Origin: a virus
DNA length: 64,000 nucleotides
Strand: one strand, 5' to 3'
IMG/VR virus record: IMGVR_UViG_3300020385_000660
Location: 1 to 64,000 of that record
Shown: piece after piece, positions 1 through 64,000 of the stretch
Layout: each line of letters opens with the position of its first letter
How positions within the stretch are numbered: the stretch's first letter is position 1
Notes under the pieces: generated by a model
Databases searched by the model: none
What the model was told of the DNA's origin: nothing
What the model saw: the letters and a program-made list of their open reading frames with translations, nothing else
Made by a program: the position numbers and the translations under genes

Positions 1-1729
1 CAACTTTAACAGGCAGCTGTTTATCAGCTAAATACTCATAAATGTATACAAGTGCAAGCTTAGTCATGTCTGCTGAGGCACCTTGAATTGGTGTATTCTT
101 GGATGCACGCTCAATACTACTAAGCTCCATCGATGCTGATTCATCTGACCATATCTTTGGAAACCAGTTAACAAACCAACGACGCCGGTTGAACGGTGGA
201 AAGGTTTTAATGTAACCATATTGTTTACCAAAGCTGGCTAGCTTCTCAAGAAATCCTTTGATGTTAGGGAACGCACTGAAGTAATCTTCAATGAGTTGCT
301 TTGCATCATCCTTGGATATGTTGAGAGTATCAGCAAGCTTGTTAGGACCCATACCATATGCGAGACCAAAGTTAATAGTCTTTACATTAGTACGCAGTTT
401 CTTATGCTTTGGACAATTACATTTACTTTTATTAACTAAGTAAGAGCAATCATATTCAGCACTAAAGTCCCATTCATTCTTGTATACAAGCTGTGCACAG
501 GTTGAGTGTAAGTCCTGACCATCTTCTAATGCTTTCATCCACACGGGATCTTGGCTACCAAAAGCTATGACATTCAGTTCTTGGGAAGCATAATCAGCAC
601 TTACAAACGACCAATCATTTGGAGCAGTAAAGCAGTTTCTAAATGCATTGTCTGCAGGTATTTGCTGCATGTTAGGCTTAGAGCTGCTTACACGACCGGT
701 GTCAAGTATTTGATTGAAACTAGTGTGTATCTTACCATCTTTGTTAATATTCTTTAAGAAAGCTTCACCATAGCTTGTAGCTATCTTCATCTTTTCTTTG
801 TATTTAACATAATCATTGATAAGAGGATACTTGTTTCTATACTTGTACATGGCTTTACCATTTACATTTTCAAGTTTAGGTATAATACATTGAAACACAT
901 CAAGCACTTGCTTTGGTGAGTCCCAATTGACATCTACTTGTTTCTCAACAGTGTCAAACAAATCACCTTGAATATACGTTGGTATAAACTTTTGCATACG
1001 ATGGTCTTCAACCACATATTGATTGAGGACATCTTGCAAGAGTTCAGCATCATAGTATGATTTCTTACTAAGGTTAATCCATTTGTCACGATCAAGAGAA
1101 ATACCGTTAAATTCTATGTCAGCAAATGCTAACACAGCACGGTTCTCTAGTTCTACAACATTTTTAAGCTTGTTAACAATGATAGGTGCTCGTTGCTTTT
1201 CATGTATCTGAATAAGATACTGAACATCTTTAGCACCATAAACAATTTGACTTGGTGTAAATCGTTTATTTATACCACCTATAAAAGATGATTGTACATT
1301 TTTATTAAGATCAATGTTGAGATAACGTTTAACAGTATTTTTAAGACTGTTACTGAGTTCTTTACCACAGTTTATAACTTTTTCTGTAAGCATAGTATCA
1401 TACACATTTGAGCATTTGATACCGCAGTTGTAACGGATAAAGTTAAGATCAAATTTAGCGTTGTGAAATATCTTAAGTATGTTTGGTGATTCTAAAATAT
1501 CTTTAAACACTACTAATGGATAATCACGCACATCTATAACATATTGATGAGTATCATCACCAATTTGAAACATAGTCATGTCATCACGCACAAAATTAAG
1601 ACCGGTGGTTTCTGTATCTACAGCAAGAATATTTTTGCTTTTACAGTAATTAACGGCATCTTCGATAGTGGCTTCAAAATACAAGTCACTATCAAACATG
1701 TCGTCATTATAAGTTACAAAATATATCAT
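1..1729 (-). CDS. DNA polymerase, family A, with 3'-5' exonuclease (partial)
   Basis: Replicative DNA polymerase, truncated by the window edge after 576 codons. I translated it from the ATG at 1729-1727. The N-terminal DnaQ-like proofreading domain shows Exo I DTETTGL (D38, E40), Exo II FHNAKFDL and Exo III YGAKD. The polymerase domain shows motif A as SADYASQELNV near residue 380 (D and the steric-gate E kept, central residues unusual) and motif B as RTNVKTINFGLAYGM near residue 445. Downstream lies the conserved NTPIQGASADMTK stretch. Motif C (HDE) lies beyond base 1. No 5'-3' exonuclease domain precedes it. The start overlaps the stop of the upstream gene as ATGA, so translation is probably coupled. 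crAss-like phages carry either family A or family B polymerases; this one is clearly family A. Confidence 0.95.
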   Translation of the reverse strand, partial: MIYFVTYNDDMFDSDLYFEATIEDAVNYCKSKNILAVDTETTGLNFVRDDMTMFQIGDDTHQYVIDVRDYPLVVFKDILESPNILKIFHNAKFDLNFIRYNCGIKCSNVYDTMLTEKVINCGKELSNSLKNTVKRYLNIDLNKNVQSSFIGGINKRFTPSQIVYGAKDVQYLIQIHEKQRAPIIVNKLKNVVELENRAVLAFADIEFNGISLDRDKWINLSKKSYYDAELLQDVLNQYVVEDHRMQKFIPTYIQGDLFDTVEKQVDVNWDSPKQVLDVFQCIIPKLENVNGKAMYKYRNKYPLINDYVKYKEKMKIATSYGEAFLKNINKDGKIHTSFNQILDTGRVSSSKPNMQQIPADNAFRNCFTAPNDWSFVSADYASQELNVIAFGSQDPVWMKALEDGQDLHSTCAQLVYKNEWDFSAEYDCSYLVNKSKCNCPKHKKLRTNVKTINFGLAYGMGPNKLADTLNISKDDAKQLIEDYFSAFPNIKGFLEKLASFGKQYGYIKTFPPFNRRRWFVNWFPKIWSDESASMELSSIERASKNTPIQGASADMTKLALVYIYEYLADKQLPVKV

Positions 1730-1983
1730 AGTTGATCTGGTTGTTTAGTAAGATGCTTGTCATAATCAGGCATTGCTTTATTATCTACAAATGTAATAAC
1801 ACTTCTAGCATATACTGTATCAATCCAAGTATTCTCCCACTTAAACTTATCAACATTGTTTTCTTCTGCTGTTTCTGCAATTGCTTTAAATGCATAATAG
1901 CTATTATCTACTATCATTGCATAAATCCATTTCATATGTGACATAATAAAAAGAAACGCAGGGAAGCTTCCACTCTTCCCCAC
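1726..1983 (-). CDS. Small protein of unknown function coupled to the DNA polymerase
   Basis: Unrecognised small protein directly upstream of the polymerase gene, with a 4-base ATGA overlap at its end. The longest frame starts at a GTG (1983) and gives 85 residues. The ATG at 1944 (residue 14, beginning MSHMKWIYAM) is an equally plausible start and would give 72 residues. The sequence is mixed hydrophilic with aromatic positions and shows no signal peptide, Cys pair or convincing membrane helix. Its coupling to the polymerase suggests a replication accessory role, but this is only inference from position. Confidence 0.6.
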   Translation of the reverse strand: MGKSGSFPAFLFIMSHMKWIYAMIVDNSYYAFKAIAETAEENNVDKFKWENTWIDTVYARSVITFVDNKAMPDYDKHLTKQPDQL

Positions 1984-1995
1984 GAATTACACATT

Positions 1996-2580
1996 TTACA
2001 TTAGTTCCATATCATCAGACTCAAAAGCAGCAACTTTAGTCTTAAGACTAGTACTATCTGGCTCTAAGAATGTATGAACTTGATCGTTCATGTCATTAGT
2101 TAGAATAATAGTACTTTGTGTAAAGATATAGTCACCATTATGAGTGATATAGTCACCATCTTTACCACGACGTTTAGCTTGAGTTTCCCAATTATCTTGT
2201 TGATACTCAGTTGGTTCAGTACTCTCTGTAATAAGAACACGCATTCTAGTATCTTGAATAACTGGATTAAGTACATTTAAGTCTAATATCTCTTGTTGCT
2301 TGCTATTTGTATACCAAGCCTGATCATTACCTAAGTTTATACTCATTAACTCTTCTGCATCAACTACTTCCACAGACATCCAACAACGTCTAGCACCTGA
2401 TGTAAATCTATCATCTGATTTATTTAATAATGCTAATACATTTACTCCTGTATTAGTTGCTTTGATGATTTCTGCAAATTCTAATTGAATTTTACCACCA
2501 TTTACTTTGCGAGCATTTACTAATAAAGTGTCGCCTTTTTTAAGTGTATCTAATGATCCACTGTTGATTTGATTTGCCAT
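1996..2580 (-). CDS. Early protein of unknown function, possibly OB-fold/SSB-like
   Basis: A 194-residue protein just upstream of the polymerase unit. Residues 13-60 alternate hydrophobic and polar residues (DTLLVNARKVNGGKIQLEF), consistent with a beta-barrel such as an OB fold. The C terminus is acidic and ends FESDDMELM, which loosely resembles the acidic tails of single-stranded-DNA-binding proteins. The position beside DNA polymerase fits that idea. I do not recognise a diagnostic family motif, so SSB is a hypothesis only. Start ATG at 2580; the next gene upstream is more than 1 kb away, across a structured non-coding stretch. Confidence 0.75.
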   Translation of the reverse strand: MANQINSGSLDTLKKGDTLLVNARKVNGGKIQLEFAEIIKATNTGVNVLALLNKSDDRFTSGARRCWMSVEVVDAEELMSINLGNDQAWYTNSKQQEILDLNVLNPVIQDTRMRVLITESTEPTEYQQDNWETQAKRRGKDGDYITHNGDYIFTQSTIILTNDMNDQVHTFLEPDSTSLKTKVAAFESDDMELM

Positions 2581-2640
2581 GTTTGTACATGATTTTAAAT
2601 GTTTATGCTAGTTTCGAAGGTGTACTAGCAACCTTTTTAG

Positions 2641-2683
2641 TGAAGCACATGAGAATCGAACTCATGTTTATACCATATGCTTC
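2641..2683 (-). ncRNA. Anticodon-less tRNA-like element A
   Basis: On the minus strand a 7-bp acceptor-like stem (GAAGCAT pairing with GTGCTTC, one G-U) encloses an 11-nt connector, ATGGTATAAAC, and a perfect T-arm: 5-bp stem ATGAG/CTCAT with loop TTCGATT. A discriminator-like A follows. The D stem and anticodon arm are absent. The GG in the connector sits where D-loop G18-G19 would meet the T-loop. Element B at 3596-3634 has the same plan. No full-length tRNA alternative was found upstream. Confidence 0.5.
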
Positions 2684-3318
2684 AGGTTTATAATACTCTG
2701 AGATTACAAGTATTATTGATGTGTCTTTGATAGAATTATAACCCGCCAAGGTCTTTCTCTCTTTTATCCACACTCTTTTGAAGTGTATCACATCAGTGAC
2801 GGTTAGTATAGTTAACCACTCTTATCGATAATACCTACTCACACAATAATAAATCTATAATAGAGTAGCGAACCCTAAAACAAATGTTTCTTGTGCGAAC
2901 ACCTATACCTTGCGAGTATAAAATGCACTACATTCACCTAAGTGTGTAGTATTAGTCACCTTTCAGCACTATCGTCCACTGTCTTTTGCTTTTTTTTAAG
3001 TTGTTAGTTAATCAACTGCCAATTATTGGGGGCGTGCAGCGGAAATTGCTATCATCCTTTTGAGATGTAAATACAACACGAGCCCATATGATTTGTCAAA
3101 TCACGATAAGTCAAGACATCCTTAAGTTTAAGGACACCTATATTATTAAACAATACCCATACATAGCCTGACGGACTAATTCTGAACTTGTTCTACAGAT
3201 TATTCTTATTGGGATTACTCCCTCAACATTAGTTGGCACTAATGTCACACATTCACTCAGGCGATAGCCCTCTGTTTCAATGTGATATTCTGCTTGCGTA
3301 GATTGACCATAAATGGCA

Positions 3319-3350
3319 ACACATCAAGAGTATTTCTCCCCTTGATGTGT
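3319..3350. repeat. Perfect 10-bp inverted repeat
   Basis: ACACATCAAG at 3319-3328 pairs exactly with CTTGATGTGT at 3341-3350 across a 12-nt loop. No U-run follows on either strand, so it does not look like a simple intrinsic terminator. It may be an RNA-processing or RNA-stability hairpin. Confidence 0.7.
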
Positions 3351-3595
3351 CTTTCACACATTGCTGTGCTTATCGGGCCACGCCCCATACTTTTAATAAT
3401 TTCTCAGCTGCACGAAAAACATAAATAGATAAATTGGCTATGCACTAGCAAACTTATCTAATATTTTCCTATCAACTCTCGCCAGAGAACGCATGCTATT
3501 TCTCCTTTTTTTTATTCTATTTCTTTCTTAACTCGCAAGCTAAGAAATACTCAATAGTGCAAAAGCCTTGCAGACGTCATACTGCAGCCCTCAGA

Positions 3596-3634
3596 AGAGT
3601 AGCAGGAATCGAACCTGCACTAACCATTTACTCT
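3596..3634 (-). ncRNA. Anticodon-less tRNA-like element B
   Basis: On the minus strand a 6-bp acceptor-like stem (AGAGTA with TACTCT) encloses the 10-nt connector AATGGTTAGT and a perfect T-arm: GCAGG/CCTGC with loop TTCGATT. The T-loop is identical to that of element A and the connector again carries ATGGT. The 5' strand of the acceptor overlaps the stop codon of the 46-codon zinc-finger gene just upstream, so the element would sit exactly at the 3' end of that message. Confidence 0.5.
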
Positions 3635-3768
3635 ATTACAATTATATATCCTAATACATCGTTGACGTGATCACAATTTGCACATTCTGCAAGTGTATCA
3701 TGACCAACGTGTTCAAGAGTATGACCTTTATCGTGGCCACACTCTGAACAGTTTATTTTAGCTATCAT
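3628..3768 (-). CDS. 46-residue zinc-finger-like miniprotein
   Basis: Short gene, translated by hand. It begins MIAKINCSECGHDKGH and contains two CxxC pairs, CSEC and CANC, about 22 residues apart, with several His residues between. This is the layout of a four-Cys zinc ribbon or small treble-clef finger. It ends YIIVIE at TAA. The start ATG at 3768 overlaps the stop of the preceding 68-residue gene as ATGA, which strongly supports a real, translationally coupled gene. Probable nucleic-acid or protein-binding accessory factor; the exact role is unknown. Confidence 0.75.
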   Translation of the reverse strand: MIAKINCSECGHDKGHTLEHVGHDTLAECANCDHVNDVLGYIIVIE

Positions 3769-3971
3769 TTCTTATTACGTGTAAGTGTTGAAATGATTTT
3801 ATCTAATTTAGCTTTCTCTTTCTTTGCACCATTTGGTTGATTGATTTGTAATGCTTTGCGTATTTGTACATAAGCATCTAATCCATCTTTGTTGATGAAA
3901 GAGTCACGAGCATCTTGCCTGTCTTTGGCAAGAGCTCGTCTTATATCTTTTTTGAATTTACTATGTGCCAT
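3765..3971 (-). CDS. Small basic protein, unknown function
   Basis: A 68-residue, Lys/Arg-rich protein (MAHSKFKKDIRRALAKDRQD start, KIISTLTRNKK end) with predicted helical character and no Cys. The charge pattern suits a nucleic-acid- or RNA-polymerase-binding accessory protein, but no family is recognised. It lies 2 bases downstream of the membrane-protein gene (3974-4285) and overlaps the zinc-finger gene by ATGA, so the three form a small operon. Confidence 0.75.
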   Translation of the reverse strand: MAHSKFKKDIRRALAKDRQDARDSFINKDGLDAYVQIRKALQINQPNGAKKEKAKLDKIISTLTRNKK

Positions 3972-3973
3972 GA

Positions 3974-4285
3974 TTAGTCGTCTTTTGTTAGTCTAGTCCA
4001 TTTAAATTCTAATGTCATAAATGGGATTACAATATGAACTCCTTTTGTGTATTTATTATTTTCAATAGCAATAGCACATCCTAGTATCCAACCACCATTT
4101 ACACTGTGATTAAATCTCCAATTTTGTGTGTGCAATAAATAAATTGCAAGTGCTGATATTAACCAGCCTAACCACAATATTGTACATAATAGTTTATCAG
4201 AACCATCTGATAAGTTTAGTTTTTCTGTCAATATCATAAGAGACAGAGTTAACAATCCAAGAACAATTAAGTTTAGTCTTTTCAT
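3974..4285 (-). CDS. Small membrane protein, two or three TM segments
   Basis: A 103-residue protein. Residues 4-20 (LNLIVLGLLTLSLMIL) and about 33-52 (LLCTILWLGWLISALAIYLL) are convincing membrane helices. A third, weaker hydrophobic stretch (GGWILGCAIAIE) lies near residue 66. The C-terminal tail is polar. No family is recognised. An early phage membrane protein could act in superinfection exclusion or in host membrane modification, but nothing in the sequence decides this. First gene of the three-gene minus-strand unit 4285-3628. Confidence 0.7.
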   Translation of the reverse strand: MKRLNLIVLGLLTLSLMILTEKLNLSDGSDKLLCTILWLGWLISALAIYLLHTQNWRFNHSVNGGWILGCAIAIENNKYTKGVHIVIPFMTLEFKWTRLTKDD

Positions 4286-4547
4286 TTTGTTAAGGGTTTT
4301 AATTAATAAATAAAAATAAGCAGTTTAACACACTTGCTTGGGTGTTGCCTTGGCATCAATGTTTCTGTAACACAGAATTGTGCTAACCTCTAGAGATGCT
4401 CTTAAGCGTAAATATTTGCTTGTGTTAGATCGCACAAGACTACATTCTTTTTTCTACCTGCTGTCCCGATAACTCGTCAGTTATCACAGGGCGCGAGTTG
4501 TGCGCGTCCTAAGCTCATTGCTTAATCTATTTTGGGAATAAATAAAA
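4286..4547. other. Structured non-coding spacer with at least four perfect hairpins
   Basis: No gene seen. Stems visible by eye: TTCTGT/ACAGAA with a 3-nt loop (4363-4377); CTTGTG/CACAAG with an 8-nt loop (4419-4438); GATAACT/AGTTATC with tetraloop CGTC (4468-4485), extendable by CTGT/ACAG; and GGGCGCG pairing with CGCGTCC (about 4489-4509, one G-U). Such density over 260 bases suggests a folded RNA, transcribed leftward between the 129-residue and 103-residue protein genes. Confidence 0.55.
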
Positions 4548-4569
4548 TCAAACGCTCTTTAATTGAGCG
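4540..4569 (-). terminator. Possible intrinsic terminator at the end of the 129-residue gene
   Basis: Read on the minus strand, CGCTC (4569-4565) and GAGCG (4557-4553) form a 5-bp stem with a 7-nt loop, followed by TTTGATTTTATTT. The stem overlaps the last codons of the gene and the T tract is interrupted, so it is weak. Confidence 0.35.
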
Positions 4570-4937
4570 CCTGATTTCTTGATTAGTGTAAGAAAGTTTA
4601 CAAACTCTCTTGCATTCATTTCTCCCGGAAGAGTTATGACCATTTCTATAGGTGCCACAACTTTCTCTTGTCGTGGTTCTATAGTTTCACAAACTTCAGT
4701 ATCAAACTTTGGTTTGCGAGTGCTATTAGCAATACTAGAATAAGCTTTACGCCAATACTTATTGATAATTCTAACACCTTTTGTATTTACATACGATGGC
4801 ATTGTATAACGTTTAGGCAAATCCTTAATACTTGTTGGGATTTTACCTTTGAAATGAACTCTTTCTGATTGTAACATGTTTACAATTTCCTTTTGGATAA
4901 GAGCTTCAGATATTTTACGAGAAGTTGTCTGTGTCAT
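4548..4937 (-). CDS. Early protein of unknown function
   Basis: A 129-residue, moderately basic protein. Residues 1-60 are helical and Lys/Arg-rich (KISEALIQKEIVNML, then KDLPKRYTMPSY). The C-terminal third (APIEMVITLPGEMNAREFVNFL) suggests a small alpha/beta segment. No catalytic motif is recognised. Flanked on both sides by structured non-coding DNA, so it is probably its own transcription or processing unit. Confidence 0.75.
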   Translation of the reverse strand: MTQTTSRKISEALIQKEIVNMLQSERVHFKGKIPTSIKDLPKRYTMPSYVNTKGVRIINKYWRKAYSSIANSTRKPKFDTEVCETIEPRQEKVVAPIEMVITLPGEMNAREFVNFLTLIKKSGAQLKSV

Positions 4938-4988
4938 AATGGTTAATGATTAAGATAGATTGAATTTTTATGTTAGTTTGTATAAAAT

Positions 4989-5062
4989 CATTAAGCTGAC
5001 ATTTTTAACCTATGATCTGTAAGATGGTTATTAATGTTTTTACAAAAATGTCATGCTTAATG
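4989..5062. repeat. 18-bp inverted repeat with a folded loop
   Basis: The left arm 4989-5006 pairs with the right arm 5044-5062 along 18 base pairs, interrupted only by one bulged T (5054). Inside the loop TAACC pairs with GGTTA, and ATCT with AGAT around GTA, so the element can fold as nested stems. It lies just upstream of the minus-strand gene at 4937. It could be an RNA leader structure, a replication element or a processing site. Confidence 0.7.
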
Positions 5063-5189
5063 TGCAAGGGCTAATCTCTGTGATAACCGCTTGTGCTATA
5101 ATATCTAATTAGATACTTATGGTTGATGGCCAAAATATGCTAAAATATGGTGATAAGGCGTTGGGAGAGACACTCAGTGCCTCCCCTCC

Positions 5190-5210
5190 AAGGTCACGCC
5201 AGACCTTTTT
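5190..5210 (+). terminator. Intrinsic terminator-like hairpin
   Basis: AAGGTC (5190-5195) pairs with GACCTT (5202-5207) across a 6-nt loop and runs into TTTTT (5206-5210). Its polarity is rightward, against the surrounding genes, so it may stop antisense transcription or be one face of a structured RNA. Confidence 0.5.
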
Positions 5211-5247
5211 ATCAATAGTTATGCTTTTTAAAAAATTAGAAATACAG

Positions 5248-5433
5248 CTATTTAAGCTGTACTTCTAACCCGACTTTGAAGTCTTTGAACAATTCCTTGT
5301 TCTCGGTGTACACCAATTTACCTTCATGAAAGATATTCTCTTTTATGAAATCAGCGGTGAAACCGATTCTGCATTCAACACCATTCTTGTTGATTGTTTT
5401 GTCGTGTATACGAACAATTTTAGCTGTAGCCAT
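5248..5433 (-). CDS. Small early protein, unknown function
   Basis: A 61-residue protein (MATAKIVRIHDKTINKNGVE) with alternating beta-type segments and a C terminus KDFKVGLEVQLK. It could be a small SH3- or OB-like barrel. No family is recognised. It is the first minus-strand gene after the divergent control region and so probably among the earliest leftward transcripts. Confidence 0.75.
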   Translation of the reverse strand: MATAKIVRIHDKTINKNGVECRIGFTADFIKENIFHEGKLVYTENKELFKDFKVGLEVQLK

Positions 5434-5553
5434 AGTGGAAGATATTTAAGTTAATTTATAATTAATAAGTTTGACGGGGACCTTTGGAACCCTAAAACAG
5501 GAGGGGGGTGTTGTTTGAATACCCCTACGCGTTCGAATCTAAAACAAATTTTT

Positions 5554-5574
5554 AAATTTTTCCCCCAAAAATTT
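5554..5574. repeat. Inverted repeat flanking a C5 tract
   Basis: AAATTTTT (5554-5561) and AAAAATTT (5567-5574) are exact complements flanking CCCCC. Symmetric and very AT-rich, in the divergent intergenic region. Possible bidirectional terminator or DNA-unwinding or protein-binding site. Confidence 0.6.
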
Positions 5575-5594
5575 TTTATTCTACCCAGGATAAT

Positions 5595-5602
5595 TATATT
5601 TG
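5595..5602 (+). promoter_or_regulatory. Bacteroidota -7 promoter box (TATATTTG)
   Basis: Exact match to the TAnnTTTG -7 consensus of Bacteroidota primary sigma factors. No clear TTG at -33 was seen, so strength is uncertain. Transcription would begin near 5609 and could end at the terminator at 5715-5743. Confidence 0.5.
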
Positions 5603-5608
5603 TAAGGA

Positions 5609-5743
5609 CAAGGAATTTCGCTCTCTTATGAGTTTTATGTTACGACGGCTGGGCAGGTGTCTTCACACTGTGTTCTTATACTGCACTACATTCTTATAGG
5701 TTCGGAAAATACTGAAGGCCTCGCTATCAACGGGGTCTTTTTT
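5609..5743 (+). ncRNA. Candidate approx. 135-nt small RNA
   Basis: Bounded by a TATATTTG box upstream and an intrinsic terminator downstream, with no start codon opening a plausible frame. An internal hairpin GTGT-CTTC-ACAC (about 5657-5668) is visible. Function unknown. It could also be only an attenuated leader for the Cys-rich ORF at 5764. Confidence 0.4.
5715..5743 (+). terminator. Intrinsic terminator
   Basis: AAGGCCTCG (5715-5723) pairs with CGGGGTCTT (5731-5739), 9 bp with two G-U pairs and a 7-nt loop, followed by a T6 tract (5738-5743). Confidence 0.65.
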
Positions 5744-5763
5744 AACCCCTAAATAAAAAAGTT

Positions 5764-5913
5764 ATGGCATGCAAATGTGGAAAAAATGAAGAATGTAAAT
5801 GTGCAAAGGAAAATAATAATAATTTCGAAGATTACATTAAAGATCTCACAAATGATGAGCAACCAACTTGTTCTATAGAAGATCAAGAAAGTTGTGAAAA
5901 TTGCGGGAGTTAA
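5764..5913 (+). CDS. 49-residue Cys-rich miniprotein
   Basis: Short frame translated by hand: starts MACKCGKNEECKCAKENNN and ends SCENCGS. Seven Cys, including CxC pairs at both ends of the first 13 residues and CxxC near the C terminus, suggest metal binding or disulfides. The middle is acidic (FEDYIKDLTNDEQ). It sits alone between a terminator and the next promoter. Function unknown. The high Cys content and clean ATG/TAA frame make it more likely real than chance, but it is too short to be sure. Confidence 0.5.
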   Translation: MACKCGKNEECKCAKENNNNFEDYIKDLTNDEQPTCSIEDQESCENCGS

Positions 5914-5932
5914 CTTAATTTTATTATATTTG
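5901..5932 (+). promoter_or_regulatory. Bacteroidota-type promoter
   Basis: TTG at 5901-5903 followed after 21 bases by TATATTTG (5925-5932), matching the -33/-7 architecture of Bacteroidota. It overlaps the 3' end of the Cys-rich ORF. Predicted start near 5939, reading into an untranslated stretch. Confidence 0.55.
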
Positions 5933-6190
5933 CAAAAGAAGCACTCATAGAGTATCACCCCCCAGGTAGCCAATAAGGGGTCAGACGTTGGATTGTAGGT
6001 TCAAATAGAACTAGAGTTTTCTCCAATAGCTTCGAAAGAGTAACGTATAGGCTTTAGTTAGGATAAATTGCACACAGGTAAGTGCGGTGAATTAACATCA
6101 GTATTATTATCCTTGGGTCCCCATCGGGAGCACTGCTAAACGCTGAAATCACACTTGAAATCTAAAATCCAAGGGGGATACCTATGCTTT
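5933..6190 (+). ncRNA. Candidate untranslated RNA or leader before the late operon
   Basis: No coding frame is evident. Visible stems: GTTC/GAAC (about 5999-6011), GCAC/GTGC (about 6070-6085), TCCC/GGGA (about 6117-6128), and a long-range pair in which CCTTGG (about 6110) meets CCAAGG (about 6169). A promoter sits at its start and another at its end. It may be a folded small RNA or a 5' leader; no known riboswitch was recognised. Confidence 0.35.
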
Positions 6191-6222
6191 TTTGGATTGT
6201 AGTAAAAACTTTTATATATTTG
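6191..6222 (+). promoter_or_regulatory. Strong Bacteroidota-type promoter for the late operon
   Basis: TTTG (6191-6194), a 20-base spacer, then TATATTTG (6215-6222): a near-ideal -33/-7 promoter. The expected start near 6229 leaves a short leader before the ATG at 6245. Confidence 0.75.
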
Positions 6223-6244
6223 TGGAAACATAAAACTATATAAA

Positions 6245-6508
6245 ATGGCTTTTAAACCAAACAACGCGTGGGTAGTTCTACCCGACCCAACATCAGAAAC
6301 AACAGAATCTGGAATTATTTTAGATGAGTCAACAAGAAAGTCTAGAGCTACTAATGTTCTAGAAGTTATCTCTGTTGGCCCTCAATGTACCTTTGTTAAA
6401 CCTGGAGATACCGCAGTAATAGATCCTAGGACAGAAGCAATTCAATTAGATATTGATGGCAAACCTTGCTTATTAGTTGGAGAACACCAAATAGTAGGTA
6501 AGCAATGA
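6245..6508 (+). CDS. GroES-like co-chaperonin
   Basis: An 87-residue protein with the GroES layout. An N-terminal strand (NAWVVLPDP) is followed by a mobile-loop-like segment ESGIILDES (about residues 21-29), then VLEVISVGP, VKPGDTAVID and the C-terminal hydrophobic strands CLLVGEHQIVGK. Host GroEL needs a seven-subunit GroES lid to fold capsid proteins; phages such as T4 supply their own version (gp31). Its place as first gene of the capsid operon, directly behind the strongest promoter, fits production ahead of capsid assembly. No host-type C-terminal extension. Its stop overlaps the next start (ATGA). Confidence 0.8.
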   Translation: MAFKPNNAWVVLPDPTSETTESGIILDESTRKSRATNVLEVISVGPQCTFVKPGDTAVIDPRTEAIQLDIDGKPCLLVGEHQIVGKQ

Positions 6509-6693
6509 TAACTAGTAGTGTAATATTAGATACTCCTACTGAGTGGATACGAACTGTACTAAGATTTGAAGAAAAGATTAGTGATCTTGAAGCTGTAGGT
6601 TCAGTAAAACATTGGGATACACATTTAAGTATAACAGAAGATGGATTTAAAGTGAGCATTGAGGTAGAAATGGAGGACGATTATGAGCAGTAA
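6505..6693 (+). CDS. Small acidic protein, unknown function
   Basis: A 62-residue protein (MITSSVILDTPTEWIRTVLR), with an acidic C-terminal tail. Coupled by ATGA overlap to the GroES-like gene and overlapping the following gene by 11 bases. No motif recognised. Confidence 0.7.
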   Translation: MITSSVILDTPTEWIRTVLRFEEKISDLEAVGSVKHWDTHLSITEDGFKVSIEVEMEDDYEQ

Positions 6694-7033
6694 AAAAAGA
6701 ATAACAGTTAAGATTGACACTACTTATAAGTATATTAGATTATGGAACGGTCTTTTTAATCTAACCCCTAAAGAGTTAAAAATACTAGCAGAATTTGTTG
6801 ACGTCAATCGAGAGATTGGAAATAAATTTGAAAATGCTTGTCACGTAGAAATTAAAAAGATTGTGGCTAAGAATCTTAAGATAGAAGATTACAACACTTT
6901 AAATAATTATGTTAAGCGTTTTAAAAAGAAAGGTGTTATATTGAAAAAGAAAAAACACTACACTTTAAATAAACTCCTTGACCCGGAAACATCTAGTGTA
7001 GAAATACTAATAAAATATGCAGATAATAGGTGA
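6683..7033 (+). CDS. Winged-helix-like DNA-binding protein
   Basis: A 116-residue basic protein. After a short N-terminal strand pair (RITVKIDTTYKYIRLW) comes a helical segment (LTPKELKILAEFVDV), then IEDYNTLNNYVKRFKKKGVI with a KKKKHYTLNKLL hairpin. This order, helices then a recognition-like helix then a basic beta wing, is what a winged helix-turn-helix looks like. Likely a DNA-binding regulator or packaging accessory factor. Similar small helix-turn-helix proteins upstream of TerL occur in crAss-like phages as I recall, but I cannot verify homology here. Confidence 0.65.
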   Translation: MSSKKRITVKIDTTYKYIRLWNGLFNLTPKELKILAEFVDVNREIGNKFENACHVEIKKIVAKNLKIEDYNTLNNYVKRFKKKGVILKKKKHYTLNKLLDPETSSVEILIKYADNR

Positions 7034-7142
7034 TGAACACTATATATATTCTACTTATTCTCATCCATTTTACACTTTAATAGTAGTGCAAGATGGTAAT
7101 GGTGAATTAATAGAATTTCAAATTGAACAACATTATGAGTAA
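7017..7142 (+). CDS. 41-residue ORF bridging two genes
   Basis: A hand-found frame that begins inside the end of the winged-helix gene (ATG 7017) and ends inside the start of the zinc-ribbon gene (TAA 7140-7142). It fills the only gap in this gene row. Product: MQIIGDEHYIYSTYSHPFYT, then LIVVQDGNGELIEF, a plausible small beta structure. Overlaps on both sides match the packing style of neighbours, so it is probably real; function unknown. Confidence 0.6.
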   Translation: MQIIGDEHYIYSTYSHPFYTLIVVQDGNGELIEFQIEQHYE

Positions 7143-7560
7143 AAAGAAAAAGAAACAAATTGTGACTAAACAGGATCTTAATTTAAAAGATGCTAAACCT
7201 GTTAATAAAGCAATGCAGCCAAAACCAAAACAAGCTGCAGCTACTCCTGCGCAACCTGCTACTCCAATTAAACCGCCTAATGTATTTAAAATGATGAAGT
7301 CTTTTAGTAAAGATTTATCTAAATATGTATTAGCTGGAGCTCCTAATTGTAGTAAAGAGGATTACAAAGAAAGATTATTAACTTGTGATGCATGCCCTCA
7401 TTTAATGAGACATTTAATGCGTTGCGGTAAATGTGGATGTCTAGTTGAGCATAAAGCTAAATGGAAAACAACTACATGTCCAGATGGTAAATGGAAAGCT
7501 CAAGATCTTTCAAATTTACCTAAACCAAAGCAGGCAGAAGATGGTGAGCAACAAGGATGA
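7135..7560 (+). CDS. Zinc-ribbon protein with disordered basic N terminus
   Basis: A 141-residue protein. I prefer the ATG at 7135 (MSKKKKKQIV) to the in-frame TTG at 7123, because it overlaps the preceding stop as ATGAGTAA. The N-terminal 55 residues are Lys/Pro/Ala/Gln-rich and disordered. The C-terminal part has CDACPHL, RCGKCGC and TTCPDGKW, which together make a four-Cys zinc ribbon of the kind seen in small phage proteins near terminase genes (similar to domains of the DUF6171 type, from memory). Probably binds DNA or the packaging machinery. Confidence 0.7.
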   Translation: MSKKKKKQIVTKQDLNLKDAKPVNKAMQPKPKQAAATPAQPATPIKPPNVFKMMKSFSKDLSKYVLAGAPNCSKEDYKERLLTCDACPHLMRHLMRCGKCGCLVEHKAKWKTTTCPDGKWKAQDLSNLPKPKQAEDGEQQG

Positions 7561-7762
7561 GATAATATATAAGTTAGCTACAAAATATAATTTGCCAATA
7601 AGTAAGATAGAAGAAATAGTTTCTTTTCAATTTAAATTTGTACAAAAAATAATGAAGAAAGGAGACTTTGAGTCTGTGCGTCTTCCTTATTTTGGGAAAT
7701 TTTCTGCAAAGAAAGAGCGAATAAAGCATATAAACAAACTTACAGATGAAACTAAAAGATGA
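7541..7762 (+). CDS. HU/IHF-like DNA-binding protein (candidate)
   Basis: A 73-residue protein. I use the ATG at 7541 (MVSNKDEIIYKLATKYNLP), which lies inside the end of the preceding gene; longer upstream frames only shadow the zinc-ribbon gene. A helical N-terminal half (EIVSFQFKFVQKIM) leads into ESVRLPYFGKFSAKKERI. The FGKF-basic stretch resembles the start of the beta-arm in HU/IHF proteins (FGxF). crAss-like phages are known to carry IHF-type subunits close to their terminase and capsid genes. The arm itself is short here, so the call is tentative. Confidence 0.55.
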   Translation: MVSNKDEIIYKLATKYNLPISKIEEIVSFQFKFVQKIMKKGDFESVRLPYFGKFSAKKERIKHINKLTDETKR

Positions 7763-8267
7763 TCTAATACATATAAAAGACAATAAAGCTATGCCAAGTG
7801 CATACGCTCTTCAGATACAAGAGTTTAAAAAATTAAAAGTAGAAGATCTTACGTTTATATACTTTATGGTGGACCATCGGTCCCCCTTTTCAGTTTATGA
7901 GTGGGATCAGCGTGTAATTGAAGTAAAAAATAGTATATTTGGAGAAGACAAAAAATGGGAACCCTCAAATAGAGTGTTAAAAGCATGTGATAAATATGCA
8001 GCTCTAATAGAAACCTCTGCAGTTAAATTACTAAAAGCTGCTACGGAGTCTGTTACTAAGTTAGAGAAATATTTTAGAACAGTAGACTTAACAATACTAG
8101 ATGAACGAGGAAAACCTGTATACACCGCTAAAGATCTTATACTTAACCTAGAAAAAATGGGTAAGGTAGTAGATGGACTTGCAAGACTGGAGGAGATAGT
8201 CAAAAAAGAAGAACAAGCAAGTAATCCAAATAGAGGTGGTGTCGAAGTAAACAAATATAGTATGTAA
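7746..8267 (+). CDS. Candidate small terminase subunit
   Basis: A 173-residue, mostly helical protein with coiled-coil character in residues 80-160 (LIETSAVKLLKAATESVTKL, then LNLEKMGKVVDGL). It overlaps the HU-like gene by 17 bases and is separated from TerL only by an 88-residue gene. Position, size and helical oligomerisation region fit a small terminase (TerS), but no helix-turn-helix motif is certain and no family motif is recognised. Confidence 0.5.
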   Translation: MKLKDDLIHIKDNKAMPSAYALQIQEFKKLKVEDLTFIYFMVDHRSPFSVYEWDQRVIEVKNSIFGEDKKWEPSNRVLKACDKYAALIETSAVKLLKAATESVTKLEKYFRTVDLTILDERGKPVYTAKDLILNLEKMGKVVDGLARLEEIVKKEEQASNPNRGGVEVNKYSM

Positions 8268-8268
8268 T

Positions 8269-8535
8269 ATGGATTTTTTAGAAGATATTGAAGAATTTAA
8301 CACCGCAATGGATAATGCTTATGATTTTATAACTGGAAAAGTAACATTAGATACATTAGTAACTGATTTAAGTATAGGGGGAGTAAATAGTTATGTACTA
8401 CCTTTTGATCCTGAGCAAGAAACCGGGAGAGAGCCAGATACTTTAGACTTTTTAATTGAGCACTTTGAAAATTTAGAAGAATACGAAAAATGTCAAGTAT
8501 TATTAAGGATAAAACAAAAGAGTGTCACAGTTTAA
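8269..8535 (+). CDS. Small acidic protein before TerL
   Basis: An 88-residue acidic protein (MDFLEDIEEFNTAMDNAYDF) rich in Asp/Glu, with a basic tail that overlaps the TerL start by 14 bases. No motif recognised. Might work with packaging components, judging by context only. Confidence 0.7.
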   Translation: MDFLEDIEEFNTAMDNAYDFITGKVTLDTLVTDLSIGGVNSYVLPFDPEQETGREPDTLDFLIEHFENLEEYEKCQVLLRIKQKSVTV

Positions 8536-10507
8536 GAATATAAATAGAATAAGACCAGCAGCAGTTCATTTTGAGAAACACGGATATTACACAAAGACTC
8601 TTCCAGGTACTCGAGACTATTATGAATATTGGGATAATGAAAAAGAGCGTTGCTTATATGGTTATACTGCTGATGAGGGCACCGAAGATGCCCTTTACAT
8701 CACTGGTTTCCACTACTTTTACTTAAATTATTGCCCAATTGATAGAGCGGTAGACGAAGTCATGCCTGATGGATCTATACAGTCTAAACGTGAGAGAACA
8801 TTCCCTTCGTTTTACGATGGGGATCACGATTATTTTACACAGATAGATGATGCTAGAGCTACCAACCGTCATATGGTTGTACTTAAAGCTCGTCGTAAAG
8901 GATATTCGTACAAAGCTGGTTCAATGCTAGCTCGTAATTATTTTTTTGTACGTAATTCTAAAAACTTTGTATTTGCCGCACAAAAAGAATACCTTATTGG
9001 TGATGGACTCCTATCTAAAGCGTGGGAGTTTTTATCGTTTATCGATGATAATACAGCATGGGCTCAACCTCGTCTAAGAGATAGAGAGATGAGTAAAATG
9101 TCAGGATATAAGAAAAAAATTAATGGTATTGAGATAGAATTAGGAATGAAGTCTCAGATAATGGGTGTTTCCTTAAAAGATAACCCAGATAAAGTAAGGG
9201 GAAAGGCGGGAGAGCTTGTATTCTTTGAGGAAGCCGGTTCCTTCCCCGGATTATTAAAAGCTTGGGAAGTAACAATGCCAACAATGCGTCAAGGGGCTAA
9301 AACATTAGGACTTATGATAGCATTTGGTACGGGTGGTACAGAAGGCGCAGACTTTGAGGCTATGGAAGAGATATTTTACAATCCTGTAGCATATGACTGT
9401 ATGGACTATGAAAATATTTGGGATGAAGGCTCTATGGGTACTAGATGTGGGTATTTTGTACCTATATATAAAAACTTAGATGGCTTTATTGATACTAATG
9501 GTAATTCTTTACGAGAAAAAGCAATTTCTCATGAAGAGCACATGCGAAATAAAAAGAAAGGCGCTGCAGATGCTAAATCATTAGATCAGTACATAGCAGA
9601 ACACCCGTTTTCTCCACAAGAAGCTACATTACAAGTTACAGCTAATTTATTTGATGTTGCCTCACTGCAAGAGCAATATAATTATGTGAAATCTAGAGGA
9701 TTACATTCTTTAGGTACTATAGGTAACTTATATCACGATAAAGATGGTAATGTAAAGTTTAAACTAAATGGAGATCTTAAACAGATATTAAGATACCCGC
9801 ATAGAAGAGAAGATAATAATACTGGAGGAGTAATTATTTATGAATCTCCTTATAAAAATGCTAGCCAACAAGTTCCTATGAATATGTATGTTATCTGCCA
9901 TGACCCGTACGGCCAAAATCAATCTGCAGATTCTTCATCTTTAGGTGCAGCATATGTCATTAAACGTCCCAACAACATATCTAGACCAGACGACATGATT
10001 GTTGCTAGTTATGTAGGGAGACCTGATACATCTGATGAATACAACAGAAATTTATTTATGTTAGCAGATTATTATGGGTGTAAGATTGGATTTGAGAATG
10101 ATCGTGGAGAAATCATAGCATATGCTAAACGATATAGAAAGATGCATAAACTACAAGAAGAGTTTGAGATGTTAGATAAAAAAGAGCTTAGAAGTAGAAC
10201 TGTAAAACGTCAGTATGGTATGCATATGACAGAACAACGCAAAAGGCAGGGAGAAATATACATTAGAGATTGGTTAAGTACTCCTAGAGCTACAGATGCA
10301 GATGGCAAAAAAACATTAAATTTACATAAGATATACGATCTTGCTTTTTTACAAGAGTTAATTAAATTTAACCATAAAGGTAACTTTGACCGTGTTATGG
10401 CGTTTATGATAGGTATGTACCATACCAGAGAACTTTATAATTCAGAAGTAAAAGACGTTTTAGAGGATAGATCTGCCGATGATTGGTTTGATTCCAATTA
10501 TTATTAA
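8522..10507 (+). CDS. terL: Terminase large subunit (TerL)
   Basis: A 661-residue DNA-packaging motor. The N-terminal ATPase has a degenerate Walker A-like segment VLKARRKGYSYKAG (about residues 120-133), a clear Walker B LVFFEEAG (232-239) with the catalytic Glu, and a coupling-motif-like IAFGTGG. The C-terminal RNase H-fold nuclease shows acidic residues in VICHDPYG (near 461), GFENDRGE (near 523) and FDRVMAF (near 622). Length and motif forms match crAss-like TerL. The frame opens with GTG at 8522, overlapping the previous gene; no closer ATG is convincing. The 77-base gap before the portal gene contains a TAAATTTG box (10570-10577) that may act as an extra promoter. Confidence 0.92.
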   Translation: MSQFKNINRIRPAAVHFEKHGYYTKTLPGTRDYYEYWDNEKERCLYGYTADEGTEDALYITGFHYFYLNYCPIDRAVDEVMPDGSIQSKRERTFPSFYDGDHDYFTQIDDARATNRHMVVLKARRKGYSYKAGSMLARNYFFVRNSKNFVFAAQKEYLIGDGLLSKAWEFLSFIDDNTAWAQPRLRDREMSKMSGYKKKINGIEIELGMKSQIMGVSLKDNPDKVRGKAGELVFFEEAGSFPGLLKAWEVTMPTMRQGAKTLGLMIAFGTGGTEGADFEAMEEIFYNPVAYDCMDYENIWDEGSMGTRCGYFVPIYKNLDGFIDTNGNSLREKAISHEEHMRNKKKGAADAKSLDQYIAEHPFSPQEATLQVTANLFDVASLQEQYNYVKSRGLHSLGTIGNLYHDKDGNVKFKLNGDLKQILRYPHRREDNNTGGVIIYESPYKNASQQVPMNMYVICHDPYGQNQSADSSSLGAAYVIKRPNNISRPDDMIVASYVGRPDTSDEYNRNLFMLADYYGCKIGFENDRGEIIAYAKRYRKMHKLQEEFEMLDKKELRSRTVKRQYGMHMTEQRKRQGEIYIRDWLSTPRATDADGKKTLNLHKIYDLAFLQELIKFNHKGNFDRVMAFMIGMYHTRELYNSEVKDVLEDRSADDWFDSNYY

Positions 10508-10584
10508 TGGCATATTAATAAATATAAAGGAAAATTTTACACATATTTTTAAGTAGGCTTAAAATTTCTTAAATTTGTTCGATT

Positions 10585-12888
10585 ATGAGCTACGATAATT
10601 TACCAAGACAAAAACTTCCTATAGCGAAGAAAAATAAAAAGTGGAGAGAAGAATGTGTAGATGGGTACATAAATTTATCTGCAAATACATCTTCTTTTTC
10701 TAAAAGACGAGATGATTTACGTCGTTACTATGATATGTATAATGGATATATAGATGATGGTGACTACACACAGTTATTAAAACCTTACGGTAAAACTCGT
10801 AAAAACTTTCCTTCTACATTACGTAACTTCCCTATAATAAAGCCTATAATAGATTTACTACTAGGAGAAAAAGCTAAACGACCTTTAAATTTTACTGTTA
10901 GTATTTTAAATGCTGATTCAGTAACTAGAAAAGAAGAAGAAAAGCATCAAACAATTTTAAAGAATCTTCAGCAGCATTTTGCTAACGCTGCAGCAGAAGC
11001 AGGAATAGATACAGGGATGGATCCACAAGATGTGGAATTACCAGAACATGTAGAGGCTTTGTTTAACAATACTTATGTAGATAACAGAGCTATTATAGGG
11101 CAAAACTCGTTAAATTATGTAATGGCTCAGCAAGAGGTTAAAGATAAACTTCAGAAAGCTTGGTTTCATTATTTAATTTCTGGAGAATGTTACACACATA
11201 GAGGTGTACGTAATGGAGATCCTTTTTATGAGGTTTTAAATCCAGTAGATATAGATTATGATCTTGATCCAGACTTAGAGTTTGTTGAAGACGGGGATTG
11301 GGCATTAGTACGAAAGTTTGTACATGCTTCAACTATAATTGATTATTATCATGAGCTATTGACTGACGAACAAGTTGTTAGCTTAGAAGAACCTCACGGT
11401 ATGGGTAATTCTCATATCCCTTGGCTATCAATTGGAGCTACAGGGCCTAACGCTAATCAATTTAACAATAGATTAATTGAGGTTATAAATGTATATTGGA
11501 AATCTAGAAAACGAATAGGATTTGTATCTTTTATTGATCCTGAAACTGGAGAGCCTGAAGAAATAGAAGTAGAAGATGGATTTAAAATGCCTGCTGAGTT
11601 AAAAGCTATTGGAGCTAAACTAGAGTGGTTATGGGTAAATCAAGTTTGGAAAGGAACTAAAATTGATGGTAGAATTTTTATTGATATAGAGCCCCTACCA
11701 AACCAAAGAGAGTCTATAGATAATCCATCTATTTGTAAGTTACCTATTAATGGTAGAAGATATTCAGATACAAACTCTGACAATATATCTTTAGTATCGT
11801 TAGGTATACCTTATCAGTTAACCTATAATGTGTATAAATATCGGCTCGAGCTCGCTATCGCTCGCTCAAAAGATATTATTGCACAATTTGATATTAACAT
11901 GATACCTAAAAAGTGGGACATGGATAAATTCATGTATTATGTAGAAGGTACAGGTATTGCATGGGTAGATTATAATAAAGAAGGGGTAACCTTATCTCCA
12001 CAGCATCAATCTGTGCTAGATATGTCAATTAAAACTATTGAGCAGTATATAGTACTGTTAAATTCTATCATGGAAGAGTGGGAGAAGCTTTCTGGGGTTA
12101 ATAGACAACGTCAAGGGCAAGTTGGAGCTTATGAAGGAAAATCTACGTCTCAGCAAGCTATAATCCAGTCTTCTCATATTACAGAAGATTTGTTCCGTAA
12201 ATTTAACAGAATGGAGCAACGGGATTTACAAGCTCTTTTAGATTACTCTAAGGAAGCGTGGATCACTGGTAAAAAATCTTCTTTTATTATGCCTGATGGA
12301 ACTTTAGAGTATTTAGATGTAGATAGTATGGAGCATATGGAATCTGAATATGGTATTTGGGTTACTGACTCTGGAGATGAATCAGAAAGAATAGAAGTAG
12401 CTAAACAACTTGGACAATCAATGGTTCAAAACGGATTACCTGCTTCAGCTGTGTTAGAAATGTTAGATGCTAAGAGTTTTACTCAAATTAAATCTAAAAT
12501 TAAAGCTGCAGAAGTTCAACAACAAGAATTAGAGCAAGCACAGCAAAAAGCTCAACAAGAGCAAGCTCAAGCTCAACTAGAACAGCAACAAGCTGAAGTA
12601 GAGAATGAGAATATGAATCAAGAGAAAGATAGAGAGAATAGAATTGAAGTAGCAAAAATATCTGCAGGAGTTGCTGAACAAAAAAATCAAATAGATCAGC
12701 AATCTAAAGATAGAGAGCTAGATATAAAAGATAAAGAAGCTTCTACAAAAGATAGAGAGGCCTCAGAACAAACTAGGTCAAATAGAGCTAATGAGTCTTC
12801 AAACAGTACTAAAATTCAAGAGGATTCTAAAAACGAAGATAAAAAATTAAAAGCAGCAGCTAAGAAAGAGTCGAAGAATGCTAAGTAG
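10585..12888 (+). CDS. Portal protein
   Basis: A 767-residue portal subunit: forms the dodecameric DNA gate at the capsid vertex. It lies directly behind TerL, as expected. The N-terminal part contains NFPIIKPIIDLLLGEKAKRP, typical of portal proteins that cite a conserved stem entry. The middle has VLNPVDIDYDLDPD and the later SGVNRQRQGQ segment. Residues about 640-767 form a Gln/Glu/Lys-rich coiled-coil tail (crown/barrel-like) that is disordered near the end. A short GC-rich stretch (11841-11869, encoding RLELAIARS) stands out from the AT-rich surroundings. Confidence 0.88.
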   Translation: MSYDNLPRQKLPIAKKNKKWREECVDGYINLSANTSSFSKRRDDLRRYYDMYNGYIDDGDYTQLLKPYGKTRKNFPSTLRNFPIIKPIIDLLLGEKAKRPLNFTVSILNADSVTRKEEEKHQTILKNLQQHFANAAAEAGIDTGMDPQDVELPEHVEALFNNTYVDNRAIIGQNSLNYVMAQQEVKDKLQKAWFHYLISGECYTHRGVRNGDPFYEVLNPVDIDYDLDPDLEFVEDGDWALVRKFVHASTIIDYYHELLTDEQVVSLEEPHGMGNSHIPWLSIGATGPNANQFNNRLIEVINVYWKSRKRIGFVSFIDPETGEPEEIEVEDGFKMPAELKAIGAKLEWLWVNQVWKGTKIDGRIFIDIEPLPNQRESIDNPSICKLPINGRRYSDTNSDNISLVSLGIPYQLTYNVYKYRLELAIARSKDIIAQFDINMIPKKWDMDKFMYYVEGTGIAWVDYNKEGVTLSPQHQSVLDMSIKTIEQYIVLLNSIMEEWEKLSGVNRQRQGQVGAYEGKSTSQQAIIQSSHITEDLFRKFNRMEQRDLQALLDYSKEAWITGKKSSFIMPDGTLEYLDVDSMEHMESEYGIWVTDSGDESERIEVAKQLGQSMVQNGLPASAVLEMLDAKSFTQIKSKIKAAEVQQQELEQAQQKAQQEQAQAQLEQQQAEVENENMNQEKDRENRIEVAKISAGVAEQKNQIDQQSKDRELDIKDKEASTKDREASEQTRSNRANESSNSTKIQEDSKNEDKKLKAAAKKESKNAK

Positions 12889-14116
12889 TGAAGAGAAATT
12901 TAATATTATTAAACAATCAATTGCAGGGCAAATAGAAGGCCCTGCATACAAAGCTATAGAAACTGCTGAGCAACAAGCTTTGCAATCTACTACAGAGGAA
13001 GCGCCCCAGTCTGAACAACAATCACAAATACCGCAGACTCCTGTGGGCCCTCCCCCTGCTCAAACTATACCACGAGTGTATGATGAGATGGGATCTTTAA
13101 TTGAACCTGGCTCAACAGGAGTAGGATTAAATCAAATGGCTGGAACAAGTCATGGTCAAACTATACAGCCTGGTGAATATGAAACAGGCGGTAAAAAAGA
13201 TCCTCCATCTAACGCAGATAAAGCCAGAAAGTTTAGAATGATGCGCCCTGCACAAGGTGAGTATTTTGAAGGTCAAAAAGAAAACTCGCATTCTACGCAT
13301 TTAGCGACAACGTATGAAGCTGATGGAAAATATTATGTTGTGCCTTCTATAACAAATAAAAAAGCTCCTTATGCAAATTATCAGCCGCAATCTTTTAGAG
13401 ACGCGATGAATGCTGGAGAAGGTATACAGTTTGATACTGAAAAAGAGGCAATAAAATTTGCAGAAGGCAGCTGGAAACTACCTAAGTATCCTAGACCTGA
13501 ATATAAAACAGGTGGACCAAAATCTAAAGCTCCTAAACCTTTAACAGAATCAGATGCTAAGCTAGAAGAAGAGTGGCCATTGATGTTACAAAAGCAAAGA
13601 TTTGTTGAGTCTGGTTTTAATACTAATGCTAAAAGTAAAGCAGGAGCTATAGGCTCTGCGCAAATAATGCCAGATACATTGCAATATGCAAAAGATAAAG
13701 GTTGGGTAGGCAATGATGTTAAAATGAAGGATCTTACTGGTGCGGATGGGTTTTCTATTTCACAGCACATTCAAGAAAAGTACATGGAAAATTTATTTAA
13801 CAGAGAATGGAATAAAGGCTCAGACGAAGTTAAAACAGCTAAAGCATTATTAGCTTATAATTGGGGGCCTAATAGAACAAGAAAGAAATTAAATAAATTA
13901 AAAGCTAGAGGTGTTGATATTTACAGCAATACTGAATTTTCTAAATATTTTAACAAGGAATCTAGAGAGTATAAAGGTAAAATATTAGACGACCTTACTA
14001 CTAAAAAAGATCCGCACGTACAACGTGATTATAATAAGCTAAAAGATCTTTCACCGCTTTTAAGAATGCATGGAGGACCTAAAGTGCTATATAATAATAA
14101 AAAATCAAAAAAATAA
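12878..14116 (+). CDS. Virion-associated lytic transglycosylase
   Basis: A 412-residue protein. Residues about 237-360 form an SLT domain: FVESGFNTNAKSKAGAIG carries the catalytic Glu (E244), followed by SAQIMPDTL and LLAYNWGPN. Such enzymes cut glycan strands during DNA entry. The middle (about 110-195) carries SHSTHLATTYEADGKYYVVP, a module also found in other phage structural proteins. The N terminus is Gln/Pro-rich and disordered. Short GG-basic motifs occur at YETGGKK, YKTGGPK and at the C terminus MHGGPKVLY, matching motifs in other internal proteins of this phage. It overlaps the portal gene by 11 bases. Confidence 0.85.
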   Translation: MLSSEEKFNIIKQSIAGQIEGPAYKAIETAEQQALQSTTEEAPQSEQQSQIPQTPVGPPPAQTIPRVYDEMGSLIEPGSTGVGLNQMAGTSHGQTIQPGEYETGGKKDPPSNADKARKFRMMRPAQGEYFEGQKENSHSTHLATTYEADGKYYVVPSITNKKAPYANYQPQSFRDAMNAGEGIQFDTEKEAIKFAEGSWKLPKYPRPEYKTGGPKSKAPKPLTESDAKLEEEWPLMLQKQRFVESGFNTNAKSKAGAIGSAQIMPDTLQYAKDKGWVGNDVKMKDLTGADGFSISQHIQEKYMENLFNREWNKGSDEVKTAKALLAYNWGPNRTRKKLNKLKARGVDIYSNTEFSKYFNKESREYKGKILDDLTTKKDPHVQRDYNKLKDLSPLLRMHGGPKVLYNNKKSKK

Positions 14117-14140
14117 GTAATATGTAAAAGTATTACTTAT
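14113..14140 (+). terminator. Hairpin between transglycosylase and scaffold genes
   Basis: ATAAGTAATA (14113-14122) pairs perfectly with TATTACTTAT (14131-14140). The left arm contains the stop codon. The T tract begins 8 bases later (14149-14153), so termination would be partial. TATTTTTG (14147-14154) matches a -7 promoter box for the next gene. Confidence 0.5.
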
Positions 14141-14174
14141 ATTATCTATTTTTGTTAACATAAAAACCAAGAAT

Positions 14175-15284
14175 ATGAGTGAAGAACACGATGAAATTGC
14201 GCTAGACGACATCACTATAGACGATGTAGTTGCAGGAGATACTGCAGACGCAATAACAGATGGCCTAGATTTACCAATGGCGGAGCCTGAAGACCCGGAA
14301 GCTCCAGAGCCTGAACAAGTCGAAGAAACAGAAGAAACAGAAGAAACAGAAGAAGAAAATGTTTTAGATGGTATAGATCCGGATATACCTGAAGAAGAGG
14401 AGGAGGAAGAAGAAGAAGAAGATGAAGAAGATGAAGAAGGTAATGCTACTGTAGTTTCTGAAGTTTTAGATAAGCTAGGGTATGACCCTGAAGAAGAGTA
14501 CGAAGATACTCCCGAAGGATTAGCTGCAATGACAAAAGATATTGCATCCCAAATGGCTGATGAAAGGATTGATAATGTTTTAGAGAACTTTCCTTTAGTA
14601 AAACAACACTTAGAGTATGTGTTACAAGGAGGAGAATCTCAACAATTTATGACAGCTCATGATCCTAATATGGATTATGAAAAATTTAATTTAGAAGAAG
14701 ATGACGCAGCGTCACAGAAAGTTATTCTTTCAAATTATTTTGAATTAAAAGGTCATGATAAAGAATTTATAAATGAGTTACTAGAAGATTACGAAGATAC
14801 TGGTAAACTTTATAAAAAGGCAGATGCGGCCAAGGCAGCTTTAGGAAAGTACCAACAGCAACAACGTGAAGAGATGTATGAAGAGCAACGTCAACAAAAC
14901 ATAGAATCGCAAAAAGAGAAAACGCAGTTTTGGGATGGCATTGCAGGAAAGATAGAAGAGTCACAGGATTTAGCAGGTATTTCTATACCTCAGAGAGAAA
15001 AAAATAAGTTTTTTAACTACATCTCTAAACCTGTGAATCAAGATGGATTAACTCAACGCGATATAGATCATTCGGAAGCAGACATTGATGTAAAACTTGC
15101 GATTGACTATTTAATGTACAAAGGGTTTGATTTAAAAGGGTTAATAAACTCAAAAGCAAAAACTCAGAGTGCAAGAACACTAAGAGAAAAGCTTTCAGGT
15201 AGACAGGAGTCTATTAAAAGCGCTAAAAAAGCTACAAGAAGAACTACTAAGTTTAATGTAGATGATTTAGATCTTAGTATTTAA
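14175..15284 (+). CDS. Acidic scaffold-like protein
   Basis: A 369-residue protein lying immediately before the major capsid gene. Residues 1-95 are extremely acidic, with long Glu runs (about residues 72-92). Residues 200-260 are helical and Gln/Glu/Lys-rich (coiled coil). The C terminus is basic (REKLSGRQESIKSAKKATRR), a layout typical of capsid scaffolds that bind capsid protein through a basic tail. No maturation protease was recognised nearby, so how it would be removed is unknown. Confidence 0.7.
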   Translation: MSEEHDEIALDDITIDDVVAGDTADAITDGLDLPMAEPEDPEAPEPEQVEETEETEETEEENVLDGIDPDIPEEEEEEEEEEDEEDEEGNATVVSEVLDKLGYDPEEEYEDTPEGLAAMTKDIASQMADERIDNVLENFPLVKQHLEYVLQGGESQQFMTAHDPNMDYEKFNLEEDDAASQKVILSNYFELKGHDKEFINELLEDYEDTGKLYKKADAAKAALGKYQQQQREEMYEEQRQQNIESQKEKTQFWDGIAGKIEESQDLAGISIPQREKNKFFNYISKPVNQDGLTQRDIDHSEADIDVKLAIDYLMYKGFDLKGLINSKAKTQSARTLREKLSGRQESIKSAKKATRRTTKFNVDDLDLSI

Positions 15285-15326
15285 TAACGGCAATATTTAA
15301 ACTTTGCATATATAAATTAATTAAAA

Positions 15327-16754
15327 ATGGCAGTAAACGGAAACAACATCAGTGTTAGAAAGAATTTCTACAATGATTCGCAAATGACTGATATGAACAG
15401 TCTTGCAAATGCTATGATGTCTAAGCCAACTGAATTGTCACCGATAATAACACACCTAGCTGGTAAAGAAGATAAGCGTTTTCCGCTTTCATTTTTAACT
15501 GAGGGTGTAGGAAATGTTAAATCTATTGATAGATTTGAATATGAATATCGTGTTAAGACTCACAGGTTGACTACTAGACCTCTCGCAAAAGCACATGGTG
15601 CAGGTTCTAATTTTTATTTAGAATTTGCTGATAAATGGTTTATTAAAGATTACGTATTAGTAAATCAACACGGAGAACAAGTACGAATTATGGCTGCTCC
15701 AGAAGCAGTAGGTTCTAATTATCGTTACCAAGTACAACAAATAAATCCAGATCCATCAGCTACAATTACAGCAGGTGAAATTGGAGATCTTTGGGCTCAA
15801 ATGTATGCGCCTGTAGGAGTTGACTTCTCTCGTGGTAATGCATCTAACTGGGAAGTTCCTGGTAAGGTTCGTAACAAGATTGGTACTATTCGTAAATCAT
15901 ACCACATGTCTGGTAATGCTAAAGACTTTGTAGCTGAATTTACACTTCCTAAGCGAGGTGGAGGTTCTACAAAACTTTGGATGGACTACGAAGAATATCA
16001 ACACATGCTTAACTTCAAAGAAGAGTGTGAAATGTACTACTGGTACGGTCAAAAAACTTATGACTCTACAGGTAAAACTACTATGAAAGATGAAAACGGA
16101 CAACCAGTTGTTGTTGGTCCTGGTCTTTTAGAGCAGATTGTAAATAAAGATTCTTACTCTACCTTAACGGAGGCTAAGATTAAAAATATCATTGGTGACT
16201 TATTCTACGGAATGACAGACGCTAATGCTAAGCAAGTTACTTTGTACACAGGTACTGGTGGAGCGCGTGAATTTGACGAAGCTCTTAAAGGTCACATGGG
16301 TGATGGAGGTAACTCTTGGAAAGTTGGTGGTGAAAACCGCTTTATCACAGGTTCAGGTCGTAGCTTAGGTGTTACTGGTTACTTTACTTCTTATGATCAC
16401 GTAGATGGTCATTCAGTAAAAGTAGTTAAACTACCTATGTTTGATCATGGTCCTATTGCTGATGCTCGTGCTAAGCACCCTGTTACAGGATACTCTCTTG
16501 AATCATACCGTATGGTATTTGTTGATCAGTCTAACTATGACGGTCAAGCAAACGTACAAATGATTTCTAAGAAAGGTCGTGAAATGATGAGATGGTGTGT
16601 TGCCGGTTCAGTTGTACCTCGTGGGTTTGATTCTGGTTCTGCTAGAGCATCCGACGTGGATGGTGCTTCTGTACACATGTTAAAGACTGCAGGTATCGTT
16701 CTTAAACGATTCGACACGTCTCTTGACATTGAATGTACAGCTGTATCACTATAA
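15327..16754 (+). CDS. Major capsid protein (crAss-like, HK97 fold expected)
   Basis: A 475-residue protein. Position (after scaffold, followed by a strong terminator) and the crAss-type N-terminal order, SPIITHLAGKEDKRFPLSFL then RFEYEYRVKTHRL, support the major capsid protein. Codon use differs from neighbours: more CGT for Arg, GGT, AAC and TTC, less AGA, as expected for a very highly expressed gene. No cleavage site or protease domain is evident. Confidence 0.85.
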   Translation: MAVNGNNISVRKNFYNDSQMTDMNSLANAMMSKPTELSPIITHLAGKEDKRFPLSFLTEGVGNVKSIDRFEYEYRVKTHRLTTRPLAKAHGAGSNFYLEFADKWFIKDYVLVNQHGEQVRIMAAPEAVGSNYRYQVQQINPDPSATITAGEIGDLWAQMYAPVGVDFSRGNASNWEVPGKVRNKIGTIRKSYHMSGNAKDFVAEFTLPKRGGGSTKLWMDYEEYQHMLNFKEECEMYYWYGQKTYDSTGKTTMKDENGQPVVVGPGLLEQIVNKDSYSTLTEAKIKNIIGDLFYGMTDANAKQVTLYTGTGGAREFDEALKGHMGDGGNSWKVGGENRFITGSGRSLGVTGYFTSYDHVDGHSVKVVKLPMFDHGPIADARAKHPVTGYSLESYRMVFVDQSNYDGQANVQMISKKGREMMRWCVAGSVVPRGFDSGSARASDVDGASVHMLKTAGIVLKRFDTSLDIECTAVSL

Positions 16755-16799
16755 GAAGGCGTTAATCGCGTGTCTATATATTGGTTTTTTGGTTGAGTT

Positions 16800-16825
16800 G
16801 TGGGGGAGTAATCCCCCACTTCTTT
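16800..16825 (+). terminator. Strong intrinsic terminator after the capsid gene
   Basis: GTGGGGGA (16800-16807), tetraloop GTAA, TCCCCCAC (16812-16819): a perfect 8-bp GC-rich stem, then TTCTTT. Likely limits read-through and helps keep capsid message in excess. Confidence 0.85.
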
Positions 16826-16887
16826 AACTTAATTATAGGAGAGTTATACTTTACATCCATTAATTAAAACTTTAAAAGTACTAGATT

Positions 16888-17691
16888 ATGAGTAAAAAAA
16901 TATTTTTACGACGTAAGGAGATTAATAATCACTTACCAAAAGAGATACTAGCTGATGCTGTATCTAAATTAAGTAGTGTCTATGTAAATAGACAACCATT
17001 GAAGGGATTATCTCTAGAGGACGAAAAAAAATATCTTAACGGTATTTTAGATGTTTCTCCGGACCATCAAGACTGGCCAAAACATACAAAAAAATATTGG
17101 GCAGAATTATCAATACCTGTAGGATTTACAGGAGTTGAATTAGAAGTTGGGACTGACTCGAAAGGGGATCCTATTAGAATTATGGATTGGCTTAAATATC
17201 AATTTGCTATAAAACATCCTTATGTTGCTATGTCAGAAAAAGAAATGACAGGAAGACAAAAATTTTATATTCTTGACACAACAAAAGCAGAGAAAAGTAA
17301 ATTCAATTCTATCCAACTTAGAAAAGATGCGGATAAGGAGTTTATTAAATTATCATCTGATAAGAAAGGTATGAAGCGTGTATTACGATTAATATCTGAT
17401 CATAATCCAGATAGATTAACTGATGAGCAAATTGAAACAACTTTGTATGATATAAAAGATAAAGAACCTAAGCGATTTATAAAAATAGCTATTGATAAAC
17501 ACTTAGAAATTAAAGCAGAAATTGAAGAAATGGTATCTGCAGGAGTTTTAAGAAAAATTGGTAATCAAGTTATTTTTATAGATGAAGTGCTAGGTGAAAC
17601 AATGGAAGATACTGTAGTCTTTTTAAAGAATAAAAAGAATTCAGGAAAACTAACAACTTTAAGAGCAAAACTTAAAGAAGTAGCAATTTAA
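16888..17691 (+). CDS. Structural-block protein, unknown function
   Basis: A 267-residue Lys-rich protein between the capsid gene and a ring-like protein. It has helical segments (DADKEFIKLSSDKKGMKRVL; IEEMVSAGVLRKIGNQVIFI), the last reading like a small winged-helix end. Not recognised. The position in the head-tail connector block suggests a head completion or internal protein. Confidence 0.7.
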   Translation: MSKKIFLRRKEINNHLPKEILADAVSKLSSVYVNRQPLKGLSLEDEKKYLNGILDVSPDHQDWPKHTKKYWAELSIPVGFTGVELEVGTDSKGDPIRIMDWLKYQFAIKHPYVAMSEKEMTGRQKFYILDTTKAEKSKFNSIQLRKDADKEFIKLSSDKKGMKRVLRLISDHNPDRLTDEQIETTLYDIKDKEPKRFIKIAIDKHLEIKAEIEEMVSAGVLRKIGNQVIFIDEVLGETMEDTVVFLKNKKNSGKLTTLRAKLKEVAI

Positions 17692-17711
17692 TGTAATGGA
17701 ATAATATACTA

Positions 17712-18461
17712 ATGAATATTACGGAAATGCATTTGGCGGTTCAGCAAGGAGTGGATAAGATTAATTCATTCCAAGCTGACACGCTTTTACCTCAAGAAAT
17801 AGATTTAGAGCTTAATAAAGCTATTGATAAATTTATTAATCTTAAATATGGTAAAAACAATTTATATGGTAAAGGTTTTGAAGAATCTCAAAAAAGAGTT
17901 GACGATCTTAGAGCTATTGTAAAAACTGAAAAAATAAAATTTAAATACCTTGAGGAATCTGTGCACAATTCGCATGTTTATTTTTCAGATGAGCTCCCAA
18001 GCGATTACAGGTATTTAGTTAAAACATTATGCACTGTTTATTGCAATAAAAGTTGCTCAACTTTAACTTGGCAACAACAAATTCTAGAAGAGCTTATTCC
18101 AGGTAATAGTAGAAAGATAGGATTAGTATCAGCTAAATTTGTTCAGCATGATGACATCCATTCGTTTTTAGCAGATCCATTTAATACAACTAAAAGAAAT
18201 AAACCATTAATTGTTTTTGAAGGTAATGGAATAAAAGCCTACACTAATGATATATTTATAATAGACTCCTTAAAATTAACATACATAAAAAACCCTGCCA
18301 AAGTTTCATTATCTTTGGATACTGGTATAGAATCTGTTGATTGTGAGCTTGCAGAGCACACACATCAAGAGATTGTAGATATGACAATTAATAGCATCTT
18401 AGAAGGTATTTCGGATCTAAGATACAAAACTCAGCAAATTGAGTTAGGTAAAAACGAATAA
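17712..18461 (+). CDS. Connector/ring-like structural protein
   Basis: A 249-residue protein. The N terminus (MHLAVQQGVDKINSFQADTL, then LPQEIDLELNKAIDKFI) has the helical pattern of crAss-like adaptor or ring proteins that stack below the portal. The central part is beta-rich. The related-looking genes at 43227 and 45539 share the general plan of a helical start followed by a beta domain. Assigned by context and pattern, not by a diagnostic motif. Confidence 0.6.
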   Translation: MNITEMHLAVQQGVDKINSFQADTLLPQEIDLELNKAIDKFINLKYGKNNLYGKGFEESQKRVDDLRAIVKTEKIKFKYLEESVHNSHVYFSDELPSDYRYLVKTLCTVYCNKSCSTLTWQQQILEELIPGNSRKIGLVSAKFVQHDDIHSFLADPFNTTKRNKPLIVFEGNGIKAYTNDIFIIDSLKLTYIKNPAKVSLSLDTGIESVDCELAEHTHQEIVDMTINSILEGISDLRYKTQQIELGKNE

Positions 18462-18498
18462 TATTAAAATTATATATTAATTAAAATTTTTGTCAAAT

Positions 18499-19413
18499 AT
18501 GAGACAAGTAATAGTAAGTAAAGTAGGTGCGGGAGTAAGCGCAAAAACGTCGGTAGGCGCACCTCAATTTCAAGTTCTAAATGCTGATGGTGTTTGGACT
18601 TTATGGGCAGCAGTTTCAACAGATGTTGATCCATTATACCGAATTTTTAAAGCTGGGGACGCAGATAATGCGGCACAAGTATCTCCTCCTTTTAGAAAAT
18701 CAGCAATACAATCTTGCGTGGCAACACACACTGCACCATCTAGTCCGCAAACTAGTACGCTAACGCCAACTGCGGGTGTAGTTAATGAGAAATTTATTTT
18801 AAAAATTATTGAAACTTCTGGAGGTTATGAGCCGTTTCCACGAGTAAATATTGAAATTTCTACTGCTACAGCTACAGTTAATGCTACAGCTACAGCTATT
18901 AATACTGCAGTAGCGGCAGCAATTGCGGTTAAAGGAAGTGTTGCTTCTAAAATTATGGCATCTTCTAGTAATCCGACAGGAACGTGTGCTATTATAGCTA
19001 AAGACGGTATGCGTCTTGAGTTTGCATTAGATGCTCAGGATTCAACAGTAGCAATATCAAATGCTAAAACAAATGCAGTAGCTGGTGTTGGTGTTGGTGC
19101 TGATATTATTAAAGAAGAAAAATTACAACAAGGTCGTGAGTACTCTGGGTACGATCGATTAGTTGCATTTGATACTTTTGCAGATGTTACTGTTGCAGTA
19201 TCAGGTGATACTTATCACTTAATTAAATTCATTGTTAAAAATGATGCTCCAAATCAAATTAATGGAGTTGATAACATGCGTGAAATTAAAGTTTATCTTG
19301 ATGAAGGTGCTACTAGTGATATTTACGATTTAGTAGATGGAGCAGGTACTGGTTTTGGTAGTGCTATTAAAGACGAAGGTCTTGTAGGAGCTGCTATTAC
19401 TTTTGATGCATAA
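18499..19413 (+). CDS. Probable virion decoration or head protein
   Basis: A 304-residue protein using the ATG at 18499; an in-frame TTG at 18490 only adds three residues. Ala/Thr/Ser/Val-rich with an internal alternating Ala/Thr stretch (TATATVNATATAINTAVAAA), typical of beta-rich secreted or virion surface proteins. It ends with a beta-rich DIYDLVDGAGTGFG region. Followed by a very strong terminator, like the capsid gene, so possibly also a high-copy structural protein. Function otherwise unknown. Confidence 0.65.
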   Translation: MRQVIVSKVGAGVSAKTSVGAPQFQVLNADGVWTLWAAVSTDVDPLYRIFKAGDADNAAQVSPPFRKSAIQSCVATHTAPSSPQTSTLTPTAGVVNEKFILKIIETSGGYEPFPRVNIEISTATATVNATATAINTAVAAAIAVKGSVASKIMASSSNPTGTCAIIAKDGMRLEFALDAQDSTVAISNAKTNAVAGVGVGADIIKEEKLQQGREYSGYDRLVAFDTFADVTVAVSGDTYHLIKFIVKNDAPNQINGVDNMREIKVYLDEGATSDIYDLVDGAGTGFGSAIKDEGLVGAAITFDA

Positions 19414-19424
19414 TTATTAATATT

Positions 19425-19460
19425 AATTATAAGGGGACAGGTGCCCCTTATAATTTTTTT
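19425..19460 (+). terminator. Very strong intrinsic terminator
   Basis: A 12-bp perfect stem (19425-19436 with 19444-19455; core ATTATAAGGGG) with a 7-nt loop, followed by an unbroken T7 tract ending at 19460. It separates the head block from the fibre block. Confidence 0.9.
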
Positions 19461-19478
19461 CATTTTTAATTTTTTACT

Positions 19479-19976
19479 ATGGCAATAGTTATTGACGCTA
19501 ATTTTACTGGAAACTGCCAAGATTTATTGGTTAGTCTAACTGGGCAAAATACTGCACTTCCACATAAAGTTTTTTTAAAACACGTATCAGATTCAACTTC
19601 TGTAGAGCATTCCGGAACTATTTTACCTGGAGCTACAGAACCTCATGCATTTATGGGGTTAAGTAAAGGTGGTGTGTATCAAATAGAAATACGAGATGCA
19701 GATGTAGTTTTAGCTAGAAAATATGTAGTATCTACATGCGCAGTTGATAAATGCCTAGTCTTATTAACAGATAAGTTATTAAGTTGCGGGTGTACAAGTC
19801 CCGCGTGCTCTGCTATTCTTAACAAAGCACAAAAAATAATGTTACTAATAAAATCAGCTGTATCTACAGCATCCAGAATACTAAGAGAAGAGGATTTAGT
19901 ACTTGTGCAAGATGCTCAAGCACAATATAGAAAGGCTGTTCAAATGTGTGATGGTAACTGTGATTGCGGATGCTAA
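19479..19976 (+). CDS. Cys-rich structural-type protein
   Basis: A 165-residue protein. The N-terminal half is beta-rich (VFLKHVSDSTSVEHSGTIL; VYQIEIRDADVVLARKYVV). The C-terminal half is helical with many Cys (CGCTSPACSAIL; MCDGNCDCGC at the end). It sits 10 bases before the giant repeat gene and may be its partner or chaperone. The terminal CxxxCxCxC cluster suggests metal or disulfide binding. No family recognised. Confidence 0.7.
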   Translation: MAIVIDANFTGNCQDLLVSLTGQNTALPHKVFLKHVSDSTSVEHSGTILPGATEPHAFMGLSKGGVYQIEIRDADVVLARKYVVSTCAVDKCLVLLTDKLLSCGCTSPACSAILNKAQKIMLLIKSAVSTASRILREEDLVLVQDAQAQYRKAVQMCDGNCDCGC

Positions 19977-19986
19977 TATAATTTAA

Positions 19987-22900
19987 ATGGCTGCAAAAAA
20001 TTGGATCTTATCCAAGCCTGTTACAGGTAAGGTTATAGAATTACGATCTGGAAGCGAGGTTCTAGTTGTAAATGAGGTATATAATTTTTCTTTACCTACT
20101 CTCAAAGGAGTATTAATTAATCAAAAAGATTATAGACATGCAGCACTAGATGGTACTGTAACTACATACCAGTTTGAAAAATTTGCTGCAATTTTACCTA
20201 AGTTAGCTTTTAAAGTAAAAGCAGTTCTTGGAGTTGATAAATATATTATTGAATATTTATCTGACGATAGACTTTTAAATTTACCACCTACAACTATTCC
20301 GTTAAGTTATTTTACTAGAGGTGAAGTTACATATTTTGATGAAGATAGTCAAAAAGAAGTAACTTACATGATACCAACAAGACTTTATGAAGTACCAAGT
20401 CTTGTAGGAATTTTAGATGAAAGGTGTTTAAATTATACACCTCTTAGTCAGACAGATACAGGGTTTACAGGAGAGTGTATTCTTAATCCGGATACATTTA
20501 TAGATGCATGTACTGATGGAAGAGCTTGGAATAGCTTAAAAACTTCTAATCAAAAGAGTAGCCTTGAAGTTTATGAAGCCTCTTGTAAATATGACTATAC
20601 CGGGTTTGAAAGCGAACAAGCTTTACTAAGAGATCCTTCTGTTAATGCAGCCGCTAGAAACGGATTCAATTATATTGATATAGTTTATGGAGAAATAAGC
20701 TACGGCGTTTATCAATTAGGTCTTGGAATTTCACCATATTTAACAGGAGTTACCGGAAGCTATTGGGATCTATCTTATGATCCTGCTGTAGGTTTTGATG
20801 CTACTGATGGGTATGATGACGCGACTATGCCTACAGTAACACTTGCTCCAGGTACTCATGTTATTGCTGTGCAAGTTGACGCTGCAGGTGGTACAAGTTT
20901 TATAGACTCTGTAACAATAATTGTTTCACCAAATCTGAGTGGTTGTACTGATCCTAATGCTTCTAATTATAATGTTAATGCAACTGTTGATGACGGCAGC
21001 TGTATAGCTATGCTTAAAGGGTGTATGGATGACGGAACATCTTTTAGTAATACTTATTACACAGGAGGTTTTCCTGTAGTTCAAAGTGTTGTTCCAGCAA
21101 TACCTGGGCAAGCAGCTTCAAATTATAATTCTGCGGTAACTCAACATTCCCCTCAAATGTGTACATATAAAATTTGTACTGATGCTGGGGCAAATAATTA
21201 CAAAAATCCTGACGATATAGTTAATACTGATCCTTCTGATGGTACCACTTTTCCTTTAAATCAAACTGTTCAAGTAGATCCGACAGGACCTTGTACATAT
21301 GAAGGGCAAGTTAATGGTTGTACGGATCCAGGAATTTCAAATGCTTCATTCTATAATCCAGGAAATATATACAATACATTTACAGTTGCAACTACCACAG
21401 GATCTACTGCGGTAGGAGGTAATGTAACTATGGATCCTGATAATTCTCATTGGAATTTTAATCCACATGCAAATACTCAAAGTGGGAGATGTATACCAAA
21501 ATTTATAGGGTGTTTAGATCCTTTAGCTTCTAACTATGTAACTCCTACAGGTAATCCAGATATAGATGTAAACTGGCATATACCTTCAATGTGTGAATAT
21601 AGTGCTTGTTCAGATTCAAGTGCAGATAATCAACATCATCTTGATGGTGGCGCTACTGCTACAGATATTACTGTTGCAGGAGTTGATGATTGGGGATACA
21701 AAGCAGATGGAAGTAGTTGGAGTGAAACAGAATATTGGATAGCTGAAGATTTAGGAACAAATACTACTTTAACTACTAGTAGTGCTCAATATAATGAAGA
21801 CAATACATTATGTACTTTTGATGTAGGATTAGACGATATTTGCGGCGCAGGCTCTCCTCAAATACTTGAAGATGCTGTATCTCAAGCTCTTCAATCTAAT
21901 CAAATTGGTTATAATAATACAGCTGTTGTGGTAGGTACTTATGCAGGGCAATTAGATCCAAGTACAGGTAATGCTTGTTTAAGCCAACTAACTGCAACAC
22001 AGTCGGCAACAGTTGCTGGTATTTCTTATCAACAAGTTACTCAAGAAAAAGTTTTTTGCCAAGTTATTAGTGCTAGTAACCCTGTTTTATATTTAACAAA
22101 TCCAGAAATTAATGGTACAATCGTTTGGAACTATACTGGAAGTACAGGAGGAGGAGCAGATATAAATATAACTAATATTTCTGATACTGATGCTTCAAAT
22201 GTATCTAACGCTTTAACTGCGGCTAATTATAACAATAGTTTAAGTCCAACAGCATATTACTATTTTAGAGTTATAAGCGCTGAAGATGATCCTGTTAATG
22301 GATTAACGTTATCACGAGATTTTGGAACTAATCCTATTATAGCTTTATTTGATGATGCTAATATTACAAAAGTAGGATACCAACAAGGATCTTATTACTA
22401 TGTTCCTGGCGGAGCAGTTAGTAATTTCCAAGCAGGAGATTCAAATATTGATATTCCAATAGGGTTTGCTGTAGGTACAGATTCAGATGGTAATATATTA
22501 AGTTCTACACAAAGTGGTGCAGGAGGCGGCGGTAATAATTGTAGTCATGCGACTATAGATAATGGTACGGCTGCTGCAGAACCAATGTATACAATATACA
22601 GGGTAGAGGTAGCTAATATGTGCGCATATACTGCTTTAAATTTTGTAATTGATGCAGATTTATCAAATGTGCCAGATGAAATTACAATTAATAACACACC
22701 AGTTTTTGAAGGTTCATCAGTAGGATGTACAGACCCAACTGCAACAAATTATAATTCATCAGCAACTTCGCAAGATTTGGCAGCTAATTATATGTTTGGG
22801 CCAGGCCTTCCATACACATGGCCAATGGCATTATCTGATGGGTATTGTTATATAGAAGGATGTGTAGACGAGTATTACACAGCAGCAGATCCGTCAAATA

Positions 22901-25900
22901 ATTTAATAGTAAGTAGCAGTCTTATATCGGGCACAGATATACCATTACAAGTAGGTATTTATATGCCAGATTTAGGTGGTTACATATATAGAATTTACAA
23001 CGGAGAAGTATGGATTGTTTCTATAGTAGATCTTGGTAATAGCGCTGAGTACACTTATGATGGCGCACTAGGTGCAGTAGCAGCTTATGACGGGGGAGGA
23101 TTTAATGACTGGGAGTTACCTGACGCTGAAAACTTAGTTGCCATATATAACAATGTAAGTAGTCCAACTAGTCGTGTAGATATTATTATAGATCCTGATG
23201 AATATTGGAGCAGTACTCTTCATTCAGAAGGTTATGCGCATACGTATAATTTTGCATCCGGTCCAACTTTAACTACTCCTAGAATAGTTTCATATGAAAC
23301 TCAAGTAAGAGCAGTTAGAAGTGTTCCATTATCTGAAGTTATTGATATTACTACTTACAATGATAATTGTGGTAGCGGAATTAATCAGTATGGTTGTACA
23401 GATCCGGCGGCATCAAATTATGTTGCAGGCGCTACTGCAAGTCCAATAGTAGGAGATATTTCTTCTAATTGTACATATGGATTTCATATAGAAGATTGGA
23501 CTGAAGGAACTAATAATTACAACGATCAAATAATTGCTTTAGGATATACAGATACAGTAGATGAGGATGGTACAGTAATTAGTACAGCATCTGAAAATTT
23601 TGCAAATGGGCAACTTAGCTATTCTGAGCAAGTAGGATATGAGCCATACGGAACATTTATAATTCATTATAGCAGTGTTCATGCGTGGAACCACCCTACA
23701 AAACAAGGGGTTATCCTTCCTTCGGAGCCTACTTGCTTGTCAGATAGGTTAGTACCATTTATTCCTATACAAGTGTCAAATGGAACTCCATCATCAGTAA
23801 CTGCTGACCCAAATTTAAATTTTGGTTATAATCAAGATGGTGGTTTTTATACTAATAGAGTGCAAGTAATTGGTAAAAAAGATTCTAATACAGATACTAT
23901 TAATTACACTTTGTATGCTACTAATCCAGAATTAGATTCTCAGTATTTTTATCAACTACAATCAGGATCTCATTTAGCTTCAAATGAATCTACATATTTA
24001 TTAGGAAATTCTACTAGTAGTATACTTGGTGCTATAACTTCAGAAAGCGCTCATTCACTAGCTGAACAATTCGCAAGTGCGGGATATGTTAGTAGTGATA
24101 ATGGAGGATTTACAAGAAAATCTAACCATGCGTATTATTTTAGATTTGATAAAAATTTATCTTATTCTATAAATCCTAACACTGGGTTAGATTGGACTCC
24201 TTCAGAAATGCTTAATGATCTTTTTGGAAATACAAATGTTTTTATAAAAGATATGCTCGGCGATGCTTATTGGCCAGCTTTAAATTTTCATAATCTAAAC
24301 AGCTATAACGTTAATTCACTTGACCCTCAATCTAATTTATATTATAGCGATGATGCTGATTATCAGCATCTATCATTTGGAAATTTTTTAAGTTCTAGGT
24401 ACGATGAGCCTACAACTGGCAATGAATTAATTACTGATTATAATTTTCCAGATAATAATGGTGGAGGAGAATGGACTGTAGTAGGTGCGACTGCGGTAGG
24501 ACCAATTACTTTTGTTGATTCTGGAGGCGGAGATTATGTAGCAAGACGCACAAGTACTGGAAATGCAATAACAGGGTTACAACAACAAATAGCTGTAACT
24601 CCAGGTAAAAAATACAGCATAACTTATAAGAAAAAAGTAAATATAGCTGGCACAGATACATCTTATTTTGATTATGCTAAAACGTATGTTGAGATAGTAC
24701 CTGATGGCACTAATTATGGGGAAGCAATCGAATACGCTGCTAATCAATATTTTACTGATGGTACAGAACAAACTGTTACAGATACTTTTACTTATGTAGG
24801 ATCAGCAACTTCTATTTATGTTGTTTTATATCTCTCAGGTCCTTGGGAAGGAGACATTACTGAGTTTAGCATTAAACAAGTAGACGAGTATCCAGATGGG
24901 TATATTACGCAAGAGTTTAGAGATAACACTGTTGCATGTAATGATGCAAAAACTCCTGGATATTATCTATACCAATTAATTCCTGATGGTAGTCTTGATA
25001 CATATGATTTTTCTCCATATTTTGAATATCAAGATGAGGTATCAGGATGTATGGATGATACAGCATTAAATTATAATTCTGATGCTACACTAACTCAAGG
25101 TAACTACAATGATTGTTTATATTATTTAACTTCTTGTGATGGTACTAATCCAGAAATTACAGTAACTCCTCATGACGATACAGCTGTAAATGGAGTTGGA
25201 TGTGCTCAAGCTTATGATGTAACTGTAAATGCGTGTCCAAGTGTAATATCTAACGCTCAAATATCTATAGTGTTAGGTCAGTTACAAACTAATAACACTA
25301 ATTCTGATATAGCTTTACCTAACGGTGATATACTTCCAGCTTTACAATCAGTGTATGTGCCTGTACTACAAATTGTAGATATTGAACCTTGTATTGAAGG
25401 TATTCAACAAGATGATTCTCCAGCAGTAATAGCGTCATTTACATATGATCCTACTTCTGAAGATTACCAATTTGCTAGTATATCTAACGAAGCTAATATT
25501 TCATATATTACTGGAGGAGTAGGTATAGCGCCTAATTCAGATATAACATACTCGTCTCAATTCCAAATTCAATACGATGAGTATTATACAGATCCTGATG
25601 GTAATATTTTATTTGGAGGACCTAATGAGATAAGCTATGAGTTTAGTGACTCTACATTATATAATGATAACTCTTTAATATCACCTATTATTGATGGGTG
25701 TACTACTGTGGAGTCATTTAATTATAATCCTAATGCTACTTGTGACGATGGTAGTTGTTTAGAGTATGTTTACGGATGTACAAATCCATTAGCATTTAAT
25801 TACAATTCGGATGCAAATACAAATGACGGAACTTGTATTCCTTATGTATACGGGTGTACAGACACTGAAGCTACTAACTATACGTATAATGTAAATGAAG

Positions 25901-28900
25901 TTGCAGATAATACAAATTTAATTGGTACATCTACTTACGGGGATATTTCATCTGTATCAAGCACCTTTGGTCCTTTTCCAAATGCTAGTACAAATTACGA
26001 TATTAATACTTCAGTACCTGAAGTTTGTTTTTATTGTCCAAACCTTTTAGGGGCTGATGGATCTACAAACCAAATAAATGTTGAGTATGCATCAGATGAC
26101 ACTCTTCCAAGTTTTTCAAATTTAAGATTTACTTGGAATTCAAATATAAATTCAGGTGACTCTTCTTTATCAGCTGCTACTGATGTTACTGTGCAAGTAA
26201 CTATAATTTACGAAGAGTTTTCTTTAACTACAGCTGTAGAAGATGGTAATACTATATATACAATTAATGAGTACGATATTGTAAGTTCAGTAACTGATAC
26301 TGAAATGTATTCTTATGATCAGTTGGAAGACGGTATTATATTAGAATATTTTAAAATGCCTACCACTAGTACTGCTACTAGAATTAAGTCATTAGAGTTT
26401 ACAGCATACTACAATCCAGGACCAAATGGAGTAAACAGATGTTTACAAAAAATTAATCATGTTGTAGATCATAGTTTATATCCAAACTTTTTACTAGGGT
26501 GTACAGATTCAACAGCATTTAATTATTATGATAATAGTGATTATACATCAAGCGGTTTAACTACTGGGATATTTGTTACAGATATAGATGGTAATACAAC
26601 TGAAATAAATGTTATTACTCCTCCAAATTCTGATAACGGTCTTATATGTCAACCTGTAGTTGAAGGATGTATTGACGCTACAGCTGATAACTATAATGCG
26701 GCAGCAAATACAGATAATGGATCTTGTCTATATTCAGGTTGTACTAATAATACTGCATCTAATTATAACCCTCAAGCAAATGTTGACGATGGTTCATGTA
26801 TTATTTACGGTTGTACACAATCATGGGGAGTAAACTATAATGCTGATGCAACAGATGATGATGGTTCATGTAAGACATATGGTTGTACAGATGCTACTGC
26901 TTATAATACACATTGGTGTTTAGATGCTAGTGACCCATGTTTTTCAAATAATTCTTATACATCTAGTGCTATACATAGTACTACATGTTACTACCAAGGA
27001 TGTATGGATGCTGGTAACGGAGTTAATCAGCCGGTAATTAATTTAGCTAATGAGTTTGCTTCTGAAAGTACTAGTACATACACTTTAAACGATGTTTTAG
27101 CAAATGTTCCTGCTGGAATTACTCACAACATGAATAATCAAATTGCTGAAGTAGTATCAGCTCCAGGTAATCCAGGAGAGCAAGCAACTAATTATAGTGC
27201 AAGTAATACTATTTCTGGTACTTGTTATTATGAGGGGTGTACAGATCCAAACGCGTCTAATTACGAACCTAACGCAACTACTAATGATGGTACTTGTGTG
27301 TATGAAGCATGTATAGATGAAACTGCATCTAATTATGGGGAAGGTGTTACAGTAACTGGTAATGCTTCAGAGCAAACAAATATTCAAAATACATGTTTAG
27401 GTCCAAATTTATTAGCTCCTGCAAATTCATTAAACTTTAATTATTGGCATGCAGGTATTAATGCTAATATAGTGCAAGTTAATCCTGTAAGAATAGAAAC
27501 TAATCCTTCTTATGTATCAGGAAATCCAGCAGCTAGAGTAGTATTAAGCCCATTTAATCCTCAAATAACATTGTCTGGTGGATCTTTAACTACTCCATCT
27601 ACATATAGTATACTTGAATATGATGAAACTGCGGGTACTAATAGTGCTGGAGTTGCTACAACAATATTATATCCAGAAGTTGCAGCTAACAGTGATGTTT
27701 TAGTTTATAATTATAACGTACAATTATCTGTACAAAGTGTAGCAAGTGGAACTACATTAACAGTAAGAATAAAAGAATATAAAAATGTTACTGATATTAA
27801 TGACCTTAATGTTTCAAATTGGGGATCTTCTTCAACTTTACCATACACTGAAACAGGAGTTACAACTTTAATATATGATAGTGTTTCAAATTTGTACATA
27901 GCTACAGGGTGGACGCCGCATTATCAAACGGAATTAGTTGTATTAGAAATGTCTAACTTAACATCGGGGGACAGTGTAAAAATAAATAATATAACATTAG
28001 CTAGAGAAACATGTTCAGATGTAGTACTAACACAGGAGTGGTTTAACGGTTTAGTTGAATCAGGGCTTAATGTGTCGTTAGATCTTGATAATGCAGAAGC
28101 ACTTATACCTGTAGGAGGTCTTCAAAATAATGATCCTTATTTTATTACAATAAGAAAATATTTTAATGAAGCATTAGCATATACTACAAGTTGGGGAGGA
28201 GAATTTAATTTAAATCCTAATAATGATTTAATGCCTGGTCATACAGGATCTACTTATTTCCCGGATGCAAGTAATGAAACTTGGAGAAGAACTTGGTTTG
28301 TAGGAGATAATATGCTTAGATTTGTTAAAATAACTCCGGAATATGTAGCTAAATTTAAAGTTAGTGAATGGCCTTACAATCCGATGAATATCGCAGATCA
28401 TCTGATTCCTGCTCCATTTAATCTAGATGAACCTAGAGTTGTTTTATCTCAATCATCTGTGACTTATGGTACTGATCAGTTATACAGATTAGATTTTAAA
28501 GCTAGACTGACTCCTGGAAATGCCACTAGTGAAAAAAAATCTATTGGAGTCTCAGATTATGTGGGAACAGAAACTAATCAAGGGGGAAGTACTTGGTATT
28601 ACTCTACAGAAGTTAATCATCTTTATTCGGAAAGTGGAGTATATAATGCTATTCCAAACAATCAAAATAATTATATATTAGAATCAGATTGGGTTGAGTA
28701 TACTGTATATTGGTATCCTACATCTAATTCAAACGGTATAGCTTTATATAATTATGGTCAAAATGATAATTATGAATTTGAAGTTAAACATATACGAATT
28801 GAAAGAGTTGTTCCTTCGGTATATAATACAACAACTGATACATGTTACATCTTTGGATGTGGAGCTTCTGGATTATATCCTGTAGGCCACGCTAATGAAG

Positions 28901-31900
28901 GTCAGCCTTGGGCAACTAATTATAGTGCTGATGTAAATTCTGAAATTGGTATTGAGGTAGCGCCAGGAACAGTAGGGCCTAACAACGAATTACCTTGTGA
29001 ACTTGCAGGATGTATGACTCCAGGAATGGATAATTACAATGAATTTGCAACATATGATGACGGATCTTGTTATAAATATGGATGTATGGATAGCGGACTT
29101 ATTGAGGCTGATTATTCTCCATACCCTGCTCCAATAACTTTAGAAGAATATTTAGCATTAAATCCAGACAATGGTGCTCTTGATTTTACTCCAGGTTTCC
29201 CTGCAGATAATTACGATGCTTTAGCAACTATTAATCAAGTAAGTGATATTGACTCTTCTAACCCTTGCTTATATACAGGATGTACTGATTCATCTTCATT
29301 TAATTATAGTTCACTTTATACAACAACAGATAATAGCACCTGTATAGATATAGTATCAGGATGTTCTGATAGATTTGCTGCTAATTATAATCCAAATGTA
29401 AATACTGAAAGTGGTACTTGCTGTCTTCAATTGCTAGGTACGGATGCTGATAACGATGGAGTATTTGAATTACAAAATAATATATACGGTCACTCTATTA
29501 CTTCTTATACGTATTCGGGAGTATCAGCTGCAGCTAAACCAATTTTATTTGAATTAGTAAATTATGATTGTGTGGGAGATGCAGATGTAGATTTACAATT
29601 TAAATCTGGTTATAACGTGTTACCAGATAATTTATTAAACAGTGATGGTACACCTAAAGTTGGTAATATTACTATAAATGCATATCCTGAATCAGGAGGC
29701 ACAATAGATGATACTGATACTACATTCCCTACAATAACTAAAACTTGGTCTCAATTACAATCAGGGCCTGTTACAGTTGATATTTATAACTCAGCTCCAA
29801 CTGTATTAGCAGTTTATATAAGAGTGCAATTTACTTACAGTAATTATTCTCAATCTAGTGAAGATGGAGAAAATGGAACAAGTTGTACATATTCAGTAGA
29901 TTTACATTTAGATTCTGATTGCGCTTCTGTGTCAGGATGTACAGATGATGGATGGAATACTACAGCTATTGATGGGTTTAACGCTCTTAATTTAGGATTC
30001 CCGCAACAAGATTTTAATCCAAATGTAAATTTACATGTTTCTAGTGATTGTGATGGAGCGCATGTTTTAGGTTGTATGGATGAGCACTGGGCTATACCTG
30101 CAAATCAGCACGTAGGTGAAGGAGCTTCTACAACGCAAACATCTTGGGATAATTTTAATTATAATATTGCTGCCACTGGTAATGATATTCAAGGAAATGC
30201 ATATGACGGATATAGCGCAACTCCTACTATTAATATGTATGATGACACCTATCTTGGTAATAGTACTGGTTCATTATACGGTACAAGTTTGGGGGCATAT
30301 CACCCAATATATGCTGATTTAAATTTACTTGATGATACAGATCCTGAAAGTGCTCAACACTCAGGGACTCCGTCGCCTAATACATTTGAAGGTTCAGTAT
30401 ATGGATGTTTCCCTAAAGTATATGGATGTACAAATAATGCTAAATTTAATTGGAATAACTGGTATCACGCAGGAAATATAAATCCTACAACAGGAACTAA
30501 TTATACTGGAACTGAATTTGGTGCATTAAACTTTGGTACTCAGTATCATCAAGATCCTACTATAAATCCTAATACTAATCTTGCTTGGACGTTTGACGAA
30601 CTAGTAAGAAATGAGCACTATTTATATAATGTAAATACTGCAGGTACTACTCAAGGTAATGCTACTGACACATGTTTCAATGTAGTTGGAGGATGTACTG
30701 ATTCAACTGCTGCAAACTTTGTTACTCCATCGGGAGGATCAGCAACTACAACAGAAGGAGCATTAGCTGCTTCAGAAGGTTTAGGAAGTAACGTAAACAC
30801 AGAAAATAACTCATGTTGTTATGATGCTAGTGATTTACCAGCTGATGTTGATTATCCTTTCAGTGTAACTCCAGCATGTAGTACATTACCTGTAGTTTAT
30901 GACACTAATATTTATAATACTTTAGACTTTACTTCAGGATGGTCAAATCTAACAAGTGGTACAGCTGTTGCTATTCCTCACGCTACTTCTGTTATTTTTG
31001 CAACAACTTCAGGTTTTCCTAATGTATACGTATTAGACGCTTTAGCAAATTTAGATGTTGGAAAAAGATATGAAATAACTATAACAGGTCTGGTTTCATC
31101 TGGGCAAGTTACTGCAGCTATATATTGTGCAAATGAAGCAAAAGTAGCTGCTTTAAGTGGAGATCCTATTGCAGACTTTGTTGCTGATTTAACAACTCCT
31201 AATAATGGTACTGGAGTAGGAGGACAAAATGGGAATTCCTTTTATGAGACTGTAACAAGTACACAGACATTTATTACGCCAACAATTCAAACTGGATTTA
31301 AAGATATAATATTACTATTATATGGTACTGTTAATTCTGCTACATTTGCAATAACTAATATAGATATAAAAGAATGGAAACATCCTAGTCATGGTGTAAC
31401 AACCAATATTCTTTTAGATAGTTGGCCAGAATTAGTAAATGGTGTAATTGATTATTCTCAAATAACATCTATAACTGCAGAAACTCAAAATGCAAGTAGT
31501 GGTGCAATTTATAATTCAGGTTCTAAAACACTAGCTGATTTCCAGAATGGTGTTGATTTATACACTTATATATATAATGATGCAGCTTCAAATGCTGAAA
31601 CTTCAGGTACTTACAATTCTACTTATAATATAGGAGGAACTAATAACTCTGATGGAAGTTTTGTAGATCCTAATCTAGCTACAAAAATTGTATATACAAT
31701 TAATTATAATGCTGAAAATGGTTCTGCATGTAGCTCAAATGCTATTGTAGTTACAAAAAATATTGGTGGAACTGGTATTGCTGCAAGTGATACTAGATGT
31801 AGCACTGTTTATGGTTGTATAGATAATACGTATTTACAATTTTATTTAAATAACAATGCTGGAAATGCGTCAGCTATTAATAACTTTACTTGGGGTGATT

Positions 31901-34900
31901 CACATGGAGCCACTATAGATAATGGATCTTGTACTACTGTTGTAGCATCTGGATGTGTAAATGCAAATTATGTAGAAGCATACCCAAATAAACAAGAAGC
32001 TTTAACGCCTAATTGGGCAAGTGAAGATACAGAGTTTACAGAATTTACTAATACTCAATTATTTACTCCTGAAGGAAATCCTGTATACGGATTCTTAGGA
32101 ACAATTGGTACAAGTATTCCTGCGGGACCTAGTCAAACTTATCCTAATGTTGTAACAAATATTTCCAATGTAGGTTTATGTGAAGATGAAATTATCTATG
32201 GATGTGTATTAGATCATTTTGCTGAATATTGGGGAGCTCAATCTACACCTTCAAATTCAAATACGATTTTTGGAATAAATAGTAATCAAGGTTCATTTAT
32301 AAGTGAAGCTAATAATATTAAATCTTGGGCTAACGTCTCTTTAGAGAATGACCCTTCAAATGCATTATCTGGTGTATCCGAAAATCACGCTCTATTATTA
32401 GGATGTGGGAATTTAACTACTCCTAAAATTGGTTGTGTAGAGCCTGTACAATATGTAGATTATACATACCCAGGAGCTACTAGTATTACAACTAATATAC
32501 AAACATCTTGGTGTAACTATGACCCTTTACACAATATAAAGGCACCGGCTAATAGTAATAACGATTGTCAAGGTTTAATAGGATGTGTAGATCCTGCCTA
32601 TATAGAATTTGATGGTATTTCTACAACTTCGCCTGCTGCTAATATTACTAATGTTGGAGATGCATTTAGTTGTAATCATTTAGGAAGCTATTTGAACAAT
32701 TATATAACCAACTATACCGGTACTCTTTTCTCTAGTCCACATTACCCTGAACATGCTGTATCACTTAGTATTAATCCTTGTGGAATTGAATCAATTCCTG
32801 GTTGTACAGATTCCGATTATGTTGAATATAATCCAGATGCAAATGTTTACGAGCAAGGAGCATGTCAAACTATTATTGTACAAGGGTGTACAGATACTAA
32901 TTATTGTGAATACTACACAGGGGCTCAGAATATACCAGGAATTGGAGTAATACATCCTACAGTTTCAATTGACGGAGCTTGTCAGACATCAATAGGATGT
33001 ACTAATCCTTTGTATTTAGAAGCTTACAATGAGAACTATGACGCTACTAATTTAGAATTAACTGGAGATGCAGTTTATGGAACTCCAACAAATGGGTGTA
33101 CTAGTTTTACTCCTTCGGGAATATCCTTAGCAACATTTTTAAGCTCAAATCCAAATAATACTGTCCAACAATATCAAAATGCGGGATGTACTACTCCAAT
33201 TGTAGTGGGGTGTACAGATAACACTAAAGATGAGAACGGAAATAATTTGTATTTAAATTACAATCCAAATGCAAATTTAGCATGTTATGATGGAGAAACT
33301 TATAATTCATGTTGTTTTGAAGCTATACCTGGATGTACAGATGGTTCTATAAATGAACTTACAGGTAATTTAAATTATGTAAACTTTAATTCAGCAGCTA
33401 CTTTAGATGATGGTTCTTGTATTCCAGCCATTGAAGGATGTACTCAAAGTGGTCAATTTGGATTTGATGTAGGAGCTAATTTAGATAATGGATCTTGTTT
33501 GCCAGTTATTACAGGATGTTTAAATGAAACTTTCCCATATAATGGAACAGATACTCCATCAGCTAATCAAGTTGCAGGATATGATCCTACAGATCCTAAT
33601 ACAATTACATATCCTAATACACATCTAGATTCTGAATGTTTCCCTATTATCGAAGGTTGTACTGATCCTACAGCAATGAATTATAATAATATAGGTCCAG
33701 TGCCTACAGATCCTATTCCTTTAGATACTAGTGCTAATGCAAACTTTATAAATGTAAATACAGATAATAATACTTGTCTTTACATTTTAGATGGTTGTAT
33801 GGATCCTTGTGCAAATAACTATGATCCAAATGCTACAGTATCTGGCACTTGCTTCTATACTGCAGGATGTACAGATTCTCAAGCTTACAACTATGAACCT
33901 GATACAAATCAAAACGATGGTTCTTGTTTGTACTGTGAAGATTGGTCTGCTACAACGGTAGGTTCTCCGTATATACAAGTTACTGATAATACATCATTTA
34001 TAAACGGTGTAAGTTCTGAAGACGGAGCTATATCAATAACTCCAATATCTACTAGTGGTGTAACTACAGGTTATAGTGTACGTTGGTATTACTCTACACC
34101 AGACAATAGTGTGCAAGGTCAGCCATTACCACAATATAACGATGCTATTTCTCTTACAGGATTAGCTCCTGGATATTATAGTTTTGAATTGTACAGTTCT
34201 TCTAGTCCTAATTGTGCTCCTGGCTCATCTACACAAGGTTACCCTGCAGTACAAAGTCATGTTCATTCAGGTGTAAATTGTAGTTTTGATGAAGGAGAAG
34301 AGCAATCATATGTTGTTTCACCGGGCCCACACTTGCAATTTGTACTTGTGCTCACTGACGGAGTTGGGTGTACAGATAGTGCAGGAATAGAATATAGTCA
34401 CAATTCCTTGGGCGAGCTTAATCTTACAGCAGAAGGAGGAACTTTTAATACGTATACTCCTGGCGCTTCTACAACTACTACGCTATCTGCTAGTAATTAT
34501 GATTCTTTTGCAAATGTAGATGATGGTAATTGTGTGTATCCTGGATGTACTGATCCTTCGGCATTAAACTACAGCGCATCTGCTACGGTAGAAAGCGGAA
34601 CTTGTATTTACATTCAAGGATGTCAAGATCCATTAGCTTGTAATTATAATCCTGAAGCTACTGTTTATGGACCATGTTCATACAAAGCTATATACAGAGA
34701 CTGTAATGGTGTTTGTTTAAGTGGTGAAGTTACTGATAGTAATCCTCTTGGAGAGTCTTTACAATTCCCAGGATTATGTCCTGAACAAGTATTATCAGAT
34801 TGTATAGATACAGAAGCTATTAACTTCCAGCCGGTAGTAAATCAAACAAGAGTTATACCAGGAGGATCTTCTCAACGTATGAGAATTGTTACAGCTCCTG

Positions 34901-35601
34901 TAGCTATAGAAGATGATGGATCTTGTGTATATGAAAATCCTTGTATACCTACAGATATTTATGATATAATTGATGCTTTAGCAGATACAGTTAATGATCA
35001 AGGTAGAACAGTTTTAACTAATCTTCGTACAGGAATGTTAGATCCTGCAGATGTTGCTACTATGTGGACATTAATGTTAGTAGATTATGTAGTTAACAAA
35101 GTAGGATTTGACGGATTCTATAATTGTGCAGGATATAATTATGAGGGTCAAGTTACCTATACTGAAGGAGTTGATAGCACAAATTATTTTGATAAATTCC
35201 TTACATTTGCATTTAAGCAAGGGGATGAGCATTTTGCAGGAGTACAAAGTAATAGATCTAGAGCACTTGTTTCTTCTGCTAGCAATATGACTAAACAAGC
35301 TTCTAGAAACGCACTTGGATTAAATGATGTTGTAACTTCAAATTGCAACTGTCAAATAATCTGCACAGATGGTAGAGAGTGGATGGCAAATTATGCGTGT
35401 GAAAGTAATTGTGATGAGTGCTGTTCAAATGCTAATGTGGAGCTTTGTGGAGGTTCTAAAAATACTACAAATATTCTTAGCAATACTTCTAACACAAGTT
35501 CTACTACAATTAATGTTACATCTGCTAGTAGTAATGTGTCCTACAGCACAAACGGACAATCAACGTCTATATCTAGAAATAACAGAAATAGAAATTATTA
35601 A
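19987..35601 (+). CDS. Giant 5204-residue Cys-repeat protein, probable fibre/receptor-binding protein
   Basis: One uninterrupted frame of 15.6 kb. The N-terminal 310 residues are unique and beta-rich, likely a virion anchor. From about residue 316 to 4950, some 45-50 units follow the pattern GCTDPxAxNYNxxAxxDDGSC; many are expanded by long inserts. Inserts include an Lcl/DUF1566-like module (about 985-1115; FNDWELPDAENL, EYWSSTL, VRAVRS) and several galactose-binding-like jelly-roll candidates (about 1478-1635, 2471-2680, 2770-2945, 3638-3800). The C-terminal region has a helical stretch (IDALADTVNDQGRTVLTN), a Cys cluster and a Ser/Thr/Asn-rich tail. No signal peptide, so it is a virion protein rather than a secreted one. 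The repeat family is known from surface proteins of Bacteroidota, so a host origin is likely. Most likely role: adhesion to the host surface. Confidence 0.85.
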   Translation: MAAKNWILSKPVTGKVIELRSGSEVLVVNEVYNFSLPTLKGVLINQKDYRHAALDGTVTTYQFEKFAAILPKLAFKVKAVLGVDKYIIEYLSDDRLLNLPPTTIPLSYFTRGEVTYFDEDSQKEVTYMIPTRLYEVPSLVGILDERCLNYTPLSQTDTGFTGECILNPDTFIDACTDGRAWNSLKTSNQKSSLEVYEASCKYDYTGFESEQALLRDPSVNAAARNGFNYIDIVYGEISYGVYQLGLGISPYLTGVTGSYWDLSYDPAVGFDATDGYDDATMPTVTLAPGTHVIAVQVDAAGGTSFIDSVTIIVSPNLSGCTDPNASNYNVNATVDDGSCIAMLKGCMDDGTSFSNTYYTGGFPVVQSVVPAIPGQAASNYNSAVTQHSPQMCTYKICTDAGANNYKNPDDIVNTDPSDGTTFPLNQTVQVDPTGPCTYEGQVNGCTDPGISNASFYNPGNIYNTFTVATTTGSTAVGGNVTMDPDNSHWNFNPHANTQSGRCIPKFIGCLDPLASNYVTPTGNPDIDVNWHIPSMCEYSACSDSSADNQHHLDGGATATDITVAGVDDWGYKADGSSWSETEYWIAEDLGTNTTLTTSSAQYNEDNTLCTFDVGLDDICGAGSPQILEDAVSQALQSNQIGYNNTAVVVGTYAGQLDPSTGNACLSQLTATQSATVAGISYQQVTQEKVFCQVISASNPVLYLTNPEINGTIVWNYTGSTGGGADINITNISDTDASNVSNALTAANYNNSLSPTAYYYFRVISAEDDPVNGLTLSRDFGTNPIIALFDDANITKVGYQQGSYYYVPGGAVSNFQAGDSNIDIPIGFAVGTDSDGNILSSTQSGAGGGGNNCSHATIDNGTAAAEPMYTIYRVEVANMCAYTALNFVIDADLSNVPDEITINNTPVFEGSSVGCTDPTATNYNSSATSQDLAANYMFGPGLPYTWPMALSDGYCYIEGCVDEYYTAADPSNNLIVSSSLISGTDIPLQVGIYMPDLGGYIYRIYNGEVWIVSIVDLGNSAEYTYDGALGAVAAYDGGGFNDWELPDAENLVAIYNNVSSPTSRVDIIIDPDEYWSSTLHSEGYAHTYNFASGPTLTTPRIVSYETQVRAVRSVPLSEVIDITTYNDNCGSGINQYGCTDPAASNYVAGATASPIVGDISSNCTYGFHIEDWTEGTNNYNDQIIALGYTDTVDEDGTVISTASENFANGQLSYSEQVGYEPYGTFIIHYSSVHAWNHPTKQGVILPSEPTCLSDRLVPFIPIQVSNGTPSSVTADPNLNFGYNQDGGFYTNRVQVIGKKDSNTDTINYTLYATNPELDSQYFYQLQSGSHLASNESTYLLGNSTSSILGAITSESAHSLAEQFASAGYVSSDNGGFTRKSNHAYYFRFDKNLSYSINPNTGLDWTPSEMLNDLFGNTNVFIKDMLGDAYWPALNFHNLNSYNVNSLDPQSNLYYSDDADYQHLSFGNFLSSRYDEPTTGNELITDYNFPDNNGGGEWTVVGATAVGPITFVDSGGGDYVARRTSTGNAITGLQQQIAVTPGKKYSITYKKKVNIAGTDTSYFDYAKTYVEIVPDGTNYGEAIEYAANQYFTDGTEQTVTDTFTYVGSATSIYVVLYLSGPWEGDITEFSIKQVDEYPDGYITQEFRDNTVACNDAKTPGYYLYQLIPDGSLDTYDFSPYFEYQDEVSGCMDDTALNYNSDATLTQGNYNDCLYYLTSCDGTNPEITVTPHDDTAVNGVGCAQAYDVTVNACPSVISNAQISIVLGQLQTNNTNSDIALPNGDILPALQSVYVPVLQIVDIEPCIEGIQQDDSPAVIASFTYDPTSEDYQFASISNEANISYITGGVGIAPNSDITYSSQFQIQYDEYYTDPDGNILFGGPNEISYEFSDSTLYNDNSLISPIIDGCTTVESFNYNPNATCDDGSCLEYVYGCTNPLAFNYNSDANTNDGTCIPYVYGCTDTEATNYTYNVNEVADNTNLIGTSTYGDISSVSSTFGPFPNASTNYDINTSVPEVCFYCPNLLGADGSTNQINVEYASDDTLPSFSNLRFTWNSNINSGDSSLSAATDVTVQVTIIYEEFSLTTAVEDGNTIYTINEYDIVSSVTDTEMYSYDQLEDGIILEYFKMPTTSTATRIKSLEFTAYYNPGPNGVNRCLQKINHVVDHSLYPNFLLGCTDSTAFNYYDNSDYTSSGLTTGIFVTDIDGNTTEINVITPPNSDNGLICQPVVEGCIDATADNYNAAANTDNGSCLYSGCTNNTASNYNPQANVDDGSCIIYGCTQSWGVNYNADATDDDGSCKTYGCTDATAYNTHWCLDASDPCFSNNSYTSSAIHSTTCYYQGCMDAGNGVNQPVINLANEFASESTSTYTLNDVLANVPAGITHNMNNQIAEVVSAPGNPGEQATNYSASNTISGTCYYEGCTDPNASNYEPNATTNDGTCVYEACIDETASNYGEGVTVTGNASEQTNIQNTCLGPNLLAPANSLNFNYWHAGINANIVQVNPVRIETNPSYVSGNPAARVVLSPFNPQITLSGGSLTTPSTYSILEYDETAGTNSAGVATTILYPEVAANSDVLVYNYNVQLSVQSVASGTTLTVRIKEYKNVTDINDLNVSNWGSSSTLPYTETGVTTLIYDSVSNLYIATGWTPHYQTELVVLEMSNLTSGDSVKINNITLARETCSDVVLTQEWFNGLVESGLNVSLDLDNAEALIPVGGLQNNDPYFITIRKYFNEALAYTTSWGGEFNLNPNNDLMPGHTGSTYFPDASNETWRRTWFVGDNMLRFVKITPEYVAKFKVSEWPYNPMNIADHLIPAPFNLDEPRVVLSQSSVTYGTDQLYRLDFKARLTPGNATSEKKSIGVSDYVGTETNQGGSTWYYSTEVNHLYSESGVYNAIPNNQNNYILESDWVEYTVYWYPTSNSNGIALYNYGQNDNYEFEVKHIRIERVVPSVYNTTTDTCYIFGCGASGLYPVGHANEGQPWATNYSADVNSEIGIEVAPGTVGPNNELPCELAGCMTPGMDNYNEFATYDDGSCYKYGCMDSGLIEADYSPYPAPITLEEYLALNPDNGALDFTPGFPADNYDALATINQVSDIDSSNPCLYTGCTDSSSFNYSSLYTTTDNSTCIDIVSGCSDRFAANYNPNVNTESGTCCLQLLGTDADNDGVFELQNNIYGHSITSYTYSGVSAAAKPILFELVNYDCVGDADVDLQFKSGYNVLPDNLLNSDGTPKVGNITINAYPESGGTIDDTDTTFPTITKTWSQLQSGPVTVDIYNSAPTVLAVYIRVQFTYSNYSQSSEDGENGTSCTYSVDLHLDSDCASVSGCTDDGWNTTAIDGFNALNLGFPQQDFNPNVNLHVSSDCDGAHVLGCMDEHWAIPANQHVGEGASTTQTSWDNFNYNIAATGNDIQGNAYDGYSATPTINMYDDTYLGNSTGSLYGTSLGAYHPIYADLNLLDDTDPESAQHSGTPSPNTFEGSVYGCFPKVYGCTNNAKFNWNNWYHAGNINPTTGTNYTGTEFGALNFGTQYHQDPTINPNTNLAWTFDELVRNEHYLYNVNTAGTTQGNATDTCFNVVGGCTDSTAANFVTPSGGSATTTEGALAASEGLGSNVNTENNSCCYDASDLPADVDYPFSVTPACSTLPVVYDTNIYNTLDFTSGWSNLTSGTAVAIPHATSVIFATTSGFPNVYVLDALANLDVGKRYEITITGLVSSGQVTAAIYCANEAKVAALSGDPIADFVADLTTPNNGTGVGGQNGNSFYETVTSTQTFITPTIQTGFKDIILLLYGTVNSATFAITNIDIKEWKHPSHGVTTNILLDSWPELVNGVIDYSQITSITAETQNASSGAIYNSGSKTLADFQNGVDLYTYIYNDAASNAETSGTYNSTYNIGGTNNSDGSFVDPNLATKIVYTINYNAENGSACSSNAIVVTKNIGGTGIAASDTRCSTVYGCIDNTYLQFYLNNNAGNASAINNFTWGDSHGATIDNGSCTTVVASGCVNANYVEAYPNKQEALTPNWASEDTEFTEFTNTQLFTPEGNPVYGFLGTIGTSIPAGPSQTYPNVVTNISNVGLCEDEIIYGCVLDHFAEYWGAQSTPSNSNTIFGINSNQGSFISEANNIKSWANVSLENDPSNALSGVSENHALLLGCGNLTTPKIGCVEPVQYVDYTYPGATSITTNIQTSWCNYDPLHNIKAPANSNNDCQGLIGCVDPAYIEFDGISTTSPAANITNVGDAFSCNHLGSYLNNYITNYTGTLFSSPHYPEHAVSLSINPCGIESIPGCTDSDYVEYNPDANVYEQGACQTIIVQGCTDTNYCEYYTGAQNIPGIGVIHPTVSIDGACQTSIGCTNPLYLEAYNENYDATNLELTGDAVYGTPTNGCTSFTPSGISLATFLSSNPNNTVQQYQNAGCTTPIVVGCTDNTKDENGNNLYLNYNPNANLACYDGETYNSCCFEAIPGCTDGSINELTGNLNYVNFNSAATLDDGSCIPAIEGCTQSGQFGFDVGANLDNGSCLPVITGCLNETFPYNGTDTPSANQVAGYDPTDPNTITYPNTHLDSECFPIIEGCTDPTAMNYNNIGPVPTDPIPLDTSANANFINVNTDNNTCLYILDGCMDPCANNYDPNATVSGTCFYTAGCTDSQAYNYEPDTNQNDGSCLYCEDWSATTVGSPYIQVTDNTSFINGVSSEDGAISITPISTSGVTTGYSVRWYYSTPDNSVQGQPLPQYNDAISLTGLAPGYYSFELYSSSSPNCAPGSSTQGYPAVQSHVHSGVNCSFDEGEEQSYVVSPGPHLQFVLVLTDGVGCTDSAGIEYSHNSLGELNLTAEGGTFNTYTPGASTTTTLSASNYDSFANVDDGNCVYPGCTDPSALNYSASATVESGTCIYIQGCQDPLACNYNPEATVYGPCSYKAIYRDCNGVCLSGEVTDSNPLGESLQFPGLCPEQVLSDCIDTEAINFQPVVNQTRVIPGGSSQRMRIVTAPVAIEDDGSCVYENPCIPTDIYDIIDALADTVNDQGRTVLTNLRTGMLDPADVATMWTLMLVDYVVNKVGFDGFYNCAGYNYEGQVTYTEGVDSTNYFDKFLTFAFKQGDEHFAGVQSNRSRALVSSASNMTKQASRNALGLNDVVTSNCNCQIICTDGREWMANYACESNCDECCSNANVELCGGSKNTTNILSNTSNTSSTTINVTSASSNVSYSTNGQSTSISRNNRNRNY

Positions 35602-35620
35602 CTAACCATAAATTAATACC

Positions 35621-36043
35621 ATGGCAAAGATTACCATAACTAAGACAAAAGGAAATTTTTTAAATTTACTCAAAGGTTTATTTTCAGTATTACATGTACG
35701 AGGTAAAGACTTTAGTTTTATTATTAAAGACAATATTGTCATTATTAAAAATGCTTTAACTGGATATATTTTTGATGTACCACCTGAAAATTATCAGCTG
35801 CTTATGCAAGAGTTTAAAACTATTATTGCCTCTGGAGCAGAAGATGCGGATGAACAAATAAAAGCAATTAAAGATGCTAACCCGGAAGCAGTAAAAGAAA
35901 GAGAAGATCAATTAAAAGCTACAGAAGAAGCTTTAAAACAAGAGATTTCTTTAGAACTTAAAAGCATTCCTAGAAGTATTGTTAATGACGAAATTACTGC
36001 AGAAAATTTATTAATATTAGATGAACTGATAGAATCAGAGTAA
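35621..36043 (+). CDS. Small fibre-block protein, unknown function
   Basis: A 140-residue protein: beta-type N terminus (MAKITITKTKGNFLN; DFSFIIKDNIVIIKNALTGY) and an acidic coiled-coil-like C-terminal half (ADEQIKAIKDANPEAVKERE). It lies between the giant protein and the next fibre gene, with a 1-base gap to the latter. It could be a fibre chaperone or an attachment adaptor. Confidence 0.7.
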   Translation: MAKITITKTKGNFLNLLKGLFSVLHVRGKDFSFIIKDNIVIIKNALTGYIFDVPPENYQLLMQEFKTIIASGAEDADEQIKAIKDANPEAVKEREDQLKATEEALKQEISLELKSIPRSIVNDEITAENLLILDELIESE

Positions 36044-36044
36044 C

Positions 36045-37295
36045 ATGGCAATTAGAGTAAACAGATCTTTAGTAACAAGTGCGGCTGACTTACAGATAAG
36101 TAGTAACAGTGAAAAACTACAACAAGTAGATTTTATAAGTTTTACTACTAAAAGTGATGAGCCTGTTGGTATTGTTATTTACTCTACTACTAATGATACT
36201 AGTTCATTTCCTAATGAAAAAATTAATTTACATCAATTTAGTATTACAAGTAAAACTCCAAAAATTTTATTAAAAGAAGATTTTCCTATTGGAGACGCTA
36301 ACGAATATTTATTTGGTAATGATTCATCGTATAATAAACTCTTTGTAGCTGTCTCTAGCTCTGAAGATGTTTCAGATAGAGTAATTGTTCACTACTCTGT
36401 TACAGATGTAAGTGTATCAGCAGATTACACAACAGAAATGATACAAGATATTGTTGGAGCTATGTTTACAGGTAATACTGAAACTAATATTGCTGCAACA
36501 TATGAAGACTCTGATGGTACAATAGATCTTGCGTCTGTAGATACTAATACTACATATTCTGCTTTTGATAATGATAATGCGGGATTAGTTCCTGACCCAG
36601 GTAGTACCGGGACAACTACTAAATATTTAAGAGAAGATGGATCATTTCAAGTTCCTCCTGATACTAACACTACTTATTCTGAAGCTACAAGTTCTGCAGA
36701 AGGGCTTATGTCCACTGCACATCATGACAAGCTTGATGGAATAGCGGCAGGTGCAGAAGTTAATGTACAAAGTGATTGGAATTCTGCAAGTGGAGATAAT
36801 CAAATACTTAATAAACCTGCTCTTGTAAATCCAGCATCTGTAACTGTATTTCCTAGCTCAGTTGCTACAGGAAACATATTATGGAAGCAAGCTAAAGTAA
36901 CTCTTTCAGAAGCACAATTAAATTCTTTACATTCAACTCCAATAACCTTAGTTGCAGCTCAAGGAGCTGATACAATTATTATGTGCGGAGACGCAATATC
37001 TCTTATAGATAGAGATTCTAGTACGGCGCAATCAGCATCTACTTGTGATTTAATTATAGGATACAATAGTACAACTACTTATACTGAAGCTATATTATAC
37101 GAAAGAAGATTTATGTATAATGAATCAGGAGATAGAACTTGGTCGTTAAAAGCAGATTATAGTGGAGAAGTTGCATCAAGTTTAACAGGAGCTGTTAATG
37201 TCCCTGTTACTATAGCATTTACTAATGCTTGTACTTCTGGTAGTTTAGATTCAGTAACAATATATTTACAATATTACGTAATAGATAATTCATAA
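36045..37295 (+). CDS. Tail or head fibre protein
   Basis: A 416-residue protein. Residues about 225-245 carry HHDKLDGIAAGAEVNVQSDW, a segment recurrent in phage fibre shafts. The N-terminal 130 residues form a beta domain that probably anchors it to the virion. The C-terminal 140 residues form a beta-rich knob-like region ending IYLQYYVIDNS. Its stop overlaps the start of the collagen-like gene (TAATG), so the two may form one fibre. Confidence 0.8.
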   Translation: MAIRVNRSLVTSAADLQISSNSEKLQQVDFISFTTKSDEPVGIVIYSTTNDTSSFPNEKINLHQFSITSKTPKILLKEDFPIGDANEYLFGNDSSYNKLFVAVSSSEDVSDRVIVHYSVTDVSVSADYTTEMIQDIVGAMFTGNTETNIAATYEDSDGTIDLASVDTNTTYSAFDNDNAGLVPDPGSTGTTTKYLREDGSFQVPPDTNTTYSEATSSAEGLMSTAHHDKLDGIAAGAEVNVQSDWNSASGDNQILNKPALVNPASVTVFPSSVATGNILWKQAKVTLSEAQLNSLHSTPITLVAAQGADTIIMCGDAISLIDRDSSTAQSASTCDLIIGYNSTTTYTEAILYERRFMYNESGDRTWSLKADYSGEVASSLTGAVNVPVTIAFTNACTSGSLDSVTIYLQYYVIDNS

Positions 37296-37786
37296 TGGCA
37301 TTAAATAATAAAAAATACCAAAAATTTTATAGTACATCTGGATCAGATGCAGATAAAATAGATGCCAATAAATTAGCTAAAATTAAAGATTTATGGGATA
37401 AGGATGCTGCTTCAGGGCGTAATGTAATTATGTTAGATGACCCTCATATAGGTCCTCTTTTATACCAATTACAACAAATGCAAGATGAATTTGATTCTAT
37501 CAGAGATCATATTGTAAATGATGTTGTAGGACAACAAGGTGCTACAGGCCCACAAGGGCCTCAAGGTTCAGCTGGTAGTAACGGTGCTGCAGGTGCTGCA
37601 GGAGCAAAAGGAGATAAAGGAGATACAGGTAATGCTGGAGCAAAAGGGTCTACAGGTTCTACTGGGCCTGCTGGTCCTGCACAAACAGATCCATCAAAAT
37701 TAGATGGTACTAAATTACCTACAAGTAGTAAAAATTTACCCACAGGTACTTTTTGGAATGATAAAGGAGTAGTAAAAATAGCATAA
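37295..37786 (+). CDS. Collagen-like fibre protein
   Basis: A 163-residue protein. About residues 75-128 form 17-18 Gly-X-Y triplets (GATGPQGPQGSAGSNGAAG, GAKGDKGDTGNAG), a collagen-type triple helix typical of phage fibres. A helical N terminus (IGPLLYQLQQMQDEFDSIRD) would trimerise the chain. The C-terminal tail is short (FWNDKGVVKIA) and lacks a large receptor-binding knob, so it may be a shaft linking other proteins. Confidence 0.85.
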   Translation: MALNNKKYQKFYSTSGSDADKIDANKLAKIKDLWDKDAASGRNVIMLDDPHIGPLLYQLQQMQDEFDSIRDHIVNDVVGQQGATGPQGPQGSAGSNGAAGAAGAKGDKGDTGNAGAKGSTGSTGPAGPAQTDPSKLDGTKLPTSSKNLPTGTFWNDKGVVKIA

Positions 37787-37787
37787 T

Positions 37788-38000
37788 ATGGAAATATTTA
37801 AAGATAATAATAATTGGAATGAAAAGGCAGTTGTAGGCTTTATAGCTTTTGCAATCATGTGCCTTATAATGGTAGCCGATCTTGTAACAGGATGGGTGGG
37901 TACCGATTTAGTAATTAACGAGTTTGTATATGACTCATTTGTATGGGTTGTCCTAGGGTGCTTTGGTATCTCAGGAGTAGAAAAATTTGCTAAAAAATGA
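37788..38000 (+). CDS. Small membrane protein with two TM segments
   Basis: A 70-residue protein with helices at about residues 14-34 (VVGFIAFAIMCLIMVADLV) and 47-63 (FVWVVLGCFGISGVEKF). Size and topology suit a small holin or inner-membrane accessory protein. Its stop overlaps the start of the T9SS cargo gene, so it may instead belong to the export cassette. Holin versus accessory cannot be decided here; a better holin candidate lies at 42841. Confidence 0.65.
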   Translation: MEIFKDNNNWNEKAVVGFIAFAIMCLIMVADLVTGWVGTDLVINEFVYDSFVWVVLGCFGISGVEKFAKK

Positions 38001-40234
38001 GAAAATTAATTTACATATTATTAATATTAACTCTAGCAACAAACGCTCAAGATAGTATATTTGTAGACTGTGTAGGAAATGAAGCTCCTGAAAATTGGTT
38101 AGGAGATGGCTATTGTGATAATGAAGCTTATGCTTGGGGTGGTAATTTTATTGACTTTAATTGTGAAGAGTTTGGTTACGATAACGGAGATTGTCCTATA
38201 CCAATAGATACTGTACCAGGATGTATGAACATGTTGGCATTAAACTATGTACCAGAAGCTAACTTTAATGATGGCTCTTGCGAGTTTCCTGTATTTGGAT
38301 GCACAGACCCAGAAGCTCCTAATTTTAACCCTTGGGCAGAAGCTGATGACAATAGTTGTGTCGGTGTAAGCTGCTCTGATGGTGAAGCCAAGATGATTTT
38401 GGAGCTTACTCTAGACCAATACCCTGGTGAAACAGGATGGATACTAACAGACATAACTACAGGACAACCTGTAGACAACGTAGTAGCAGGAGAGTATTCA
38501 TACGAAGAAGCAAATCAAACTATTGTATACGATTTATGTGTGCCTGAAACAGGTGTAGAACTTATATTAAGCGATATATACGGTGACGGTTTAGAGGGAT
38601 CTTTATTTGGTGGTACAGACGGTAATTTTGTAATACTTGGTGATGCAGAGCCTTGTGGTAGCTTGGATACATTATGGGCATTAGATACTGCAGGTTTTGG
38701 TAGTGCTGCTTATTCAGGACCTATATGGTTAGAGCAATGTGATTTACCTATTGTAGAAGGATGTACTAATAATACATATATAGAGTTTAATCCAGGAGCC
38801 AACTTTGATGACGGTAGCTGTGAAACACTACACACACTAGGATGTATAAACCCTAACGCATTTAACTTTAATCCACAAGCTACATTAAACGAAATAGTAC
38901 CTACATGTAATTACACTCTTATTATAGAAGATGACGGTGGTGACGGATGGGGTGACTGTTATATAGGTGTAGTGCAAGAAGACAGTATTCTTGGTACATA
39001 TACTATGGGACCTGGCTCTTACTCACAAGAGTTTGGTATAACACTAGAAACAGATAAGCCTGTAAAGGTATATTACTTTGAAATAGCTAGCCCACAAACT
39101 CCTGCTGCAGAAGTCGCTTTCCAGACTATGCATAACTCATTTAGACTTATTAATTCAGCAGGCGATATATCTTTGCAAGGTGGTGTGTATCCATTTGCAG
39201 ATAATGGTGCTGGAGCTTTAAAAGCATATGCCCCTCCTTTTTGGCAAGTGTATACAGGCCTTCCTTTTTGCGGAGATTACTGTATACCTACAGTGTACGG
39301 GTGTTTGGATGAACAATCTTTAAACTATAACTCTGACGCAAATACCAATGATGGTTCTTGTATTGAGATAGTAGAAGGTTGTACCTCACCCTTCGCATTT
39401 AATTACGATTCGCTTGCTAATGTAGATGATAACAGTTGTGTGCCTGTTGTAGTTGGTTGTATGGATAATGTAGCTTGGAATTATAACTTTGCAGCTAATA
39501 CTGAAGATGGTTCCTGCCTATACTTTGGGTGTATGGATGAAGCAGCTGATAACTATGATCCTATAGCTAATGTGGATAATGGAGCTTGCTTTACTACTGT
39601 GTTTGGCTGTACCGATCCAGAAGCTTTCAACTACAATGAAGAGGCAAATACAGAGGATTTTAGTTGTGTGCCATTTATATATGGTTGTATGGATAGTACA
39701 GCATTTAATTACGATCCATTAGCAAATACAGACGATGAATGTGAAAGTATTGTAGAAGATTGTATGGATATTCTAGCTTACAATTATAATGAGTTTGCTA
39801 ACACGGAAGGAGAATGTTTGTATGATGCAGGATGCATTGATGGTCCCGGCATACCATATTGGTTAAACGATTCATGTTATGCTTGGGTTATTATGATAGA
39901 TCCATATTGCTGTAATAACGAGTGGGACGATAAATGCCAACAAATATATTGGAGTTGTTCTTGGGATAGTCCATTAGATACAAGAGATTTACTTAGAGGG
40001 CACGACATAGTTATGTATCCTAATCCTATGGGCGATATATTAAATATATTAATAAATGGACCTGTAGGCATAGAAGTATATGATGTGTCAGGAAAACTTG
40101 TAATACGAGTTAACGAAAGTCAAACTTCAAAAGGTTTAAATCAATTAGATGTAAGTTTATTACCTGCAGGAATATATAATTTTAATATCACATATGATAA
40201 TAACATTAGCACAACAAAAGTATTAAAGCGATGA
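37997..40234 (+). CDS. Secreted surface protein with T9SS sorting domain, LNR and GCTD repeats
   Basis: A 745-residue protein built like a flavobacterial cell-surface protein. Signal peptide 1-17 (LATNA cut before Q18). A Lin-12/Notch-like Cys module spans about C25-C66 (GDGYCDN, GYDNGDC). Eleven GCTD-type repeats (e.g. FGCTDPEAFNYNEEAN) match the repeat of the 5204-residue protein. Two DxxGDG beta modules (SDIYGDG, DDGGDGWGD) interrupt them. Then comes a DPYCCNNEWDDKC Cys motif. Residues about 672-745 are a classic Por secretion C-terminal domain (MYPNPMGDILNI, VYDVSGKL, LLPAGIYNF, KVLKR). Expected route: Sec to the periplasm, then T9SS to the cell surface. Its stop overlaps the barrel gene (ATGA). 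Confidence 0.9.
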   Translation: MRKLIYILLILTLATNAQDSIFVDCVGNEAPENWLGDGYCDNEAYAWGGNFIDFNCEEFGYDNGDCPIPIDTVPGCMNMLALNYVPEANFNDGSCEFPVFGCTDPEAPNFNPWAEADDNSCVGVSCSDGEAKMILELTLDQYPGETGWILTDITTGQPVDNVVAGEYSYEEANQTIVYDLCVPETGVELILSDIYGDGLEGSLFGGTDGNFVILGDAEPCGSLDTLWALDTAGFGSAAYSGPIWLEQCDLPIVEGCTNNTYIEFNPGANFDDGSCETLHTLGCINPNAFNFNPQATLNEIVPTCNYTLIIEDDGGDGWGDCYIGVVQEDSILGTYTMGPGSYSQEFGITLETDKPVKVYYFEIASPQTPAAEVAFQTMHNSFRLINSAGDISLQGGVYPFADNGAGALKAYAPPFWQVYTGLPFCGDYCIPTVYGCLDEQSLNYNSDANTNDGSCIEIVEGCTSPFAFNYDSLANVDDNSCVPVVVGCMDNVAWNYNFAANTEDGSCLYFGCMDEAADNYDPIANVDNGACFTTVFGCTDPEAFNYNEEANTEDFSCVPFIYGCMDSTAFNYDPLANTDDECESIVEDCMDILAYNYNEFANTEGECLYDAGCIDGPGIPYWLNDSCYAWVIMIDPYCCNNEWDDKCQQIYWSCSWDSPLDTRDLLRGHDIVMYPNPMGDILNILINGPVGIEVYDVSGKLVIRVNESQTSKGLNQLDVSLLPAGIYNFNITYDNNISTTKVLKR

Positions 40235-41316
40235 AAATGTACAATCGAATATATGAATTATTAGCAGCAATTGGAATTGGTCTATTATTTTCTTTTCTTA
40301 TGCTTGCCTTGTCTCAGGGGTGTAACGCTCAAGGAGTTAAAAATATATTTAAGTACTCTACTATGTATGCTGCAGTTAATGGAGGCACATCATTAGGAGA
40401 CGATCAAGTATGGTCTGTAACGTCAGGTACGTTAGAAGAGCAAGTTATAGAAACACCTTTTGATTACACATTTTCTGTAGGTATTAGAAAGATAAAACGA
40501 TTTGGATATGAGAACAGAGCCAACACTTTTTATAATGGTACGGAAAATTCTTATTCTGATGCCGCGACCATCGGTAGAGTTGATGGCTTTGAGTATTTGT
40601 TCGAAGCTGATTTTGTACGTCGTTTAGGTGTTAACTATACAAACCAGCATCACTTTGTAAGATATGTTGCAGATAAGTGGGTTAGTAAAGTAGAGTACTT
40701 AGAAGATGGATTTGCTGATATAAAATACTTTGAAAGTTCTGAGCGCATTCGTTTAAAAATAGGCGCGAATGAAAAGTTTTCTTTTAATATAGGCGCAGTT
40801 CAACGTCTTTCAGAGCCATATGGTTTTGACCCCCTGGCAGACTGGGTGCTGGACAATGGGACATTACACTATACATATTTGGCACTGCAAGAGGGATACA
40901 ATATAACATTAGATGGACAATACTCAGCACCCAATGGAGAAATAGTAGCAACTAGTCAGGAAGTATGGGAAGAGGTTGTTATACCTCAAGTGATAGATGA
41001 TTACGTAGAAGATCAAAGAAATGCATTACCTAATACAGTAGAGTATTCTGCAGTAGTAGGATTTGATTATTATCATTTTACAAAAGATTTTTGGTTTCAT
41101 AGTTGGGGTAATGTATTACCCTATCATTTAAACGATGGTAACGATTACTCTTATTATCAATACAATGGTAAAAACTGGATAGATTATTCAGGTGGTTTAA
41201 TATTTGGTTATAGATTTAATAAAAGTTTAGGTGCATTTGTAGAAGGTAGATACAATAAGTATTGGAATCGACAATGGCATAACTTTAGTGTAGGAATTAA
41301 TTATGTAATATTTTAA
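40231..41316 (+). CDS. Outer-membrane beta-barrel-like protein
   Basis: A 361-residue protein. A long signal peptide is cut after CNA, before Q34. The mature part alternates amphipathic strands (YTFSVGIRKIKRFGY; RLKIGANEKFSFNIGAVQRL; YSAVVGFDYYHFTKDFWF; GLIFGYRFNKSLGAFVEGRY) and ends in aromatic Phe (SVGINYVIF). A terminal Phe and repeated YxF/GxG strands are the hallmarks of outer-membrane barrels. An SQGC before the cut is not a canonical lipobox. Coupled to the T9SS cargo gene by ATGA. The host of this cargo would need a surface anchor or pore; the barrel may serve it or may block receptors. Not recognised as a named porin. Confidence 0.7.
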   Translation: MKMYNRIYELLAAIGIGLLFSFLMLALSQGCNAQGVKNIFKYSTMYAAVNGGTSLGDDQVWSVTSGTLEEQVIETPFDYTFSVGIRKIKRFGYENRANTFYNGTENSYSDAATIGRVDGFEYLFEADFVRRLGVNYTNQHHFVRYVADKWVSKVEYLEDGFADIKYFESSERIRLKIGANEKFSFNIGAVQRLSEPYGFDPLADWVLDNGTLHYTYLALQEGYNITLDGQYSAPNGEIVATSQEVWEEVVIPQVIDDYVEDQRNALPNTVEYSAVVGFDYYHFTKDFWFHSWGNVLPYHLNDGNDYSYYQYNGKNWIDYSGGLIFGYRFNKSLGAFVEGRYNKYWNRQWHNFSVGINYVIF

Positions 41317-41318
41317 AA

Positions 41319-41603
41319 ATGGCAAAAGAATTAAACGAAGATACAGCAGTACAAATAAGTATAAAGACTTTAGCAGGAATAGCTTTTGCAATGGCGGCTA
41401 TAATTAGTGGGTGGTTTGTATTACAAGCAGATATAGCAGAGGCTAAAAAATTACCTTTACCTGCAGATCCTGAAATCACACGTATGGAATACGATATGAA
41501 AGATCAGCTTATTAGACAGACTATTATGTCTACACAAGAAGACGTAACAGAAATAAAAACGCAGATGCTGAGGATGGAAGATAAAATTGATAATTTAAAA
41601 TAA
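41319..41603 (+). CDS. Single-TM coiled-coil protein
   Basis: A 94-residue protein. One membrane helix at about residues 14-35 (IKTLAGIAFAMAAIISGWFV) and an Asp/Glu/Lys/Gln-rich coiled coil over the last 45 residues (TEITKTQMLRMEDKID-like heptads). Two bases behind the barrel gene. Topology resembles an inner-membrane spanin subunit or a hemolysin-XhlA-like lysis helper; no partner o-spanin was found. Confidence 0.7.
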   Translation: MAKELNEDTAVQISIKTLAGIAFAMAAIISGWFVLQADIAEAKKLPLPADPEITRMEYDMKDQLIRQTIMSTQEDVTEIKTQMLRMEDKIDNLK

Positions 41604-41608
41604 ACGTT

Positions 41609-41950
41609 ATGAAAAATTTGTTTTTTACATTTATTTTTGTTACTTGTGGGATTGCAACAGCTCAAGATTTTTCTGATGGCATGGTAGCTGTTGAATTTAA
41701 CGCAAGCTTTAACAAAAGTAATGAAATAACGTGGCTATCTAAGTTAACAGATTGTGAAACAGAAAGAGTAGATATAACAGCAGACTCAAGGTGGTCTAAA
41801 GAATATAAGATAGTGGTTGTGCCCACTATTGTAATATTTAATAATAACGAAGAAGTAAAAAGATTTCAAGCCAATATCATGATGACTATGGAAGCCACTA
41901 AAAAAGAAGTGCAAAATTCTATAGATGAAATTGTGATGGAGGCTTTTTAA
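41609..41950 (+). CDS. Exported thioredoxin-fold protein without CXXC
   Basis: A 113-residue protein. Signal peptide 1-18 (GIATA cut before Q19). The mature part follows the thioredoxin order: MVAVEFNASF, then DCETERVDITADSRW, then the cis-Pro strand YKIVVVPTIVIFNNNEEVKRF, then a C-terminal helix. Where the CXXC should be it reads NASFNKSNEI, so it has no redox-active pair. Likely a periplasmic binding or chaperone-like domain rather than an oxidoreductase. It belongs to the exported-protein cassette. Confidence 0.75.
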   Translation: MKNLFFTFIFVTCGIATAQDFSDGMVAVEFNASFNKSNEITWLSKLTDCETERVDITADSRWSKEYKIVVVPTIVIFNNNEEVKRFQANIMMTMEATKKEVQNSIDEIVMEAF

Positions 41951-41973
41951 AATTAATAATTAAATAAATAATA

Positions 41974-42372
41974 ATGGCAACAGTAACAACAAAACTAACA
42001 GTAAATAGCTCTGACTTAGTTTCTAATACTTTAAGTTTAGCATTAACTTCTAAAGTAACTGCCTCACATACAACAGGTCTTGCAAGAGCTCCTATAACGT
42101 CAACTGCAAAAGGCACAGGTGCTGGGCAGGTAACATTATACACAGCAAATGATTTTGCAGCTACAGCGTATATGTATATTAAAAATACAGATTTAGCTGT
42201 AACAGATTATGTGTATGTGTATGCGGATACTGCATCAGATGATCCTGTTTTATTAAAATTAGCAGGAGGAGATTTTGCGCTTTTACCTTTAAGTGCAGAC
42301 ACTACATTAAAAGCGTATACAGCAACCAGTGGTACTATTGTAGAATGGATGGTATTCGGAACAGACGCATAG
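41974..42372 (+). CDS. Beta-rich small structural-type protein
   Basis: A 132-residue, Thr/Ser/Ala-rich protein with no signal peptide (MATVTTKLTVNSSDLVSNTL). Alternating strands and small polar residues look like a virion surface or fibre-tip protein. It ends one base before the endopeptidase gene starts. No family recognised. Confidence 0.65.
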   Translation: MATVTTKLTVNSSDLVSNTLSLALTSKVTASHTTGLARAPITSTAKGTGAGQVTLYTANDFAATAYMYIKNTDLAVTDYVYVYADTASDDPVLLKLAGGDFALLPLSADTTLKAYTATSGTIVEWMVFGTDA

Positions 42373-42373
42373 T

Positions 42374-42841
42374 ATGAGACTAAGTAAAAACTTTGTGTTA
42401 TCAGAGATTACTCGAAGTAACACAGCAAAAAGAATAGGCATAAGTAATGAGCCAACGAAGAAACACATGGAAAATATCCAAAGGATTATCACAAATCTTA
42501 TACAACCTATGCGCGACGCTCTTGGTCCTATCAGGATTAGTAGTGGTTATCGCAACCCGCAACTCAATCGTGCTATTGGTGGGAGTAATCGTAGCCAGCA
42601 TTGTAAAGGTGAAGCTTTGGATCTCCAGTTTTGGAAGGAAGGTCAAATGTGTAATAAAGAAGTTTACGACTGGATTTTAGATTCAGGATTAGAGTTTGAT
42701 CAGATGATTAATGAGTTTGATTTTGCTTGGATACATATATCTTTAAGAAAAGATGGGAATAGAAAAGATGTCTTAGAAGCTTATAAAGATGAGGATGGAG
42801 ATACTAAATATAAATATGTTGACGATATAATAATACTATAA
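42374..42841 (+). CDS. M15-family peptidoglycan endopeptidase (endolysin)
   Basis: A 155-residue single-domain zinc peptidase of the D-Ala-D-Ala carboxypeptidase/endopeptidase M15_3 type. Zinc ligands are visible: H76 and D83 in SQHCKGEALDL and H121 in AWIHISL. The sequence ISSGYRNPQLN precedes them, as in the family. No signal peptide or binding domain, so it needs a holin. It directly precedes the holin-like gene with a TAATG stop/start overlap: a compact lysis cassette. Confidence 0.9.
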   Translation: MRLSKNFVLSEITRSNTAKRIGISNEPTKKHMENIQRIITNLIQPMRDALGPIRISSGYRNPQLNRAIGGSNRSQHCKGEALDLQFWKEGQMCNKEVYDWILDSGLEFDQMINEFDFAWIHISLRKDGNRKDVLEAYKDEDGDTKYKYVDDIIIL

Positions 42842-43227
42842 TGAGTAAATTATTAGATTTTTTAGGTGGAGGAGTTGTTAAGCAAGTCGGTGATGTGCTT
42901 GACAACCTTACTACGTCCAAAGAAGAAAAACTAGAAGCTGAGCGTAAGATAAAAGAAGTTCTTATGCAAGCAGAAGCTCAAGCGCAAGAGCAGGTTACTA
43001 GACGTTGGGAGGCTGATATGAAATCTGATAATTGGCTTAGCAAAAACATACGACCATTAATATGTATATTCTTAACAGCAATGTTTGTTATTATTTCAAT
43101 TTTTGATGGAAACGCTGGAGGCTTCCAAATAGCCCCAGCCTATATACCAATATATCAAACCTTATTGATAACTGTTTATGGAGCCTACTTTGCAGGAAGG
43201 TCTATAGAAAAAATTAAGAAAAAATAA
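42841..43227 (+). CDS. Holin, GTA/3TM type
   Basis: A 128-residue protein. The amphipathic, charged N-terminal half (LDNLTTSKEEKLEAERKIKE) is followed by hydrophobic segments beginning LSKNIRPLICIFLTAMFVII and ending with LLITVYGAYFAGRSIEK. This is the arrangement of the GTA_holin_3TM family, including the NWLSKNIRP entry motif. It would permeabilise the inner membrane for the M15 endopeptidase. Start overlaps the endolysin stop; its own stop overlaps the next gene. Confidence 0.85.
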   Translation: MSKLLDFLGGGVVKQVGDVLDNLTTSKEEKLEAERKIKEVLMQAEAQAQEQVTRRWEADMKSDNWLSKNIRPLICIFLTAMFVIISIFDGNAGGFQIAPAYIPIYQTLLITVYGAYFAGRSIEKIKKK

Positions 43228-43931
43228 TGACATTAGATGAGATAGCATATAACTTATTAAATCTTGTACGAGGAGGATTGTCTAATCAAGACGAAAGTAT
43301 TTCTATTGAGCAAATTAAATTTAATATTAAGCATTACCGTGCTATGTTTATACGTAGAGATTTTGCTAAAAATAATTTTGTATCAAGGCATTCAGAGCAA
43401 GATTTAGGATGCGTTGAATTAGAAAGAGTAAATGCTTCTAAATGTTGTAACTTGCCGGTTACGTATTCTGTATTTAGAAGTGCAAGCCCTATCCCTAAAA
43501 CTATAAGAATGAATTTTAAAGATTCATTAACATATATAGGGGATGTAACAGGAACTAAAACAATACCTTTAATAGATTCTCATACTATACAATTTTTACC
43601 GTATGATAAATATACAAAAGGTAGATATAAAGCATATATGATTGCAGACTATTTATACATTTATAATGCAGATGGTATAGATACTGTAAATGTTAGAGGT
43701 ATATTTGAAGACCCAGATGAAGTATCTAGGTACGCTTCATGTGAAAAAGGTAATTGCTATGATTCAGCAATAGACCCTTTTCCTATATCTATGGACATGA
43801 TAAATTTAATTAATCAAGGTATTACGAGTGGAGAGTTAAACTTATTAACTGGAACATTCTCAGATACCGCAAACGACAGGATGCAGGACCCACCTAAAGG
43901 AGGGGCTCCATCTAGACAACAACAACAATAA
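43227..43931 (+). CDS. crAss-type ring/tail adaptor protein
   Basis: A 234-residue protein. The N terminus is helical (TLDEIAYNLLNLVRGGLSN, then FNIKHYRAMFIRRDF). The central part is beta-rich (YDKYTKGRYKAYMIADYLYI). It ends with a short Pro/Gly/Gln tail. This combination recurs in crAss-like tail ring proteins as I know them. First gene of the tail block after lysis; coupled to the holin gene. Confidence 0.7.
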   Translation: MTLDEIAYNLLNLVRGGLSNQDESISIEQIKFNIKHYRAMFIRRDFAKNNFVSRHSEQDLGCVELERVNASKCCNLPVTYSVFRSASPIPKTIRMNFKDSLTYIGDVTGTKTIPLIDSHTIQFLPYDKYTKGRYKAYMIADYLYIYNADGIDTVNVRGIFEDPDEVSRYASCEKGNCYDSAIDPFPISMDMINLINQGITSGELNLLTGTFSDTANDRMQDPPKGGAPSRQQQQ

Positions 43932-43942
43932 ATTTTAAAACA

Positions 43943-44755
43943 ATGGCAAAGAACAATTTTGACGATTTTTTATTAGGACCATCTTTTGATGATTTGGATT
44001 CTATACACCAAGAGGCAGAACGTCAACTCTTAAGAAATGGTGGTGGACTTAGAAAGCTTGCAAAAAAAGTTAAAGCTAAACTTACAAGCAAAAAGAAAAA
44101 AAACAAGCTAGCAAAAGCTGCAAAAAGCGCTGCTACATCTGATGCTCAAGCAGCTGAGATAGAAAAAGTAGCTTCTACTAATCCTAAAGGAAGTCAGCAA
44201 ATAGGTAAATCTACTAAGGATACGCCTACAAAAGCTTCTACCAACTCTACAAAAAAACCTGGAGATAAACTAGAAGCACCTAAATCTAAAGCTACAGTTA
44301 ATGATCCTGGTGCTAAAAAGATTCAAACAAAAGAAAAATCTTTTGGTGAAACATTTAAAGAAAATCGTAAAATGTTAGGGGCTGGTAAAACATTTATGTA
44401 TAAAGGTAAAAAGTATTCTACTAATACAGCAGATGATCTAAAAAAATCTAAAAGCAAAGCTGCTGCAACAAAAGCGGGAGCAGTTAGTCAAGAGCAACGT
44501 GCAAAAAATAATGAAACAGCTACTAAGGCTCATAACCAAAGACTTTCTGACGCAATATCAACATATGACCCTAATTCAGTTAGAAATCAAGGAGAAAAGG
44601 CAAGAGCTGCTTATGAAAAAGAACAAGCTGTTAAAGCAGACTCTAGACAAAATGCTAGAGACGCTAGAGATAAAAAAGCTAAATACAGTACTAATAATCT
44701 TGAATCAGGAGGAGTAAAGAAGAAGCTTAACAAACGTTTAAGACCTAAGTATTAA
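43943..44755 (+). CDS. Lys-rich internal protein with GG motifs
   Basis: A 270-residue, very basic, low-complexity protein (KKVKAKLTSKKKKNKLAKAA). It has RNGGGLRKL near residue 35 and KYSTNNLESGGVKKKLNK near the C terminus, the latter related to motifs in the proteins at 52410 and 53366. Probably disordered and DNA-associated inside the head or ejected with DNA. A TAATG overlap couples it to the next gene. Confidence 0.65.
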   Translation: MAKNNFDDFLLGPSFDDLDSIHQEAERQLLRNGGGLRKLAKKVKAKLTSKKKKNKLAKAAKSAATSDAQAAEIEKVASTNPKGSQQIGKSTKDTPTKASTNSTKKPGDKLEAPKSKATVNDPGAKKIQTKEKSFGETFKENRKMLGAGKTFMYKGKKYSTNTADDLKKSKSKAAATKAGAVSQEQRAKNNETATKAHNQRLSDAISTYDPNSVRNQGEKARAAYEKEQAVKADSRQNARDARDKKAKYSTNNLESGGVKKKLNKRLRPKY

Positions 44756-45231
44756 TGTCTTTTACTCTTAGAGATGTATATAAAGCCTATTCTACAGAAG
44801 TTGATAGCTCTGTAGATAGTCTTACTTTTCGAGATATATGTTCAGATTTCAATATTGGAATCATGGACTATATCTTGGAAGGTAAAACATTTAATATGGG
44901 TTTTAATCTTTCAACCATATCAATAACTAGACAAGATCGTGATCCTCGTAATCCTAGAATAGATTGGGGCGAGAGCAATAAATATAGAAAAGAGCTTTTA
45001 GAAGAAGGCAAGAAGATTTATGACGCTGCTACAGGTAAGGGTGAGCAGTGGTTTATATATCATACAGATTCCTTCTATTGTAAATTTTATTGGAATAAAG
45101 GTAAATGTAAAATTAAAAATAAATCAGTTTATCGTTTTGATGCTACAAGAGGAATCAAAGGGAATAAAGAAAAGTTAATAGATCTTTTAAAAACTGATGA
45201 CTTAGCTTACTTAAGATTTAAAAAGAAATAA
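44755..45231 (+). CDS. Conserved tail-block protein
   Basis: A 158-residue protein with VYKAYSTEVDSSVDSLTFRD, RDPRNPRIDWGESNKYRKEL and a C-terminal basic beta region (FYCKFYWNKGKCKIKNKSVY). The IDWxxS pattern resembles a small protein regularly found beside ring genes in crAss-like phages, from memory. It could be an assembly factor. Function unproven. Confidence 0.65.
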   Translation: MSFTLRDVYKAYSTEVDSSVDSLTFRDICSDFNIGIMDYILEGKTFNMGFNLSTISITRQDRDPRNPRIDWGESNKYRKELLEEGKKIYDAATGKGEQWFIYHTDSFYCKFYWNKGKCKIKNKSVYRFDATRGIKGNKEKLIDLLKTDDLAYLRFKKK

Positions 45232-45232
45232 T

Positions 45233-45520
45233 ATGCTACAACCTAAGAAAAAAAAGAAATCTAGCACTTATGATAAATCCAATAAAGGGATACAAGATAA
45301 TATATCAAAAGGAGCTAAAGAGCGTAGACGAGGGAAAATGCTAGAGAATGATGCAGATTTAAAAGCTAAATTTAAATCTGGACAAAAGTCTAGAACCCTT
45401 ATTCAAAAAGAAGCGGTAATATCAGTACCTAAAAAAAGAATTAAATCTATACCTTATAAGACTAAAAAGAAAAGCCTTCGTGGTAGATTTTTAGAGCCTA
45501 AAATAGAAAGCATAGATTAA
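45233..45520 (+). CDS. Small Lys-rich protein
   Basis: A 95-residue protein with about one third Lys/Arg (QPKKKKKSSTYDKSNKG start). Probably disordered and nucleic-acid-binding. It sits 1 base after the preceding gene and before the ring-like gene at 45539. No family recognised. Confidence 0.65.
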   Translation: MLQPKKKKKSSTYDKSNKGIQDNISKGAKERRRGKMLENDADLKAKFKSGQKSRTLIQKEAVISVPKKRIKSIPYKTKKKSLRGRFLEPKIESID

Positions 45521-45538
45521 TATAATTTAAGAAATAAA

Positions 45539-46420
45539 ATGGCTATATACAGAACAGAATCTAGTAAAATCATAATACGTAAAGTATTTAGAGATTTAAG
45601 AATTCAACATAGTAATTGGATAGACGATGCTATAGAATGGATTGGAGAAGCATTAGAACACATTGGATCTAGTGCGCAGCTAGTTACAAAGACTTGCGTA
45701 TTGCCTGTGAAAGATCACAGACATTTACTTCCTGCTGATCTGTATTATATAAATCAAGTAGCTATTAACGATACAGTAAATGCTAGAACAGAAGGTGAAT
45801 TAGATTCTTTAATAGCTAGAGTAGAGCAGTTAAATGAAACTATCCAACAAGCCCAAGAAGAGGGAATGTCTTATGATAATACAGTAGTTACTTTACAAGA
45901 AATAAATAGTAGAATAGCTGCAGTATCTCAAGTATTTTTTGAAAATGAAACAAGTTTAACTCCATTACAATATGGAGCTAGCACGTTTCATGATAGCATA
46001 CATTGTGAAAATTGTGTAAATGTAAATGCTAAGCATGAGCACACATATATCATAGATGACAGTTATATTAAAACTTCATTTGAAAAAGGTAATGTGTGTT
46101 TAAGCTATACAGTGTTTCCAACTGATGGAGAAAACTTTCCATTAGTGCCCGCAGATATTAGTTTTAAAGAAGCTATGTTTTGGTATATTTATAAAAAGTT
46201 ACTTTTATCGTATCCTACTTTAGTTAATAATGGTATTGATTATGGATATGCAGAGCAGCAGTGGAAATTTTATTGCACTCAAGCTAGAAACGCAGCTAAC
46301 TATCCAGATATAGATAGATATGAATCGTTTATGAATCAATGGGTAAGAATGATCCCATCGATAAACAAACATGATTTAGGATTTGAACAACTAAACACAC
46401 GACAAGAGTATAGACGATAA
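45539..46420 (+). CDS. crAss-type tail ring protein
   Basis: A 293-residue protein. The N terminus SSKIIIRKVFRDLRIQHSNW and WIDDAIEWIGEALEHIG, then HRHLLPADLYYINQVAIND, follow the usual plan of crAss-like ring proteins: a short helical hairpin, then a beta domain. A coiled-coil insert (VEQLNETIQQAQEEGMS, near residue 95) follows. It directly precedes the muzzle-like giant gene and overlaps its start (TAATG). Confidence 0.75.
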   Translation: MAIYRTESSKIIIRKVFRDLRIQHSNWIDDAIEWIGEALEHIGSSAQLVTKTCVLPVKDHRHLLPADLYYINQVAINDTVNARTEGELDSLIARVEQLNETIQQAQEEGMSYDNTVVTLQEINSRIAAVSQVFFENETSLTPLQYGASTFHDSIHCENCVNVNAKHEHTYIIDDSYIKTSFEKGNVCLSYTVFPTDGENFPLVPADISFKEAMFWYIYKKLLLSYPTLVNNGIDYGYAEQQWKFYCTQARNAANYPDIDRYESFMNQWVRMIPSINKHDLGFEQLNTRQEYRR

Positions 46421-49400
46421 TGGAAAAAAGATTTGTAAAAGGGTTATTTAAAGATACTGGCCATTTAGATCAGCCAGAAGGCACTTGGCGGTATGCAAAA
46501 AACGCTGTTTTAAATAATACGAAAGGCGCTATATCTAATGAAAAAGGTAATAAGTGGACTACTAAAATACCTATAGGGTATAGAGTATTAGGCTCTATCA
46601 GTATATCTGATGGTAAAATAGTTTTATTTTTAATTAGTGTAGATTTAGACAATTCTTTTTCTGAAATTGGAATTTTTGAAAATGATGTTTATACTACAAT
46701 GTTTGTTAGTCCTGTTACAGAAGATAAGCAGCATTTAAATTTTGATATACTTAAACCAATTGAAGGTACATTTAAAGTTGATTCAAAAGGAGATTTAATG
46801 GTTTATTGGGTAGATGATTTAAATCCTCCAAGAGCATTTAATTTATCAAGACAACAAAGATCTTTAGATATTTTTAATAATACTTCACTTCTTTATGGTA
46901 TAGTAAATCCATCTGATTCTGTAACCCATATAGGATTATTAGATCTTTTTCCTAATTCTGGGAGAGTCCCAAGGTTTTCTAATGAAGTAATTAGTTCTGG
47001 AGGAGCTTTGTTATCTGGTGTTTATTATTTAGCCTTAGCATATGTTGATGAAGATTTAGTAGCAACAAATTATTTAAATATTTCTAATCCTATTTCTATT
47101 GTAGAAGAGTCTTCTGAGACTCGTCCTACTACGAATATTGATGGAGCTAGAGCAGGTAATCAAACATCTAAAGCAATTACTTGGAGAATAAGAAATATTA
47201 ATAGCGATTATAAATTTATTAGAGCTGCAATTGTAAGAAAAAAAGGTGAGGCTGTAGATGTATTTAGGTTAAATGATATTGCTATAAATGTTACGAATAG
47301 TGGTAGTGTGCAGTTAATAACATTTACTGGAACAGAGTCTATTTCTCCTGGATCTCCAGAAGAGATAATGATAGACACTATAGGGTATGAAAGCGCTAAG
47401 ACTATAAATCAGCTAGACAATATTTTATATGTAGGTAATGTAAAAAGCACTAAAGATGTAGGGTATCAACAATATGCCAATGCCATTAGATTAGAATCTT
47501 CTATAACTTCAATAGGATCTTTTGATCCTTTTTATGCAACACAAGATAATTTTGAAACTGGATTTAGTAATACTCCTATTGATATGGGGCACAATGTTGA
47601 TGAAAGTAAATCTTACAGAAATAATGCAAAGAACTCTAGATTAAGAGGATATTTAAGAGACGAGACATATGCTTTTTATATCGCATTTATTCTTAATGAT
47701 GGAAGCATGTCATATGCTTATCATATACCTGGTAGGGCGCAATTATATCATGAAGAAACAACAGCTATTGCTTCTACTGGAGGAGTATTTAATGAAGAAA
47801 ACTTAGATTTAGAAAATGCAAAAAGATTCCATATAAAAGATTTTAGTGATCCAAATGCACAGGCTAATTTTGTTTCTAATCATCCGTTAGCTTACCCTGA
47901 GCAACAAATGAATTATTGGATGAATGCAACTGAAATGTACCCTAATACTCCTGATTTTGATATATTTAAAATTGTAGGTACTTTAAATATAGACGGTACT
48001 GTTACTGGCGCTGAACGTGCTATGACTGTTAATGGTAATGCATCCATAACATTAAGAGATAAAAATGTTAGACATCATCATTTCCCATCTAATGATAATT
48101 ATTATAGAAAAAGTATTGGAAACGGAAACGCAGTTACTAGTAGTCAAGCAGCTTTACATACACAAGAATTTGATGCTCAAGTAAATTTTACAGGTACTTA
48201 TAAATTTAGAAGGAATACAAGTTCGGGTAGTAAATACCATGATATAACAGGGGGGACAGCTGCAAACGAAATTAAATATACTGGGGACAATATGGGAACT
48301 GCGCTAACATCTGAGTGGAGCCCTCCGCTTCGGTGGCAAGATGTTGATTTAAGTGGTATGACAGACGGTAATGTTACAGATACAACTATATTTTCATCTA
48401 ATTCCTCAGTAGATGGTGTATCTACATCTGGGCTTTATAGTGGAGATACTGGAGTATTTACAGCTAATCAAAATATGTTAATTGATAACATGTCTTATAA
48501 ATCTTATTATAGAAGAGATGCGGGAGATGGTCAATTTAATACATTTAAAACAAGGGTAGTTATTGAAAAAGTAAGTACTGGGCAGAAATATTTTGCTGGA
48601 ACTGATCATCAAGTATCTGGAGATGACTGGGGAATTAATAGTAATTATAATTCGACTTGGTCATACAATAAATATGACTATAACCAAAAATCTGGTATTA
48701 ATACTATGCATCCAAACTCTACTAGTAATGGAACTGTTAGTGGAGAGCCTGTGCCTATAGAGCTTACTTCTGGAGACAGAATGTGGTTAGAGTGCAGAGC
48801 TTTTGTGGGATCTAGTCCAGGGTTTTGGGTTAGGCAAGCAAATACAGATGAAATGCATGGAGGTGACTACAGTTACTGGCAGTTCGATATAGATACTACA
48901 CCTTCTACAGATTTCCTTACTACGGCTAACGATGTTAAAATAGCGCATAATGTTTATGCTTTAGGGTTTCATTTAGATGACATAAAAATACCAAAATCTA
49001 TTGCAGATAAAGTTCAAGGTTTTAGAATTTACAGAGCTAAAAGAGATATTAAAAATCAAACTATTTTAGGTCAAAGTGTTGTAGTACCTATGACAAAAGA
49101 AACATCTCAAATAGGTATGTGCTCAGAGGCTATGCAAGCAGAAGGTGCAGAAAGTATTATGCAGGCTGTAAGTTCAGAAACAGAAGTTTTTTATAAAACA
49201 TCTCCTTGGCCAGATTCAGCCTCATCTTATGGTTCTACAGGCTACACACATTTTACTTTTCATGATTTTAATTTACTCAGAACTAAAAATAGTTTATCTG
49301 GAGCAACTCATATTAAGCCTATTTATATGGTTAATAATCTTGTTTGGAACGGTCCAACCTTGAAACAAGATAAAAAAATGGTTACTACAGTTGTAAGTGT

Positions 49401-52400
49401 AAATGATGATACGCCTGACACACTAAAAGAACTTTGGGGGTATGATACAGAATTTAACTGTTATAGTGAAGAAATAAAGTCTGCTATTTTTATAGGATTA
49501 AACTACAGATTTAATGTGCAAACAAGTGCTTGGGCAGCAGATGTAGAGTCTCACAGATACCCTAGAATGTTAGCTCAAAAAGCTAAAACTTATTTACTAG
49601 GTGATACTATATTTGAAGGAGAGGCTTTAGGTTTTGGAGGTAAAATATTTAATGAATATGGAGAATCTTGCATTGCATTAGCATTAAAAAATAATCAAGG
49701 GTTACCAGCATTAAAATGTACTCCTGACGGGGTTCAATCAGATTATTCAGATTATTTTGGGTACGCTCACCCAGACGCTCCATCGTGGCTTGTAAATCAT
49801 AGTTTAATATCTACTTCGGCTACTGCGGGTAGTGATGCTGGTGTTCAAGCAGCTAGTAGGTATTACAACTACATGGTTAATTTGCATGCTCACAAAACCG
49901 ATATATATAAATCTCTTGATAGTCAAGAACTAGTTTATACGGGATTTGAAATATTAGGAGATGATTTAAAGAATTTTGTTTTTATTGATGACGAGAATGA
50001 TCCAAATTATCTACAGCATGTGCATGCAGGAGACTTAATAAGTAATGGGTTATTAGCAAGCACTTTATATTCTACTAAATTAGGTAATACATTTGATGAG
50101 CCTGCAAGAAATTGGACGGGAGGAATCTATGGAGGAGATACTTTTTTAACTAGACATGGATTTGTTTCAACTTTAACTCCAAGTGATGCTAACACAACTT
50201 CTGAACCTACAAAAGCTATTTATTATAATATTGTTGAAAGTAAAGACAACATAAACTTTAGACATTCTGAAGATGGTGATTCTCTTTATTTTCCAGGTAC
50301 TCCTGCAAAAACTATATTAAAAAAATCTGGCCATAAAGATTATTCACATTTTGATAATATAAAATATAATGATAATTATTCTGCTGATAATGATGTTAGA
50401 CCTGCAGTACCTTTGCCTGTAAGGGAAATTAAACAAGTATCTTTTCCTACAAGAGCGCATAGAAGTGCTATGGCAGATAATACAAGTTTAATTGATAATT
50501 ATAGAATATTCTTAGCTAATCAATATAAAGATCTCCCTAAAAATAGAGGAGATTTATTTAAGCTTTCTTCATTTAACAATTTGCTTTATTTCCATATGCA
50601 GAATAGTTTGTATGCTACAAAAGGTAAACAAACAATGGAAATGAAAGATGGGTCTGAAGCGTTTATTGGTAGTGGTGATATATTTGTTCAACCGCCAGAT
50701 GAAATATTACAAACCAAATTAGGTTATGGTGGAACTCAATCTCAACGAGCTGCTATAACAACTAGATATGGTTACTTTTTTGTAAATAAAATTTCTAAAA
50801 AAGTATTTATGATGTCTGACAAACTTAATGATATTAGTGAGTTAGGGATGGATAACTGGTTTTTTGAAAATTTAGATTTTCATTTAGAGCGTTGGGGGTT
50901 CCCTGATAACGTAGATAACCCTGTAATTGGGGTTGGGCTACACTCTGTTTGGGATTCTATACAAAAACGTATTCTATTAACAAAGAATGATTTAAAACCT
51001 ACAACAGTATTTAGACAAAAATACCAATTGTATTTAGATAATGGTAAAGATACTCCTGACGCTGTATGGTATAATTCTGAAACTGGGTATTATCATAAAA
51101 CTGAAATAGTTACAGGAAGCACAGATCCTGGCGTAGAGCCTCCAGAAATTTGGCAAACTTTTATGGATGGTACAGTCAATGGGTATGCTGGATTCTTACA
51201 AACTGCTATTAGTTATGAATATGGTGGGGCAGCAACAACTCCTATGTATATTCCTCTTACCGAGGAAAATACTAACCTTTCACAGAACAGTGGATGGTAT
51301 ATTCAGCCAGGTATGATGTTTGTGCTTATTCAGCCGACCGGGCTTGACAATCCATCAATGACTAATGTAAGTGTTTATGCAAATAGTGGTGAAAATGATA
51401 CAGCTATATTTATTGAAGATGATTCTACGTGGCAACAAGAAAATTTAAATACAGCTGAATTAGGATTACAGCAATGGCATGGTTTAAATGTTTATGGGTA
51501 TCATTTATACAACAATCCTACAACGATAGAAAGTATAAATTATGAAAAAATAAGTTATGAAGATATAAAATATTTTAAACCTGATGGATGGACGATTTCA
51601 TTTTATCCAGAAATAAATGCTTGGGGTAGTTTCCATACATATTTACCGTATACTTATTTTACTAAGTTTAACGGATTATACTCTATGACTAGTGAAGCAA
51701 CAAGACTGCAGGAGTATTTAGATCCTGAAAGCACATTAAGTGGGACAGAAAAGTTAAAAAATATTGATGCGTACATATGGAAACATTTAGTTAGTAGTCA
51801 TGGTAAGTATTACTACGATCATGAAAATCTTTTAGGTCAAGAAAATGCTTGGATAGGCGGGAATGTTCCAGACTTGTTAACTATACATCCTTTTGAACTA
51901 GAATTTATAGATAACTCTAGAAAAGTTATGGATTCTACTTTTTCTAGTATATCGTATACAGTAGATGTTATAGGTGATGAAAACAGCAATCTTTTAAATA
52001 ATGGTTTTACAGATTTCTTTGTATATAATACAAGACAAATATCTGGACAGACAGAATTAGAATATTTAGTTAATACTAGATTATCAGGGAATAATTGGAA
52101 AATTAACAGCTTTAGAGATATTGCAGAATTAGAACTTAATCAAGATTCTTATTATATGTCTACATCACTAAATGTAGTAGGTGTATTAAATGAAGGTACG
52201 CTAACTACATTAGAAAAACAGGCTATGTTTAATGTTGATGGTATACATGAAATTATAAATAATTATTATATAAATGAAGACAAAGCTTGGAATTTACGTA
52301 GAAAATTTGTAGGTAAATGGCTAGGAATCCGATTAATATGCGATAATATTAGAAATAATTCAGTAAATTTGTATACCGCTGAAACTGATGCTAGAAAATA

Positions 52401-52410
52401 TTACAGATAA
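46420..52410 (+). CDS. crAss-type tail muzzle/stabilisation protein, 1996 residues
   Basis: A 1996-residue protein. The N terminus FKDTGHLDQPEGTWRYAKN followed by GAISNEKGN is the diagnostic opening of the large conserved tail protein of crAss-like phages (the muzzle or stabilisation protein at the tail tip). The following beta-propeller-like repeats (ISISDGKIVLFLISVD and similar) fit that fold. Long C-terminal beta-rich regions continue to residue 1996. The length is greater than I would expect for this protein, suggesting inserted domains (for example a DxxGDG-free jelly-roll-like region around residues 560-830). Confidence 0.8.
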   Translation: MEKRFVKGLFKDTGHLDQPEGTWRYAKNAVLNNTKGAISNEKGNKWTTKIPIGYRVLGSISISDGKIVLFLISVDLDNSFSEIGIFENDVYTTMFVSPVTEDKQHLNFDILKPIEGTFKVDSKGDLMVYWVDDLNPPRAFNLSRQQRSLDIFNNTSLLYGIVNPSDSVTHIGLLDLFPNSGRVPRFSNEVISSGGALLSGVYYLALAYVDEDLVATNYLNISNPISIVEESSETRPTTNIDGARAGNQTSKAITWRIRNINSDYKFIRAAIVRKKGEAVDVFRLNDIAINVTNSGSVQLITFTGTESISPGSPEEIMIDTIGYESAKTINQLDNILYVGNVKSTKDVGYQQYANAIRLESSITSIGSFDPFYATQDNFETGFSNTPIDMGHNVDESKSYRNNAKNSRLRGYLRDETYAFYIAFILNDGSMSYAYHIPGRAQLYHEETTAIASTGGVFNEENLDLENAKRFHIKDFSDPNAQANFVSNHPLAYPEQQMNYWMNATEMYPNTPDFDIFKIVGTLNIDGTVTGAERAMTVNGNASITLRDKNVRHHHFPSNDNYYRKSIGNGNAVTSSQAALHTQEFDAQVNFTGTYKFRRNTSSGSKYHDITGGTAANEIKYTGDNMGTALTSEWSPPLRWQDVDLSGMTDGNVTDTTIFSSNSSVDGVSTSGLYSGDTGVFTANQNMLIDNMSYKSYYRRDAGDGQFNTFKTRVVIEKVSTGQKYFAGTDHQVSGDDWGINSNYNSTWSYNKYDYNQKSGINTMHPNSTSNGTVSGEPVPIELTSGDRMWLECRAFVGSSPGFWVRQANTDEMHGGDYSYWQFDIDTTPSTDFLTTANDVKIAHNVYALGFHLDDIKIPKSIADKVQGFRIYRAKRDIKNQTILGQSVVVPMTKETSQIGMCSEAMQAEGAESIMQAVSSETEVFYKTSPWPDSASSYGSTGYTHFTFHDFNLLRTKNSLSGATHIKPIYMVNNLVWNGPTLKQDKKMVTTVVSVNDDTPDTLKELWGYDTEFNCYSEEIKSAIFIGLNYRFNVQTSAWAADVESHRYPRMLAQKAKTYLLGDTIFEGEALGFGGKIFNEYGESCIALALKNNQGLPALKCTPDGVQSDYSDYFGYAHPDAPSWLVNHSLISTSATAGSDAGVQAASRYYNYMVNLHAHKTDIYKSLDSQELVYTGFEILGDDLKNFVFIDDENDPNYLQHVHAGDLISNGLLASTLYSTKLGNTFDEPARNWTGGIYGGDTFLTRHGFVSTLTPSDANTTSEPTKAIYYNIVESKDNINFRHSEDGDSLYFPGTPAKTILKKSGHKDYSHFDNIKYNDNYSADNDVRPAVPLPVREIKQVSFPTRAHRSAMADNTSLIDNYRIFLANQYKDLPKNRGDLFKLSSFNNLLYFHMQNSLYATKGKQTMEMKDGSEAFIGSGDIFVQPPDEILQTKLGYGGTQSQRAAITTRYGYFFVNKISKKVFMMSDKLNDISELGMDNWFFENLDFHLERWGFPDNVDNPVIGVGLHSVWDSIQKRILLTKNDLKPTTVFRQKYQLYLDNGKDTPDAVWYNSETGYYHKTEIVTGSTDPGVEPPEIWQTFMDGTVNGYAGFLQTAISYEYGGAATTPMYIPLTEENTNLSQNSGWYIQPGMMFVLIQPTGLDNPSMTNVSVYANSGENDTAIFIEDDSTWQQENLNTAELGLQQWHGLNVYGYHLYNNPTTIESINYEKISYEDIKYFKPDGWTISFYPEINAWGSFHTYLPYTYFTKFNGLYSMTSEATRLQEYLDPESTLSGTEKLKNIDAYIWKHLVSSHGKYYYDHENLLGQENAWIGGNVPDLLTIHPFELEFIDNSRKVMDSTFSSISYTVDVIGDENSNLLNNGFTDFFVYNTRQISGQTELEYLVNTRLSGNNWKINSFRDIAELELNQDSYYMSTSLNVVGVLNEGTLTTLEKQAMFNVDGIHEIINNYYINEDKAWNLRRKFVGKWLGIRLICDNIRNNSVNLYTAETDARKYYR

Positions 52411-53366
52411 TGAAATATAAAAGTAAATATAAAAAAAGAAAAAAGTACAGTACTGGTGGGATGTATCAACCTAATGTTATAACACCCGGATTAAATCCTG
52501 GTAGCACTACTAATATAGTGTACAATGAGTCTGATCCTCAATTACAACAAGATAGAGAAGATAGATTAGAGTCAAAAGTAGATACACTGCAAAGTCGTAC
52601 AAATTCATTTGTAGCAGATTATGAAAAACAATTAGCTACAAATAAAGCAGAATTAGAAGCAAAGAATGCTCAATTTCAAGCAAAAACTAAAGCTGCAGAA
52701 AATATAGTAGGTCAAGGAACTAAAGCTATTACTAGTCAACTTACTAAAAATGCTGCACAGAAAGCAGGACAACAAGTTACTGGGCAAGTAAGTAGAGGTG
52801 CTATGAGGTCTTTTGGTAGAGGTCTTAAAGCCGCTGCAAAAGGTAATCAAGGTAGAGCTGCTAGATTAGCAAAAAGATCAGCTAGTCGTGCGGTGCAAGG
52901 TAGAGCTGCAACAGCTGGTAAAGCAGCTAGTAAAGCAGGAGGTTTATTAAGTACAGGATCTTTGCTGAGTATTGGTGGACAAGCAGTATCAGCTTTATCA
53001 AACGATAATGATGCAACTAAATGGAATGCGGGAGAGGTTACAGGAGATATAGCTTCTGCAGCTGGTACTGGTATGATGTTAGGATCTGTTATTCCAGGAG
53101 TTGGTAATGTAGTTGGTGGTATTGTAGGTGGTTTATATGGTCTTGGTAAAGGTTTACTTGGACGTAGAAAAGCTCGTAAAATGAAAGCGGCTCAAGAGTC
53201 AGAACAAGCAAGTGCTTTAGCAAAACATAATAGAGAAATACGAGAAGCCTATACACCTCAAGCAGCAGTAGCTAGAGCAGGTGAGATACAGCAGAAAACT
53301 ACTTCTGGCTATGATACAGGTGTAAATATATCAGCTAAATATGGGGGATTAAAAAAATATATATAA
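52410..53366 (+). CDS. Internal/ejection protein with glycine-zipper segment
   Basis: A 318-residue protein. The N terminus carries KKYSTGGMYQPN; the next 90 residues are coiled coil (RLESKVDTLQSRTNSF). An Ala/Arg-rich basic stretch follows. At about 213-252 a glycine-rich hydrophobic segment (GMMLGSVIPGVGNVVGG, IVGGLYGLGKGLLG) could insert in a membrane, like T7 gp14-type channel proteins. The C terminus is KYGGLKKYI. Likely packaged and ejected with DNA to form part of the entry channel. Confidence 0.7.
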   Translation: MKYKSKYKKRKKYSTGGMYQPNVITPGLNPGSTTNIVYNESDPQLQQDREDRLESKVDTLQSRTNSFVADYEKQLATNKAELEAKNAQFQAKTKAAENIVGQGTKAITSQLTKNAAQKAGQQVTGQVSRGAMRSFGRGLKAAAKGNQGRAARLAKRSASRAVQGRAATAGKAASKAGGLLSTGSLLSIGGQAVSALSNDNDATKWNAGEVTGDIASAAGTGMMLGSVIPGVGNVVGGIVGGLYGLGKGLLGRRKARKMKAAQESEQASALAKHNREIREAYTPQAAVARAGEIQQKTTSGYDTGVNISAKYGGLKKYI

Positions 53367-55633
53367 TGGAACCAGAAGAAGAAAAAAAAGAAAATAAAAA
53401 AGAAGGAATGTCTTGGCTTGAAAAGCTACAGCTATCATTAGATGCAGCTGGTATGGTTCCTGGGTATGGAGAGTTTGCAGATCTTGCAAATGCCGCTATT
53501 TATGGAATGCAAGGAGATTGGAAAAATGCAGGTATAAGTGCAGCAGCTATGATTCCGGTTGTTGGGAGTACAGGTACAGCAGCTAGATTAGCTTATAAAG
53601 GATCTAAAGTTGCAGCAGATGCATTGCCTGTAGTATCAAGAGTTAAAACTGCAAATCGTTTAAGTAAAAAAGGTGTTGATTACGCTATGCCTCCTTCAGT
53701 TCAAAAAAAGTGGGTAAAGAAAAGTAAACCTAAACCTGTACAATCTACTAATACTCCTGATCCTACTAAAAAAAGCGTTAAAGATTTCGCAAAAGGTGTA
53801 GGAAGTAAAGTGAATCCTAAGAATTGGAGCACACCTATGAAACTAGGAGTTTTGCTAGGTGGAGGGTATGCTGGATATGAAACATTTTTTGGTGGCGATG
53901 ACACTAAACCTAAAATTACTGATATGCCAGGATTTTCTAATGACAATAAAGAAGTACCTAAATCTACTATTAAAAGAAATGCAGCAGGAGAATTAGAGTA
54001 TATACAAGAAGAAGAGAAAGAGATGGGTATGGGTGGAATTGTGCAGCATGATGGAGGCGTGCAGAAGCCTATTACAGAACGTATGTCTGAATATGTTGGC
54101 AAATCTCATGCTGAAGGCGGTATTAAACTGCAACAATTACAAACTGGAGGACAAAAAATTGAAGTAGAAGGCGGGGAAATGGAATACTCAGACATGCCTA
54201 TGTCTGATGGATCTAGTTCTGATTATATTTTTTCTGATAAATTAAAATACGGCGGAAGAACATTTGCTGATACAGCTAAAGTTATGGCAGAGGAAGGTGG
54301 TTCTGAAAAGCAGATTATGACCTTAGCTAAGATGCAAGAAGCTGCTGCTAAAAATAAAGGAGAAGCAGGAAGAGATCCTAATATGATTATGGAAGAAGGT
54401 GGGGCAAAACCTCCATATGGAGGACTTAAAAAGATGGTTAATGGCGGGCCTGAACGTAAGAATTTAGGTAACGAAGGTATAGCTACTATGCAGCCTGGAT
54501 TAGGTGGAGGATATTTTGGTAGCTCAGACGCAAATATGATAAGCGAAGAAGAAGAACGTAAAGATTTTTTTAATAGAAATAAGTCAATATTAAAAGATTT
54601 AGGAATTCATTCTTACCAAGACTATAACCCTTCGAAGCATGCTGAAATGTTTCAGAAAAAAGTTAATACTCACTATAAACAAAATTTTGAAAATAATGAA
54701 GAGCTGAGAACAGAGTTAGCAGGTAAAGGTATTACAGATGCTGATGCATATATTAAAAGTGTTGGATTTGAAGGAAAAGGTGCTAGAGGTATAGATGGTG
54801 ATCATGGGGAGTACACTAATAGTATAACTACTGAAGTTGCAAAGCCTGCTGAAGATAAGGTTATTAATCAAGATGCAGGTGTATCTCAATCTTCTAATGA
54901 TACTGGTACTGGAGGAGGTACTTCTGCGGGTGGAACACCTCAAGAAGAAGCTACTCCAACGTTTGAAGCTCCAGATAATACTATAGGGGATCTTGCTAAT
55001 ATGGCCGCTGTAGGAATGGCTTTAAGAGATAAACCTGATTACATGAAAAATCCTGAGTTAGTAAAGCCAGGAGTAGTTGTAGCAGGAAGAGAAGCTAAAG
55101 TAAATATGGATAGAGTAGATAACTCTGATTTATTAGCTAGAAATGCTTCTGACGCAAATGCATTAAATAAAGCTATAGAAACTTCAGGTGGAGGCTCTAG
55201 TAATATTGCAAATAAAATAGCTGCATTTGCTAAAAAGAAACAAGCAGATAGAGAGATTAAGTCTGATCAAAATAGAACCAATGCGCAGATAAGTAATCAG
55301 GAAACAATAAAGAATGCAGAGATAGGTGCTAGAAATGTATCTAATGCTCTTAGCGCTAGTGATACTAATGCTAGAAATATATTAGCAGCAGATACAACTA
55401 ATACACAGAATAAAATGGTTGTAGATGAGTTTAATAGAGGAGCTGACGCTGCGACGTTTGATAGAAAGTTAAATGCTGTAGAAACTGCCGCTGCTAATAT
55501 TAATCAAATATATCGAGATAAAGCTCAATACGCTTCTAACGAAAGGGTTGCTCAAGCTCAATCTGGTAAGACAGGTATATACGAAAGAGAGCTTATGACT
55601 TCACTACTTAATAAATTAAACAACAATGGCTAA
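53366..55633 (+). CDS. Internal cargo protein with pretoxin-like and GG motifs
   Basis: A 755-residue protein. Residues about 22-75 (DAAGMVPGYGEFADLAN, DWKNAGISAAAMIPVVG) resemble the PT-TG-type glycine-rich segment of polymorphic toxins and phage ejection proteins. The middle has a cluster of GG motifs (MGMGGIVQHDGG, AEGGIKL, QTGGQKIEVEGGEMEY, LKYGGRTF, PPYGGLKKMVNGG). The C-terminal third is helical. No nuclease or peptidase motif was recognised. Overlaps the preceding gene (TAATG) and the next (8 bases). Likely an internal virion protein delivered into the host. Confidence 0.7.
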   Translation: MEPEEEKKENKKEGMSWLEKLQLSLDAAGMVPGYGEFADLANAAIYGMQGDWKNAGISAAAMIPVVGSTGTAARLAYKGSKVAADALPVVSRVKTANRLSKKGVDYAMPPSVQKKWVKKSKPKPVQSTNTPDPTKKSVKDFAKGVGSKVNPKNWSTPMKLGVLLGGGYAGYETFFGGDDTKPKITDMPGFSNDNKEVPKSTIKRNAAGELEYIQEEEKEMGMGGIVQHDGGVQKPITERMSEYVGKSHAEGGIKLQQLQTGGQKIEVEGGEMEYSDMPMSDGSSSDYIFSDKLKYGGRTFADTAKVMAEEGGSEKQIMTLAKMQEAAAKNKGEAGRDPNMIMEEGGAKPPYGGLKKMVNGGPERKNLGNEGIATMQPGLGGGYFGSSDANMISEEEERKDFFNRNKSILKDLGIHSYQDYNPSKHAEMFQKKVNTHYKQNFENNEELRTELAGKGITDADAYIKSVGFEGKGARGIDGDHGEYTNSITTEVAKPAEDKVINQDAGVSQSSNDTGTGGGTSAGGTPQEEATPTFEAPDNTIGDLANMAAVGMALRDKPDYMKNPELVKPGVVVAGREAKVNMDRVDNSDLLARNASDANALNKAIETSGGGSSNIANKIAAFAKKKQADREIKSDQNRTNAQISNQETIKNAEIGARNVSNALSASDTNARNILAADTTNTQNKMVVDEFNRGADAATFDRKLNAVETAAANINQIYRDKAQYASNERVAQAQSGKTGIYERELMTSLLNKLNNNG

Positions 55634-58037
55634 TAAATACAGTAAATATACTTTAAGACCAGCAGTTAGTAATTATGTAGACCCTGGATCTGTTAAAGTT
55701 AACGAAATATTAAGAGAGAGATACGATAAAAATAAAGCACAAAAAGATCTCTTAGATAGAACTCTTTCAGGCATGAATGTAATGCAAGGAGATCAGTATT
55801 TAATGGAAAATGCTAAAACAGATATTCGAACTCAGTTATCTGAAGTTGTCTCTTCTGGAGCTTATGAAGACGCTGGACTTGCAATACAAGAAGCTATAAC
55901 TGGATTAGCAGGGGATAAAGGAGTGCAAGCTGCACAGAAGTCATATGAAAACAGACAAAAAGAATTAGAGTTTATTACAAAACAGCGCCAACAAGGAATT
56001 GAAATTTTAGATTTTGGAAAGTTCCAAGGAGAAGGGCATAAATCTTACACACAAAACGAAGATGGCACATTTGCAACTAATATCTATCAACCGTTAAGTG
56101 AGAGTAAACTTGAATATGGGGAAAAGATGAAAACTCTTTTTTCAAATATGAAAGCTAATTCTTGGGGTATAGATCAAAATGATGTAAATGGCGCTGTAAA
56201 TAGAATGTATGGAGCTTATCTTAATTCTAGAGAAGGTAGCCAAGATTTTAGAAGATTAGTAGAGTTAGAATACGATGAGACTATACCTTTTGAGCAAAGA
56301 AAAGAGATGGCTAAAAAAGATATAAAGAATCGTTTAAATGCTTTTGCAAGTAATCATTTGCATACTAAACAAACTAAACCTAAAGAGCCTACTAAATATC
56401 AACAAGGACAGCTAGACTTATATGAGCAGATGATGGGAGTAAAGCCATCTATAAATAAAGCTGGTGTAAGTTTTGATGCAGGTCATCAAATATCTGCAAT
56501 GACAGGTGAAACAACAACTTTAGCAACAATGTCTTCTTTAATATCACATGTTAAAAATGGTGATATGAAAGCAGCTAGGGATACACAAATAAACCATAGA
56601 AAAATAATAGATCGTCTTGAAATAAATGGGCATGTTTCTCCAGATCAAGCAAAATTATATAGAGAAAAAAATATAGAATTGTTTGAAGTAATGAAAAATG
56701 CAGATTTTTCACAAAACAAATCTTTAGCTGTAGAAGCTTATCTTAAATATGCTACTACGAAAGTTCCAATTGGAGATGGTTCTACGTTAGATCCGTATAT
56801 GAAGAACGCTAAACAAGAATCTTTAGAGTTCCTTAAAAAAGGATTACCTATAGGAGCTGGTAGCTCTTTAGGTAGTAAATTACTTAGAATGCCTTTAGTG
56901 TCTAAAAGTATTTGGGCTGTTACTGCAGGTCTTTCTGTAGGTTATGGGGGATACAAATTAATAGAAGGAGGTATAGGTAGAGCTTTTGACCAACGAGGTA
57001 ATGTTCGTGGATTTATGAATCCTGAATCTGAAGACAGCTTTGGATCATACTTAGGGTTAGATACAGAGATGGAAGATTTAATGCAGAATCTTTCAGATGT
57101 AGATCAAATTAACAGAGTCTTTGGTTTAAAAGGTGAAGACGCATTAACTCCTCAAGATACAGATCTAATAAAAACTATAGGAGCAGACTATCTTACATAC
57201 ATGCAAAATGATGGAGATATAATAGATGAGATAATGGATGAAAATGGTGGTGGAGCTGTTGATTACGCTGTAGAAATGCCAGACATTAGTACAGATAATG
57301 GTAAAGCTGGTGCAAAAATGTTAAACTACATTATGGATAATGGAAGTATAACTGACTATAGAGTTATGGAGTTTCCAGAAACTAGCGACGAATGGAAAGA
57401 TCTTACTAAAGATGGTACTCAAGTAAGTACTAAAGGCTATATCTCAAAAGGTATTGTTCCTGCATCTTTAATGTTTAATACTCCTACTAGATTATCTGTT
57501 ATACGTCCAGGAAAAGGAAAAGAGGGAGATAAACAAATGATCTTAGAGCCAAAAATAGCAGAAGGGGCTGCAGGATTAGAAACACTTGCAGGTCAATTTG
57601 GTAAAGCTACAGGTAATTTACAATATGCTGTGATTGAGAATGCACAGCAAATGCTACAAGACAAAGTTAGCCCTGATATAAGTCAAACAGCTGACGCTGT
57701 GATGCAATCTACTTTGTTAGTAGCTCAACAAGCTGGGTTAAAAGAAGATGCAATGATTATACAATCGTATAAATATGCAATGAGGTTAGTTTTAGGTGAA
57801 ATGGGTAAAAGTTTTTATCCTTGGAAAGCAAGTATTGATGAGGATTATGCAGCAGTAGCAACTAACGTAGAATACGATCCAAAGACTGGAGCGCTTACTG
57901 GTATGGATGAAAGACAGCGAGCAAATTACGAAGAAATACTAGATCAAAGAATATTTGGTACATTTGAAAAGATAAATGGAAAAAATACTTTAGTTGAGCC
58001 AGGATTTGTACATAGATCAGATATAAAACTAAGATAA
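55626..58037 (+). CDS. Internal cargo/ejection protein
   Basis: An 803-residue, mostly helical protein. The N terminus (ILRERYDKNKAQKDLLDRTL) resembles the conserved start of crAss-like cargo proteins. Near residues 421-450 a hydrophobic Gly-rich segment (SIWAVTAGLSVGYGGYKL) could cross a membrane. The C-terminal part is alpha-helical with small beta segments. Overlaps the upstream gene by 8 bases and ends 1 base before the next gene. Confidence 0.7.
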   Translation: MANKYSKYTLRPAVSNYVDPGSVKVNEILRERYDKNKAQKDLLDRTLSGMNVMQGDQYLMENAKTDIRTQLSEVVSSGAYEDAGLAIQEAITGLAGDKGVQAAQKSYENRQKELEFITKQRQQGIEILDFGKFQGEGHKSYTQNEDGTFATNIYQPLSESKLEYGEKMKTLFSNMKANSWGIDQNDVNGAVNRMYGAYLNSREGSQDFRRLVELEYDETIPFEQRKEMAKKDIKNRLNAFASNHLHTKQTKPKEPTKYQQGQLDLYEQMMGVKPSINKAGVSFDAGHQISAMTGETTTLATMSSLISHVKNGDMKAARDTQINHRKIIDRLEINGHVSPDQAKLYREKNIELFEVMKNADFSQNKSLAVEAYLKYATTKVPIGDGSTLDPYMKNAKQESLEFLKKGLPIGAGSSLGSKLLRMPLVSKSIWAVTAGLSVGYGGYKLIEGGIGRAFDQRGNVRGFMNPESEDSFGSYLGLDTEMEDLMQNLSDVDQINRVFGLKGEDALTPQDTDLIKTIGADYLTYMQNDGDIIDEIMDENGGGAVDYAVEMPDISTDNGKAGAKMLNYIMDNGSITDYRVMEFPETSDEWKDLTKDGTQVSTKGYISKGIVPASLMFNTPTRLSVIRPGKGKEGDKQMILEPKIAEGAAGLETLAGQFGKATGNLQYAVIENAQQMLQDKVSPDISQTADAVMQSTLLVAQQAGLKEDAMIIQSYKYAMRLVLGEMGKSFYPWKASIDEDYAAVATNVEYDPKTGALTGMDERQRANYEEILDQRIFGTFEKINGKNTLVEPGFVHRSDIKLR

Positions 58038-58038
58038 C

Positions 58039-61000
58039 ATGGCAACAGAAGAACCAACATTAAGTTTATCGGATTATTTAGTTACTCCGGAAGACATCAC
58101 TAATGCGCAGCTTAGCGGTAATAATATGCTTGCAACGCCAAGCCAAGTTACAACTCAAGAGCCTAATTATGAAATGGAAAAGCTTGCTTTAAAAAAAGCA
58201 GGAACTAACCGTACGTTAACAGATGCAGAAAAAAGCTCTGGAATGTTAAACCCTTTGTACGGTACTAAATTAGACGGAGTTAAAGTTGAAGATTATGCGG
58301 ATTACATAGATAGACCTTTCTCTTTTGTGTCTGATGACGCGGATGAGCTTAGAGCAGCAAATCAATCTACTGGAGAGAAGCTGCGATATGGAGCCACTAA
58401 ACTTGTAAGTAGTGTTGGTACAAATATTTTAGGATCTACAGTAGGGTTAGTATACGGAGGTGTTGCATTCTTAGAAGGAATGATTAATAAAGATTCTAAC
58501 ACAGCTACTAAAGCATTTTTTGATAATAATTTTCAAAGAAGTTTAGATGGGGTTAATGAGTGGATGGATAATAAACTTCCGCATTATTATACCAAAGAAG
58601 AGCAAGAGTATGGATTTCTTCAAAGTTTGGGTACTGCAAATATGTGGACTAATGATTTTGCTCAAGGACTATCATTTGTTATTGGAGCTGTTCTGTCTGA
58701 GGGACTTACAGCAGGTAGAACTAGTTCTTTGCTTAAAAACTTAGCTAAAAAATCTGGAGTTAAAGGTAAAGATTGGCTTAAAGCAGCAAATAAAAATAGC
58801 GATTTAGCTGTAAACGCTGTAGCAAGATCTAAACAATTACAAAATGGTTTAACAACTATTCGTCAGTTAGGTACTGGTGCTATGTACGAGTCTGGGGTTG
58901 AAGCAAGACATCATTATGATGCTACATTAGAAATGTTAATAGACGCCCATAAAGCAGAGCATAATAATAACCCTCCAACAGATCAAGAGATGGCGGCTCT
59001 AGCTGATATAGCTACTAAATCATCTAATGCTGTTTTTGCAGGAAACATGGCTTTAGTAGGTTATGGTAATTTTATGCAGTTTCCAAAGATATTTGGTAAA
59101 GGTCTAAACGGCACTAAGCGAGCAATGGCTGGTAAGATTAAACAGCAAATTGTAGATAAAAAGAAAATTTATTCTGAAGTATTTAAAGATTTAAGCAAAG
59201 GTCAGGTAATGACTAGAAAAGCTTGGAAATTAGCTAGTGTACCTTTGTATGAAGGATTTGTAGAAGAAGGGGGCCAAAAGTTATTAGATCTTACAGGGCA
59301 AGGATCAGCAGAAGAATTCTATTTATCTAAGCGTAATCCAGCAGTTTTGGATATGCTAGGAGAAATGTTAATACAAACTGAAGACTCTTTTTCTGATGTG
59401 TATGGCTCTAAAGAAGGGCAAAAAGAAATTGGGATTGGACTTATTTTAGGTGCTTTGGGCTTACCTGGTAGAGTAAGTACTAGAGGAAAAGACGGGAAAC
59501 TAAAGAAAAAAATACAAATGCAGGGTGGTGTTTGGGATACAATGCGTGACATGAAATCTCAACAAAAAGCTATTAGTAAACTTAGAGAACGTTTAGAAAA
59601 AGATCCTACTTTTTTAAGCGCGTTTAAAAAGAACTATGATACTATGGCGAGAGCTACTGATAATCAGGATATTACTGATTACGCGTCTATCATAGATAAT
59701 CCATTTATATCTCAAAACGCAGAGCATGATAATGTGTTTAACTACTTGCATTCTAGAATGGAAGCAGGATTTGAAGCAGACATTTTAGATGATATACAGA
59801 ATGTAAGAGAGATGTCTGCTGAAGAGTTTAGAAATGCGTTTAATTACAATGAAGCTAATACATATTCAGATAAAGAGCTAGAAGCTCGTAGAGATAATAT
59901 TGCATCTGCTTTAGAGGCGAAATTAGAATCTGTAAAAGAGACTATGGATGTCATGGATCGCTCGTTTATTAATTGGTCTGCTGAACAAAAAATGGCAGCT
60001 GTACATGCATTATCTGTAGCAAAAGACTCTGATATGCGAGAGGACGACCTTATTAGTAGAGCTGAAGAAATTATAGGTGCTCCTTTAGCAACTGATGTAG
60101 AAGCTCCAAGAGAAGAAACAGATGCTAGAGAACAGAAGGATACTGAAAATAGACTTAAAAACATATGGTCTAGGTTTAGTAAGAAGCATATGGAAAACAT
60201 TAACAATTTGCCTGAAACGCAAACTGTTAAACAAAGGTTAGGAATCAAAGAGTTTTCAGATCCAACTCATTTAGAAGAGCTTTTTAGAGAGATTACTATA
60301 AATGCCATGAATCTTGAAAATCAAATTGAAGAACTTGGGCATAATGATAAAATAGATAAATACGAAAAGGACAGTAAATTAATAAAGTTAGCAGCAGACA
60401 AAAAGAAATTAGATGTTAGAAGGTCACAATTAATGAAAGATCTTAATGAAGGTCTTGACCCTAATATTGGAGGTGCGGAGCAACAAATACTAGATGACTG
60501 GAAGAAGAAAGATCCTACAGGATACGCTTCTAGTGCTCAAGAAGTAACTCAAATGCTAAAAGATTTACGTAAGCTTAGAGCTAGAAGACACCGTGCAATT
60601 AACATGTACAATCAATTACTAGAAAAAAGAGATGTTGGCGCAACTTTATTTAGTGAAGGGCCTTTACTTACTCCTCCACAAATTAGATTGCAGCAGATTG
60701 TGCAACGTGAAGCTTCAGAGAATAAAGCTTTATTTGAAGATGATCCAAAATTGCATGACCTTTATCGTAGATTTAGTGATCAAACAATTGAGTTTGAATA
60801 CACTAAAGAAGGGGATACAGAACCTACTCAATACAGAGTTTTTGTAGAACGTAAAGATATAGAAGACGGTAACGCATCTGTACTAAGACAAATGCCTACT
60901 CCAGATATAATTAAATTATCTATTCAAAAACAAGCTTTAGAAGATAGAAAGGCTAGATTAGAATCTGTAATTAAAAGGTTAGCGGATGCTACTACTACTT

Positions 61001-63975
61001 CAGATTATTCTGAGGCGCAAACAAACTTAGCAAATATAGATATACAGTTAGGAAACATTACTGCAACTTTAGAATCTAAACAGGTAGGTAAAACTCTAAC
61101 ATTAAATTTATTAAATAAAGCTTCTAATATTAAGGTTATTGAAAATTCAGCTTTAGTAAAAGAACAAGTTAATCAAGCTGTAGATTTAGTAAATATTGAA
61201 TTAGAGTCTAATCTACAAAAAGCAAATAAAACATTATCAGGATTAAATAGTAAACTAGCTTTATTAACAGAAGCACTAAAAGACCCAACCTCTGTAGAAG
61301 CAGGTCAGACAGAATCTTTACGTGCTGATATTGATATTTTAAATGAAGCGATAGTAGAAGTTAAGCGAACAGTTAGTGAGACAAAAACTAATTTAAAAGT
61401 TCTACAAAGGTTTGAAGGTAAAGTAAGTACTATTACAACTATGCCGCAAGCAGAGCAATTAATGAATAGTATTTATGAGAGCTTATTTAATTTTGATAAA
61501 ATTGGCGAATACAAAGAAGTATATGAGCTAATAAATAAAAGCTCTGTAAAGAGTTTAATTATGACATCGATTGATGGTAAGCCTAGCTTAGATAATGATA
61601 AACTTCAGAGATACGCAGAAATATTAAGAGATGGTAGAGATGTTACTACAGCAATCTTAACAGAGTTTGAGCCTAAGATAGCAGATTTAGAATCTTCTTC
61701 TGCTGCTCTAAAAGAAACTATAGAAAAACTATCTGAAAAAATAAATGAACTTAAACTTGAAGAAGGTAAACTAGTTGATGAATTAGAAGAGACAAAAAAT
61801 CAGTATGAAGAGCAACTAGAAGAAATTGCAAACATAAAAGCTATGTTTAAAGAAGAGCTTCTAAATGTTCAGCGCGGCGTTAATTCTATTGCAGATGTAG
61901 CTTTTTCTTTAAAAGATAATTTATATGCAATTAAAGCTTTAATAGACAGTTATAAAAATCCTAATCTTAAAGAAGAGTCTTTGTCTGGTTACCATGACAC
62001 TAATATGATGGCTCTTACTCCTGATGAATTTTTAAATAAAGTTGGTAACTCTAAAAGCAAAAGCGTATTACACTATAGATCTCCTATAACAAAACACGGG
62101 TTCTTAAAAACTGCAGGCTCTAACGTTGCGTCATTAAAAACTATACAAAGATTAGAAAAGCAAGTAAATGAAGGAACTCCTTTAGATGCTGAGCAGACTA
62201 ATGAGTATAATTTAGCTAAATCTGCAGCAGCGTATTATAAATTTACTTCTGAAAATAATTTTAATACAAGAAAATATAAAGACGGTAAAGGAGACTTTAG
62301 TTTATTATTAGTGAATAGACACAATTTACCTAGTGAGCTAAAATCTGACTTAGTATTTTTTGATGAAGGAAAACATGTATTAGCTCCTGCTACTACTGGA
62401 ACTATAAAGCAAGAGAATTTAGAAGACATTAAAGCAATTGTATTAAATAAAGATGGAGAGCCACATAAAGTAAATGGTGTGATGCTTTATACTTCTATAC
62501 CTACAGCAGAAGTGTTTGAAACAAAACAAACATCTGATGGAAGATCTATTGAGAGATATAAGTACGGGGAGGCCGATCTAATAAGCCCAGTAGAAGAAGA
62601 AATTATTGATGAAGAGGGATACACAAAGACTGTATTTACAGGAGAGCTTACTCCAACAGCTAAAGCTAGAGTTAAAGAGTATACAAAATTACGTACAGAC
62701 CTATTGACTGACCCACAGCCAAAAATACGTAAGATTACTCAGAACAGTTTTGCAATGGTTAACAAAGTGAATGGAGATAATATTGGTAGACCAAGCAAAA
62801 CATTTAAAGGTAATACTTCTAATATTGATTTAAAAGTAAATATGAAATCAGGTTTATCTATATCTGGTAGATCTTATAATTTTAGTGCTGGTACAGTTGT
62901 AGCAGAAGCTGCAGGTAAACCTGTACCAATGTATGGTAATTTTTTAACAGACAAGTACCAAAAAAATGTACTTAATCTTTTAAAGCTGTATGCAGTTAAT
63001 CAAAAGAAATATCAAAACAAAGAAATAGATTATGCACAATCTCAATTAGTTGAGCCTACTAACCCAAACAGTAAAAAAATTACTCATGTTTTACAAAATT
63101 TAGTATTTTTTGGATTAGAAACTCAAAATAGAGGAGAAAGAAAATTCTTTGTGTCATCAGCAGAAGAGAATGGTACAGTTTACTTTGGGGATTTAAAAAT
63201 AGAAACTTCTAAATTATTAGATCCAGGCAATAATAAGGATTTAAATGATGACTTAAAATCTTTTATAGGAAGCCTTAGACATAATGTAAATGCTTACACT
63301 TTAAAAGCAGATCAAGGAGCAAGAGCTAAAGGAAAACAAAAAGGTACTTACGCTGCAGCTAGAAAAGAATACGCTAAAAGAGTAAAGAATAATAAAGAAA
63401 AACTAGATAAATGGGAATTAGCTAATGCGTATAGAAAGTCAAATGCAAAAGTTGAGTATGAAGGATATGTAGAATACACTGTTAATGATGATCTTACTGT
63501 TTCTAAAACTGACTGGGCAAATTACACAGATTATCTATTAGGTGATGGTACTGCTGAGTCTAGAAGATCTATACCTCAAGAAATACCTTTATACTCGTAT
63601 TTAAATGATTATGTGTCAGAAGATAAAAATAAATCTTATAGTACTCCACAGTTCTTAAATACATATTTACAGTATGAAGAAGGGTATGATATAGGTAAAA
63701 TGACTAACTTAGAAGATTTTAAAAAGACAAATACTGATGACACTTCAGATACTGAAACTACTACTGAGACTACTACTAATACTGAGTCTAAACCGCCTGA
63801 AGAGAGTGGTGCAGATATAGGAGGATTAAAAATAATGTCAGTAGATGATTTAGCAGATTTAATGGGAACTAGTGATACAGAAGGGTCTAGTAGTGCAGAT
63901 ATATCTTTAAATGATATATTAGGCTTAGATACTAAGCATGATTCTACTCCAGATGATAACGCAGAATGCATATAA
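58039..63975 (+). CDS. Giant internal virion protein, 1978 residues
   Basis: A 1978-residue protein. Near residues 120-260, hydrophobic Gly/Ala-rich helices (LVSSVGTNILGSTVGLVYGG; DFAQGLSFVIGAVL) could span membranes. The centre has long coiled coils (around 1214-1277, EEGKLVDELEETKNQYEE). The C terminus is Asp/Glu/Thr-rich and disordered. In crAss-like phages this position is taken by very large packaged proteins that precede the virion RNA polymerase; no DxDxD polymerase motif was seen in this frame, so the polymerase, if present, is beyond the window. Confidence 0.75.
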   Translation: MATEEPTLSLSDYLVTPEDITNAQLSGNNMLATPSQVTTQEPNYEMEKLALKKAGTNRTLTDAEKSSGMLNPLYGTKLDGVKVEDYADYIDRPFSFVSDDADELRAANQSTGEKLRYGATKLVSSVGTNILGSTVGLVYGGVAFLEGMINKDSNTATKAFFDNNFQRSLDGVNEWMDNKLPHYYTKEEQEYGFLQSLGTANMWTNDFAQGLSFVIGAVLSEGLTAGRTSSLLKNLAKKSGVKGKDWLKAANKNSDLAVNAVARSKQLQNGLTTIRQLGTGAMYESGVEARHHYDATLEMLIDAHKAEHNNNPPTDQEMAALADIATKSSNAVFAGNMALVGYGNFMQFPKIFGKGLNGTKRAMAGKIKQQIVDKKKIYSEVFKDLSKGQVMTRKAWKLASVPLYEGFVEEGGQKLLDLTGQGSAEEFYLSKRNPAVLDMLGEMLIQTEDSFSDVYGSKEGQKEIGIGLILGALGLPGRVSTRGKDGKLKKKIQMQGGVWDTMRDMKSQQKAISKLRERLEKDPTFLSAFKKNYDTMARATDNQDITDYASIIDNPFISQNAEHDNVFNYLHSRMEAGFEADILDDIQNVREMSAEEFRNAFNYNEANTYSDKELEARRDNIASALEAKLESVKETMDVMDRSFINWSAEQKMAAVHALSVAKDSDMREDDLISRAEEIIGAPLATDVEAPREETDAREQKDTENRLKNIWSRFSKKHMENINNLPETQTVKQRLGIKEFSDPTHLEELFREITINAMNLENQIEELGHNDKIDKYEKDSKLIKLAADKKKLDVRRSQLMKDLNEGLDPNIGGAEQQILDDWKKKDPTGYASSAQEVTQMLKDLRKLRARRHRAINMYNQLLEKRDVGATLFSEGPLLTPPQIRLQQIVQREASENKALFEDDPKLHDLYRRFSDQTIEFEYTKEGDTEPTQYRVFVERKDIEDGNASVLRQMPTPDIIKLSIQKQALEDRKARLESVIKRLADATTTSDYSEAQTNLANIDIQLGNITATLESKQVGKTLTLNLLNKASNIKVIENSALVKEQVNQAVDLVNIELESNLQKANKTLSGLNSKLALLTEALKDPTSVEAGQTESLRADIDILNEAIVEVKRTVSETKTNLKVLQRFEGKVSTITTMPQAEQLMNSIYESLFNFDKIGEYKEVYELINKSSVKSLIMTSIDGKPSLDNDKLQRYAEILRDGRDVTTAILTEFEPKIADLESSSAALKETIEKLSEKINELKLEEGKLVDELEETKNQYEEQLEEIANIKAMFKEELLNVQRGVNSIADVAFSLKDNLYAIKALIDSYKNPNLKEESLSGYHDTNMMALTPDEFLNKVGNSKSKSVLHYRSPITKHGFLKTAGSNVASLKTIQRLEKQVNEGTPLDAEQTNEYNLAKSAAAYYKFTSENNFNTRKYKDGKGDFSLLLVNRHNLPSELKSDLVFFDEGKHVLAPATTGTIKQENLEDIKAIVLNKDGEPHKVNGVMLYTSIPTAEVFETKQTSDGRSIERYKYGEADLISPVEEEIIDEEGYTKTVFTGELTPTAKARVKEYTKLRTDLLTDPQPKIRKITQNSFAMVNKVNGDNIGRPSKTFKGNTSNIDLKVNMKSGLSISGRSYNFSAGTVVAEAAGKPVPMYGNFLTDKYQKNVLNLLKLYAVNQKKYQNKEIDYAQSQLVEPTNPNSKKITHVLQNLVFFGLETQNRGERKFFVSSAEENGTVYFGDLKIETSKLLDPGNNKDLNDDLKSFIGSLRHNVNAYTLKADQGARAKGKQKGTYAAARKEYAKRVKNNKEKLDKWELANAYRKSNAKVEYEGYVEYTVNDDLTVSKTDWANYTDYLLGDGTAESRRSIPQEIPLYSYLNDYVSEDKNKSYSTPQFLNTYLQYEEGYDIGKMTNLEDFKKTNTDDTSDTETTTETTTNTESKPPEESGADIGGLKIMSVDDLADLMGTSDTEGSSSADISLNDILGLDTKHDSTPDDNAECI

Positions 63976-63984
63976 AATAAACAA

Positions 63985-64000
63985 ATGAGTTGTATAAATA
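63985..64000 (+). CDS. Start of the next gene (truncated by the window)
   Basis: ATG at 63985, nine bases after the preceding stop, begins MSCIN and runs off the window. Only the start is visible. A crAss-type virion RNA polymerase or another cargo protein would be expected here. Confidence 0.4.

Follow-up and report, generated by a model that had tools for sequence, protein, structure and literature searches.

Why should a phage keep two tRNA-like folds that have neither a D stem nor an anticodon arm, on the same strand and some 900 nt apart? The two folds, referred to here as elements A and B, lie in a window of 64 kb, the whole stretch of DNA that was analysed, which makes up most of a virus record of 64.8 kb. 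Read 5′ to 3′ on the minus strand, a 46-aa open reading frame (ORF) is followed by element B, an interval of ~900 nt that lacks any substantial ORF, element A, a stem-loop and the gene for a 194-aa protein (Table 1). Element B, AGAGTA-AATGGTTAGT-GCAGG-TTCGATT-CCTGC-TACTCT, is built from a 6-bp acceptor stem, the connector AATGGTTAGT, a 5-bp T stem and the loop TTCGATT. Element A, (T)GAAGCAT-ATGGTATAAAC-ATGAG-TTCGATT-CTCAT-GTGCTTC(A), has an acceptor stem of 7-8 bp, the connector ATGGTATAAAC, a 5-bp T stem with the same TTCGATT loop, and the tail CTA.

Table 1. Features of the minus strand around elements A and B, in window coordinates.
Feature	Position	Strand	Basis	Remark
46-aa ORF	3628-3768	minus	ORF list	stop codon overlaps element B
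Element B	3596-3634	minus	structure scan and model R1	tRNA mimic lacking an anticodon; 5′ boundary of GOLLD
GOLLD, putative 5′ domain	3087-3595	minus	no substantial minus-strand ORF listed there	
GOLLD RNA, conserved 3′ domain	2695-3086	minus	Rfam RF02032, 223.4 bits, E 6e-62	
Element A	2641-2684	minus	structure scan and model R1	tRNA mimic lacking an anticodon; 3′ boundary of GOLLD
Stem-loop TGCTAGT...ACTAGCA	2606-2630	minus	sequence comparison	after element A, upstream of the 194-aa protein gene
194-aa protein gene	1996-2580	minus	ORF list	downstream of element A

A preliminary description of this DNA had taken both elements to be real, and the searches bear this out. A scan on structure only (5-bp T stem, loose TTC-type loop, paired acceptor and a connector of 7-16 nt) picked out just A and B in the 64-kb window, both on the minus strand, with nothing on its plus strand and nothing in 10 dinucleotide shuffles of either strand. 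Both were also recovered by model R1, a covariance model made from the elements of other phages with the window lineage excluded, which scored B at 46.7 bits (3591-3635, E 1.1e-9) and A at 28.8 bits (2637-2684, E 7.6e-5), these E-values being rough. The model's third-best match in the window (62747-62805, 16.6 bits, E 0.16) lies in apparent coding sequence and was taken as noise. Element A was detected in this way despite its different connector, which places it outside the reach of the search pattern described below. Because single-sequence folding of A yields one long imperfect hairpin that extends the acceptor, instead of the expected plan, such folding is not decisive here, and we base the assignment of A on the model match together with its perfect conservation in a second record (G021/L148), where 47 of 47 nt are identical. 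Chance hairpins are ruled out by the shuffles and by covariation, and an ordinary tRNA or tmRNA by ARAGORN, which found 0 tRNAs and no tmRNA in the 64-kb window, for which Rfam likewise gave no tmRNA match. With the Rfam tRNA model (RF00005), B reaches 19.7 bits, under the gathering cut-off of 29 bits, and A is not listed.

In both elements the acceptor is stacked on a T stem-loop, as in an AT1-like minihelix, and by their match to model R1 and their covariation both belong to a new family of mini tRNA-like elements, hereafter mini-elements. A seed pattern taken from element B (ATGGTTA, 3-8 nt, GGTTCGATTCC) matched at least 119 stretches of IMG/VR, and among the matches listed mini-elements are present at ~100 viral loci; a stricter pattern, matched by at least 38 viral loci, has 6 matches in 257 Gb of bacterial genomes. 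Some pattern matches came from ordinary tRNA-Asn genes whose variable region contains the motif, and a sequence filter removed them. Since the collections were seeded by patterns, conservation within the patterns is no evidence, and the two T-stem pairs that the search pattern sets carry no evidential weight. The acceptor pairs tell more. In an alignment of 48 elements, with the window lineage excluded and pre-filtered for acceptor pairing, pairing is found in 94.8% of acceptor cells (shuffled: 54.2%, sd 1.6), covariation scores 1.03 (shuffled: 0.20), and all seven acceptor pairs change on both sides. Because of the pre-filtering, the unfiltered set gives the fairer comparison: 85 of the 99 distinct matches among those listed reach an acceptor score of at least 5/7, as against ~11% of controls in which the 5′ and 3′ strands came from different elements. 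The covariation in other phages on which the preliminary description had staked its reading is thus found.

The common plan consists of an acceptor of 6-7 bp, a connector AATGGTTAAT or similar, a 5-bp T stem and a loop of TTCRA type, TTCGATT, and connector variants of the family include AATGGTTA, ACTGGCAGA and AACGGTT. T stem and acceptor together make 11 or 12 positions, and a 7-66 mismatch is common. Both helices are present, as the preliminary description had it, but what is retained goes beyond acceptor and T arm, as the connector resembles a tRNA D loop without its stem: ATGGT matches the D loop of tRNA-Gly, including its GG. None of the 26 distinct actinophage connectors lacks this GG, which we take to be tRNA positions 18-19, even though it was no condition of the scan. 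In tRNA, the GG of the D loop (18-19) touches the T loop.

The interval between A and B contains a GOLLD RNA, which is unannotated and was missed in the earlier reading. The Rfam model is matched over its full length (1-416 of 416) at 223.4 bits, the gathering score being 150 bits. Element A lies 10 nt past the 3′ end of GOLLD and element B on its 5′ side, so that the two bracket a giant noncoding RNA. Since the Rfam model covers the conserved 3′ domain, and a variable 5′ domain is known for GOLLD (PMC12286853), a 5′ domain is expected in the sequence that reaches from there up to element B. The processing of early mRNAs that had initially been suggested is not indicated in the window, where the elements bracket GOLLD, although their relatives in other phages do lie between genes. 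A BLAST search of the 1.1-kb cassette against cultured phages gave nothing; the G021 record has the same B-GOLLD-A order, with a core of B that is identical to the window's and with different surrounding genes.

The start codon of the 194-aa protein gene is ~60 nt downstream of element A, a record that shares the window's gene neighbourhood (L002) encodes a 92% identical protein, and a Pfam search with the 194-aa protein and five small neighbours gave no match. The stem-loop between A and this gene has a counterpart in L002, TGCTGAT...ATCAGCA, in which both sides of the stem are changed. The overlap of element B with a stop codon had been read as a sign of 3′-end processing. The 46-aa ORF shares its N-terminus with a 55-aa gene of L002 and has a different end, so it appears to be a truncated form of that gene, and in the other cassette copy (G021) B stands behind a different gene; the overlap is therefore incidental and not conserved, and this argument had to be given up. 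Further along the minus strand (2-1729), a DNA polymerase I-like protein runs off the window; its closest relatives by tblastn are in crAss-like phages, at ~29-31% identity.

In four other phages a mini-element lies 4-8 nt past GOLLD. As these records had been found via the mini-element and such a sample is biased, we rescanned IMG/VR with a GOLLD-internal pattern that is blind to the element, and obtained 45 distinct GOLLD loci with enough sequence for a census of the boundary. At the site ~10 nt 3′ of GOLLD there is a mini-element in 15 of the 45 loci, a tRNA recognised by ARAGORN, mostly tRNA-Gly, in 14, and an aberrant cloverleaf that ARAGORN misses in another 14, while the site is empty in two loci, which are nearly identical to each other. 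What is conserved at GOLLD ends is thus a tRNA-type fold (43/45), whether or not it is capable of decoding. Ten of the 14 aberrant cloverleaves are tRNA-Gly-like, with a T loop that lacks TTCRA and with AG where the D loop otherwise has GG; in three the D loop carries an insert, and in one the anticodon arm is reduced in size. The loss of TTCRA in the tRNA-Gly-like folds (L163-L203) is coupled with the change from GG to AG, which suggests a different elbow. Upstream, tRNA-Met is found in 27 of the 45 loci, ending 760-1230 nt before the GOLLD-internal pattern. A smaller scan aimed at GOLLDs closer to the window's turned up L158, with no clear tRNA-like element at the 3′ end of its GOLLD relative, L159, with a T arm and a closing acceptor-like stem around a longer insert, and L160, which is the G021 record.

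Where tRNA-Gly occupies the GOLLD 3′ site, its D loop, TAATGGTAG, matches the connector of the mini-elements, which suggests that the connector descends from the tRNA-Gly D loop or has converged on it. The 3′ tail of the mini-elements, moreover, runs discriminator, C74, mostly U/A/G, then A, with C at the C74 position in ~80%, C75 rare and A76 frequent. Real tRNA genes in these loci have C74 in 97%, and the tRNAs of GOLLD phages end in CAA in 87/152 cases and in CCA in 10/152, so that mimics and phage-encoded tRNAs share one grammar of the 3′ tail, with C74 kept and C75 avoided. An association of GOLLD with tRNAs is known: GOLLD has been reported near tRNA islands, with tRNAs within its linker, one member lies downstream of tRNA-Met, and a mycobacterial GOLLD contains a pseudo-tRNA (PMC12286853, PMC6582537). 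The RNA in the window is likewise a GOLLD adjoined by tRNA-type folds, but it has anticodon-less mimics, not tRNAs, at both boundaries, and the census finds the tRNA-type fold at the 3′ boundary systematically.

Most mini-elements are not beside a known large RNA, since an Rfam search of 12 loci, mostly with several elements, found no known family. Away from GOLLD, the elements stand between genes that run in the same direction. Genes at the IMG/VR loci were called by a simple rule for ORFs, and 41 of the 56 distinct non-GOLLD elements have one of at least 40 codons starting within 80 nt downstream in the sense orientation, as against 4 in the antisense orientation; a stop codon upstream together with a start downstream is seen for 34/56 sense, 3/56 antisense and 12% of random positions. 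Mini-elements are carried by Flavobacterium phage FL-1 (48.5 bits), by the crAss-like phage cr53_1, upstream of its DNA primase (45.0 bits), and by Mycobacterium phage Predator (35.5 bits), and the first 50 kb of crAss001 hold no convincing one. That Bacteroidota are among the hosts is suggested by FL-1, by the crAss-like phage and by most of the six matches in bacterial genomes. One record, L017, has six mini-elements in tandem ~150 nt apart (927-1778, minus strand), with low-complexity, A/C-rich spacers and no obvious genes.

Each of the mycobacteriophages Predator, Konstantine, Oaker, Phreeze, Damien and Fowlmouth, the first two being phages of Mycobacterium smegmatis, has 7-8 elements, almost all in the intergenic gaps of one operon, most of whose gaps they fill. 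They typically lie 8-10 nt past a stop codon and 43-54 nt ahead of the next start; CGA follows most of them, and all run directly into a stem-loop predicted at around -6 to -13 kcal/mol. Their stems covary, and none was found in antisense orientation or in shuffles. Konstantine, Oaker, Phreeze and Damien are of one genus and so are not independent cases, while Predator and Fowlmouth come from other genera, and the Fowlmouth elements differ in sequence. Directly upstream of this operon, Predator (L144:34639-35912) has a gap of 1.27 kb with many short direct repeats and no annotated genes.

How might such elements act? What they keep of the tRNA is what RNase P, RNase Z and the CCA enzyme recognise, and what they have lost is the part that the ribosome reads. 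Hairpins consisting of acceptor, T stem and T loop are cut at the canonical site by bacterial (E. coli) RNase P RNA (PMC11143913). We consider it probable that mini-elements are minimal substrates of RNase P and an RNase Z-type enzyme, which punctuate phage transcripts and release GOLLD. The host enzymes that process tRNA ends would read them as places to cut, RNase P at the 5′ side of the acceptor and an RNase Z-type enzyme past position 73. In the window, GOLLD would be freed from a longer transcript, with its 5′ end set by B and its 3′ end by A, giving an RNA of ~910 nt with defined ends; in other phages, the elements would split a polycistronic mRNA between its genes into separate messages, and the downstream message would begin at a fixed point, in many cases with a hairpin. 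In the mycobacteriophages, the stem-loop that follows each element would then form the 5′ terminus of the mRNA downstream, and hairpins at the 5′ ends of mRNAs slow decay.

We infer cleavage, the enzymes involved and GOLLD as the released product from features that comparison of the sequences establishes, namely the structure of the elements, their covariation, their position and the fact that real tRNAs can take their place at the edge of GOLLD. That processing is their main role seems to us a good bet; the enzymes are less certain than the role. The initial proposal of tRNA-mimic processing sites comparable to t-elements therefore gains from the covariation, the tRNA exchange at one site, the tRNA-like tail and the placement at transcript boundaries, and loses the part that concerned early mRNAs. 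On balance we also lean towards a broader statement: tailed phages with hosts in at least the Bacteroidota and Actinomycetota would possess an undescribed family of natural tRNA mimics without an anticodon that turns the tRNA-maturation enzymes of the host into a general machinery for cutting operons and releasing noncoding RNAs.

Several observations count against processing. In G021 an insert between GOLLD and A places A ~80 nt, not 10 nt, from GOLLD, and a tRNA-like element is missing from the 3′ side of GOLLD in L158 and in two of the 45 census loci. Many elements have 11 positions in T stem plus acceptor, where 12 is canonical. If B were cut at its acceptor, the 46-aa ORF would lose its stop codon. 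Finally, the downstream hairpin is weakly enriched outside actinophages (p 0.035), so that a hairpin after every element was rejected as a universal feature.

The elements could instead stay on the upstream RNA as a stable 3′ terminus that takes CCA or blocks exonucleases, for which the tRNA-like ends of plant virus RNAs provide the model. The retained parts are indeed also those that the CCA-adding enzyme reads, C74 is kept and A comes directly after GOLLD, yet elements occur at 5′ boundaries too (B ahead of GOLLD), most elements have a start codon in the next 80 nt, and the hairpin right after the mycobacteriophage elements fits a new 5′ end. We regard 3′ caps as unlikely, while a combined role in capping and cleavage may be compatible with these points. 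A function as DNA, in which the elements are sites for recombination or cassette exchange through which GOLLD or genes are gained and lost, with RNA structure secondary, would explain why L002 has no GOLLD and a single element in the same neighbourhood, why L010 and L120 carry that single element with the same flank, and why the B-GOLLD-A cassette stands in a different gene context in L148. We judge it very unlikely: acceptor sequences vary while their pairing is kept, which DNA homology does not require, the elements are strongly oriented relative to genes, and they are replaced by tRNAs of different sequence. Less probable still are decoys or regulators that bind a tRNA enzyme or the ribosome and, uncut, titrate it or control translation of the next gene; the location upstream of start codons and the six-element array of L017 would suit this, but the regular spacing after stop codons and the presence at both ends of a noncoding RNA fit boundaries better than the control of one gene. 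The least credible reading is that of decayed, functionless tRNA genes. The GOLLD boundary does offer a series from intact tRNA-Gly to reduced forms, and the connector does match a tRNA-Gly D loop, but acceptor and T stems are maintained by compensatory changes in dozens of phages, and several copies occupy consecutive gaps of one operon.

The preferred reading, transcript processing at tRNA mimics, has precedents of several kinds. In mitochondria, tRNAs or tRNA-like folds between genes (tRNA punctuation and t-elements) mark the sites at which polycistronic transcripts are cut. The phage elements are likewise tRNA-like folds between genes, a likeness of position only, but they occur in tailed bacterial phages and have a fixed, reduced plan; by analogy, and with no claim to membership, they would work like mitochondrial tRNA punctuation. 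The tRNA-like domain of tmRNA has a D loop and no D stem, as do the mini-elements, while the window has no tmRNA. AT1-type minimal RNase P substrates keep the same helices as the phage elements, but they are synthetic hairpins, whereas the phage elements are natural, repeated and equipped with an added D-loop-like GG connector. For mascRNA and menRNA, passages of PMC12941219 describe a tRNA-like fold directly 3′ of MALAT1 or NEAT1 and a 3′ end made by tRNA-processing enzymes. A tRNA-like fold likewise follows GOLLD, 10 nt past it in the window and at that boundary in 43/45 GOLLDs overall; those RNAs are mammalian and nuclear, GOLLD is a phage RNA whose processing we infer, and the two are analogues, not homologues. 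A phage RNA cut by RNase P is also on record, the C4 antisense RNA of P1/P7, as cited in PMC11143913; C4 is not known as a repeated boundary element of this plan.

ARAGORN misses mini-elements, they are unannotated in reference phage genomes, and we found no description of them in the open-access literature, so that their novelty is provisional, the original GOLLD report lying outside that scope. If the proposal is true, tRNA folds make the ends of GOLLD, which would explain the long-noted link of giant phage RNAs with tRNA genes, and the free exchange of mini-elements with tRNAs and aberrant cloverleaves would account for the occurrence of GOLLD-type RNAs in tRNA islands and for phage 'tRNAs' that need not decode. 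It suggests that phages, those of Mycobacterium smegmatis included, use a module of ~40 nt, read by essential host enzymes, to split operons. Transcript ends could then be predicted at nucleotide precision, and mini-elements would offer minimal substrates of natural origin for both RNase P and RNase Z.

Two further gene-poor stretches were seen in other records. In L004, a relative without GOLLD for which an Rfam search gave no match, positions 3240-4220 include long gene-poor stretches with stem-forming ends (AGAGTAAG...CTTACTCT) and could be another structured RNA. In Vibrio phage CHOED (L139:549-2043), ~1.5 kb without annotated genes contain a T-arm-like sequence and are possibly an unannotated large RNA.

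Follow-up and report, generated by a model that had tools for sequence, protein, structure and literature searches.

A crAss-like phage gene with a type IX secretion sorting domain overlaps a gene for a predicted phage outer-membrane barrel

The open reading frame (ORF) at 37997-40234 of the 64,000-nucleotide stretch analysed here (the window; positions 1 to 64,000 of IMG/VR record IMGVR_UViG_3300020385_000660) ends in a genuine type A sorting domain of the type IX secretion system (T9SS), and its stop codon overlaps the start of a gene for a predicted phage outer-membrane β-barrel. The reading that we favor, and consider probable rather than secure, is that this ORF (hereafter the cargo) is a phage-made cargo of the host T9SS, belonging to a surface cassette with late expression. 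T9SS is found only in Bacteroidota and their relatives, and also drives gliding and polymer degradation. In this system the translocon recognizes type A sorting domains through PorV, and a PorU-type sortase removes them. The initial annotation of the window knew of no characterized phage substrate of this system, but a claim to the first one would not be new: phage T9SS sorting domains were described in a 2019 and a 2020 paper (PMC6949934, PMC7468147). What is distinctive at the locus is the neighboring phage outer-membrane barrel gene, which that annotation missed. Phage T9SS sorting domains being already known, it is the cargo-barrel genetic unit that, judged by sequence, appears to be new; no description of such a cassette was found in the open literature, a scope that excludes most subscription papers and all preprints.

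Results

The source contig is that of an uncultured marine crAss-like phage (Crassvirales). A phage profile search identified TerL (phrog_6681, 2e-133), the portal (phrog_6547, 1.5e-127) and the MCP (phrog_11589, 1e-84); ring protein 2 matched CrAss_Ring_2 (PF25702, 2.2e-38), and TerL is ~41% identical to those of human-gut crAss-like genomes (cr60_1). The genes around the cargo run in the order collagen-like protein, 70-residue hydrophobic protein, cargo, barrel, 94-residue membrane protein (TM94), secreted thioredoxin-fold (Trx-fold) protein, 132-residue protein, M15 endolysin, holin and ring protein 2, and the cargo gene has ATGA overlaps with its neighbors at both ends (Table 1). The ORF at 37788-38000, although below the usual ORF length cut-offs, has tblastn matches in 84 related loci. 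No close relative of TM94 was found among GenBank phages.

Table 1 Coordinates of the cargo, its parts and neighboring or related genes in the window
Feature	Coordinates	Strand	Basis or remarks
GCTD-type repeat protein, 5204 aa, 36 loose units	19987..35601	+	Presumed virion fiber
70-aa protein	37788..38000	+	Two hydrophobic stretches, holin-like by appearance; stop overlaps cargo start (ATGA)
Cargo, a secreted repeat protein ending in a T9SS type A sorting domain	37997..40234	+	745 aa, ATG start
Predicted Sec signal peptide of cargo, residues 1-18	37997..38050	+	Sequence inspection; helix 2-16 in AF2 model
Cys-rich LNR/Notch-like stretch of cargo, residues 25-66	38069..38194	+	Sequence inspection
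GCTD-type Cys repeats of cargo, blocks at residues 75-126, 255-304 and 435-606	38219..39814	+	
Cys-rich module of cargo, residues 607-654	39815..39958	+	PYWLND.C..W....PYCCN..WD..C; numerous invariant positions across 62 homologues
T9SS type A C-terminal domain of cargo, residues 673-745	40013..40231	+	PF18962, TIGR04183 and fold; seven-stranded Ig-like sandwich
Predicted phage outer-membrane β-barrel protein, 361 aa	40231..41316	+	AF2 barrel; ATGA overlap with cargo stop
TM94, 94 aa	41319..41603	+	One N-terminal hydrophobic stretch, coiled-coil-like tail
Secreted Trx-fold protein, 113 aa, without CxxC	41609..41950	+	PF00085 at 0.00034, below its cut-off
M15 endolysin	42374-42841	+	PF08291, 2.3e-16; lysis gene just downstream
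3TM holin	42841-43227	+	PF11351, 2.7e-07; lysis gene just downstream

The initial annotation had placed a Por_Secre_tail-type sorting domain at the end of the cargo. The ORF coordinates proved exact and the domain passed every sequence and fold test run. Both families that had been proposed as a check matched at the extreme C-terminus above their curated cut-offs: PF18962 on residues 673-742 (1.9e-12, 47.7 bits versus a cut-off of 27) and TIGR04183 on residues 673-745 over the full profile, 1-72 of 72 (1.2e-11, 44.4 bits versus a cut-off of 23). This is the single PF18962 match over the whole 64,831-bp record from which the window was taken. In an AF2 model built on 62 phage homologues, strands at 671-744 form the sandwich with pLDDT of ~78-88; beyond this domain the whole cargo was poorly resolved as one (pTM 0.36). 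Foldseek matched the C-terminal domain to 8glk_D, which is NucA in the T9SS translocon complex (E 4.6e-5, probability 1.0, TM 0.81 for the target), and VIA-align superimposed the two with Z 12.4 and an rmsd of 1.3 Å over 72 residues at 31% identity. The next VIA-align matches were mirolase, FspA and RemA (Z 11.0, 10.8 and 9.8), so that the top four are all T9SS cargo C-terminal domains, with RemZ, PorZ, PorU and RgpB ranking below.

At the other end of the protein the sequence MRKLIYILLILTLATNAQ followed by D looks, by eye, like a Bacteroidota Sec signal, as do the N-termini of the homologues, also judged by eye. The predicted cut is before Q18 or D19; Q18 does not vary among 62 homologues. 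The cargo contains 39 cysteines. The 11 GCTD repeats described previously hold only loosely, because the literal tetrapeptide occurs just twice; 11 units fit the relaxed form GC[TMLI][DNSQ], and nine follow a strict repeat pattern that shuffled sequences gave 0.03 times on average and at most once. Two β-rich domains (~130-243 and 303-395) lie between the repeat blocks. As Pfam gives no match to residues 25-66, the LNR/Notch-like appearance of that stretch is a resemblance only.

In IMG/VR, 50 loci were recovered in a scan with the cargo and 80 in one with the barrel. Among 63 non-redundant phage cargo homologues 58 keep both PF18962 and TIGR04183, and the other five (L041, L043, L044, L049 and L118) have instead a short tail of the form DILGRP...IYSDG. 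By record, PF18962 was found in 33 of 38 phage records, with one match apiece except for one record with two. Median dN/dS was 0.26 for the C-terminal domain, 0.14 for the whole cargo and 0.57 for the signal peptide, all of them rough values because dS is high, and the Cys-rich module at residues 607-654 gave the lowest value in the cargo (0.10). The C-terminal domain is thus under purifying selection. Cargo modules were present in 55 of 148 Flavobacteriales genomes. By tblastn, no GenBank phage homologue of either cargo or barrel was found, and PF18962 stayed below its cut-off in all six reference genomes of crAss-like or related phages.

The DILGRP...IYSDG tail also replaces the canonical domain in L262 and L264. 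It is matched by 14 ORFs of a Flavobacteriales metagenome-assembled genome (MAG), and is C-terminal in those that were read; it is possibly another sorting tail.

Elsewhere in the window the 5204-residue protein carries repeats of the same family and is 41.8% identical to the cargo over 158 residues. From its sequence it is presumably a virion fiber, and it would be unusual for a probable virion fiber and a secreted protein to share repeats. This raises the question of whether the cargo is itself a virion protein whose export signals were inherited from a captured host gene. Its gene adjoins genes of tail-fiber type and the repeat modules are common in host-type genomes, as such an origin would have it. 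However, the repeat stretches are all that the two proteins have in common, the 5204-residue protein having neither the C-terminal domain nor an export signal visible by eye. Moreover, the cargo keeps both predicted signal peptide and C-terminal domain, the latter under purifying selection, and would be expected to leave the cytoplasm in which virions assemble. We therefore regard a virion role as improbable.

The protein encoded next to the cargo was modeled by AF2 mostly as strands that form a β-barrel (pLDDT 76.7). Its C-terminus, GINYVIF, has an aromatic last residue and its fold matches in the PDB were of a generic porin type (OmpG, CymA and NanC at Z 9.6-10.9, and also Tsx). From this model we infer a location in the outer membrane. 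The barrel matched neither Pfam (42 members, up to 0.1) nor NCBIfam (E up to 1), and had no sequence relative in the PDB. Two T9SS assignments were tried and rejected. Scans for PorP_SprF (PF11751 and TIGR03519) were empty, with hhalign against 11 PorP/SprF proteins giving 4% on the signal peptide only, and hhalign against four PorV-family proteins gave a probability of 0.2% for a PorV-type shuttle. No known T9SS role is therefore indicated for the barrel. Its profile had no match in six crAss-like or related reference phages, in a search run without a positive control. A match was found in BFVD (A0A516LKJ4, E 2e-24); the guess that this entry comes from FPSV-S29 was discarded, as the barrel profile has no match there. 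The barrel was found at four loci in bacterial genomes, of which the fourth aligned over 40 residues alone, whereas the other three contain the phage cassette and so have the appearance of binned phage contigs.

Counting redundant contigs, 108 of 121 loci show a 4-nt overlap between the end of the cargo gene and the beginning of the barrel gene. With duplicates removed, the cargo was present in all 78 testable loci having a barrel of the window's type (type A) and was immediately upstream of it in 69. This constancy, in a fixed gene order, together with the whole-protein dN/dS of ~0.14, disfavors the reading of the cargo as a captured host gene carried as a passenger with no role for the phage. 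That its domains are typical of Flavobacteriales secreted proteins would fit capture, but a passenger seems scarcely credible. The locus sample was type A by construction since it had been drawn using the window's own barrel and cargo, and relatives were therefore gathered by MCP instead. None of the 12 records with the closest MCPs (four of which are short fragments) contained PF18962, and the idea that the cargo belongs to the core genes of the lineage was therefore rejected. The barrel was present in six of these records, in divergent form in three.

Barrels fell into three types that differ in their partners. Type A loci have the barrel plus the cargo, the tail of which is either the canonical domain or DILGRP. 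Type B1 loci (L267-L281) have a barrel 31% identical to that of the window and no cargo. In type B2 (L266 and L282-L361) the barrel is 34% identical to that of the window and the GCTD cargo is absent. All 71 testable loci instead encode a secreted protein of 166-310 residues, and in 46 loci its gene directly follows that of the barrel. Its conserved tail, YNLxGQAIRxPEGIYIENGKIKYK, is unrecognized by known T9SS models and is possibly an undescribed sorting tail. The count of 71/71 for the tail indicates consistency and is not an independent test, as the regular expression was written after the tails had been seen. The tail also occurs in 3 of 60 genomes of the order to which the Flavobacteriales MAG belongs. 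These proteins beside the B2 barrel, encoded at 7056-7775 of L282 and by the equivalent gene in L283-L361, thus make up a second secreted family, its tail reading YNLxGQ..GIYIENGKIKYK.

Types A and B1 were compared using loci in which endolysin identity to the window was at least 70%. The 54 type A and 13 B1 loci proved similar in median identity to the window for endolysin (74% in A, 75% in B1), holin (84% and 89%) and TM94 (76% and 71%). In contrast, barrel identity was 76-88% in A versus 30-33% in B1 and that of the Trx-fold protein 71-94% versus 39-45% (~43%), and the cargo was found in 51 of the type A loci and in none of the B1 loci. TM94, although encoded between barrel and Trx-fold protein, ranged from 70 to 99% in A and from 69 to 79% in B1. 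On the backbone common to both types, barrel, Trx-fold protein and cargo thus change together, and TM94 does not. B1 forms one clade on a tree of endolysin plus holin (support 0.99), and the A/B1 difference therefore counts as one event rather than many. In a comparison of distance matrices within type A, cargo and barrel covaried no more than the background did (partial r 0.04 and 0.26).

The main rival to receptor masking or superinfection exclusion is that the cargo, once exported by T9SS, leaves the cell in soluble form and binds neighboring cells or particles as an adhesin or decoy, the barrel having an unrelated job such as outer-membrane leakage or lysis. This would agree with the encoding of the barrel beside the lysis genes and its occurrence without the cargo, and no anchoring feature besides the C-terminal domain was identified in the cargo. 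On the other hand, both the tight translational overlap of cargo and barrel and the concerted change of cargo, barrel and Trx-fold protein argue for a common task, and we consider release as a decoy unlikely.

The Trx-fold neighbor suggested a catalytic thioredoxin that aids the disulfides of the Cys-rich cargo. This was not supported: the protein lacks CxxC, which is present in only 2 of 163 homologues. One cysteine is kept in 82% of the 163, and the protein varies together with barrel type.

Discussion

We propose the following course of events for a phage-made T9SS cargo. The cargo gene lies between genes of tail-fiber type and those for endolysin and holin and, as judged by sequence, it overlaps the barrel gene at its stop codon. 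Host Sec would export cargo and barrel by way of their signal peptides, and the barrel would enter the outer membrane. The host T9SS would then recognize the C-terminal domain, for which profile and fold are those of a sorting domain, and the cargo would cross the outer membrane; following cleavage of the domain, the repeat protein would either stay on the surface of the infected cell or leave it. Gene overlap and concerted change suggest that barrel, cargo and secreted Trx-fold protein make up one functional set. Display of the cargo on the cell surface can reasonably be inferred from its sequence, and the host presumably possesses a T9SS. In a Flavobacteriales MAG that contains a relative of the cassette, 42 PF18962 matches were found along with PorV and PorP/SprF homologues, although the phage contig in it is possibly misbinned.

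The cassette suggests remodeling of the infected cell surface by the phage. A late change of this kind might mask or replace receptors, keeping sibling phages from adsorbing again to infected cells or debris. Receptor masking or superinfection exclusion seems the most plausible purpose, although we put it forward only tentatively, from the late position of the genes and by analogy with T5 Llp and the Lc porin of phage PA-2, which are phage-encoded surface proteins that block adsorption. These are phage-made outer-membrane proteins that alter the infected cell surface, as proposed for the cassette; to our knowledge, no adsorption-blocking phage protein of this type uses T9SS.

Among bacterial systems, the cargo resembles Bacteroidota type A cargo proteins (NucA, FspA, RemA and RgpB) in its predicted signal peptide, in the models matched by its C-terminal domain and in the fold that this domain shares with NucA, but differs in being phage-encoded and coupled to a phage outer-membrane barrel. 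In pairs of the SprB-SprF type a gene for a type B cargo is followed by one for a PorP/SprF barrel. The window shares this order, with the outer-membrane barrel gene immediately after the cargo gene, whereas its C-terminal domain is type A and its barrel matched PorP/SprF neither in Pfam and NCBIfam nor in profile comparison.

Among phages, Cryophage encodes type A sorting domains, for which hijacking of the host T9SS and possible superinfection exclusion were proposed in 2020 (PMC7468147). Its T9SS-tagged genes are variable, flexible genes (endoglucanase, GH39 and PA14) (PMC7468147), whereas in the window a single repeat protein shares a fixed cassette with a barrel and recurs in many phages. 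According to the accessible part of a 2019 report, crAss-like gut 'cluster 2' phages have T9SS sorting domains and BACON ORFs near structural genes (PMC6949934). That part describes different accessory domains and no barrel partner, and places the sorting-domain genes upstream of the head genes; in the window the cargo gene instead precedes the lysis genes.

A broader reading, which we think doubtful, would join these observations. Marine crAss-like phages would carry a dedicated surface-display cassette in which the barrel family exists as allelic types, each with its own secreted partner or none, the partners ending in one of three host-type tails (T9SS type A, DILGRP...IYSDG or YNLxGQ...GIYIENGK). 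The barrel would hold its partner or help in its export and would set the superinfection-exclusion type; the cassette would then be the phage counterpart of an SprB/SprF pair, with an unrelated barrel in the place of SprF. If the cassette of the favored reading acts as described, abundant uncultured phages would remodel the surface of dying cells by means of a bacterial export machine and their own barrel, and phage competition would be linked to T9SS. The cassette would then also offer a defined gene set for testing superinfection exclusion in Bacteroidota.

Several minor observations concern barrel and window. Across type A loci the barrel N-terminus (40231-40340 in the window) varies: in some it is an ordinary Sec signal (GNAQG), in others a longer hydrophobic stretch that carries a lipobox-like SQGC or looks like a membrane helix, the mature barrels being ~80% identical. 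In one case (L134) the phage cassette is on a contig of a MAG labelled as the archaeon Candidatus Nitrosopelagicus, most likely a binning error. A sigma-70 promoter scan gave no excess over shuffled sequences. At positions 1-6000 of the window the genes are on the minus strand and the GC skew changes near 4-6 kb, a pattern that suggests the junction of two opposite transcription units.
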